DNA of 34,919 nucleotides from positions 1 through 34,919 of the forward strand of contig MTOU01000047.1 in assembly GCA_002011745.1 (NCBI GenBank), in the 5' to 3' direction. Shown one piece after another: positions 1 to 34,919 of the stretch. The translations under genes and the position numbers were made by a program. How positions within the stretch are numbered: position 1 is the stretch's first letter; each line of letters begins with the position of its first letter. The notes beneath the pieces were generated by a model. That model worked only from the letters and a program-made list of their open reading frames with translations, was not told the origin of the DNA and ran no database searches. Source of the stretch: Nitrospirae bacterium JdFR-85. GTDB lineage: Bacteria > Nitrospirota > Thermodesulfovibrionia > Thermodesulfovibrionales > JdFR-85.

Positions 1-5
1 GTATT

Positions 6-12
6 CCTCCTT
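6..12 (-). promoter_or_regulatory. Ribosome binding site of a gene beginning just left of the window
   Basis: Read on the minus strand, the first bases of the window give AAGGAGG followed by AATAC and the window edge. This is a strong Shine-Dalgarno sequence at normal spacing for a start codon just outside the window. The stretch between it and the LysR gene is under 100 bases and also holds a TATAAT-like -10 box (minus strand, about positions 36-41), so a separate downstream minus-strand gene is likely. Confidence 0.55.
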
Positions 13-95
13 CCTTAAAGTTTTAAAACCTATAAATTATATGGAGGATACACCCTCTTTTCTTTGAATTTCAATTTTACACAGAAGATTTTACA

Positions 96-989
96 TTACC
101 TTAGATTATAGGTTTCTTTGAGAAATCTTATAAATTCTCCATAAGCCTTGGGAAGAGTTCTTTTCTTATGGGTAACCACATAAAAATTTCTTTTTATTTC
201 AAGGCCCTCTATCTGTAATTCCTTAAGGAGCCCCCTCTTCAGTTCTTCTTCGACTGCAATCCTTGAGACAAAAGATGCCCCCAGAGCTGATTTTACAGCC
301 TCTTTGACAGAATCAGTGCTACCAAGGACAGCCACTACATTGAGATCGCCTGGGTCTATTCCCACACCTTGCAAGTATCTCTCAAAGGTCTCTCTTGTGC
401 CTGAACCTTTCTCTCTTAGAATAAAAGGGATCTTTCTTAATTCAGAAGGACCGATAAGCTCCTCTTCTATGAATCCACTTTTACAAACAAGTATAATATC
501 ATCTTTGGCTATCTCCTGATATTCCAGAGTCTCTGGAGCAAGCTTTGCTCCTACTACTCCCATTATAAGTTCATGGTTTTTTACCATAGTGGTGACTTCT
601 GCTGTGTCTCTGATGATTATTTCAAAGGATACTTCTGGATGTCGCTTCTTAAATTCTGCAGCTCTTGTAGGAAGAATATAGGAGCCAGGAATGGTACTTG
701 CTCCTATTCGGAGTTCACCCTTAATACTGTATTTGTCTAAGATAACCTCTTCCCTTAGTCTTTCTATTTCATCAAGAATTCTCACTGCTCCTTCATAAAG
801 CCTGTCTGCTTCTGGGGTAGGAATTATATGTCTTCCCATTCTATCAAAGAGTGTACACCTCAATTCTTCTTCTAGGTTTTTGATATGCTCGCTTATGGTT
901 GGCTGACTTAGGTTAACGCTCTCTGCTGCCTTAGAGAAGCTTTTTTCCTTATAGACTGCAACAAAAATTTTTAGGTGATGAATATCCAT
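96..989 (-). CDS. LysR-family transcriptional regulator
   Basis: A 297-residue protein of normal LysR length. The N-terminus has the LysR winged helix-turn-helix (about residues 2-60, recognition region around LSQPTISEHIKNLE), followed by a linker helix and a periplasmic-binding-protein-like effector domain (about 90-295). It probably controls itself or the divergent amidohydrolase gene 120 bases away, the usual LysR arrangement. The effector is not evident. The protein recalls CysB/CysL-like regulators and the LysR proteins found near selenium metabolism genes in anaerobes, but no selenium gene is visible here, so the family call is firm and the specific role unknown. A promoter with a consensus -35 lies just upstream. 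Confidence 0.93.
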   Translation of the reverse strand: MDIHHLKIFVAVYKEKSFSKAAESVNLSQPTISEHIKNLEEELRCTLFDRMGRHIIPTPEADRLYEGAVRILDEIERLREEVILDKYSIKGELRIGASTIPGSYILPTRAAEFKKRHPEVSFEIIIRDTAEVTTMVKNHELIMGVVGAKLAPETLEYQEIAKDDIILVCKSGFIEEELIGPSELRKIPFILREKGSGTRETFERYLQGVGIDPGDLNVVAVLGSTDSVKEAVKSALGASFVSRIAVEEELKRGLLKELQIEGLEIKRNFYVVTHKKRTLPKAYGEFIRFLKETYNLR

Positions 990-1004
990 ATTACTCTTTA
1001 TAAT

Positions 1005-1033
1005 TATATATAAGAACTTTGGAAATCTGTCAA
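1005..1033 (-). promoter_or_regulatory. Promoter of the LysR gene
   Basis: On the minus strand a perfect -35 TTGACA (1028-1033) is followed after 17 bases by TATATA (1005-1010); TATAAT two bases further on is an alternative -10. The start codon lies 16 bases beyond the -10, leaving a very short leader. The box sits in the divergent region shared with the amidohydrolase gene, where LysR proteins usually bind. Confidence 0.6.
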
Positions 1034-1112
1034 TTGATATTAGAGATTAACCTGCCCATAAAAATGGTTTGGTTATGGCCAGAGGGTAAATTAGGGAAAG
1101 GAGGTAAATATT

Positions 1113-2186
1113 ATGAGGATAGATATGCATTTTCATGTCCTTGGCAATGGAAAAGATATAAATAACCCTGACAGAGATGTATACTTCAATGTAGAAGACA
1201 ATCAGCACTGGTTTACGAGAGTACTCTATAATCTCATTGAAGATGATATAAAAAGGATGGGGGTGGACCTCAACAAGGATGGAATAATCTCTACATCCGA
1301 GTATTTTGAACTGGCTTACAGACTGCTTGTGAGTTCTGAAGAGATTGATGCTGTGGTGTTGCTTGCCTTAGATGCTGTTTTTTCACCAAGGAATGGAGAC
1401 CTTGATAAAAAGAGAACAGATCTCTGGGTTTCTAATAGATTCCTCTACAGAAAAGTTAAAGAACTGAATGAGAGACTCCAAAGGGAGACTGACCCACGGA
1501 TAAGGAAGAAGAGGTTTCTGTTTGGGGCATCAGTAAGTCCTAACAGGAGGGATTGGGAGTCAGAGCTTGAGTTTGTCCTCACAGAAACAAATGCTGTACT
1601 TATCAAATGGATACCCTCAACCCAGCATATCTATCTTATGGATGAAGGTCATAGAGAATTCTACGATACCATTGCAAGAAGTAATATACCTCTCCTTTGC
1701 CATGTAGGCCCTGAGTATTCTTTCCCTGAAGGTATAAGGAACAAAAGGCTTGATGATTTTCGATATCTTGAGAGACCTCTGGAACATGGAGTGACTGTTA
1801 TAGCCGCACATTGTGCAGCACCTGTATTTCCACTTATAGACAAAAACCATTTGAGGGAGTTCTATGCCTTTATGAAGAATGCAAACGGAGATGGGAAGAT
1901 CCGGTTATGGGCAGATACATCTGCATTAACTCTCTCTACCAGAGTGCCTTTACTCCCAGAGATACTGGAGATGTTTCCACAGAGTTGGCTTGTACACGGT
2001 TCTGACTTTCCAATTCCTATAGATGGCTGGACACATCTGCCCTGGATCATTCCTGATATAACACCAGAGGAGTATCTCGAGATTGTGAAGACCCCCAATC
2101 CCTTGGACAGAGATGTAAGGATTAAAAGGGCTTCTGGCTTCTCTGATAAGGTGCTGGAGAACGTACAAAAAGTTATCAGGTTTTAA
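1113..2186 (+). CDS. Amidohydrolase-family metal-dependent hydrolase with an EF-hand-like loop
   Basis: A 357-residue TIM-barrel hydrolase of the amidohydrolase-2 type. Metal-site residues are visible: H6 and H8 in the N-terminal HFH, a lysine at 165 that could be the carboxylated bridge, H197 in LLCHVGP, H233 in AAHC, and D298 in HGSDFP. Substrate unknown; the family includes decarboxylases, lactonases and deacylases. There is no signal peptide, so it is cytoplasmic. The ATG at 1113 follows a strong AAAGGAGGT site. Residues 52-63 match the canonical calcium-binding EF-hand loop, which is not part of the barrel fold. The gene is divergent from the LysR regulator and its stop codon overlaps the end of the convergent YkgJ gene. 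Confidence 0.85.
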   Translation: MRIDMHFHVLGNGKDINNPDRDVYFNVEDNQHWFTRVLYNLIEDDIKRMGVDLNKDGIISTSEYFELAYRLLVSSEEIDAVVLLALDAVFSPRNGDLDKKRTDLWVSNRFLYRKVKELNERLQRETDPRIRKKRFLFGASVSPNRRDWESELEFVLTETNAVLIKWIPSTQHIYLMDEGHREFYDTIARSNIPLLCHVGPEYSFPEGIRNKRLDDFRYLERPLEHGVTVIAAHCAAPVFPLIDKNHLREFYAFMKNANGDGKIRLWADTSALTLSTRVPLLPEILEMFPQSWLVHGSDFPIPIDGWTHLPWIIPDITPEEYLEIVKTPNPLDRDVRIKRASGFSDKVLENVQKVIRF

Positions 2187-2803
2187 TATCCTTCAAATAT
2201 ATCATAGCCTCTCATTAGGAGGGCGGTATCTCTGTCTTCGTCTATGAGCATCTGTGCTACTGTCTTACAGTATCTCTGATAATACACAAGCTTCTGACGA
2301 AGTTGTTTCTCTAAGTTGGCAACTTCTGTATAAAATGGCGTTCTGTCAAGTTTTGCCTCTGCGGAGCCAAAGAGTTTTTTAAACCTCCAACAACCTTCAA
2401 ATTCTTTGATATCACCTCTGGGACTCTTTAATATCCCAGGCACTCCATATACACGGCATGTCATAGGTCTGTGCTGATATAGAATACATTTTGCATCATA
2501 ATTGAGGGGACAGAAAAGTTTCAGATTCTCCTCAGGTCTTGATACTCTACAGTAAGCCTCATTATATTTATATGCCCTCTCTATTATATCCTTTCTGAGT
2601 TCTTCAGGAAGTGTTCTGAAGCCTTCAAGGAGATATAAGTGCTCCACAAGGGTATAATGTAGGAAAACACTCTGGCAGCAGTTGTCTTCACAACCTTCAC
2701 AGGTGAATCCGTAGCTGTCTGCTATTTCAGTATACGCACTGTCAAGGGAGGTATAGATTTGAGCAAGTTTAGTAGAGTATTCTGAAGCATCAATGAATCT
2801 CAT
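2183..2803 (-). CDS. YkgJ-family cysteine cluster protein (copy 2)
   Basis: A 206-residue cytoplasmic protein with the YkgJ-type (UPF0153) zinc or iron-sulfur cluster pattern. Cysteines occur at 35, 38, 42 and 43 (CEGC...CC), then CPL, a central C, a CRVYG motif, and a late EGC. Such proteins are thought to bind a metal or cluster, but their reaction is unknown. The ATG overlaps the TGA of the upstream paralogue (ATGA) and has no Shine-Dalgarno sequence, so translation is probably coupled. The 3' end overlaps the amidohydrolase stop by a few bases. It is clearly a paralogue of its upstream neighbour, sharing the order and spacing of all cysteines. Confidence 0.82.
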   Translation of the reverse strand: MRFIDASEYSTKLAQIYTSLDSAYTEIADSYGFTCEGCEDNCCQSVFLHYTLVEHLYLLEGFRTLPEELRKDIIERAYKYNEAYCRVSRPEENLKLFCPLNYDAKCILYQHRPMTCRVYGVPGILKSPRGDIKEFEGCWRFKKLFGSAEAKLDRTPFYTEVANLEKQLRQKLVYYQRYCKTVAQMLIDEDRDTALLMRGYDIFEGY

Positions 2804-3405
2804 ATAATTCTGTAACTCAGAAGATTCCTGTCAAGAATCATTTCTGCAACTGTTTTCCGAAACTTGAGCATATAGTCCATATCCTGTCTCAGACGGGTTT
2901 CGATAGTGGCTATCTGTGTATAATAGGGTGTCCTGTCTATCCTTTTCTCTTCTAAGATTTTATGCTGCTGTTCAAACCTTTTACAGCCACTGAAAAGCTG
3001 TTTGCCTTTTTTGGGATGTTGCAACATCCCTGGCAGCCCATGGACCCGACATATAAGGGGTCTATGTTCATAGACTGAGCACAGGCCATCATAATTCAAG
3101 GGACACATGATTTTCAATTCCTCTTCCCTCATTCTGTATCTGTTGAGCTGCTGCACATAATCTCTTGCCCTTTCTATACTCTTTTTTTGGGTCTCAGGAG
3201 GAAGATTATCAAACCCTTCAAGTAGGGCGAAATACTCAATAAGGGTATAATGATAAAAGACTGTGTTGCAGCAGTTGTCTTCACATCCAGAACATCCAAA
3301 GCCATATTCAGATGCTATTTTCTCATATTCTGTATCAATCTCTCTGTAAACCTCAAACAGTTCTTCCAAATATTTACTTACATCTAATTGTAGAGACCCT
3401 CCCAT
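2800..3405 (-). CDS. YkgJ-family cysteine cluster protein (copy 1)
   Basis: This is the upstream member of a tandem pair. Numbered from an upstream in-frame ATG at 3417, the cysteines are C42, C45, C49 and C50, followed by MCPL, CSVYEHRPLICRVHG and SGC, the same layout as the downstream copy. I chose the ATG at 3405 because GGAGGT lies between the two ATGs at ideal spacing for the inner one; this gives 201 residues. It follows rimM by about 30 bases on the same strand, so it is probably co-transcribed with it, in the place where trmD is often found in other bacteria. Function unknown beyond probable metal or cluster binding. Confidence 0.8.
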   Translation of the reverse strand: MGGSLQLDVSKYLEELFEVYREIDTEYEKIASEYGFGCSGCEDNCCNTVFYHYTLIEYFALLEGFDNLPPETQKKSIERARDYVQQLNRYRMREEELKIMCPLNYDGLCSVYEHRPLICRVHGLPGMLQHPKKGKQLFSGCKRFEQQHKILEEKRIDRTPYYTQIATIETRLRQDMDYMLKFRKTVAEMILDRNLLSYRII

Positions 3406-3438
3406 CTTTACCTCCATGTATAAATTATTTTACCATTT

Positions 3439-3966
3439 TCATTTTTCATATATCTCAAGGAGCCCCTCAACAGGAGTTATGGTCATCCTGTTTTGGTCAA
3501 TATCTATCTCTCTTATAAACTCTTCTACAGCAGGAATAAGATATTCCTTCTCCCTGTCTCTTACAATATATATATCATTCGCTCCCGTCTCCCAAATCTC
3601 CTCTACTTTACCAATAACCCTTCCTTCATCTGTGACCACTTCTATACCGATTATCTGGTAATAATAGTAGCTTCCCTCTGGAGGGGGAGGGGATTCCTCG
3701 ATGGGTATCTTTAATTCAACTCCTCTGAGCCTCTCTGCAGTGGTTCTGTCAGAGATCTCACTGAATTTTATGAGAATTAGATTCTTTTTGTAAGGCTTTA
3801 CATATTCAATATTTAGCCTTCTCTTCTCACCACGAATAATTATACTAACCCCTTTGACCTCATGAAACCTCTCTATGGAGTATGTGAGAGGCAGAACCTT
3901 CACCTCTCCCTTAATCCCCTTAGGTCCTAATACCTTTCCTATTACTATTTCTTCAGAGTATTTCAT
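3439..3966 (-). CDS. rimM: Ribosome maturation factor RimM
   Basis: A 175-residue protein of normal RimM length that assists maturation of the 30S head by binding ribosomal protein S19. The N-terminal RimM domain (IGKVLGPKGIKGEVKV, about residues 8-23) is followed by a C-terminal PRC-barrel (IGKVEEIWETGANDIYIV, then YLIPAVEEFI). An upstream in-frame TTG is adjacent, but the ATG at 3966 is the natural start. No Shine-Dalgarno sequence precedes it; TATAAT lies 8 bases upstream, so the mRNA is probably leaderless or nearly so. The gene is split from khpA/rpsP by a terminator and followed by the YkgJ pair rather than trmD. Confidence 0.93.
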   Translation of the reverse strand: MKYSEEIVIGKVLGPKGIKGEVKVLPLTYSIERFHEVKGVSIIIRGEKRRLNIEYVKPYKKNLILIKFSEISDRTTAERLRGVELKIPIEESPPPPEGSYYYYQIIGIEVVTDEGRVIGKVEEIWETGANDIYIVRDREKEYLIPAVEEFIREIDIDQNRMTITPVEGLLEIYEK

Positions 3967-3974
3967 CAATTTTT

Positions 3975-3980
3975 ATTATA
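3975..3980 (-). promoter_or_regulatory. Extended -10 promoter of rimM
   Basis: The minus strand reads TGT-TATAAT, an extended -10 (TGN before the hexamer), 8 bases before the rimM ATG. No good -35 is seen at 17 bases, which is common for extended -10 promoters. The expected transcription start is within a base or two of the ATG, and no Shine-Dalgarno sequence is present. Confidence 0.6.
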
Positions 3981-4143
3981 ACAACTTTAGTATGCAGGAT
4001 ACCCAGACCCTCCAAGTGTAATTTGACCATAATAGATAGTTAAATTGTGGTTTATAATTGGCTTGAGGGGGCTGGATTTGGCTTGATAGGATTTAACAAA
4101 AGAGAGTGATTAGACAAGAAGACAATGATCTTTATAAAAACAA

Positions 4144-4170
4144 AGAACCCGGCTTCTTCCTCCGGGTTCT
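4144..4170 (-). terminator. Rho-independent terminator after khpA
   Basis: A 9-bp perfect stem (AGAACCCGG / CCGGGTTCT) with a 9-base loop is followed on the minus strand by TTTGTTTTTATAAAG. It lies about 40 bases beyond the khpA stop and ends the ffh-rpsP-khpA transcript. The remaining bases up to rimM (about 3981-4143) hold nothing else that I recognise. Confidence 0.85.
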
Positions 4171-4208
4171 CCAGAGATATGAGAAAATCTTCTTGGGAAT
4201 TATTTTAA

Positions 4209-4439
4209 TTATTCAAGGATTTCTAAAACGCAGCGTTTCCCTATCTTTGTTCCTGCAGCAGACAGGATTGTTCTCATTGCTCTTGCTGTTTTGCCCTGCT
4301 TGCCAATCACCTTTCCGAGGTCACTGGGAGCCACTCTCAACTCAAAAACAGTAGTCCTTTCACCATCAACCTCTTTCACATTCACCTCTTCTGGTCTGTC
4401 AACCAGAGCCTTAACCATCGTTTCAACCAACTCTTTCAT
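4209..4439 (-). CDS. khpA: KH-domain RNA-binding protein KhpA
   Basis: A 76-residue single KH-domain protein of the KhpA/YlqC family, which binds RNA, usually with KhpB, and affects cell division and envelope gene expression in Gram-positive bacteria. The KH GxxG loop is visible as [13 protein letters not shown]. Length and position directly after rpsP are typical. The ATG follows GGAGGTGG. An intrinsic terminator lies just downstream, making this the last gene of the ffh-rpsP-khpA unit. Confidence 0.92.
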
Positions 4440-4472
4440 CTAACCACCTCCATTAGATATGGATTCGGCTGC

Positions 4473-4709
4473 CTAAAGGCCAGCCCTCTGCAGTAGCCTC
4501 TTAACAGAATCACTTGGTTGTGCACCACGTTCTAACCAGTATTTTACCCTCTCTGGATCGACCTTTATCTCTGAGGGTTCTTTCATTGGATCATAGTAGC
4601 CTACAATTTCAATAAAAGGTCCATCTCTTCTTGCCCTTGAATCAGCCACTACTATCCTGTAAAATGGTTTGTTCTTGGCTCCCATCCTCGTCAACCTGAT
4701 CCTTACCAA
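4473..4709 (-). CDS. rpsP: 30S ribosomal protein S16
   Basis: A 78-residue S16 of usual length, beginning [20 protein letters not shown] and containing the DSRARRDG and GYYDP motifs. The start codon is TTG at 4709, chosen because a perfect GGAGGTGA Shine-Dalgarno lies just upstream and the N-terminus matches the family exactly. It sits between ffh and khpA on the same strand, a common bacterial arrangement. Confidence 0.97.
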
Positions 4710-4791
4710 CTAATCACCTCCAACTCTTTGTTTTATTATCAAATCTTATAGTTCAATTATAAAAAGTCAATAATAAATTTTGCAATAATTG

Positions 4792-6120
4792 TTAAAAAGG
4801 CATAAATTTAGGCATTTTCATAAATTTGCCCTTTTTTCCTTTGAACATTTTAAGCATCTTCTTCATTTCTTTATATTGTTTCAGGAGTCTGTTCACATCT
4901 GCTACTGTAGTTCCACTACCACGTGCTATTCTCTTTTTTCTGCTGCCATTGATTATATGGGGGTTTCTTCTTTCCTTAGGGGTCATGGAGTTTATAATTG
5001 CCTCGATCCTTTTAATCTCTTTATCATCAATTCTTACATTCCTTATCTGACTTCCTATCCCAGGTATCATTGAGAGAAGGTTCTCTAAGGGACCCATTGA
5101 TCTTATTCTTTTAAGTTGGTCACGAAGGTCTTCAAGGTCGAAAGAGTCTTCCAGAATCTTCTTCTGGAGTTTTTCTGCCTCGCCTTCCGTAACTGTCTCC
5201 TGTGCCTTTTCAATAAGACTGAGCACATCACCCATTCCAAGGATTCTTGATGCAACCCTGTCCGGATGAAAGGGCTCAAGCATCTCGATCTTCTCACCAA
5301 CACCTATGAATTTTATAGGCTTACCAGTAACAGCCCTGATAGACAGTGCTGCACCACCTCTGGCATCACCATCCATCTTTGTTAGAATTATTCCATCAAT
5401 ACCTATCTCTTCATTGAAGCTCTTCGCAATATTGACAGCATCCTGGCCTGTCATAGCATCTGCTACAAGCAGTATCTCTGTAGGATTGACAGCCTCTTTT
5501 ATTCTTTTTAGCTGGTCCATTAACTCCTGGTCTATATGGAGCCTTCCAGCAGTATCAAGGATCAAGATATCTCTCGCCTCTTGTCTTGCCTTTGCCAGTG
5601 ATTCCTTAGTAACAATCACAGGGTCTTTCTCTGTCTTGTTGCTGTATACGGGAATATTTATCTGACCTCCCAGCGTAACAAGCTGGTCCACTGCCGCAGG
5701 TCTCTGCAGGTCTGCTGCAACAAGCATGGGTCTTCTTCCTTGCTTATTGAAAAAGTAGGCGAGTTTGGCAGCAGTGGTGGTCTTTCCAGAGCCATGAAGG
5801 CCGATCATCATGATTATAGTGGGTGGATTAGGAGAGAGTTGTATTTTTTCATTTTTACTGCCAAGCAGTTCGATAAGTTCATCATGGACTATCTTTACTA
5901 CCTGTTGACCAGGTGTAAGACTCTGGAGGACTTCTTTACCAATCGCCTTTTCTCTTACCCTGGATATAAAATCCTTAACCACCCTGAAATTGACATCTGC
6001 TTCTAAAAGAGCAAGCCTTATCTCCCTCAGGGCAATATCCACATCTTCTTCTTTCAGGTATCCTTTGCCTTTTAATTTTTTAAATATATCTTCTAATCTC
6101 TCGCTTAAGGAGTCAAACAT
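4792..6120 (-). CDS. ffh: Signal recognition particle GTPase Ffh
   Basis: A 442-residue Ffh that binds 4.5S RNA and delivers nascent membrane proteins to FtsY. It has the N domain (1-95), the G domain with P-loop GLHGSGKTT (107-115), DTAGRLHID, TKMDGDARGG and the GVGEK closing motif, then the methionine-rich M domain with GSGTTVADVNRLLKQYKEMKK ending in KMPKFMPF. The P-loop has His where Gln is usual (GLQGxGKTT). The ATG follows AAGGAGAAG. It begins 11 bases after tlpA stops, so it may be read from the trxA promoter as well as its own. Confidence 0.97.
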   Translation of the reverse strand: MFDSLSERLEDIFKKLKGKGYLKEEDVDIALREIRLALLEADVNFRVVKDFISRVREKAIGKEVLQSLTPGQQVVKIVHDELIELLGSKNEKIQLSPNPPTIIMMIGLHGSGKTTTAAKLAYFFNKQGRRPMLVAADLQRPAAVDQLVTLGGQINIPVYSNKTEKDPVIVTKESLAKARQEARDILILDTAGRLHIDQELMDQLKRIKEAVNPTEILLVADAMTGQDAVNIAKSFNEEIGIDGIILTKMDGDARGGAALSIRAVTGKPIKFIGVGEKIEMLEPFHPDRVASRILGMGDVLSLIEKAQETVTEGEAEKLQKKILEDSFDLEDLRDQLKRIRSMGPLENLLSMIPGIGSQIRNVRIDDKEIKRIEAIINSMTPKERRNPHIINGSRKKRIARGSGTTVADVNRLLKQYKEMKKMLKMFKGKKGKFMKMPKFMPF

Positions 6121-6131
6121 CTCTTCTCCTT

Positions 6132-6647
6132 TTATAATAAGGATTCTATCTCCTGGGCCAGGAGCTCTCCGAGCCCTGGACTGTATCCCAGATATTTTTT
6201 TGCAATTCTCTGTTGCCTGTCCAGGACAAAGATGGTAGGCACACCTCTTACAGCGTACATACGGGTTACATGTCCATTGTCCAGCAACACAGGATATGAG
6301 ACATTATATTCATTTAAGAAGTTTTTTACTTTCTCTTTCGCATTCTCCTCATCGTCAATATTTATACTTAAAACAATAAAATCTCTTCCTATGAATCTCT
6401 CATAGAGGGCTTCTATCTCTGGTATGGCCATTCTACAGGATGGACACCATGTTGCCCAGAACTCCAGTAGAACCACCTTGCCTTTATAATCAGAAAGTGT
6501 AAATTTTTTCTCATCAATACTGAAAAGGACAAAATCTGGAGCACTACTGCCTACATCAAGGGATATAGTATTACTCTTTTCGCAAGAGAGGATAAAGAGT
6601 ATTAAAAAGAGAATAAGTATCTGGAATACTTTCAATATCATCTCCAT
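6132..6647 (-). CDS. TlpA/ResA-type thiol-disulfide lipoprotein
   Basis: A 171-residue thioredoxin-fold protein with a hydrophobic N-terminal signal (about residues 5-21) and a lipobox-like FILSC, so C22 is probably lipidated and the domain faces the periplasm. The active site is WATWCPSC (C68 and C71). A central insert typical of TlpA/ResA and the cis-Pro segment RGVPTIFV are present. Members of this family reduce apocytochrome cysteines before haem attachment, which fits the linked resB/ccsA genes upstream. The ATG directly follows the trxA stop codon, so translation is probably coupled. The electron donor (CcdA or DsbD) is not in the window. Confidence 0.88.
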   Translation of the reverse strand: MEMILKVFQILILFLILFILSCEKSNTISLDVGSSAPDFVLFSIDEKKFTLSDYKGKVVLLEFWATWCPSCRMAIPEIEALYERFIGRDFIVLSINIDDEENAKEKVKNFLNEYNVSYPVLLDNGHVTRMYAVRGVPTIFVLDRQQRIAKKYLGYSPGLGELLAQEIESLL

Positions 6648-6980
6648 TCATGAAGCAAGCAATTGATCAATCTTAGCTTTCAGCTGCGGCTTTGGTACTG
6701 CACCAACAATCTGATCGACCTTCTCACCATTTTTGAAAAACATAAGAGTTGGTATCCCCATTATTTTATATCTGCTTGCAATGTCAGGATTCTCATCCGT
6801 GTTGAGTTTACAGACCTTCAGTTTTCCCGAATACTCCTTTGCTATTTCTTCAACTGTGGGAGCAATCATTCTACATGGACCACACCATATAGCCCAAAAG
6901 TCTACCATTACAAGGCCATCTGCCTTAAGAACTTCTTGATCCCAAGTGGATGCATTCACTTCAACAATACCTTCTGCCAT
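6648..6980 (-). CDS. trxA: Thioredoxin
   Basis: A 110-residue classical thioredoxin, cytoplasmic, with active site WCGPC, the preceding VDFWA strand and the cis-Pro MGIPTLMFF. It reduces protein disulfides using NADPH or ferredoxin-dependent thioredoxin reductase (not in the window). The ATG follows AAGGAGGTACC. It has its own consensus promoter upstream and is followed without a gap by the TlpA-like lipoprotein; the pair may pass reducing power to the cytochrome c maturation apparatus. Confidence 0.96.
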
Positions 6981-7063
6981 TTCCAGGTACCTCCTTCTTT
7001 TAAATACTTTAAGAGGACAGACTTCCTGCCTCGAGCATTCTAAAAAAATAGTTTCGAAATTAA

Positions 7064-7093
7064 ATTATATTGTTTACAGGAGAAACTTGTCAA
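7064..7093 (-). promoter_or_regulatory. Consensus sigma-70 promoter of trxA
   Basis: On the minus strand a perfect TTGACA (7088-7093), an 18-base spacer and a perfect TATAAT (7064-7069) precede trxA with a leader of about 75 bases. The -35 overlaps the stop codon (TGA) of the upstream receiver gene. It should give trxA-tlpA, and perhaps ffh, strong housekeeping expression independent of the cytochrome cluster. Confidence 0.82.
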
Positions 7094-7446
7094 TTGAATG
7101 GAGTCAGCTTTTTTAGTGTTTCCTCTAACTCTGCCAATTTAAAGGGTTTTTTTAGCGTAAGAATGCCCTTGTCCTTAAAATCTCTTTCCATTTCAGGTGT
7201 TATATAAGCGGAGCAGACCACAATCTTTGGAATATGCGACATTTCATTAACCTTCTGGATAAGGAGGGCTCCATTACCCTCGGGCATCTTGAGGTCTGTA
7301 AACAGGATATCAAATTTCTCTTTTTTAAGAAGCTCTTCAGCGTCACTAATATTTGATACGAGAATCACTTCATGTCCTTTTTTACCAAGAGCACGTTCAA
7401 GGAACCATCTTACAAGTTGTTCGTCATCCACAATGAGAATTTTCAT
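7090..7446 (-). CDS. Single-domain response regulator (CheY-like receiver)
   Basis: A 118-residue receiver with no output domain. It has the acidic pair D7/D8, phosphorylation site D51 (FTDLKMP), the switch Ser in VVCSAY and the Lys in LKKPF. It follows the NtrC-type regulator by about 20 bases on the same strand, so it could act as a phosphate sink or shuttle for the same kinase, or through protein contacts. GGAG lies at normal distance before the ATG. Its output is not visible in the sequence. Confidence 0.9.
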   Translation of the reverse strand: MKILIVDDEQLVRWFLERALGKKGHEVILVSNISDAEELLKKEKFDILFTDLKMPEGNGALLIQKVNEMSHIPKIVVCSAYITPEMERDFKDKGILTLKKPFKLAELEETLKKLTPFN

Positions 7447-7468
7447 TTATAACTCCATTGCTTAAAGT

Positions 7469-8854
7469 CTAATATTTTTCAAGGAGTCCATACTTCATCA
7501 TCCTATACCTGAAGGCATCTCTTGAGAGATTCAGTAACTTAGCTGCCCGTGTCTGATTACCCTTTGTCTTCTCCAGTGCCTTCTCTATCAGTTTCTTCTC
7601 TACTTCTTCAATATCAATCCCTCCAGGCGGTATATCTATCTCTATTGACTCTGTATTTTTTATAAGGGTTTTCTCTGGACTATACAGCTCCAGTGGCAGA
7701 TGTTCAGGTTTTATATATTCAGTATTCTCCAAAATCATTATTCTCTCTATTATATTTTTTAATTCTCTTACATTTCCAGGCCAATGATATTCCATAAATA
7801 TTTTTTCTGTTTCCTTTGTTAGTCCTTTAACATTCCTCCTGAATTCTTTATTGTATTGGTCTATAAAATATTTTGCAAGTAAAATTATATCTTCACCCCT
7901 GTCCCTAAGAGGTGGTAGATAGATAGGAATAACCTTAAGCCTGAAGTACAGGTCCTCACGGAAGTTTCCTTTTCTTACCTCTTCCTGCAGGTCTTTATTT
8001 GTTGCAGCTATTATTCTTACATTCACGTTTATATCTTTGATGCCTCCTACCCTTTTAAAGGTCTTTGTCTCTATAACCTTAAGGAGTTTGGCCTGTGTAT
8101 GGAGCTTCATATCACCTATTTCATCAAGGAATACACTACCTCCATTTGCAAGCTCAAATAATCCCTTTTTTAAGGTTTTGGCATCAGTAAAAGCCCCTTT
8201 CTCATATCCAAATAGTTCACTCTCAATCAGGGTGTCTGGTAAGGCTGTGCAATTTATCTCAAGAAAAGGTTTTGAAGCCCTCTTGCTCTGGTAATGTATT
8301 ACTCTTGCCACAAGGTCCTTGCCTGTCCCACTTTCACCCTGAATCAATACAGTGGTTGCATCTGACATGGCTACCTTATGTATCATCTCAAAGACCTCTC
8401 TCATTGGCTTTGAGTCTCCTATTATGCTATCAAACCCATACCTCCGAGAGAGTGTATTCTTCAGCTGCGCCACTTCCCTTCTGAGGCTTCCTGCTTCAAG
8501 GGCCTTTTTAATAATCAGATTGAGTTTTTCCATATTGAAGGGTTTTTCAATAAAATCATAGGCTCCCATCTTTATTGACTTCACCGCTGTCTGAACATCA
8601 CCATAGGCAGTAATCATTATCACAATAGCGTCCCTATCAAACTCCTTCATCTTCTCCAGTACAGACAGGCCAGAAATATCCGGAAGATGTATATCAAGAA
8701 GGGTTATTTCTGGAAGTTCTTCTTTAAATATCTCAAGTCCTTCCATACCTTTTTCTGCAGCAAGTACAGTATATCCCTCCTTTGATAGGTTCTGCTGCAA
8801 TGACCATCTCAAGAGTTTCTCATCATCAATTACCAATATCTTTGCAAGAGACAT
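7469..8854 (-). CDS. Sigma-54-dependent NtrC-family response regulator
   Basis: A 461-residue protein with a receiver (about 5-120, phosphorylation site D54 in LLDIHLPD), a sigma-54 AAA+ domain (about 145-380) with Walker A GESGTGKD, the sigma-54-contacting GAFTDA loop, DEIGD Walker B and the R-finger region, then a Fis-type helix-turn-helix (GNQTRAAKLLNLSRDAFRYR) at the C-terminus. It activates sigma-54 promoters when phosphorylated. Its ATG overlaps the last base of the kinase stop codon (TAATG), so it is the cognate partner of the haem-motif kinase. Targets are unknown; cytochrome or redox genes are a reasonable guess from context. Confidence 0.95.
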   Translation of the reverse strand: MSLAKILVIDDEKLLRWSLQQNLSKEGYTVLAAEKGMEGLEIFKEELPEITLLDIHLPDISGLSVLEKMKEFDRDAIVIMITAYGDVQTAVKSIKMGAYDFIEKPFNMEKLNLIIKKALEAGSLRREVAQLKNTLSRRYGFDSIIGDSKPMREVFEMIHKVAMSDATTVLIQGESGTGKDLVARVIHYQSKRASKPFLEINCTALPDTLIESELFGYEKGAFTDAKTLKKGLFELANGGSVFLDEIGDMKLHTQAKLLKVIETKTFKRVGGIKDINVNVRIIAATNKDLQEEVRKGNFREDLYFRLKVIPIYLPPLRDRGEDIILLAKYFIDQYNKEFRRNVKGLTKETEKIFMEYHWPGNVRELKNIIERIMILENTEYIKPEHLPLELYSPEKTLIKNTESIEIDIPPGGIDIEEVEKKLIEKALEKTKGNQTRAAKLLNLSRDAFRYRMMKYGLLEKY

Positions 8855-10290
8855 TAGACCGGTAATCTTATCTTGAAGGTAGTTCCCACCCCAAGAGTGC
8901 TATCCACCAAAATCGTTCCTCCATGAGCCTCAACAATATTTCTACTTATAGACAATCCCAGTCCTGTACCTCTATGTCTTGTGGTGTAGAAAGGCTTAAA
9001 AACAGTTTTCAGGCCCTCAGGAGGGATCCCTTCTCCAGTATCCGAAATACTGATCTCCACATGATCGTCTCTCTTCTTTGAGCTCACTGTAAGGGTTCCA
9101 CCTGAAGGCATTGCGTGAATCGCATTCATCATTATATTTACTACTGCTTCCTGTATCTGTTGGGGATCAATCTTGAGGATTGCATTCTCCTCTATCTGTT
9201 TTTCTATTTTAATATTCTGTTTTTCAGCCTTTGGTTTTATCAGACTTATACATCTGTCTATTGTACTCATTATATCCACCTCTATTTTTTTAGGTTCAGC
9301 AGGTTTTGCAAAAAATAGAAGGTCTCTTACTGTCTTGTCAAGCCTTTCTATCTCATTGAGCACCTCAGAGATTACCTCCTTCTTAGGATCACCATCATTT
9401 AGATCTTCGTATATAACCTGAATTGCACCACTGATACCAGCGAGAGGATTCTTTATCTCGTGGGCAACTGCTGCTGCAAGCTCACCCAGAGTAGCCATCT
9501 TCTCCACCCTTCTCATCTCCTCTAAATGACACCTCTGTATCTCTTTTCTCGCCCTATCAAGTTCTTCGAGCATTCTATTAAGTGCGTCAGCAAGTTTTCC
9601 TATCTCATCTTTTCTTTTGGTGAGAAATCTCACACTAAGGTCACCCTCCTGTACCCGCCTCATTGTTCTGATTATACCTTCAATAGGTCTATTTACAAGT
9701 AGTGTAGTCATTACTGCAAGTGCAACTGCCAGAGAGAGGATTGTTATAAGAGAGAAGAGCATTGTCCTTTTCCTCAGTTCACCAATTCTTTGAAGGGTCT
9801 GCTTCATTGATACTTCAACATCAAGTATTCCTCTGAGGGCTTTCCCATCTGTATGACATCTCTGACAGGCTATATTATTTTCTATAGGTACAAGCATAGA
9901 ATAAACTGTGGTTCCATCTTTTACATGAGAGAATACCTCAGGAGCCTTCTGTGTCATAAGTTTTTCTTTGTCTTCTCTGTGAATCTCTTTCCCTACTTCA
10001 GCAGGATTTGAGGATGCAAGTATTTTTCCACTGTAAATATCAAAGATTCTCACCTCTTCGATTCCCTCCGCAATTAATGATTCGAGAAATTTCTGGAAGT
10101 CCTTTCCACGTCCTTCAAGCATAATGGTAAGAAGACCATTCTTGATTATCTCTGTAATCAACTCGACTCTTTTTATATCATCATTTTTTATGATCCTTTC
10201 TTGATATGTAAGGTTATAGCAAAAGAAGATACTGATTATCACAATGAGTATCAGGACTGTGAATAATATGTATTTCCATTTCAACGTCAT
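8854..10290 (-). CDS. Membrane sensor histidine kinase with a c-type haem motif in its sensor domain
   Basis: A 478-residue kinase: transmembrane segment at about 8-27, extracytoplasmic sensor domain at about 28-175, second transmembrane segment at about 177-198, HAMP at about 200-250, HisKA with H277 (VAHEIKNPL) and a HATPase domain with DTGEGIP and GTGLGLS. The sensor domain ends in CQRCH (142-146), a haem c attachment motif on the periplasmic side and in the position seen in DUF3365/Tll0287-like sensors. It probably senses redox, O2, NO or haem supply. It lies directly downstream of ccsA, whose product system would attach that haem, and is translationally coupled to the NtrC-type regulator. 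Confidence 0.93.
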   Translation of the reverse strand: MTLKWKYILFTVLILIVIISIFFCYNLTYQERIIKNDDIKRVELITEIIKNGLLTIMLEGRGKDFQKFLESLIAEGIEEVRIFDIYSGKILASSNPAEVGKEIHREDKEKLMTQKAPEVFSHVKDGTTVYSMLVPIENNIACQRCHTDGKALRGILDVEVSMKQTLQRIGELRKRTMLFSLITILSLAVALAVMTTLLVNRPIEGIIRTMRRVQEGDLSVRFLTKRKDEIGKLADALNRMLEELDRARKEIQRCHLEEMRRVEKMATLGELAAAVAHEIKNPLAGISGAIQVIYEDLNDGDPKKEVISEVLNEIERLDKTVRDLLFFAKPAEPKKIEVDIMSTIDRCISLIKPKAEKQNIKIEKQIEENAILKIDPQQIQEAVVNIMMNAIHAMPSGGTLTVSSKKRDDHVEISISDTGEGIPPEGLKTVFKPFYTTRHRGTGLGLSISRNIVEAHGGTILVDSTLGVGTTFKIRLPV

Positions 10291-10310
10291 TTTTACATTC
10301 TACAATTCTA

Positions 10311-11384
10311 TTACACGTAACTATGAAGTCCTGACAGCAGAAGGTTCACTCCAAGATAGGTGAAGAGAACCACTACAAATCCTACCACTGCTACAACAGC
10401 TACCTTCTTCCCTCTCCATCCTCTCATCAGCCTTGCATGTAAATAAAAGGCATATACAAACCATGTTATAAGAGACCATGTCTCTTTCGGGTCCCATGAC
10501 CAATATACTCCCCAGGCCTGGTCTGCCCAGATAGCACCAAAGATAAGTCCACCGAGTGTGAATATAGGAAAACCAATGGCTATTGCCCTGTATGTGATAT
10601 CATCAAGCATCTGTTCAGATAGGTTAAAGGTGTTAATTATTCTTTTTAAATAGTTTCCAAACATCCAGACAAAGCCAATTATTGAGAGAGCGCTGAACCA
10701 ACTCAGGGCTACAATTGTTTGGGAGTTGCTCTTAAAAGTAGCTCTGAAAAGATATTTCTTCATTGCCTCAGTGGAGGTTGCAATCACATGGAACTTCAGA
10801 TAGTCTATTGCCATAGCTAGAAGGATTACTATCATAAGACCTACTGAGAATGTCCAGAATATATAGGCTGGTTCGGTCTTTTTCTCTGTCTTCTGTATAA
10901 GATAGATCAAAGCAGTAGCAAAGGAGAGCCCAAACATTGCATAAGATATAAAACTCATTGTTACATGTGCCAGAAGCCAGTTACTCTGAAGAGCTGGTAC
11001 AAGGGGCTCAATCTCCTTAGACAGTCCTGTCATCTCAATAAAGGCAAGTATCATTGCAGCTATTGGGGTTACAAAGGCACCAAATGCTCTGTTCTTGTAT
11101 CTAAATTCAATTATTATATATCCCAACATGAGACACCATACAAAAAACACGAGAGATTCGTAGAGGTTGGAAACAGGCGGTCTCCAGAAACTTCTAAGAC
11201 CCATTATATAGCCTTCATACCATCTCATCAGAAAGGCTATTGTATGGAAGGCAAAACTTACAATGGTTAAATAGGTGGCCACAAGCCCCACATATCTGTT
11301 TTTGGAAACTAAGTATGTGATATATGCAATCATTGCAAATATATATCCAAGAGTTGCTATTCCAAAAAACATAGAGTTATCCAT
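10311..11384 (-). CDS. ccsA: Cytochrome c maturation haem-handling protein CcsA (ResC type)
   Basis: A 357-residue polytopic membrane protein of system II cytochrome c biogenesis, carrying the tryptophan-rich WWD haem-binding motif (WADQAWGVYWSWDPKETWSL) before the last helices and conserved external histidines. With ResB it exports haem and joins it to CxxCH apocytochromes on the outer face of the membrane. About eight hydrophobic segments are visible. The ATG follows AGGAGGT and the gene begins just after resB. Databases variously call this protein CcsA, CcsB or ResC; the haem-handling protein with WWD is meant here. Confidence 0.94.
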   Translation of the reverse strand: MDNSMFFGIATLGYIFAMIAYITYLVSKNRYVGLVATYLTIVSFAFHTIAFLMRWYEGYIMGLRSFWRPPVSNLYESLVFFVWCLMLGYIIIEFRYKNRAFGAFVTPIAAMILAFIEMTGLSKEIEPLVPALQSNWLLAHVTMSFISYAMFGLSFATALIYLIQKTEKKTEPAYIFWTFSVGLMIVILLAMAIDYLKFHVIATSTEAMKKYLFRATFKSNSQTIVALSWFSALSIIGFVWMFGNYLKRIINTFNLSEQMLDDITYRAIAIGFPIFTLGGLIFGAIWADQAWGVYWSWDPKETWSLITWFVYAFYLHARLMRGWRGKKVAVVAVVGFVVVLFTYLGVNLLLSGLHSYV

Positions 11385-11396
11385 TTTTTTTACCTC

Positions 11397-12812
11397 CTAT
11401 CCGAATGATCTGATCTTTGATATTAGGGATTCAATCTTTCTCTCAAAGGCTCCCCTGTTCTTGTTTGCGGTAGCAAGTACTGTAATACTACTCTGTTTCC
11501 CATCCTTTTTTACAAAGACCCATATCTTTCTGTGACTCATGAAGAAGGCTATGTATAAACCTACTGTCATTATTATACATCCGAGATATACTAACCATAC
11601 TCCAGGGTCCTTTCTCACTTGCAATCCTGTATACTGGACTCCCCAGTAGTCTATAAATTCTACTATGTTTCCATCTGGAAGGTGCCATGTTTTAGGGAAT
11701 CTCTTTAGTATCCATCCTCCATATTTTCTTTCACCCTTTTCTGTAAACTCTATGTATACTGCTGGATTGTTCATCATCTCAGTATATGTATATGGACGTC
11801 CCTCTTTATCAAGAGTGAGAGCAGGACTGAAGTTTATTATTTTGCCTACAATCTCTGTTCCAGGAATAGTAAAAGTTTCACCAAATCTTTTTAGAACGGT
11901 TTCTGTCTTGCCTCCCTGTCCTGTGACTCTAAATATAAATATACCATGTGCATTGGGAACCATTCCGTAACTGGATTGATAAAAGGTGTATCCTTCAAAT
12001 TTGAGGGGTTTATTCACCTCTATCACCTTTCTCATCACCTCTTTACCATCCTTGATCACAGTGAGCCAGCTTCTGTAATCCTTGGGCATTTCAGTTATCC
12101 CATAAAACTCTACATCGAAATCGTCGCATCTTATTGAGAAGTTCAATTGATGAGGTCTATTATCCCTTGAGTATGCAACATTGGAAACCTCTCCTTCCTG
12201 TAAATACATAAATCCCTTAAATCCAAAAAATATTCCGATTACTGCTCCAATCAGGATTATCAGTATACTAAGATGGGTAATATAAACTCCGAATCTGGTC
12301 CAGTTGCCCCTTTGTGCATAAAGTTGATAGCCTCCCTGCTCAAGAGGGCTGTTTTCTGCCTTGAATCCAATCGATTTTACCGCCTTCAGAAGAGGTTCTT
12401 TAAGCTCTTCAGGTGATTTTTTTATTTTTATTTCTTTCTTTATCGGAAAGTTCTTCTTTTCTGTATCAAGTGGTCTTATTGGTTCTTTCACTAAATTTAA
12501 GATCCTTGGGAGTCTGTCAAGGGAGCATATAATAAGATTTACCGAGAAGAGGACAAGAAAAGTAACAAACCACCATGAACGATACATATCCATAAAACCC
12601 AGACTCTCAAGTATTCTGTACACTGTAGGAGCGGCCTCATCTCCCACAATCTTCTTCAAAACAAGAATATTTTTCTCAGCAGGGGCATTCTGCTCTATTA
12701 TTGTCCCGATGATAGAGCTTAGAGCAATTAGTGCAAACAGCACTATAGCAAGTTTTACAGAAGCAAACAGATCCCATATTCTGTCTATAAGACTCTTCTG
12801 CTCTTTCTGCAT
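11397..12812 (-). CDS. resB: Cytochrome c maturation protein ResB (Ccs1)
   Basis: A 471-residue ResB-family membrane protein. Transmembrane segments occur at about 15-35, 75-95 and 170-195, followed by a large extracytoplasmic domain (about 200-415) and a last helix (LVYLGCIIMTVGLYIAFF). The family motif FGVYITHLSILIILIGAVIG is present. It partners CcsA as the apocytochrome-binding half of system II synthetase. SD AAGGAG lies before the ATG, and the gene follows the cupin gene by 26 bases, so the two are probably in one transcript. A matching ccsA follows directly, so the synthetase is complete. Confidence 0.94.
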   Translation of the reverse strand: MQKEQKSLIDRIWDLFASVKLAIVLFALIALSSIIGTIIEQNAPAEKNILVLKKIVGDEAAPTVYRILESLGFMDMYRSWWFVTFLVLFSVNLIICSLDRLPRILNLVKEPIRPLDTEKKNFPIKKEIKIKKSPEELKEPLLKAVKSIGFKAENSPLEQGGYQLYAQRGNWTRFGVYITHLSILIILIGAVIGIFFGFKGFMYLQEGEVSNVAYSRDNRPHQLNFSIRCDDFDVEFYGITEMPKDYRSWLTVIKDGKEVMRKVIEVNKPLKFEGYTFYQSSYGMVPNAHGIFIFRVTGQGGKTETVLKRFGETFTIPGTEIVGKIINFSPALTLDKEGRPYTYTEMMNNPAVYIEFTEKGERKYGGWILKRFPKTWHLPDGNIVEFIDYWGVQYTGLQVRKDPGVWLVYLGCIIMTVGLYIAFFMSHRKIWVFVKKDGKQSSITVLATANKNRGAFERKIESLISKIRSFG

Positions 12813-12838
12813 TTTCTACTCCTTATAAAGTTTTAATT

Positions 12839-13297
12839 TTATATTTTAACCTTTTCAGGTCTGTCTCTTTCTGCATTGACAATGCAGAAGAAACCAAAGG
12901 GTTCATTATAAGGATTATAAAGACGGTGAGGTGTACCAGGGGCAATATAAAGGGTATCGAGAAAATTCATATCTATTGTTCTTTTTCCAAGTTTTACCCT
13001 TCCCCTGCCTCTTATGCATACTACTACATGTTCATGTCTATGGTACTCATAACTGCTGTATCCACCTGGAGATATTTCAAAGTACCTTAAATGAAAGTGG
13101 AGATTCTCTCCTCTGTTGCCTACAAGGACCTGTCTTATAATTCCTTCAAAATCGTCTCCTTCTGCTTTATATTTTTCTATCTTGATACCTGTCCATCGAT
13201 ACTCTTTTTTAAATTTAAATAGTCTGTTTCTTAGTCCTCTATTAAGAGACTTCTTTTCTGTAGGCCATTCACAAGATGAATAAAAATTCCTCTTCAT
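12839..13297 (-). CDS. Cupin-domain protein
   Basis: A 152-residue protein with one cupin barrel. Cupin motif 1 is seen as PGG...HRHEH...CIRGRGRV (H86, H88, H90), and motif 2 as APGTPHRLYNP (H124), giving a plausible metal-binding set. Single-cupin proteins range from metal-dependent dioxygenases to small-molecule sensors, and nothing here fixes the substrate. It is the first gene of the minus-strand cytochrome c cluster, divergent from aroK, and is followed closely by resB. The N-terminus is basic and has no signal peptide. Confidence 0.85.
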   Translation of the reverse strand: MKRNFYSSCEWPTEKKSLNRGLRNRLFKFKKEYRWTGIKIEKYKAEGDDFEGIIRQVLVGNRGENLHFHLRYFEISPGGYSSYEYHRHEHVVVCIRGRGRVKLGKRTIDMNFLDTLYIAPGTPHRLYNPYNEPFGFFCIVNAERDRPEKVKI

Positions 13298-13353
13298 AAC
13301 TTCAGTCTTAAATTATTATAAATTATAAGGTATAAATTTTTCATAAAAGAGTA

Positions 13354-13383
13354 TTGTCCTTTCGATTAAGCTTTATTTATAAT
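13354..13383 (+). promoter_or_regulatory. Promoter of aroK
   Basis: TTGTCC (13354-13359), an 18-base spacer and a perfect TATAAT (13378-13383). The GTG start of aroK lies 6 bases after the -10, so transcription should begin at or beside the start codon. An in-frame TTG exists at 13354, but it is the first part of this -35 box and so cannot be the usual start. Confidence 0.7.
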
Positions 13384-13389
13384 GTGTTT

Positions 13390-13917
13390 GTGTCTGCCAG
13401 GAGATTCAAGAATATTGTTCTAACAGGGTTTATGGGTACGGGGAAGTCTACCGTTGGTAGGGAACTGGCAAGACTTATGGGTATGAGATTCCTTGAACTT
13501 GACAGAATGATTGAAGAAGAGGTGGGGCTTAAGATTAAGGAAATCTTTTCCAGATATGGTGAAGAGTATTTCAGAGATAGAGAGTCTGAGGTGGTGAAAA
13601 AGATTTCAGAAAGGGAAGGACTTGTAATCTCTACTGGTGGGGGGGTAGTTCTGAGAAGAGAGAATATGGATGCCTTAAGAAAAAAGGGTATTATTGTGTG
13701 GCTTAAGGCTAAACCTGAGACCATTCTTAAAAGGACACTCAGTAGTGATGAAAGGCCTTTGCTTAATGTGGATGACCCTGAGGAGAGGATAAGGGAACTT
13801 TTACAAAAGAGAAGACCCTATTATGAGGAGGCAGATCTCTCGGTAGACACTGATGGTCTTTCACCTCTTCAAGTGGCAGAGAGAATAAAGTCTCTCCTCA
13901 GACAATATACTCACTAA
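13390..13917 (+). CDS. aroK: Shikimate kinase
   Basis: A 175-residue shikimate kinase of normal length; it phosphorylates shikimate at O3 in the chorismate pathway. Visible motifs are Walker A GFMGTGKST, the LD...I shikimate-binding segment, FRDRE, the glycine-rich STGGGVV and the lid R in ERPLL. The start is GTG at 13390 (GTG 13384 is the alternative); longer in-frame starts lie inside the promoter. No Shine-Dalgarno sequence is present, suggesting a leaderless message. The transporter gene follows after 12 bases and is probably co-transcribed, but no other aro gene is near. Confidence 0.94.
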   Translation: MSARRFKNIVLTGFMGTGKSTVGRELARLMGMRFLELDRMIEEEVGLKIKEIFSRYGEEYFRDRESEVVKKISEREGLVISTGGGVVLRRENMDALRKKGIIVWLKAKPETILKRTLSSDERPLLNVDDPEERIRELLQKRRPYYEEADLSVDTDGLSPLQVAERIKSLLRQYTH

Positions 13918-13929
13918 GGGGAGGTTTGT

Positions 13930-15432
13930 ATGAGAAAGAGGGAACAGTGGAAATCACAGATAGGGTTCTTGCTTGCTGCTGTTGGCTCTGCCATAGGTCT
14001 TGGTAATATTTGGAGATTCAGCTACATGGCTTATACCTATGGTGGAGGTGCCTTCTTAATACCCTATCTAACCGCACTTTTTACTGCAGGTATTCCTCTT
14101 TTGATTCTTGAATTTGCTATAGGCCATGAGAGGATTGGTTCGGCTCCGCTTGCATATGCAAAAATAAGAAAGAACTGGGAGTGGCTTGGCTGGTGGGCTG
14201 TGACATTTGTGATGTTTGGAATAGTACTCTATTATGTGGTTATTATTGCTTGGTGTCTTAACTACTTTATCATGTCTTTTAGTCTTGACTGGGGTGCTGA
14301 TCCCAATACTTTCTTCTTTGAAAAGTTTCTTGCCGTAAGTGGTTCTGCTTCAAAGATGGGTCAGATAAGGACTCCTATATTCTTTGCATTGATAATTATA
14401 TGGTTCATAAATTGGGCAGTAGTATACAGAGGGGTACAGAAGGGGATTGAGTTGGCCAATAAGATCTTTATGCCTATGCTCTTTGTACTAACGGCTGTTC
14501 TTGTATTCTGGTCTCTGAATCTTGAGGGTGCCTCAGAAGGTATAAAAGCCTATCTGACCCCAGATTTCAGTAAAATAATGAATCCGAAGGTGTGGATTGA
14601 TGCCTACAGTCAGATCTTCTTCACCCTCAGTCTCGGCTTTGGCATCATGATTGCCTATGCAAGCTATCTGCCTGAGAAGTCAGATATAACCAAGAATGCA
14701 GTATTGACTGCATTCCTGAACAGTGGCTATTCCCTCTTTGCAGGTTTTGCCGTATTCTCAGTGCTTGGATTTATGGCTCATGCACAGCAGAAGGCGATCT
14801 CAGATGTGGTTTCTCAGAGTATAGGGCTTGCATTTGTAGCCTACCCAAAGGCATTGAGCCTCATGCCAGGAGGCAACCTCTTTGGGGCAATCTTCTTCTT
14901 CTGTTTAGTTGTTGCAGGAGTGTCTTCTTCTGTATCTATAATTGAGGCATTTACTTCTGCAATGGTTGACAAATTTAATCTTAACAGAAAGACCCTTGTG
15001 AGTGTTATCTCCATACTTGGTTTCCTCGGTTCTATTGTATTCACTACTCAGGCAGGTCTCATATGGCTTGATATAGTTGATCATTTCCTCACAAATTATG
15101 GACTGGTTGTGGTTGGTATTGCTGAGTGTATACTTGTAGGTTGGTTGTTCGATATTTATATATTGCAGAAACATGTAAACAGGGTCTCTTCAATAAAGCT
15201 TGGTAGGGTATGGGTAGGACTTATAAGATACTTTGTGCCCGGGATGTTGGCCATTATGCTATTTGGTGCCCTTAAGGCAGAAGTTACAAAGCCATATAGT
15301 GGTTATTCCTGGGCAGCCATAGGTCTTATAGGCGTTAACTGGATAGTCCTGACAGTGCTTGTAGCCGTAGTGCTTGCCACGAGACCTTGGAGGACAGAGC
15401 AGAATAAAAAGGGCGGAAGAAGTGAAAAGTAA
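13930..15432 (+). CDS. NSS-family sodium-dependent transporter
   Basis: A 500-residue inner membrane protein of the neurotransmitter:sodium symporter (LeuT/SNF) family. The signature GSAIGLGNIWRFSYMAYTYG (about 18-37) includes the unwound TM1 substrate and Na+ site; about 12 hydrophobic helices follow, with LSLGFGIMIAYASYLP in the TM6-TM7 region. These carriers import amino acids or related solutes with Na+. The substrate cannot be named from sequence. GGGGAGG precedes the ATG. The C-terminus is short and charged (KKGGRSEK). Confidence 0.95.
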   Translation: MRKREQWKSQIGFLLAAVGSAIGLGNIWRFSYMAYTYGGGAFLIPYLTALFTAGIPLLILEFAIGHERIGSAPLAYAKIRKNWEWLGWWAVTFVMFGIVLYYVVIIAWCLNYFIMSFSLDWGADPNTFFFEKFLAVSGSASKMGQIRTPIFFALIIIWFINWAVVYRGVQKGIELANKIFMPMLFVLTAVLVFWSLNLEGASEGIKAYLTPDFSKIMNPKVWIDAYSQIFFTLSLGFGIMIAYASYLPEKSDITKNAVLTAFLNSGYSLFAGFAVFSVLGFMAHAQQKAISDVVSQSIGLAFVAYPKALSLMPGGNLFGAIFFFCLVVAGVSSSVSIIEAFTSAMVDKFNLNRKTLVSVISILGFLGSIVFTTQAGLIWLDIVDHFLTNYGLVVVGIAECILVGWLFDIYILQKHVNRVSSIKLGRVWVGLIRYFVPGMLAIMLFGALKAEVTKPYSGYSWAAIGLIGVNWIVLTVLVAVVLATRPWRTEQNKKGGRSEK

Positions 15433-15436
15433 GGAT

Positions 15437-15466
15437 TTGTCTGAGTGAAAATTAGTAAAATACAAT
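15437..15466 (+). promoter_or_regulatory. Promoter of the yggS-proC-yggT-divIVA-hisS gene run
   Basis: TTGTCT (15437-15442), an 18-base spacer and TACAAT (15461-15466) lie just after the transporter stop codon. The ATG of yggS is only 5 bases beyond the -10 and lacks a Shine-Dalgarno sequence, so the message is predicted to be leaderless. The following genes have ordinary ribosome binding sites. Confidence 0.62.
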
Positions 15467-15471
15467 AAACT

Positions 15472-16194
15472 ATGGAAGCGATTAAAGACGATAGAAAGAG
15501 CAGAGAATTAATTGAAAGAATTTCAGTTGTTTACAAGAAGGTCTCTCATGCAGCAATGAGGGCAGGCAGAGATCCAGCAGAGGTGAAAGTCCTTGCTGCA
15601 ACAAAGACCGTTCCTGTAGAACTGATAAAGGAGGCTATAGATGCAGGTATAAGACTGATTGGTGAGAACAGGGTTCAAGAGGCAAAAGAAAAAATAGAGG
15701 CCCTGAAAGGAAGAGTTCCTGAGACAGTATCATGGCATATGATAGGACATCTCCAGAAGAACAAAGCAAGAGCGGCTGTACAGCTATTTGATCTTATCCA
15801 TTCTCTTGATTCCTTTGAGCTTGCAGAAAGGCTGAATAGGATCGCCTCTGAGTATGGCAAGATTCAGAGGTGTCTTGTACAGGTGAAACTATCTCATGAG
15901 GAGACAAAGCATGGGATAGCACCAGAAGAGGTGGAGAGATTGCTTGAGAGGATTATAGAGTTAAAGAACCTGAAGATTGAGGGGCTAATGACGATGCCAC
16001 CTTATTTTGAAGACCCTGAGATGGTGAGACCCTATTTCAGAAGATTGAGACTGCTGAGAGAGGCCCTTGAGGGCAAAGGTTATAAATTGCCTGAGCTTTC
16101 AATGGGGATGTCTGGAGATTTTGAGGTGGCGGTTGAAGAGGGTGCAACCATTGTGAGGGTAGGGAGTGCCATTTTTGGACAGAGGAGGTATTAA
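15472..16194 (+). CDS. yggS: YggS-family pyridoxal phosphate-binding protein
   Basis: A 240-residue single-domain PLP protein (PLPBP/YggS, COG0325) that helps maintain B6 and amino or keto acid balance rather than catalysing a fixed reaction. PLP-lysine K45 lies in LAATKTVP; further motifs are IGENRVQE, WHMIGHLQKNK, GLMTMPP and LSMGMSGDFEVAVEEGAT. Length is usual. It stands directly upstream of proC and yggT, the classic conserved order in many bacteria. The start lies 5 bases after a -10 box. Confidence 0.96.
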   Translation: MEAIKDDRKSRELIERISVVYKKVSHAAMRAGRDPAEVKVLAATKTVPVELIKEAIDAGIRLIGENRVQEAKEKIEALKGRVPETVSWHMIGHLQKNKARAAVQLFDLIHSLDSFELAERLNRIASEYGKIQRCLVQVKLSHEETKHGIAPEEVERLLERIIELKNLKIEGLMTMPPYFEDPEMVRPYFRRLRLLREALEGKGYKLPELSMGMSGDFEVAVEEGATIVRVGSAIFGQRRY

Positions 16195-16196
16195 AC

Positions 16197-16979
16197 ATGA
16201 TAGGTTTCATTGGTGGAGGTAACATGGCAGAGGCGATTATTGGAGGAATGAAGGTATCTAAGGAAGATATAGTGGTATCTGATAAGAGAGAAGATAGACT
16301 CCAGTATCTTAAAGAGAAGTTTGGGATTAAAACAACCACTGACAATACTGAGGTCTGTGAGATGGCTGATCTGATACTACTTGCTGTGAAGCCCCAGAAT
16401 ATAGATGAGGTGGTGAGGGAGATAAGAGACCTTCTGCATGAGGAACATTTAGTGGTTTCCATAGCAGCAGGCACAGGACTGAAGTGGCTATGTGATAGTC
16501 TCCAAAGTAGAAGAATTATAAGGGTTATGCCTAATACCCCCGCCCTTGTGGGTGAAGGAATGAGTGTAGTTTCAGCAGCTGAAGGAGTAAGTGAAGAGGA
16601 TATTCAGAGAGTTATGGATATATTTGGTTCAATAGGAGATGTTATCATAATGGATGAGGCAAAGATGGATGCAGTAACTGCTCTGAGTGGTAGTGGTCCT
16701 GCCTTTGTGGCAGAGTTTATTGAGGCAATGATAGAGGCAGGGGTTAGAGAAGGTATTGCCTATCAGGAGGCTTCCAGACTGGTGGTTCAGACTGTAAAGG
16801 GTACTGTAGAGATGTTTAAGGCTGGTATCAGTACCCATGAGATAAAAAAGATGGTGACCTCTCCTGGTGGAACTACTGCAGAGGGCCTGTATAGACTACA
16901 GAAAGGTTCTCTAAAGGCCATTCTGAAGGAGGCTATAGAGGCTGCGAGGAGAAGGTCTCAAGAGTTAAGTAGGGGGTGA
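16197..16979 (+). CDS. proC: Pyrroline-5-carboxylate reductase
   Basis: A 260-residue ProC that makes proline from pyrroline-5-carboxylate with NAD(P)H. The N-terminal Rossmann motif GFIGGGNMAEAI is followed by AVKPQN, RVMPNTPALVGEG and the C-terminal dimer/substrate motif LSGSGPAFVAEFIEAM, then SPGGTTAEGL. It starts 2 bases after the yggS stop with AGAGGAGGT inside the end of yggS. Length is slightly under the commonest 265-275, with all motifs intact. Confidence 0.97.
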   Translation: MIGFIGGGNMAEAIIGGMKVSKEDIVVSDKREDRLQYLKEKFGIKTTTDNTEVCEMADLILLAVKPQNIDEVVREIRDLLHEEHLVVSIAAGTGLKWLCDSLQSRRIIRVMPNTPALVGEGMSVVSAAEGVSEEDIQRVMDIFGSIGDVIIMDEAKMDAVTALSGSGPAFVAEFIEAMIEAGVREGIAYQEASRLVVQTVKGTVEMFKAGISTHEIKKMVTSPGGTTAEGLYRLQKGSLKAILKEAIEAARRRSQELSRG

Positions 16980-16982
16980 GGT

Positions 16983-17279
16983 ATGTTTATTATTGGTAAT
17001 CTTTTTATAGCAGTGGGGAATGTGATTGATATTCTGCTTACAATCTATATGTGGGTGATTATAATTGCTGCACTCGTGAGCTGGGTTAATCCAGACCCCT
17101 ACAATCCTATTGTAAGGTTTCTATATGGGGTTACAGACCCTGTGCTCAGACCTATAAGGAGAAGAGTAGGTGTATTTGGTGGAATTGATATATCACCGAT
17201 GATAGTAATCCTGATAATACTGTTTCTAAAGTATTTTCTTGTAAAAAGCCTTATAGATCTTGGTTACAGGATAAGATAA
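16983..17279 (+). CDS. yggT: YggT-family membrane protein
   Basis: A 98-residue integral membrane protein with two hydrophobic segments (about 3-30 and 68-95) flanking the YggT signature WVNPDPYNPIVRFLYGVTDP and RPIRRR. The family is linked to osmotic stress tolerance in enterobacteria and to the division-associated YlmG proteins elsewhere; the exact activity is unknown. It starts 3 bases after proC ends and leads into divIVA, matching the ylmE-ylmG-divIVA order seen widely. Confidence 0.93.
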   Translation: MFIIGNLFIAVGNVIDILLTIYMWVIIIAALVSWVNPDPYNPIVRFLYGVTDPVLRPIRRRVGVFGGIDISPMIVILIILFLKYFLVKSLIDLGYRIR

Positions 17280-17294
17280 GAAGGGAGGCATATT

Positions 17295-17825
17295 ATGAGA
17301 ATTACGCCACTGGACATTCAACAAAAACAGTTCCCTGTAAGATTCAGGGGCTTTGACATGGAGGAGGTCTATGCCTTCCTTGAAGTAATAAGGGAAGAGA
17401 TGGAAGACCTCATTAGGGAGAATGCTTCCCTGAAAGAACAACTGCACAGGACCGAGGCGCAGCTTCAGGAGTACAGAGAGATGGAGAACACACTGAGGGA
17501 GACATTACTTACTGCCCAACAGTTGGTCGAAGATTACAAGAGTAATGCTCGCAAGGAGGCAGAATTAATAATAAAAGAGGCAGAGATGAAGGCGGATGCG
17601 ATAATAAAAGAGGCCCAGGAGAAAGTGATTAAGATCCATGAGGATATAGTAGACCTTAAGGGTATAAGGAGACACTTTAAGGAAGAACTGAGGAGGCTTA
17701 TAGAATCACATCTCAGGATGCTGGAGTTTGATGAAGAGAGAGAAGAAGATATGGGAGAGGCTATCACAACCGAAGAACCTAAACAGGAGGAGGCAGAAGA
17801 GGACAGTGAAGTACAGGGCACCTAA
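17295..17825 (+). CDS. divIVA: DivIVA-domain coiled-coil protein
   Basis: A 176-residue protein starting with the DivIVA lipid-binding segment (ITPLDIQQKQFPVRFRGFDM, conserved F and R) followed by a long coiled coil with a charged, Lys/Glu-rich AEL-IKEAEMKAD repeat region and an acidic tail. DivIVA proteins gather at curved membrane and organise division or polar growth. SD AAGGGAGG lies before the ATG. The C-terminal 20 bases overlap the start of hisS in another frame. In Gram-negative relatives this is usually annotated only as a DivIVA-domain protein. Confidence 0.92.
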   Translation: MRITPLDIQQKQFPVRFRGFDMEEVYAFLEVIREEMEDLIRENASLKEQLHRTEAQLQEYREMENTLRETLLTAQQLVEDYKSNARKEAELIIKEAEMKADAIIKEAQEKVIKIHEDIVDLKGIRRHFKEELRRLIESHLRMLEFDEEREEDMGEAITTEEPKQEEAEEDSEVQGT

Positions 17826-19056
17826 GGGTGTTCAGGATATATTTCCTCCAGAGGTCTATGTATGGCAGGAAGTAGAGAAAAAGGCGAAAGAAGTCTTCTC
17901 TGTTTACGGATACTCAGAGGTAAGGACACCTATAATAGAGTTTACAGAGGTCTTTACCAGAAGCATAGGTGAGGATACTGACATAGTTGAAAAGGAGATG
18001 TATACCTTCAGTGACAGGGCAGGCAGAAGCATCACCCTCAGGCCTGAAGGTACAGCCTCTGTAGTAAGAGCATATGTACAACACCATCTCTATAATTTAC
18101 CCTCTCCCCAAAAGTTCTTTTATTTAGGACCGATGTTCAGGTATGAGAGACCTCAAAAGGGCAGATACAGACAGTTTCATCAAATTGGGGCAGAGTGTTT
18201 TGGTGAGGATGACCCAAGAGTGGATGCAGAGTTGATTGAGATGCTTAAGAGATTTCTTGAAGAGGTAGGGCTCAGTGGACTTAATTTTGAACTCAACTCA
18301 ATAGGATGTAGAAAATGCCGACCAGAATACAGGGATGTCCTGATAGGGTTTCTTGCAGAAAGGGTGGAGCACCTCTGCAATGACTGTATCAGAAGATACA
18401 GAAGGAATCCTCTGAGAGTACTTGATTGTAAACTTGAAGGCTGTAGGAAAACAACAGAAAGTGCTCCTCAGATTCCAGATTATCTCTGCACTGAATGTAA
18501 GGAACATTTCGGTGCTCTCCAGCAGTATCTTCAGAGACTGAATGTGTCCTATACTGTTAATCCAAGGATGGTGAGGGGACTGGACTACTATACAAGGACC
18601 ACTTTTGAGGTGACATCAGAATCACTGGGTGCACAGAATGCAGTTGCTGCTGGAGGAAGATATGATGGGCTTGTAGAGGAGTTTGGAGGTCCTTCAACCC
18701 CTGCAATAGGTTTTGCTGTGGGTATGGAGAGACTAACCACTCTGCTTATGGAACAGAGAGAGATACAACCTCCAGGGTTGTTGGGCTTCTTTGCAACTAT
18801 GGGCGAAGAGGCAGAGGAAAAGGCCTTCTTCTTGGTGTCTGAACTAAGAAAAAAGGGGTTCTGGGTGGAGATGGATTACAGAGGTAAATCACTGAAGAGT
18901 CAATTCCGGAAGGCAGACAGACTTGGCTCAAGGTATGTATTTATCATAGGCGAAGATGAGATCCAGAAAGGGGTTATAAAGTATAAAAGGATGAGTGATG
19001 GTGCTCAGGGTGAGGTGCCAGAGGAAGAGTTTATCAATTTTCTCACATCTGTATAA
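17806..19056 (+). CDS. hisS: Histidyl-tRNA synthetase
   Basis: A class II synthetase charging tRNA-His. Motifs: motif 1 region VRTPIIEF, motif 2 FRYERPQKGRYRQFHQIGAE, the His-specific VRGLDYYTRTTFE and AAGGRYDGLVEEFGG, motif 3 IGFAVGMERL and a C-terminal anticodon-binding domain. A longer in-frame ORF reaches back to 17728, but its added residues are a frame-shifted reading of divIVA. GTG at 17806 gives 416 residues, the family length, begins VKYRAPKGVQDIFP and has AGGAGGAGG upstream. The gene overlaps divIVA by 20 bases and its 3' end overlaps aat (opposite strand) by 52 bases. Confidence 0.96.
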   Translation: MKYRAPKGVQDIFPPEVYVWQEVEKKAKEVFSVYGYSEVRTPIIEFTEVFTRSIGEDTDIVEKEMYTFSDRAGRSITLRPEGTASVVRAYVQHHLYNLPSPQKFFYLGPMFRYERPQKGRYRQFHQIGAECFGEDDPRVDAELIEMLKRFLEEVGLSGLNFELNSIGCRKCRPEYRDVLIGFLAERVEHLCNDCIRRYRRNPLRVLDCKLEGCRKTTESAPQIPDYLCTECKEHFGALQQYLQRLNVSYTVNPRMVRGLDYYTRTTFEVTSESLGAQNAVAAGGRYDGLVEEFGGPSTPAIGFAVGMERLTTLLMEQREIQPPGLLGFFATMGEEAEEKAFFLVSELRKKGFWVEMDYRGKSLKSQFRKADRLGSRYVFIIGEDEIQKGVIKYKRMSDGAQGEVPEEEFINFLTSV

Positions 19057-19736
19057 TCAACCCTCCATCTGCCTCTACGAGTGGGAACCTTGAGAGCTTC
19101 TTCAAGCATTCTAAGAAACTCCTCACGTGGTATCTCCTTGGCTCCAAAACGTATCATATGCTCAGTTCTCACCTGGCAATCAATGAAATGGAAATTCCAT
19201 CTTTTTAGCTGAAATACAAGGGCAACAAACGCTACCTTTGATGCATCATTTATCCTTCTGAACATACTCTCACCAAAGAATGCAGCTCCAAGACTTACAC
19301 CATACAGTCCACCTACAAGCTCTCCATCTTTCCATGTCTCTACTGAGTGTGCATATCCTTCATGGTGCAGTCTAATATAGGCCCTTATCATATCCTTAGT
19401 AAGCCAAGTATCACCATCCTTCCTCAGGTGTACATCCCTACAAGCAAGTATCACTTCTTCAAAGGCTTTATCCATGCTTACCTGAAAAATTCCCTTTTTG
19501 ATGGTCTGTCTAAGACTCCGGGATACTCTCAGTTCATTAGGAATCAAAATAGGTCTTGGATCAGGAGACCACCATAGTACTGGAGAGCCTTCTGAATACC
19601 ATGGAAATATACCCATCCTGTAGGCAGTAAGCAGTCGTTCTACAGATAGGTCCCCACCAACTGCAAGCAGACCATCCTCATCTGCATACTCTGGTGGGGG
19701 GAAAATGGTCTCTTCTGTCAGATAAAATACAGGCAT
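19005..19736 (-). CDS. aat: Leucyl/phenylalanyl-tRNA-protein transferase
   Basis: A 243-residue Aat that adds Leu or Phe to N-terminal Arg/Lys of proteins, marking them for ClpAP (N-degron pathway). Motifs: GLLAVGGDLSVERLLTAYR, GIFPWY, WWSPDPR, HSVETW, LVGGLYGVSLGAAFFGESMF and FIDCQ. The open frame extends upstream to 20072, but that part lacks family similarity; the ATG at 19736 gives the correct N-terminus MPVFYLTEETIFPPP. TATAAT lies 13 bases upstream and there is no clear Shine-Dalgarno, so the leader is tiny. The last 17 codons lie antisense to the end of hisS. Confidence 0.94.
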   Translation of the reverse strand: MPVFYLTEETIFPPPEYADEDGLLAVGGDLSVERLLTAYRMGIFPWYSEGSPVLWWSPDPRPILIPNELRVSRSLRQTIKKGIFQVSMDKAFEEVILACRDVHLRKDGDTWLTKDMIRAYIRLHHEGYAHSVETWKDGELVGGLYGVSLGAAFFGESMFRRINDASKVAFVALVFQLKRWNFHFIDCQVRTEHMIRFGAKEIPREEFLRMLEEALKVPTRRGRWRVDYTDVRKLINSSSGTSP

Positions 19737-19749
19737 TCTTGTTAATTTT

Positions 19750-19755
19750 ATTATA
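19750..19755 (-). promoter_or_regulatory. Extended -10 promoter of aat
   Basis: The minus strand reads TGT-TATAAT, with the hexamer ending 13 bases before the aat ATG. A start about 7 bases beyond it would leave a leader of some 6 bases, too short for a Shine-Dalgarno sequence. No good -35 is visible. Confidence 0.5.
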
Positions 19756-19816
19756 ACAAAGAATATTATCCCGAATTTTGGTAACGGGCAGTAGTGATAA
19801 CAAGGATGAAGTGAGT

Positions 19817-19822
19817 TATAAT
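19817..19822 (+). promoter_or_regulatory. -10 promoter element of the lipoate ligase gene
   Basis: A perfect TATAAT ends 7 bases before the ATG of the lipoate ligase gene. No convincing -35 was found at 16-18 bases and no Shine-Dalgarno sequence lies in the gap, so a leaderless message is predicted. The region is shared with the divergent aat promoter, about 60 bases away. Confidence 0.5.
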
Positions 19823-19829
19823 TAGATTT

Positions 19830-20618
19830 ATGTATTGGCGAGTTGTGGATACAGGACATCTCGATGCTTACAGTAACATGGCAATAGATGAAGCAGTTTC
19901 TGTAGCAGTTAGAACAGAAAAGGCACCACCTACACTGAGATTCTATATGTGGAAGGACTTTTCTGTGAGTATAGGACAGTTCCAGAGAATCGCAGAGGTT
20001 GATACACTTTTCTGTAGAAAGGAGAATATACCAGTTGTTAGACGCCCTACAGGTGGAAGGGCAATTCTTCATGGTACAGACCTGACATACAGCTTTTCAG
20101 CACCTAATATACCCCCTTTCTTTTCTGAAGGGCTTCTTAGTACTTACTCTCACCTGAGCAAGGCATTCTATATTGCCTTCCGTGCTCTGGACTTTGATGT
20201 AAGGATCAGTTCACGGAGAGAAAAGGGGCGGGTTCTCACTGGAAGTCCTCTCTGTTTTCAGTCTGTATCTTATGGTGAGATTACAATTTTGGGACGTAAG
20301 GTGATGGGTTCTGCACAGAAGAGATGGAAGGATGGGTTTCTACAACAGGGAAGTATTATGCTCACCATTGAAGGTGCTCTCATGAAAAGTGTCTTCAGAG
20401 AAACAGAAAAAGAAAGTATTGCCCAGACAATGATAGGTTTAGCAGAAGTTAATCCCTCTGTTAACCTTGAAGACCTAAAAGAAGCGATAGTTAATGCCTT
20501 TCAGGAAGTCTTTGGAGTAAGCCTTAGAATAGATAACCTTAGCAGATATGAAAAGGACCTTGCAGATAGACTCAAGGAGGAAAAGTATCTAAGTCCTGAG
20601 TGGACAGAAAAGAGATAA
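19830..20618 (+). CDS. Lipoate-protein ligase A family protein (lipoyl/octanoyl transfer)
   Basis: A 262-residue BPL/LplA-fold enzyme with NMAIDEAV, the RFYMWKDFSVSIGQFQ strand, the substrate-loop motif RRPTGGRAILHGTDLTYSF and the catalytic-lysine region GRKVMGSAQKR. It transfers lipoate or octanoate to lipoyl domains such as glycine cleavage H protein or 2-oxoacid dehydrogenases. The short C-terminal accessory part and overall length also fit LipM/LipL-type octanoyltransferases, so ligase versus amidotransferase cannot be decided here. It ends one base away from the convergent rel gene, with no room for a terminator. Confidence 0.9.
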   Translation: MYWRVVDTGHLDAYSNMAIDEAVSVAVRTEKAPPTLRFYMWKDFSVSIGQFQRIAEVDTLFCRKENIPVVRRPTGGRAILHGTDLTYSFSAPNIPPFFSEGLLSTYSHLSKAFYIAFRALDFDVRISSRREKGRVLTGSPLCFQSVSYGEITILGRKVMGSAQKRWKDGFLQQGSIMLTIEGALMKSVFRETEKESIAQTMIGLAEVNPSVNLEDLKEAIVNAFQEVFGVSLRIDNLSRYEKDLADRLKEEKYLSPEWTEKR

Positions 20619-20619
20619 A

Positions 20620-22761
20620 TTATCTTCTCACACTTAATACCCCATCAGTGGATGCTATCTTTTGTGTCAGTATATGTAACTGGTTGCGATCTTTTACCTC
20701 AAGGATTATAGTGAGATAGGCCCTCCTGTCATGGGTTGTATTTGCTTGAAGATGCGAGATATTCACATTCATTGATGATATCAATGCACTGAGACTTGCA
20801 AGAATACCTGGTCTATCTACTGTTTCAACGAACAGTCTTGCAGGTGCTGTGGAATTCTCCTCTGAGACCCAATCTACCTCTATAAGTCTTTCGTCATCTA
20901 CAGCTATCCTCTGGAGATTTGGGCAATCCTTTCTATGGATTGTAACCCCTTTGCCCCTTGTTACAAAACCTACGAGATAGTCTCCAGGCACAGGATAACA
21001 ACATCTTGCAGTATGATAGAGAATATCATCTATGCCCTTGATCTTTATTCCTCTTGTAGGTTCAACTTTTTTTGTGTGTTTTACCTTGAGTTCTTCTTCA
21101 TCTTCTTTTTCTTCATGTTTGAGTCTGTTTATTACCTGCTGTGCTGATATCTTTGCATAGCCTATTGAAACGAGAAGGTCTTCTCTACTTTTGAGACTGA
21201 AAGAATGTGCCACCTTTTCCATTTCGTCGGACTTAATTAGAGAAGGACTGAGATTTCTCTTTCTCAACTCCTCTTCAAGTATTCTGTAGCCAAGTTCATA
21301 ACTCTGTTTTCTCTCCTCTGACTTGATCCACTGTCTTATTCTTGTTCTTGCACGTTGTGTAACCACAAAGTTTAGCCAGTCCCTACTTGGACCATGGTTT
21401 GGTGAGGTAATAATCTCCACAGTATCTCCGCTCTGGAGCTGATAACGGAGAGGAACAATTCTACCATTAACCCTTGCTCCAATACATCTGTGTCCCACTT
21501 CTGTATGAATGGCATAGGCAAAATCAACAGGTGTGGCACCAGCAGGCAGTTCCTTGATATCCCCTTTTGGGGTAAAAACATAGACCACATCGGGTACAAC
21601 TTCACCTTTAACCATCTCAAGAAACTCTCGTGCATCCTTGAGGTCCTTCTGTGAATGTATCAGCTCTCTTAACCATTTTATGTATTTTGCGTCCTTTTCC
21701 AACACATGTCCGCCCTCTTTGTACATCCAGTGGGCTGCTATTCCTTCCTCTGCTATCCTGTGCATATCATATGTTCTTATCTGAAATTCGACTCTTTCGC
21801 CTTTTGGTCCAATTACAGAGGTATGCAGTGATTGATACATATTTGATTTTGGCAGGGCAATATAGTCTTTAAACCGGCCAGGTATGGGTTTCCACAGAGA
21901 ATGTATAAGTCCCAGTATTTCATAGCAGCGCCTTTCAGTATCTGTAATTATTCTTAGACCAAGTACATCATAGACCTGTTCAAAAGGTATCCTTTGTATC
22001 TGCATCTTCCGATATATACCATATAGATGCTTCACCCTTCCTGTAACCTCTCCAGGTATATTATTCTCTTTGAGTTTCTCTCTTACTATCTCTGCAACCT
22101 CTTCTATATAACCCTCCTGTTCTTCTTTCCTCTTTGCTACCTTTTTCAAAAGAGATTTGTATATGTCAGGATAGAGATACTTAAAGCTTAGGTCCTCAAA
22201 CTCTGTTCTCATCCAGCCGATTCCGAGTCTGTTGGCAAGAGGTGCATAGATCTCAAGTGTTTCCTGTGCAATTCTTCTTTGTTTACTGGGAGGTAGATAC
22301 TGGAGTGTCCTCATGTTATGTAATCTGTCAGCAAACTTTATCATAATAACTCTGATATCCTCTGCCATAGCGAGAAACATCTTTCTGAAATTTTCTGCCT
22401 GAGCATCTTCTTTCGTCTTGAATTCCATTTTACTCAATTTAGTGAGGGAGCCCACCAAAAAGGCCACATCTTTGCCGAATAGTTCTTCTATATCCTTTAG
22501 ATTAGTTTCTGTATCTTCCACTGTGTCATGAAGAAGTCCTGCGATGATGGTTGTTGTATCCATATGCATATCTGCAAGAATAGAGGCAACCTGAAGAGGA
22601 TGATCAATATAGGGTGTGCCTTCAACCCTTTTCTGGCTGCAGTGCGCTTCATGGGAGAAGTAGTAGGCCTTTCTTAGTAGAGCAATATCGGCCTTTGGAT
22701 TGTATGTTTTTACCTTGGCAGATAGTTCATCAAATGTGATAAGCTTATAATTCGTCTTCAT
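20620..22761 (-). CDS. relA/spoT: Bifunctional (p)ppGpp synthetase/hydrolase (Rel/SpoT)
   Basis: A 713-residue long RSH protein. N-terminal HD hydrolase domain with H54, H78-D79 and E82-D83 (HDTVEDT) intact; synthetase domain with RFKD (296-299), LPKSNMYQSLHTSV and FQIRT; then TGS (about 390-450), a conserved-cysteine segment (TARCCYPVPGD) and a C-terminal ACT domain (about 645-713). RFKD rather than ExDD and the intact HD residues indicate both synthesis and hydrolysis of the alarmone. It appears to be a single bifunctional Rel. A good promoter lies so close to the ATG that the mRNA is probably leaderless. Confidence 0.97.
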   Translation of the reverse strand: MKTNYKLITFDELSAKVKTYNPKADIALLRKAYYFSHEAHCSQKRVEGTPYIDHPLQVASILADMHMDTTTIIAGLLHDTVEDTETNLKDIEELFGKDVAFLVGSLTKLSKMEFKTKEDAQAENFRKMFLAMAEDIRVIMIKFADRLHNMRTLQYLPPSKQRRIAQETLEIYAPLANRLGIGWMRTEFEDLSFKYLYPDIYKSLLKKVAKRKEEQEGYIEEVAEIVREKLKENNIPGEVTGRVKHLYGIYRKMQIQRIPFEQVYDVLGLRIITDTERRCYEILGLIHSLWKPIPGRFKDYIALPKSNMYQSLHTSVIGPKGERVEFQIRTYDMHRIAEEGIAAHWMYKEGGHVLEKDAKYIKWLRELIHSQKDLKDAREFLEMVKGEVVPDVVYVFTPKGDIKELPAGATPVDFAYAIHTEVGHRCIGARVNGRIVPLRYQLQSGDTVEIITSPNHGPSRDWLNFVVTQRARTRIRQWIKSEERKQSYELGYRILEEELRKRNLSPSLIKSDEMEKVAHSFSLKSREDLLVSIGYAKISAQQVINRLKHEEKEDEEELKVKHTKKVEPTRGIKIKGIDDILYHTARCCYPVPGDYLVGFVTRGKGVTIHRKDCPNLQRIAVDDERLIEVDWVSEENSTAPARLFVETVDRPGILASLSALISSMNVNISHLQANTTHDRRAYLTIILEVKDRNQLHILTQKIASTDGVLSVRR

Positions 22762-22767
22762 AATCTT

Positions 22768-22796
22768 ATAATAAAACCTTCTATGGATTTATTCAA
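22768..22796 (-). promoter_or_regulatory. Promoter of the rel gene
   Basis: On the minus strand TTGAAT (22791-22796), a 17-base spacer and TATTAT (22768-22773) are followed after 6 bases by the ATG. This is the clearest leaderless layout in the window: both boxes are good, spacing is ideal, the predicted +1 is the A of ATG, and there is no Shine-Dalgarno sequence. Confidence 0.7.
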
Positions 22797-22901
22797 GATG
22801 TTAGAGCTTCTACCGATAACGAAAGAGGTCTTGTGCTGGAGTTAACGGCAAGTTAGGGAATTCCAAGATGAAGAAATATTATAAAGGGCGGCAAAAAACT
22901 T

Positions 22902-22978
<77 letters not shown>

Positions 22979-22984
22979 ATATTT

Positions 22985-23014
22985 ATAATAAAAAACCCTC
23001 TATTTTTTTGTCAA
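22985..23014 (-). promoter_or_regulatory. Promoter of the initiator tRNA
   Basis: On the minus strand a perfect TTGACA (23009-23014), an 18-base spacer and TATTAT (22985-22990), with the tRNA 5' end only 6 bases beyond. The predicted transcription start therefore falls at or within a base or two of position 1 of the mature tRNA. The -35 overlaps the TGA stop codon of the flavoprotein gene. Confidence 0.72.
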
Positions 23015-24231
23015 TCTAACATAGGGCTCATAATATCCACATATGATAGAGTTCCAGCAATTGCTTTGTCTTTCAGATTGCCGAGAGTTATTTTATTTTT
23101 TATCAGACTCGCATAAAGTCCTGCCTTCTCTACTTCTCCCATGAAGACCGCACCAACAAGCTTGTCATCGCTAAAAAGGAGTCTTCTGTAACCATTCGGG
23201 AGAGTGGATACATGGGTTTCGCATACATCTGACTCAATTACTCCCACAGAGATGAAAGGTATTCCCAGGATCTCTGTGGCATTCATTACTGAAAGAAACC
23301 CACTGTATCTGAGTTTCTGGCCTGCCATGTTGCTGCCTGCAATCCTTCCCATCTCTTCCGCATTGCTCCAGAGTCCACTTACTGCTTGGGAGCCAGTAAC
23401 TATATCAACATACTCAACCACATCCCCTGCAGCATATATATCAGGAATACTACACTGAAGGGTCTCATTGACAACAATCCCCCTTTTTATCTCTATGCCG
23501 GAGTCTTTTAGAAAATCCACAGAGGGCTTCACACCTATGGCAATCAGTACTAGATCTGCATCCAGCACTTTCCCCGATGAGAGCTTCACAGCCTTGACAC
23601 TCCCTTCTTCAGATACTATCTCTTCCACTGTTTCGGATGTGTATACAGAGACTCCTTCTCTCTCAACAGCCTGCCTTATGGTGTCTGCTCCAGCGCTGTC
23701 AAGTCTTCCCTTCAGGATATGTTCAAGCATCTCCACGATTGTGACCTTCAGTCCAATGCCTCTCAGTGCAAGAGCGCCCTTTATACCCACGAGCCCGCCG
23801 CCTATTACTACCGCCTTCTTTCTGCCCGTAGCATACCCTTTTATATTTACTGCATCGGCGTATGTCCTGAGGGTAAACACACCTTCAGAGTTAATGCCCT
23901 CAATGGATGGTAGTATCGGGGTGCCTCCAGTTGATATTAATAATCTGTCATAAGTGATGCTCTGTCCATTGGACAGAATAAGTTCTTTTTTGTCTGGATC
24001 CAGTCCTTCTGCCCTTGCATGGATGACCTCAACCCTGAACTCACTTGCAGGGTCATCGGGAAAGGTGATGTCAATCTCTCTGTCTTCTATTAACAAGGGT
24101 ATAAGGGGACGATAATAAGGAGCCTTCTTCTCGTCGGTCACGGCAACGATTTCTGCATCAGGTTGAATTTGTCTGATGGCTCTTGAGGCAGAAACACCGG
24201 CTATACTGTATCCCACTATTAGATAACGCAT
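23011..24231 (-). CDS. FAD/NAD(P)-dependent oxidoreductase of the CO dehydrogenase cluster
   Basis: A 406-residue two-dinucleotide-fold flavoprotein of the pyridine nucleotide-disulfide oxidoreductase class 2 type, resembling NADH-dependent ferredoxin/rubredoxin reductases and the N-terminal part of NirB. It shows an N-terminal FAD site (GYSIAGVSA), STGGTP, a central NAD site (VIGGGLVGIKGALAL, ending in VEM, an acid that favours NADH) and the second FAD motif DIYAAGDVVEY. No redox-active disulfide is apparent. It follows the cooF-like gene directly and most likely takes electrons from CO via CooF to reduce NAD(P)+. The same trio (CODH, CooF, FNOR) is known from other anaerobes. Confidence 0.92.
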   Translation of the reverse strand: MRYLIVGYSIAGVSASRAIRQIQPDAEIVAVTDEKKAPYYRPLIPLLIEDREIDITFPDDPASEFRVEVIHARAEGLDPDKKELILSNGQSITYDRLLISTGGTPILPSIEGINSEGVFTLRTYADAVNIKGYATGRKKAVVIGGGLVGIKGALALRGIGLKVTIVEMLEHILKGRLDSAGADTIRQAVEREGVSVYTSETVEEIVSEEGSVKAVKLSSGKVLDADLVLIAIGVKPSVDFLKDSGIEIKRGIVVNETLQCSIPDIYAAGDVVEYVDIVTGSQAVSGLWSNAEEMGRIAGSNMAGQKLRYSGFLSVMNATEILGIPFISVGVIESDVCETHVSTLPNGYRRLLFSDDKLVGAVFMGEVEKAGLYASLIKNKITLGNLKDKAIAGTLSYVDIMSPMLD

Positions 24232-24723
24232 TTATGCCTCCCCCATTGCAGCCTGAAGAAGCACCTTCTTCCTCTTATCAGCAGACAGTTCATCCACATC
24301 CTTGAGTACCAGAGCACCTGTGGGACAGGCATTCACACAGGCTGGTACATCCAGTTTGTGACACCTGTCACACTTTACTGCAATACGGGCATCCTTGTCT
24401 CTTGTTATAACCCCGAATGGGCACACCATTATGCAGGTCCAACAACCTATACACCTTTCCTTCCGTCTCCTCACAAAGCCCTTCTCATCCTTGTAAAGGC
24501 ATCCACTTATACACGCCCTGAGACAGGGGGCGTCCTCACAGTGCCTGCAGATCACAGGCATCTTTATACCCTCGGCCTGTTCAACAAAGAGCCTCTTCTT
24601 AGGAGGAGGTGACTGAAGCACTGCTGAAAAGAGGTTCTTGTCCTTTGAATGCTGTACAGCACATCCAATCTCACAGCTTCTGCATCCCATACATCTTTCT
24701 GGTCTCACAAATACCTGATTCAT
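24232..24723 (-). CDS. cooF: CooF-like 4Fe-4S electron-transfer protein
   Basis: A 163-residue polyferredoxin of the CooF/HycB/DmsB type with sixteen cluster cysteines in four groups: CMGCRSCEIGC, CRHCEDAPCLRAC, CIGCWTCIMVC and CDRCHKLDVPACVNACP. It accepts electrons from the CO dehydrogenase B/D clusters and passes them on, here probably to the adjacent flavoprotein. It starts 10 bases after cooS and abuts the oxidoreductase gene. There is no Tat or Sec signal, so it is cytoplasmic. The name is by family and context; HycB-like proteins of other complexes look similar. Confidence 0.9.
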   Translation of the reverse strand: MNQVFVRPERCMGCRSCEIGCAVQHSKDKNLFSAVLQSPPPKKRLFVEQAEGIKMPVICRHCEDAPCLRACISGCLYKDEKGFVRRRKERCIGCWTCIMVCPFGVITRDKDARIAVKCDRCHKLDVPACVNACPTGALVLKDVDELSADKRKKVLLQAAMGEA

Positions 24724-24733
24724 CAGACACCTC

Positions 24734-26641
24734 CTATGCAGAAAGCCCTAAGGCCCTACGCCTCTCGCTTAGGGCATTAAGCAGTTTCTCAGATGCCTTC
24801 TCAGGGTCAGTCTCCACAATGAAGTATCCACCCAGAAGGTCCTTTACACCAGAGGTGAGCACTTCTGTCACGACTCTGCTTCCGAGCACCGGTGGCACTA
24901 CGCCCACATGGGTTGGCAGCCCTGCTGCCACAGCCCATGTTCCTATTGCTATCGCCTTCTCAGTAACAGGTTCTGGAGCGGATGCAACAACCGGTAGGCT
25001 GTCCAGATCAGTGCCGAGCTTGTTTGCCACTGCAACTGCCACATCCGCTGCCCTTGTGTTGTCCACGCATGAGCCCATGTGAAGCACCAGAGGCAGTGGA
25101 CCTCCAAGGCCTGCTGCCTCACCTATTGCAGTAAGCACCGCCTTCAGGCCATCACCTGCGTACTCCTTGGTAGCCTCAGGAGTCATAAAACCATGCCTCG
25201 CAAAGGCACCCGATGCGCAGCCTGTGGCAAGTATCAGGACATTCTGTTTTGCAAGTATCTGTATCATCCTCAGGTAGTTTGCATCCTGAGGGACCTTAAC
25301 TGTATTACACCCTGCAAAGAGACATACTCCGTAGATGTTTCCCTCAACGATCTGATCAATAAGTGGCTTGAGAGGGTCTTCTTTGTTCAGCAGTGACAGG
25401 GCCTGCACCACTGCCTCGGTTGAAAAACCTGCAAAGGCAACACTGCTTGCATCAGGGATGTTCACCTTGTTGGGGTCACGGTTTTTGAACGCCTCTATTG
25501 CGGTTCTTATTATCTCACGGGCAACCTTAAGGGCTTCCTTTTCTTTAAACTCTATGTGTACAGCCCCTGGAATCTTTGATATTGGCATTGTGGTAATTAT
25601 CTTTGTATGAAGACATTCTGAAATTCCTGAAAGCCCTGGCATTACACACTGATAGTCAACCACCATTGCGTCAATAGCACCTGTCAGCAGAGCTGTCTCC
25701 TGTGATACGGAGCTTGTTGCAAGGGGTATCTTGTGACGCATCATCACCTCGTTACCTGTACAGCATATGCCTACTACATTTATCCCATCTAATGCCCCTG
25801 CCTCCTTGGCCATGTTGATTAGTTCAGGTTCTCCTGCTGCCTGAACCACCATCTCGCTCAGAAGGGGATTGTGACCATGGAGTGCTATATTAATAGTATC
25901 CTTTTTTATTACTCCGAGATTTGCCATGCTCTTAACTGGCGAAGGAGTTCCAAAGAGTATATCTGCAATATCTGTTGCCATATGACAGGCAGCATAATCA
26001 GCCAGAGCACACTTTATGGCACCAAGAAGGAGGTTCACTGGATCTGAATCTACTCCATAGGTGCTTCTATGCATTGCTTCTGAAACAGAGCTGTCAATAC
26101 CTGTAGGGACCACGCCGAGCTTCAAGAACTTCTCTACTCTTGCCTTTGTTACTGTGGTAGCTGCCCATGTAAGTGGAGAGTCTTTTTCAGAGAAATCTTC
26201 AAGTGCTTTTTTTGCCACCTCTAAGGCGATCTCCTCTTTTGAACGGCCCTCTGTCTGGATGCCTATTCTCTCAGCAACCGCCCTGAGTTTTGATTCGTCT
26301 TTAATGGGATAATCAGATGCCTCTCCCGTGGCAGACTTAAGCAGCGTATGGGCCATGTGTTTTGCATGTCCACCATGCGATGCGGTACCAGCAGCCACTG
26401 CCCTTAGTATACCTCTCGCAACCATCACATCCGCAGTAGCACCACAGACTCCCGCCTTTGGTCCCTCATCAAAGGGGCTTATTCTACAGGGTCCCTGCAT
26501 ACAGTTACGGCAGCAGAGCCCTGTCTCGCCAAAACCACATTGGGGCAGTTGTTCCTCATATCTATCCCATGCAGTCTTCACCCCCAGAGCAATGGCATTC
26601 TTTAAGGCTTCAGTAGTTGCAATATCCATTGACCTTTCCAT
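24734..26641 (-). CDS. cooS: Anaerobic Ni-Fe carbon monoxide dehydrogenase, catalytic subunit
   Basis: A 635-residue CooS converting CO and water to CO2, two electrons and protons. The ligand set is complete: D cluster C35 and C43; B cluster C44, C47, C52 and C66; C cluster H257 (HGHNP), C294, C332, C445 (AGCNTVKV), C475 and C525 (MGSCVDN); catalytic Lys at 562 and His in SHGGHAKH. AGGAGG precedes the ATG. No cooC, cooA, hydrogenase or acetyl-CoA synthase gene is adjacent, so this is a stand-alone CODH with electron carriers, not the Wood-Ljungdahl or ECH type. Base composition is visibly higher in G+C than neighbours, which could mean acquisition. Confidence 0.97.
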   Translation of the reverse strand: MERSMDIATTEALKNAIALGVKTAWDRYEEQLPQCGFGETGLCCRNCMQGPCRISPFDEGPKAGVCGATADVMVARGILRAVAAGTASHGGHAKHMAHTLLKSATGEASDYPIKDESKLRAVAERIGIQTEGRSKEEIALEVAKKALEDFSEKDSPLTWAATTVTKARVEKFLKLGVVPTGIDSSVSEAMHRSTYGVDSDPVNLLLGAIKCALADYAACHMATDIADILFGTPSPVKSMANLGVIKKDTINIALHGHNPLLSEMVVQAAGEPELINMAKEAGALDGINVVGICCTGNEVMMRHKIPLATSSVSQETALLTGAIDAMVVDYQCVMPGLSGISECLHTKIITTMPISKIPGAVHIEFKEKEALKVAREIIRTAIEAFKNRDPNKVNIPDASSVAFAGFSTEAVVQALSLLNKEDPLKPLIDQIVEGNIYGVCLFAGCNTVKVPQDANYLRMIQILAKQNVLILATGCASGAFARHGFMTPEATKEYAGDGLKAVLTAIGEAAGLGGPLPLVLHMGSCVDNTRAADVAVAVANKLGTDLDSLPVVASAPEPVTEKAIAIGTWAVAAGLPTHVGVVPPVLGSRVVTEVLTSGVKDLLGGYFIVETDPEKASEKLLNALSERRRALGLSA

Positions 26642-26662
26642 GACTGCCTCCTTTTGAAGATA

Positions 26663-26691
26663 TTAATAATTCACACATTATATTAAATCAA
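26663..26691 (-). promoter_or_regulatory. Candidate promoter of the cooS cluster
   Basis: On the minus strand TTGATT (26686-26691), 17 bases and TATTAA (26663-26668) precede a leader with AGGAGG at normal distance from the cooS ATG. A TATAAT inside the spacer is an alternative -10. Everted TTCACA and TGTGAA half sites (26670-26675 and 26704-26709) flank the -35. The exact start is uncertain. Confidence 0.35.
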
Positions 26692-26753
26692 CATAATAGA
26701 TATTGTGAAGGCTTTTATAATCTTAATAATTACAAAATCCAGAAGATTGTCTA

Positions 26754-27848
26754 CTAGTTGTCTTTGATCAATTCAAGAATAATCCTGTTTGACAGAAGCA
26801 TACCTCTGTCTGTCAGTACAATCCTATCGTTGTTGATTTTTATTAGCCCCTGTTTCTGTAAGTTGTTGATTAAAGTATTGTTTGGGATTCTGCTGATGTC
26901 TATGCCTCTGCTGGTTCTGAGACCAAGCATTATCTCTTCCTCTCTGATGTCCTTCTCGTGTAGCTCTATCTTCTCCGCAGTTGCTTTCCCTTCAGTTTTT
27001 ATTATTTTAATATATCTATGTACATCTGCAACATTACGGGTTCGTCTGTTAGAAATAAGTGATGATGCAGAGGCCCCGAAACCTATATATTCCCCTCTAA
27101 GCCAGTAGTTAAGGTTGTGTCTGCATTGACCCCCCGGTGTGGCGTAGTTTGATATCTCGTAATGCTCGTAGCCTTGAGATCTCAGTACATTCACAATACA
27201 CCAGTACATCTCTTCCACCTTTTCTTCTTCAGGCAACTTGAGGATGTGGTTTTTGATCTGTTGGTGTAGGTGTGTTCCTTCCTCTACAGTGAGTTCATAT
27301 GCTGAGATATGTGGTGGTTTTACTTTTAGAACAGTGTTCAGTGTTGTCTCAACTGAGAGAGTATCCTGTCCAGGGATGCCATAGATGAGGTCCACAGAGA
27401 AGTTCTCATAACAGTCTGAGACGAGCCAGAGTGCCTCTTTTGCCTTTTTTACATCGTGTGTTCTTCCAAGCAGGATTAGTTCATTCTGGTTTAGAGACTG
27501 AACTCCGAGGCTCAGCCTGTTTATGCCGAGAGACTTTAGTTGTAGAAGCTTTTTTCTGTCCACTGTTTCAGGATTTGCCTCAATAGATACCTCTGGCTCA
27601 GACACAAAGGAGAATCTTTTCTCTAAGGAAGACAGAATTCTTTCAATATCAGAGATGTCGAGCACCGTGGGGGTGCCACCTCCGAAGTATACCGTTTCTA
27701 TTTGTTGAGAATAATCAGAGTATGAGATTTCTTTGAGGAGTGCCTCTGTGTAGTGCTCTTTCAGAGAGGTATCAAAAGGAACTGAACAAAAGTTGCAGTA
27801 GTGACATTTCTTTGTACAGAATGGGATGTGGATATAAATTCCAGCCAT
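26754..27848 (-). CDS. hemW: HemW-type radical SAM haem chaperone (CPDH-like)
   Basis: A 364-residue radical SAM protein. The N-terminus MAGIYIHIPFC carries C11, C15 and C18 (CxxxCxxC followed by NF), the HemW pattern rather than the CxxxCxxCxC of HemN coproporphyrinogen oxidase; YFGGGTPTV, LGVQSL, DLIYGIPGQ and HNLNYWLRGEYIGFG follow. HemW proteins bind haem and deliver it to respiratory enzymes. An upstream in-frame ATG at 27905 would add 19 residues of no similarity that lie within a palindrome, so the ATG at 27848 is chosen. There is no Shine-Dalgarno sequence and TATAAT lies 6 bases upstream. Confidence 0.93.
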   Translation of the reverse strand: MAGIYIHIPFCTKKCHYCNFCSVPFDTSLKEHYTEALLKEISYSDYSQQIETVYFGGGTPTVLDISDIERILSSLEKRFSFVSEPEVSIEANPETVDRKKLLQLKSLGINRLSLGVQSLNQNELILLGRTHDVKKAKEALWLVSDCYENFSVDLIYGIPGQDTLSVETTLNTVLKVKPPHISAYELTVEEGTHLHQQIKNHILKLPEEEKVEEMYWCIVNVLRSQGYEHYEISNYATPGGQCRHNLNYWLRGEYIGFGASASSLISNRRTRNVADVHRYIKIIKTEGKATAEKIELHEKDIREEEIMLGLRTSRGIDISRIPNNTLINNLQKQGLIKINNDRIVLTDRGMLLSNRIILELIKDN

Positions 27849-27854
27849 TTTTAT

Positions 27855-27860
27855 ATTATA
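27855..27860 (-). promoter_or_regulatory. -10 promoter element of hemW
   Basis: A perfect TATAAT on the minus strand, 6 bases from the hemW ATG, predicts a leaderless message. The nearest -35-like hexamer, TTGAAC, is at 20 bases and lies within a palindrome, so expression may depend on a regulator. Confidence 0.5.
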
Positions 27861-27865
27861 ATGAA

Positions 27866-27893
27866 AAAGGGCTTGAACAGGTTCAAGCCCTTT
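27866..27893. repeat. Perfect 28-bp palindrome upstream of hemW
   Basis: AAAGGGCTTGAAC and its exact inverse complement are separated by only two bases. On the minus strand it is followed by TTTTTC, so it could act as an intrinsic terminator. However, it lies upstream of the predicted hemW transcription start and covers the -35 region, which also suits an operator. The region between hemW and the kinase gene holds this and a second hairpin. Confidence 0.75.
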
Positions 27894-27931
27894 CTGACAC
27901 TTCAAATTACAATAATCCTTGCCGAAGATTA

Positions 27932-27960
27932 AAGCTCTCCGGCCGAAGGTCGGAAGGCTT
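27932..27960 (+). other. G+C-rich hairpin in the leader of the kinase gene
   Basis: CCGGCC-GAA-GGTCGG forms a six-pair stem (one G-T pair) with a GAA loop, enclosed by AAGC/GCTT. It stands out from an A+T-rich intergenic region, about 30 bases before the ATG of the 7TM kinase gene. There is no T-run after it, so it is not a standard terminator. It does not match a riboswitch that I can name. Confidence 0.45.
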
Positions 27961-27992
27961 CACTAATAGATAGTTAGGGATAAATATAGAAT

Positions 27993-29804
27993 ATGCGGTT
28001 AACAAGTATAGTGGTGTTCTTACTTTTATTACCAATACCTGTTTTTGCGACCTCTTTAAAACCCTTTATTGTTCTTGACGGGAAACACCGATTCTCTACG
28101 GGAGACAACCCTGACTGGGCCGTATCCGGTTTTGACGACTCCTCCTGGCAAATGATAAAAGTACCCGGTAGCTGGCGCTCACAGGGTATCAGACCTTTAA
28201 GAGGGTTTGGATGGTATAGAATCCACTTCATTGTACCAGAAGAGATTAAAACTATTCAGCCTGCTGTGCATCTCGGTATTATAGGTGATGCTGATGAGGT
28301 ATACCTGAACGGGATTAAGATAGGGGGAGAGGGTAAAGTCGGTAACAATTTTGTGATACCTCCTTATATTAAAAGAATTTACAGAATACCTGAAAAACTG
28401 CTGAGATATGATAGGCCAAATGTTCTCGCCATAAGAGTGATGAATCTCTTTTATGACGGTGGAATAGTAGGAGACAGCGTTGTTATTACTGACTACAGAG
28501 ATCTTCTTGTAGAAAGAACAGACAGACAGATGATTATCAAGGCATCAGAGATTGCGATGTTGGCACTTATAGGACTGTTCTTTCTGGGCTGTTTCTTTCT
28601 CTATATTAAAGGTATAAGAGAAAGCATATATTTTGCCTTCTTGATGTTCGTCTATGGAAGTATCTTCTTGCTTGAAAGTCTCTTATTCTACCACACGGGC
28701 CTTAAAACCCCCACAATTCAGAGGCTCAGTCTTTCACTCATGGGGCTCTTCCCTGTGAGTCTACTTCTGTTCACCTTGAATTTTTTTGATACACCTTTCC
28801 GCCCCTTTTATAGAATCATTGTATACTCCACAGTCGTTATATCCCTTATAGCTTTTTTGTGCTTCTCATTTAATACATACCCCTTTTTTATGTTGCTCTG
28901 GATAATCCTTATTCTACCTATCTATACAGGAACAATTCTATTTCTTGTTATAAGTGCTTATCGTAAAAACAAGCCCGAAAGTGGAGCGATTTTGGTCGGT
29001 ATTACAGGATTCATACTTGCCTCTCTAACTGGAGACTTTACAGCATTTTTTCATCTGGGACTGGAGGAGGTGTCCTATCCACTGTATCCATGGGATTATG
29101 GAATGGCATTTTTCTTGGTATGTATTATGTACGGCATGATCACAAGATTTATTCGGGCAAGAAATAGGATGCATCTTCTGGCATCCCGTATACTCGCAGC
29201 CCATGAAGAGGAGAGAAAACGTCTTGCAAGGGAGTTACATGACAGTCTTGGACAGAATCTACTCGCAGTAAAGTTTAATCTTCAGAGGATCAACCAGAAA
29301 TTACAGAGGAAAGAGATTAGTTCAATCATTACAGAGATTGACAGAAGTATTGAAGAATTGAGAGATATCTCAATGGGGCTCAGACCTGCCATGCTTGCGG
29401 AGATGGGTTTAGCAGTAGCACTCAAGCTATTTAGCAAAAGTTTCACCAAAAAGACTGGTATACATATCAAGATGAGGGTAAATGTTACTGACCGTCTGCA
29501 TCCACGGATAGAAGAAAACCTTTTCAGGATATTTCAGGAGGCATTGAGTAACGTAGTGAGACACTCTGATGCTCAGGAGGTAGAGGTATCAGTAGAAAGG
29601 ATTTCCAGGATTTTGACCATGCAGATAAAAGACAACGGTAGAGGTTTTAAACCTGATGAGATAAAAAGCAACGGAATCGGGCTATCAACAATGGCAGAAA
29701 GGGCTGACCTTATGGGAGGTGTACTAAGAGTAGTGAGTTCAAAAGGAAGAGGTGCAACTATTATTGTAGAGGTTCCGATAAGTGAAAAAGATATTGGTAG
29801 TTGA
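27993..29804 (+). CDS. Sensor histidine kinase with jelly-roll sensor and 7TM region (NarX/DesK-type kinase domain)
   Basis: A 603-residue protein. A signal peptide (about 1-20) precedes a beta-rich jelly-roll domain like the sugar-binding domain of glycosidases (about 22-168; WYRIHFIVP, YLNGIKIGGEG, NVLAIRV), then about seven transmembrane helices (about 185-388) of the 7TMR-DISM kind, then a HisKA_3 dimerisation segment with H416 (RLARELHDSLGQNL) and HATPase with DNGRGF and GIGLSTMAERA. It should sense an extracytoplasmic ligand, perhaps a carbohydrate, and phosphorylate the overlapping NarL-type regulator. The ATG is preceded by a weak AGGGA. Ligand unknown. Confidence 0.88.
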   Translation: MRLTSIVVFLLLLPIPVFATSLKPFIVLDGKHRFSTGDNPDWAVSGFDDSSWQMIKVPGSWRSQGIRPLRGFGWYRIHFIVPEEIKTIQPAVHLGIIGDADEVYLNGIKIGGEGKVGNNFVIPPYIKRIYRIPEKLLRYDRPNVLAIRVMNLFYDGGIVGDSVVITDYRDLLVERTDRQMIIKASEIAMLALIGLFFLGCFFLYIKGIRESIYFAFLMFVYGSIFLLESLLFYHTGLKTPTIQRLSLSLMGLFPVSLLLFTLNFFDTPFRPFYRIIVYSTVVISLIAFLCFSFNTYPFFMLLWIILILPIYTGTILFLVISAYRKNKPESGAILVGITGFILASLTGDFTAFFHLGLEEVSYPLYPWDYGMAFFLVCIMYGMITRFIRARNRMHLLASRILAAHEEERKRLARELHDSLGQNLLAVKFNLQRINQKLQRKEISSIITEIDRSIEELRDISMGLRPAMLAEMGLAVALKLFSKSFTKKTGIHIKMRVNVTDRLHPRIEENLFRIFQEALSNVVRHSDAQEVEVSVERISRILTMQIKDNGRGFKPDEIKSNGIGLSTMAERADLMGGVLRVVSSKGRGATIIVEVPISEKDIGS

Positions 29805-30411
29805 CGACCATACCATATTCAGACAGTGTATTGTAGGACAGATCAATACACAACAGGGGTGTGAAGTAGTGGCAGAGACGGGCTCAGGTGCTGCTGCTGT
29901 AAGACTTGCTGAAGACCTTGCCCCTGATGTGATTATTATGGATATTTCACTTCCTGATATAGATGGTATAGAAGCGGTAAAAAGGCTAAGACAGAAGAAA
30001 GGGAAATGGAAGATAATACTTCTCAGTATGTATAAATATCCTGAAATAGTGGATTATCTCGAGGAAATAGGGGTTGATGGTTATCTTCTGAAGAATGACG
30101 CCTTTGAAGACCTTCTTTATGCTATTAAGGCAGTAAGTGAAGGGAAGAGGTATATAAGTCCTTCGCTGTTGACAGATGAAACCTCTGTATCAAAAATATC
30201 CTCTTTCTCTCTGTCTTCTCTTACTGAAAGAGAGAAGGAGATAGTTTCTCTTATAGCCGAAGGCCTTACCAGTAGAGAGATTGCAGACCGCCTCTGTATA
30301 AGTATAAAGACAGTGGAGACCCACAGGGCAAGAATAATGGAGAAGCTTAAGGTCAGAAATGTTGCAGAACTGATCAGGTATGCAATAAAGGTAGGAATAT
30401 TGAAGGTTTGA
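29782..30411 (+). CDS. NarL/FixJ-type response regulator
   Basis: A 209-residue regulator: receiver (2-120) with D9, phosphorylation site D54 (IIMDISLPD), the switch serine in LLSMY and the lysine in LLKND, then a LuxR-type helix-turn-helix (about 143-205; LTEREKEIVSLIAEGLTSREIA, ISIKTVETHRARIMEKL). The start is GTG at 29782 inside the end of the kinase gene, giving a 23-base overlap and tight coupling to the HisKA_3 kinase, the usual partner class. Targets are unknown. It ends 8 bases from the convergent coiled-coil gene. Confidence 0.94.
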   Translation: MKKILVVDDHTIFRQCIVGQINTQQGCEVVAETGSGAAAVRLAEDLAPDVIIMDISLPDIDGIEAVKRLRQKKGKWKIILLSMYKYPEIVDYLEEIGVDGYLLKNDAFEDLLYAIKAVSEGKRYISPSLLTDETSVSKISSFSLSSLTEREKEIVSLIAEGLTSREIADRLCISIKTVETHRARIMEKLKVRNVAELIRYAIKVGILKV

Positions 30412-30419
30412 AGAGGCAA

Positions 30420-31193
30420 TTATAAAACCACCACATTCAACTCTTCTGCCTTCTTTTTCGCCTTCTTTGTTGTATCCTTACCCAAGGCTACAGCAATAGT
30501 CTCTGTGTTGAATGCCTTACCTATGGTATTTGCCCTTTTTGCTGCCCTCTGGACATCCTCGGTGTCTACCTTCAGGGAAACCTCTAAAGCAAGGATTACA
30601 ATCCTGCCCGTCTTTTTTATCAATCCTTTGGCTACTGCATCCACAAGCATGGCATCATCTTTATCGTTCTCTGTGATTATTCCTTCATCCACCGCATCCT
30701 CAAGCTTGTCCGCAAGCTCCTCAAAGCTTATGCTCCTGCACCGTCTGATAAGCCTACCAAGATAGGCAGGAGCCCTTTCCCGCACAGTTCTTTCAAACTC
30801 AGCTCCTTTAAGATATGCCACATCCTGTTTTAGCACAGCCACATCCTGTTTTAGCACAGCCACATCCTGCTTTAGCACAGCCACATCCTGCTTTAGCACA
30901 GATACATCCTGCTTTAGCACAGATACATCCTGTTTTAGCACAGCCACATCCTGCTTTAGCACAGATACATCCTGCTTTAGCATAGATGTATCTTCTTCAA
31001 GAATGCCTACTTTTTCTTTAAGGGGTTTGAATTCCTCTTTTACAAAGGAGTCAAACTTGGCTGGCAATTTTAGAAGCTCTTCCGTAAGAATCAACCGTCT
31101 CATTTCCTCCAGCCACTCCGGTCTCTCCCTTAGTATCCTCAAAATGTCCTGGAAGGTTCTAATGGATGTCTCTTCTGAATTTTTTACTGGCAT
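30420..31193 (-). CDS. Coiled-coil protein with eight perfect LKQDV heptads (DUF3782-like)
   Basis: A 257-residue soluble protein. N-terminal helical part (about 1-70), then eight consecutive seven-residue repeats of the type VLKQDV[AS] (71-126), then an alpha/beta domain (130-257) with a charged strand (IVILALEVSLKVD) and AIAVALG-like core. The layout resembles DUF3782-type proteins from archaea and thermophilic bacteria, which combine a coiled coil with a PD-(D/E)xK nuclease-like domain; the E204/K208 pair in EVSLK could be the ExK part of such a site. No function is established. TATAAT with an extended TGA lies 6 bases before the ATG, without a Shine-Dalgarno sequence. Confidence 0.75.
   Translation of the reverse strand: MPVKNSEETSIRTFQDILRILRERPEWLEEMRRLILTEELLKLPAKFDSFVKEEFKPLKEKVGILEEDTSMLKQDVSVLKQDVAVLKQDVSVLKQDVSVLKQDVAVLKQDVAVLKQDVAVLKQDVAYLKGAEFERTVRERAPAYLGRLIRRCRSISFEELADKLEDAVDEGIITENDKDDAMLVDAVAKGLIKKTGRIVILALEVSLKVDTEDVQRAAKRANTIGKAFNTETIAVALGKDTTKKAKKKAEELNVVVL
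30816..30983 (-). repeat. Eight tandem 21-bp repeats inside the coiled-coil gene
   Basis: 168 bases made of eight head-to-tail 21-base units, nearly identical at DNA level (ACATCCTGYTTTAGCACAG on the plus strand followed by CC or AT). Each unit encodes one heptad. Variation is limited to a Y at one place, the Ala/Ser codon and the edge copies. The close identity implies recent expansion or gene conversion by slippage. Confidence 0.93.
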
Positions 31194-31199
31194 AAACTT

Positions 31200-31205
31200 A
31201 TTATA
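31200..31205 (-). promoter_or_regulatory. Extended -10 promoter of the coiled-coil gene
   Basis: Minus strand TGA-TATAAT, with 6 bases to the ATG and no Shine-Dalgarno sequence. No good -35 is seen. The rest of the divergent region to the FIST gene (about 31206-31390) holds a weak TCTCAA/TTGAGA inverted repeat at 31319-31342 and nothing else that I recognise. Confidence 0.55.
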
Positions 31206-31409
31206 TCAAAATTTACAGACATCTACCTATAAAAATACAGGATTTCACCGATAGACATCTTTCCAACAATGAAATAAAATTTTAAAACAGGCTATATAGG
31301 GAAAAAGCAGACCACAATGTCTCAAAGGCTTCTGACATTGAGATTTTAATATGTAACTTTTTATCTCTGGGACATAAGACATTTTCACAAAATTGAAGGG
31401 GGTGTAAAT

Positions 31410-32564
31410 ATGTTGTATGTAGGCGTGGGGCACAGTGATGATGTGGACTCACGGGATGCTATCAGAGATGTCCTATCTCAATGTAGAACATCTCTGAAGG
31501 ATACCTCTCCACAGGCAGGTCTGATCTTTATGGCAATAGACTATGACCATGAACTGATTCTGAAAGAGATCAATCAGGAATATCCTGACATAGAGTTGAT
31601 AGGGTGTACCACTGATGGAGAGGTATCTTCATCTCAGGAGTTTATGGAAGACTCTATTGTATTGATGTTGTTTGGTTCAGATGATATTGAGATTAAGGCA
31701 GGTGTAGGAAGGAGTGTATCAAAAGACCCTTCAGCAGCAGCCAGGGAGGCGGTTGAGGTAGCAAAAAGAAAATGTACCAAGCAGGTCAGACTCTGTATCG
31801 CCACCCCGGAGAGCCTCACCGCAAGCTGTGTGTCAATTCTTGAGGGGCTTAACAATGCGCTTGGCAGTGGTGTTACAGTAGTGGGAGGCTCGGCAGGGGA
31901 CCAGTGGAGGTTTCAGAAGAGCTATCAATTTTACAAAACAGAGGTGTTAAATGATTCTCTTCCTATATTGCTTTTCTCTGGGAATATAATCTTTTCCGTA
32001 GGGATTTCCAGCGGATGGAGACCTGTGGGGAAAAGGAGCGTGGTAACTAAAGTGAGTGGAAATGTTGTTTATGAGATAGACAACAGACCTGCTCTTGAAT
32101 TCTATCATTACTATTTTGGAGGAAAGATGATGCCATCTGGAGAGTATCCACTGGCCGTGTTTGAAGAAGACACAGAAAGATTTTATTTGAGAGCTCCTCT
32201 TGGATACGATGAGACCGAAGGCAGTGTCACCTTTGCAGGGGACATTCCCCTGAATGCTACTGTACAGATTACAGAAGCTGACAGAGACAGTATTCTTAAA
32301 GGTGTTGAGGAGTCGATAGAAATGGCAATAAGAACTTACAGGGGAAGAAGGTATGATGCTGCTGTAGTTTTCTCCTGTGCAGCAAGAAGGGCCCTGCTCG
32401 GGACAAGAGCTGCGGAAGAATACAAGTTTTTGAAGAAGAATATTCCAGGGAATGTGCCTATATGTGGTTTTTATACCTATGGAGAGATAGGTCCACTGCT
32501 GAGTAACAGTGTATCTCAGTTTCATAATGAGACCTTTGTAACACTACTTCTGGGATCAGGGTAA
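31410..32564 (+). CDS. FIST-domain sensory protein
   Basis: A 384-residue soluble protein with a FIST_N domain (about 20-210; VGGSAGDQW) and a FIST_C domain (about 220-370; RPALEFYHYYFGG, FSCAARRALLG, GFYTYGEIG). FIST domains are thought to bind small ligands such as amino acids and are often fused to or paired with signalling proteins. AAGGGGGTG precedes the ATG. The stop codon overlaps the ATG of a soluble kinase (TAATG), so the FIST protein is probably its separate sensor. There is no signal peptide or transmembrane segment. Confidence 0.92.
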   Translation: MLYVGVGHSDDVDSRDAIRDVLSQCRTSLKDTSPQAGLIFMAIDYDHELILKEINQEYPDIELIGCTTDGEVSSSQEFMEDSIVLMLFGSDDIEIKAGVGRSVSKDPSAAAREAVEVAKRKCTKQVRLCIATPESLTASCVSILEGLNNALGSGVTVVGGSAGDQWRFQKSYQFYKTEVLNDSLPILLFSGNIIFSVGISSGWRPVGKRSVVTKVSGNVVYEIDNRPALEFYHYYFGGKMMPSGEYPLAVFEEDTERFYLRAPLGYDETEGSVTFAGDIPLNATVQITEADRDSILKGVEESIEMAIRTYRGRRYDAAVVFSCAARRALLGTRAAEEYKFLKKNIPGNVPICGFYTYGEIGPLLSNSVSQFHNETFVTLLLGSG

Positions 32565-34174
32565 TGTCACTTCAGGAAGAACTACAACAGAAGATAAGAC
32601 TTCTTGAAAAGGAGAATAAACGTCTTAGGAAGAAGCTGGAGCGGTCAGAGCGTAACAGGGTCTTACTTGAGGAATCCAACGAGAGACATAAGGCGATGCT
32701 CAGGACCATTAATATGGAGCTGAAGGCGACAAATGAGAAGCTGAAACAGGTTGATGAAATGAAGACGAACTTCCTCTCTATGGTTTCCCACGAACTGAGG
32801 ACACCTTTAACCTCTATCCTTGGCTTTACTCAGATCATAAAAAAGAGGTTTGAGCAGATTATTTTGCCAAATACCGATCTTTCAGACAAAAAATCCCAAA
32901 AGGCTGCCTGGCAGATCAGACAGAACCTTGAGGTTATTATTAAAGAGAGCCGGAGACTTTCTGAGTTGATCAATGATGTGCTTGACATAGCAAAGATTGA
33001 ATCAGGCAGGATGGAATGGAAGGAAGAAGATACGGATATAAAGGCTGTCTTTGAAAGGGCAATTGCAGCTACTGAGGCACTGCTGCAGGAGAAAGGACTT
33101 TACCTGAGGAGGGAGTACGGAGATGATTCCTTTATTATTAGGGGGGACCCTGATAGGCTGATCCAGGTAGTTACCAATCTTCTAAGTAATGCCATAAAGT
33201 TTACAGACTCAGGTGGTATTGTCTGCAGAATCAGCAAAGAAGGGGATGTCATCAGGTGTGAGGTAGAGGACACAGGATGTGGAATTCCAGAGGATATGCT
33301 TGAGAAGGTTTTTGAGAAATTCAAACAGGTGGGGGACACCCTTACAGAAAGACCAAAAGGCACGGGGCTGGGGCTTCCCATATGCAGAGAGATAATTAAA
33401 CATCATAGGGGCAGGATATGGGCCAAGAGTGAGCTGGGCAAAGGCAGCAGATTCATTTTTGAGCTTCCAGCAGCCACCATGGTAGCAAAGAAGACCATTA
33501 AGAGAGATATTCTTCACAGGATTCAGGAACATATAAGAGAGAATGAAGGTGGTAAGATCCTTATAGTAGATGATGATCCTTTTATAAGAGGGATGGTAAG
33601 ACAGTTTTTGGAGGATAAGGGATACACTATAGAGGAAGCAGAAGATGCAAAGGAGGCTATTGGTAAGACACGGTCTTCAAAGCCAGACCTTATAATTCTT
33701 GACATAATGATGCCAGGGCTGAGTGGATACGATGTGCTTAGGGTATTAAAAAATGATGAGCTTACCTCAGATATTCCTGTACTGGTGCTTTCTGTGCTTG
33801 AAAACAAACAGAAAGCTCTCATGCTTGGGGCTTCAGAGTATATAACTAAACCCTTTGATGAAAAAGACCTCTATGAAAGGATTCAGAAAATACTAAGTCA
33901 TCATGGCCAAAAGGAGAGAATAATGATAATAGATAGAGACATCTCACTGATGAGGCAGTTGAGTCAGTTTATGAGAAGCAAGGGATATGAGGTGATAGAA
34001 TGTAAGCCAGAGCCTGAAGAGGTGAAAAATGGATTGAAGAGCGCTCCCGAAAGGGTTTTTGTGGATATTGAGGCTATCCAAATACTTCTTCAGAATAGCT
34101 CTCTTGTAGAAGCACTGAGCAGTACGAAGATGGTTTTTATATGTAAAGTGCCCGAAAAGAGAGATTCGGGGTAA
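32564..34174 (+). CDS. Soluble hybrid histidine kinase with one intact and one degenerate receiver
   Basis: A 536-residue protein. N-terminal coiled coil (about 3-66), HisKA with H76 (FLSMVSHELRTPL), HATPase (about 185-305; N box NLLSNAIKF, DTGCGIP, GTGLGLP), intact receiver (330-445; D336/D337/D338, phosphorylation site D380, T428-K429) and a second short receiver-like region (452-530) that keeps IDRD and a possible D501 but lacks a clear switch Thr/Lys. No PAS, GAF or transmembrane segment is present, so the input must come from elsewhere, most simply the FIST protein encoded immediately upstream with a one-base overlap. A single-receiver gene follows. Confidence 0.92.
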   Translation: MSLQEELQQKIRLLEKENKRLRKKLERSERNRVLLEESNERHKAMLRTINMELKATNEKLKQVDEMKTNFLSMVSHELRTPLTSILGFTQIIKKRFEQIILPNTDLSDKKSQKAAWQIRQNLEVIIKESRRLSELINDVLDIAKIESGRMEWKEEDTDIKAVFERAIAATEALLQEKGLYLRREYGDDSFIIRGDPDRLIQVVTNLLSNAIKFTDSGGIVCRISKEGDVIRCEVEDTGCGIPEDMLEKVFEKFKQVGDTLTERPKGTGLGLPICREIIKHHRGRIWAKSELGKGSRFIFELPAATMVAKKTIKRDILHRIQEHIRENEGGKILIVDDDPFIRGMVRQFLEDKGYTIEEAEDAKEAIGKTRSSKPDLIILDIMMPGLSGYDVLRVLKNDELTSDIPVLVLSVLENKQKALMLGASEYITKPFDEKDLYERIQKILSHHGQKERIMIIDRDISLMRQLSQFMRSKGYEVIECKPEPEEVKNGLKSAPERVFVDIEAIQILLQNSSLVEALSSTKMVFICKVPEKRDSG

Positions 34175-34313
34175 AGATTCAAGAGATTAAGACAGAAGAT
34201 CAAACCGATAAAGAAAGAGAAAAACATGCCCCACACTTTTTTATGACCGTTACATAGAAGAGTGAAGGTCTATGATTTTTACAAACTTTGTTATTAAATA
34301 AGGGATTAAAGAT

Positions 34314-34667
34314 TTGAAAATAGTAGTTATCGATAATCATGAGTATTTCAGAAATACCCTTGTAGGATTCTTAAGGGATATACCTGAGGTAGAGAGGGTA
34401 GGAGAGGCCAGCAATGGCCTTGAGGGGGTGGAGATGGTTAGAAGAATGAAGCCAGAGGTGGTTGTAATGGACATAAAGATGCCGGGAATGAACGGTATTG
34501 AGGCAGCAGCTCTGATTAAGCACTACAGACCTTCCGTGAAAGTAATACTCTACTCTATGTATGAATTTGACATCTATGACACTGAAGAACTGAAGGTTGC
34601 TGACATGGTTATCTCAAAACATAGGCTTTTTGAGGAACTGGTGAGTGGTATAAGGAGGATTTTGTAA
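34314..34667 (+). CDS. Single-domain response regulator (NarL-type receiver)
   Basis: A 117-residue receiver without output domain. Asp at 7 (followed by N, not the usual second acid), phosphorylation site D53 (VVMDIKMPG), switch Ser in LYSMYEF and K104 in VISKH are seen. The sequence is closer to NarL-type receivers than to CheY and resembles the regulator at 29782. The start is TTG at 34314, with AAGGGA at about 10 bases; no ATG is available near. It lies 139 bases after the hybrid kinase and may be the final receiver of that relay. Output could be by protein contact or it may have lost its DNA-binding domain. Confidence 0.82.
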   Translation: MKIVVIDNHEYFRNTLVGFLRDIPEVERVGEASNGLEGVEMVRRMKPEVVVMDIKMPGMNGIEAAALIKHYRPSVKVILYSMYEFDIYDTEELKVADMVISKHRLFEELVSGIRRIL

Positions 34668-34723
34668 ATCTTTGAATTTCAGAAATCTCTTTTAACATTC
34701 ATGAAAAGTAGGAGTTAAGCACT

Positions 34724-34800
34724 TGTAGGGGTGCCATCTCCAAAGTATAATGTTTTTTCAGAGAGACATCAAAAAGGGATGAGTAAAAACCACCGATATA
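34724..34800 (-). pseudogene. Decayed fragment of a hemW-like gene
   Basis: On the minus strand the fragment encodes IYI-GGFYSSLFDVSLKKHYT, then, in another frame, YFGDGTPT. These match the hemW segments IYI, NFCSVPFDTSLKEHYT and YFGGGTPT in the same order. The stretch with the radical SAM cysteines and about 60 bases between HYT and YFG are missing. The 25-base block at 34725-34749 differs from the intact hemW at 27848 by only three transitions. No start, stop or functional frame remains. The rest of this 250-base end region shows nothing else, apart from a TTGACA near the window edge (34902-34907). Confidence 0.7.
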
Positions 34801-34919
34801 TATATAACACTTGTCCTCTATAACCTAAACTCCCTATTTCTTAGGCACATATAGATAAAAGGTCTACGCTAACCTTAAAAAATTCTCTTAACTAAAGGCA
34901 GTTGACAAGTTATGTACAT

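Follow-up and report, generated by a model that had tools for sequence, protein, structure and literature searches.

The Initiator tRNA Locus

The window analyzed here is a stretch of 34,919 nucleotides from Nitrospirae bacterium JdFR-85 (contig MTOU01000047.1). On its reverse strand it carries a tRNA-Met gene with the CAT anticodon (22902..22978; identified by ARAGORN, Rfam tRNA score 65.9 bits), flanked upstream by the gene of a pyridine nucleotide-disulphide oxidoreductase (Pyr_redox_2; 23011..24231) and downstream by a RelA/SpoT-like gene with HD_4, RelA_SpoT, TGS, and ACT domains (20620..22761), both also on the reverse strand. Bacterial initiators are defined by the CAT anticodon, the open 1:72 end, the GGG/CCC anticodon stem, and A11-T24. 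All of these can be read from this gene, the 1:72 position being unpaired due to an A1×C72 mismatch and the anticodon stem having three G-C pairs; the tRNA is thus an initiator, as claimed in the first-pass annotation. Its CCA is encoded (22904-22902), and three bases past it on the same strand there is a run of six T's (22893..22898), a possible signal for the 3' end.

The gene is preceded by a -35 hexamer TTGACA (23009..23014, reverse strand), which includes the oxidoreductase gene's stop codon, TGA (23013-23011), and, after a spacer of 18, by a -10 hexamer TATTAT (22985..22990). Then follow the six bases of the discriminator, AAATAT (22979..22984), and position 1 of the tRNA, an A at 22978, exactly the arrangement that had been described. 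The promoter matches the consensus at 11 of 12 positions and is one of the two best among 37 promoter-like sites in the region 16000-30000. As 26.6 sites with at least nine matches are expected there by shuffling, weak promoter-like sites carry no meaning. By contrast, the whole window, with both strands counted, contains only three sites with at least 11 matches (about 1.7e-4 per place over a 4-base offset range), and therefore a chance coincidence of the promoter with the tRNA start is unlikely.

The RelA/SpoT-like gene is preceded by TTGAAT-17-TATTAT-6-ATG (22762-22796, reverse strand), a geometry similar to that of the initiator gene, and its mRNA may be leaderless. Hence at least one good example stands behind the earlier mention of leaderless protein genes in the window.

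The available rules of start-site choice derive from E. coli and may not be those of Nitrospirota; the G following the start is counted in them on the non-template strand. The preferred start is a purine 7 bp below the -10, with a pyrimidine before it and a G after it, while purine-rich discriminators shift starts upstream, the positions used being 6-9 bp from the -10 (PMC5730371, excerpts). A1 fits these rules, as it is an A located 7 bp from the -10, preceded by T and followed by G, with a purine-rich beginning of the discriminator. It is the expected first transcribed base (22978, reverse strand), so the geometry does predict a start at the mature 5' end, as had been proposed, this being a prediction from the sequence.

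RNase P Genes

The idea of a leaderless tRNA had been linked to organisms without RNase P, such as Nanoarchaeum. The genome of JdFR-85 (2.33 Mb, 47 contigs, 100% complete) gave no match to the RNase P RNA model RF00010 at E 0.001 (all 39 candidates scored) and no match to the rnpA model PF00825. Hence neither rnpA nor RNase P RNA was found, as that idea implied, but the genome encodes HARP, a protein-only RNase P, instead. The single HARP gene matches PF08745 (PIN_5) with E 9.4e-60 and TIGR03875 with 200.7 bits against the cut-off of 95.3; residues 19-200 of 222 align to seven distinct PDB sequences of the solved "RNA-free ribonuclease P" (best E 7.9e-66). By these similarities, its product is predicted to be a protein-only RNase P. 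The HARP gene (L001 1447-2115, forward strand) is convergent with an overlapping RNA ligase gene (2106-3245, reverse strand; TIGR01209); an RNA ligase has been described as a HARP partner, with Thermodesulfovibrionales named (PMC12153264, excerpts).

The rnpA gene is absent from its usual place: rpmH (L297 1480-1629) directly abuts yidD (1629-1838), while a relative from the same order (G083) has the order rpmH-rnpA-yidD. Here rpmH was identified by PF00468, and rnpA and yidD were named from their sequences. Similarly, rpmH adjoins yidD and rnpA is missing in Aquifex (PMC10941002, excerpts). Overall, JdFR-85 resembles other HARP-only bacteria (Aquificaceae and some Nitrospirae) in having HARP and neither detectable rnpA nor RNase P RNA, and we found no difference in the enzyme. 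HARP-only Nitrospirae have already been published (PMC6380272 and PMC8266387, excerpts). The excerpts of these two papers and of PMC10941002 do not mention the geometry of tRNA promoters.

In our sample of 118 genomes from the phylum, HARP over the cut-off was found in 23, all from the order of the window, and rnpA in 86; no genome had both, and nine had neither. Two genomes with rnpA had weak PF08745 matches below the cut-off. The order of the window is mixed, with four sampled genomes carrying rnpA and 23 carrying HARP. RF00010, the sole RNase P RNA model used, which finds the B. subtilis RNA in a control, gave no match in JdFR-85 or the 22 other HARP genomes (some of the latter with only 36 candidates scored), and matched in five of five non-HARP members of the class.

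tRNA Promoters in the JdFR-85 Genome

A promoter with at least nine of 12 matches ends 4-13 bases upstream of 21 of the 42 tRNA genes, compared to 1.8% of random window positions and 3.7% of shuffled upstream regions. This bears on the possibility that TTGACA/TATTAT is weak or unused, and that the initiator tRNA comes from read-through of the oxidoreductase gene, its 5' end being cut by HARP. Indeed, the two genes are on the same strand and 32 nt apart, and a scan revealed no terminator-like site between them. Still, we consider read-through quite unlikely as the main source, given the 11 of 12 matches in the promoter, the presence of similarly placed promoters at half of the tRNA genes versus 2-4% in controls, and the conservation of the -35 and its distance in relatives (see below).

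The gaps, that is, the numbers of bases between the -10 and the tRNA, were 7-13 for 18 of the 21 called genes and six for two, Arg-CCG and the initiator. One further gene was listed at five, but when a spacer of 19 was allowed, a better site appeared at 10. Thus the initiator shares its gap with Arg-CCG, both being at the short end of the range in this genome, and the close placement does not extend to most other called tRNA genes. Such a distribution is also what one would expect if the initiator had an ordinary short leader, with transcription starting a few bases upstream, at the A at 22980 or those at 22982-22984, and HARP trimming the product. The discriminator A's could start a transcript, and HARP genomes have short elongator leaders (median 5 nt in 138 of the 150 matches listed). 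On the other hand, these A's are no more than 5 bp away from the -10, compared to the 6-9 bp of the positions used (PMC5730371, excerpts), and, together with the initiator gaps in relatives described below, this makes the short leader unlikely.

In Nanoarchaeum equitans, all tRNAs are leaderless and have a triphosphate end, and RNase P is absent (PMC10100707, excerpts). The initiator gene of JdFR-85 is similar in that its promoter would put the start at or beside the mature 5' end, as predicted from the geometry. Unlike in Nanoarchaeum, the prediction of a leaderless transcript concerns only one tRNA, or perhaps two, the genome encodes a protein-only RNase P, and the promoter belongs to the bacterial sigma-70 type. 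The majority of called tRNA genes retain leaders of a few nucleotides, and some tRNA genes are arranged in tandem (e.g., Val-Ser and Pro-Arg), which means that RNase P is still needed. Moreover, C1 or T1 is retained in five of the 42 tRNAs. The genome is therefore not of the Nanoarchaeum type, and the parallel with an organism devoid of RNase P fails. That leaders were lost to compensate for the loss of RNase P could be suggested by the lack of detectable rnpA and RNase P RNA and by the two genes with the gap of six, but it is highly improbable given HARP, the leaders and tandem genes, the C1 and T1 tRNAs, and the close initiator promoters in genomes with rnpA.

CCA is encoded in all 42 tRNA genes of this HARP-only genome, which is odd, as the HARP of Hydrogenobacter is reported to be about 10 times slower when the precursor carries CCA (PMC10652100, excerpts).

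Initiator Promoters Across Nitrospirota

Initiator matches were present in 116 of the 118 genomes; with 14 genomes having partial or weak matches left out, 102 initiator genes were read (30 loci and 72 stretches), and a promoter was called at 97 of them, five having no call. The gap was at most seven in 54 genes. Two doubtful calls at three, in family f5, where a site at eight fits about equally well, and at one gene of f7, were removed, yielding 52 of 97 initiator genes with gaps of 5-7. Such gaps are the rule in five of 20 families (f1, f3, f18, f19, and f21).

Among families with HARP, the gap is six in the window (f1), seven in seven of seven genes of f3, and 7-9 in the eight genes of f6, while f2, f4, and f8 have gaps of 10-27. 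Family f1 comprises a single genome in the sample, and its gap of six thus comes from one gene. Among families without HARP, the gap is five in all 22 genes of f18, 5-6 in all 19 of f19, and five in both genes of f21; the remaining ones have gaps of 10-34, except for the doubtful f7 call at three, with f15 having no call. The non-HARP group comprises 81 genomes, five of which (G029, G033, G044, G045, and G054) lack an rnpA match as well; RNase P RNA was searched for in five genomes of this group. In f18, f19, and f21 together, 42 of 43 genomes carry rnpA, the exception being G044 (89% complete), and none has HARP over the cut-off. Since the close promoter is present in families with rnpA and without HARP, it cannot be ascribed to the loss of RNA-based RNase P. 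It thus looks independent of the RNase P type, being seen with both, and the HARP families f2, f4, and f8 do not have it.

Families f3, f18, and f19 conserve the -35 as well as its spacing to the initiator gene. In f18 and f19, the -10 often departs strongly from the consensus (TAnnnT), and we located it from the -35, assuming a spacer of 18. By eye, a spacer of 18 bases and a -10 resembling TAGNAT recur in many elongator and initiator promoters of f18 and f21, possibly a lineage-specific promoter form. For comparison, E. coli metZ, as read from its sequence, has TATAGT with a gap of 13 and a G at -2.

The initiator tRNA gene is interrupted by a group I intron (RF00028) in three Nitrospirota genomes (G108, G064, and G081), at L261 546-749 (forward strand), L262 74-275 (reverse), and L263 174-375 (forward). 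The initiator gene of G065 (L264) is split in a similar way, with no RF00028 match at the threshold.

Leaders of Elongator tRNAs

We estimated elongator leaders from genes matching TTGAC[A/T]...TAGCTCAG within a set distance, and all counts below refer to such genes. In f18, f19, and f21, the leader was at least 3 nt, with the median of 9 (53 of 62 matches used). Because a backward control pattern gave 31 matches against 62, the matches in these families were selected by eye; of the nine dropped, those from G043, G105, and G110 look like genuine tRNA-Arg genes whose leaders measure 3-4 nt, and restoring them leaves the minimum of three unchanged. None of the 53 elongators used has its -10 as near to the tRNA as the initiators of these families (gap 5-6), which is a further argument against an ordinary short leader. 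In f3, the median leader was 9.5 nt (40 used, among the matches listed). The longer leaders of elongators in all these families make the near-zero leader a property of the initiator gene.

Shorter leaders could also have followed from the loss of RNA-based RNase P. The median elongator leader was 5 nt in HARP genomes (138 genes in 23 genomes, among the matches listed) and 11 nt in rnpA genomes (106 genes in 28 genomes; three of 109 dropped), with p 0.005 for genome medians; backward control patterns gave three and four matches, respectively. For HARP genomes, 150 of 155 matches were listed (one of six for G104), and 12 of these were dropped, nine lying off tRNA genes by eye and three being outer copies of a doubled -35; one retained match (G096) has too short a spacing, yielding a leader of -4. 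We rejected this explanation, as in the rnpA genomes from the order of the window the median is 6 nt (27 genes). The shorter leaders of HARP genomes may reflect kinship or AT content.

Position 1, Base 72, and Position -2

Gaps of at most seven are found in 15 of 15 initiator genes of the phylum with A1, 19 of 56 with C1, and 19 of 25 with T1. T1 is not restricted to short gaps, as f17 combines it with gaps of 20-34 (T1:T72). We then considered A1 alone as a mark of leaderless initiators, using a scan of named genomes with 80 A1 genes listed from at least 117 stretches. Among the genes listed, gaps of 5-7 occurred in 25 of 27 from genomes named as Nitrospirota and in four of 53 others (18 of them without a call). 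This candidate mark was rejected, as it is false outside the phylum, where Pseudomonas and Syntrophorhabdaceae/Syntrophorhabdus genes have A1 with gaps of 11-16. Some A1 initiators outside the phylum have a -10-like site five bases off, namely L085 and L109 (Acidobacteria-type) and L102 and L115 (Nitrospinales).

Base 72 was read in 95 of the 102 initiator genes. In genes with the gap of five, the nominal position 1 may be T, C, A, or G, varying even within three genera, while A72 is present in 37 of 37, so that T1-A72 pairing is possible in 16 of 37 (the genera are not independent). In genes with gaps of at least 10, 1:72 pairing is possible in none of 34. A 1:72 mismatch occurs in 98.6% of bacterial initiators, and a U1-A72 match is mentioned in others (PMC5143459, excerpts). 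Therefore U1-A72 initiators as such are known, and it is their share in the gap-5 families that is unusual. Possibly nucleotide 1 is left untranscribed in these families, or possibly they tolerate U1-A72. By the E. coli rules, the start at the gap of five may be at G2 or later, or else the rules may not be transferable. It is conceivable, if distinctly improbable, that the initiator alone is leaderless in several families with either enzyme and that the gap-5 transcripts perhaps start at G2, lacking nucleotide 1. If so, the absent nucleotide would by itself enforce the open end that marks the initiator.

A G at position -2 is said to be tied to the choice of the RNase P site on pre-tRNAfMet, reportedly the subject of work by Lazard and Meinnel in 1998. 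PMC11143913 (excerpts) refers to Lazard and Meinnel (1998) on G-2 and to Meinnel and Blanquet (1995). We found G at -2 in 21 of 38 non-HARP genes with a long gap or no call, 11 of 43 non-HARP genes with a short gap, and two of 21 HARP genes. The suggestion that this G persists only where cleavage by RNase P is required was rejected, as the difference between short-gap and other genera is not significant (genus-level p of 0.29 and 0.13).

A Predicted Leader-Free Start of the Initiator tRNA

Taken together, these observations make it somewhat more probable than not that the initiator promoter is set for a start on A1, a feature of the initiator gene that would bypass RNase P with or without HARP. 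RNA polymerase starting on A1 would yield an initiator tRNA with a 5'-triphosphate, requiring no cut by RNase P. The C1-A72 mismatch compromises 5' processing (PMC5143459, excerpts, citing Meinnel and Blanquet, 1995). We infer that the promoter may have become fixed at the bypass distance because the open 1:72 end is processed poorly, being a poor substrate for RNase P, and such a bypass would likely be beneficial. Position 1 would have changed to A, with which transcription starts efficiently, while C72 preserves the mismatch, and read-through transcripts from the oxidoreductase gene, if any, would be trimmed by HARP. As judged from gene geometry, the leader-free start looks initiator-specific and independent of the RNase P type. 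It also looks like a bypass for the initiator rather than a sign of a missing enzyme, since HARP is present and some relatives with rnpA place the promoter equally close. Against this explanation, the close placement is found in a minority of families (five of 20), the HARP families f2, f4, f6, and f8 have wider gaps, A1 occurs with gaps of 11-16 outside the phylum, and the expected rarity of G at -2 in short-gap genera did not clearly emerge.

Short-leader pre-tRNAs of E. coli reportedly need RppH before RNase P. They resemble the predicted initiator transcript in that any 5' extension is very short, close to the minimum that RNase P can handle; unlike it, they retain a leader of a few nucleotides that is cut by RNase P. 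A parallel is also provided by the CCA encoded at initiator genes, for which the same pressure, inefficient processing due to the 1:72 mismatch, has been suggested (PMC5143459, excerpts). That case concerns the 3' end, however, and leaderless starts are not discussed in the excerpts, the word "leader" being absent from the main text of the paper.

According to a 2024 review, tRNAs are made as precursors in all life, with the single exception of Nanoarchaeum (PMC10941002, excerpts). In Haloferax, 39 of 52 tRNA genes have starts reported to lie near the mature 5' end (PMC4983044, excerpts). We looked for precedents in bacterial start-site studies, and leaderless tRNAs are not reported in the excerpts of PMC3848588, PMC4681348, PMC8079986, and PMC5670726. 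Searches of an open-licence collection of papers did not reveal the initiator-specific pattern that we see across families.

The order of the window, with its four rnpA and 23 HARP genomes, is a natural experiment in which a ribozyme has been replaced by a protein. If the leader-free start holds in several families, some of them with rnpA, the bypass of RNase P would be a trait open to selection in a single tRNA whose 5' end is unusual, and not only a rescue following the loss of the enzyme. The role of triphosphate initiator tRNAs in formylation and initiation would then become testable.
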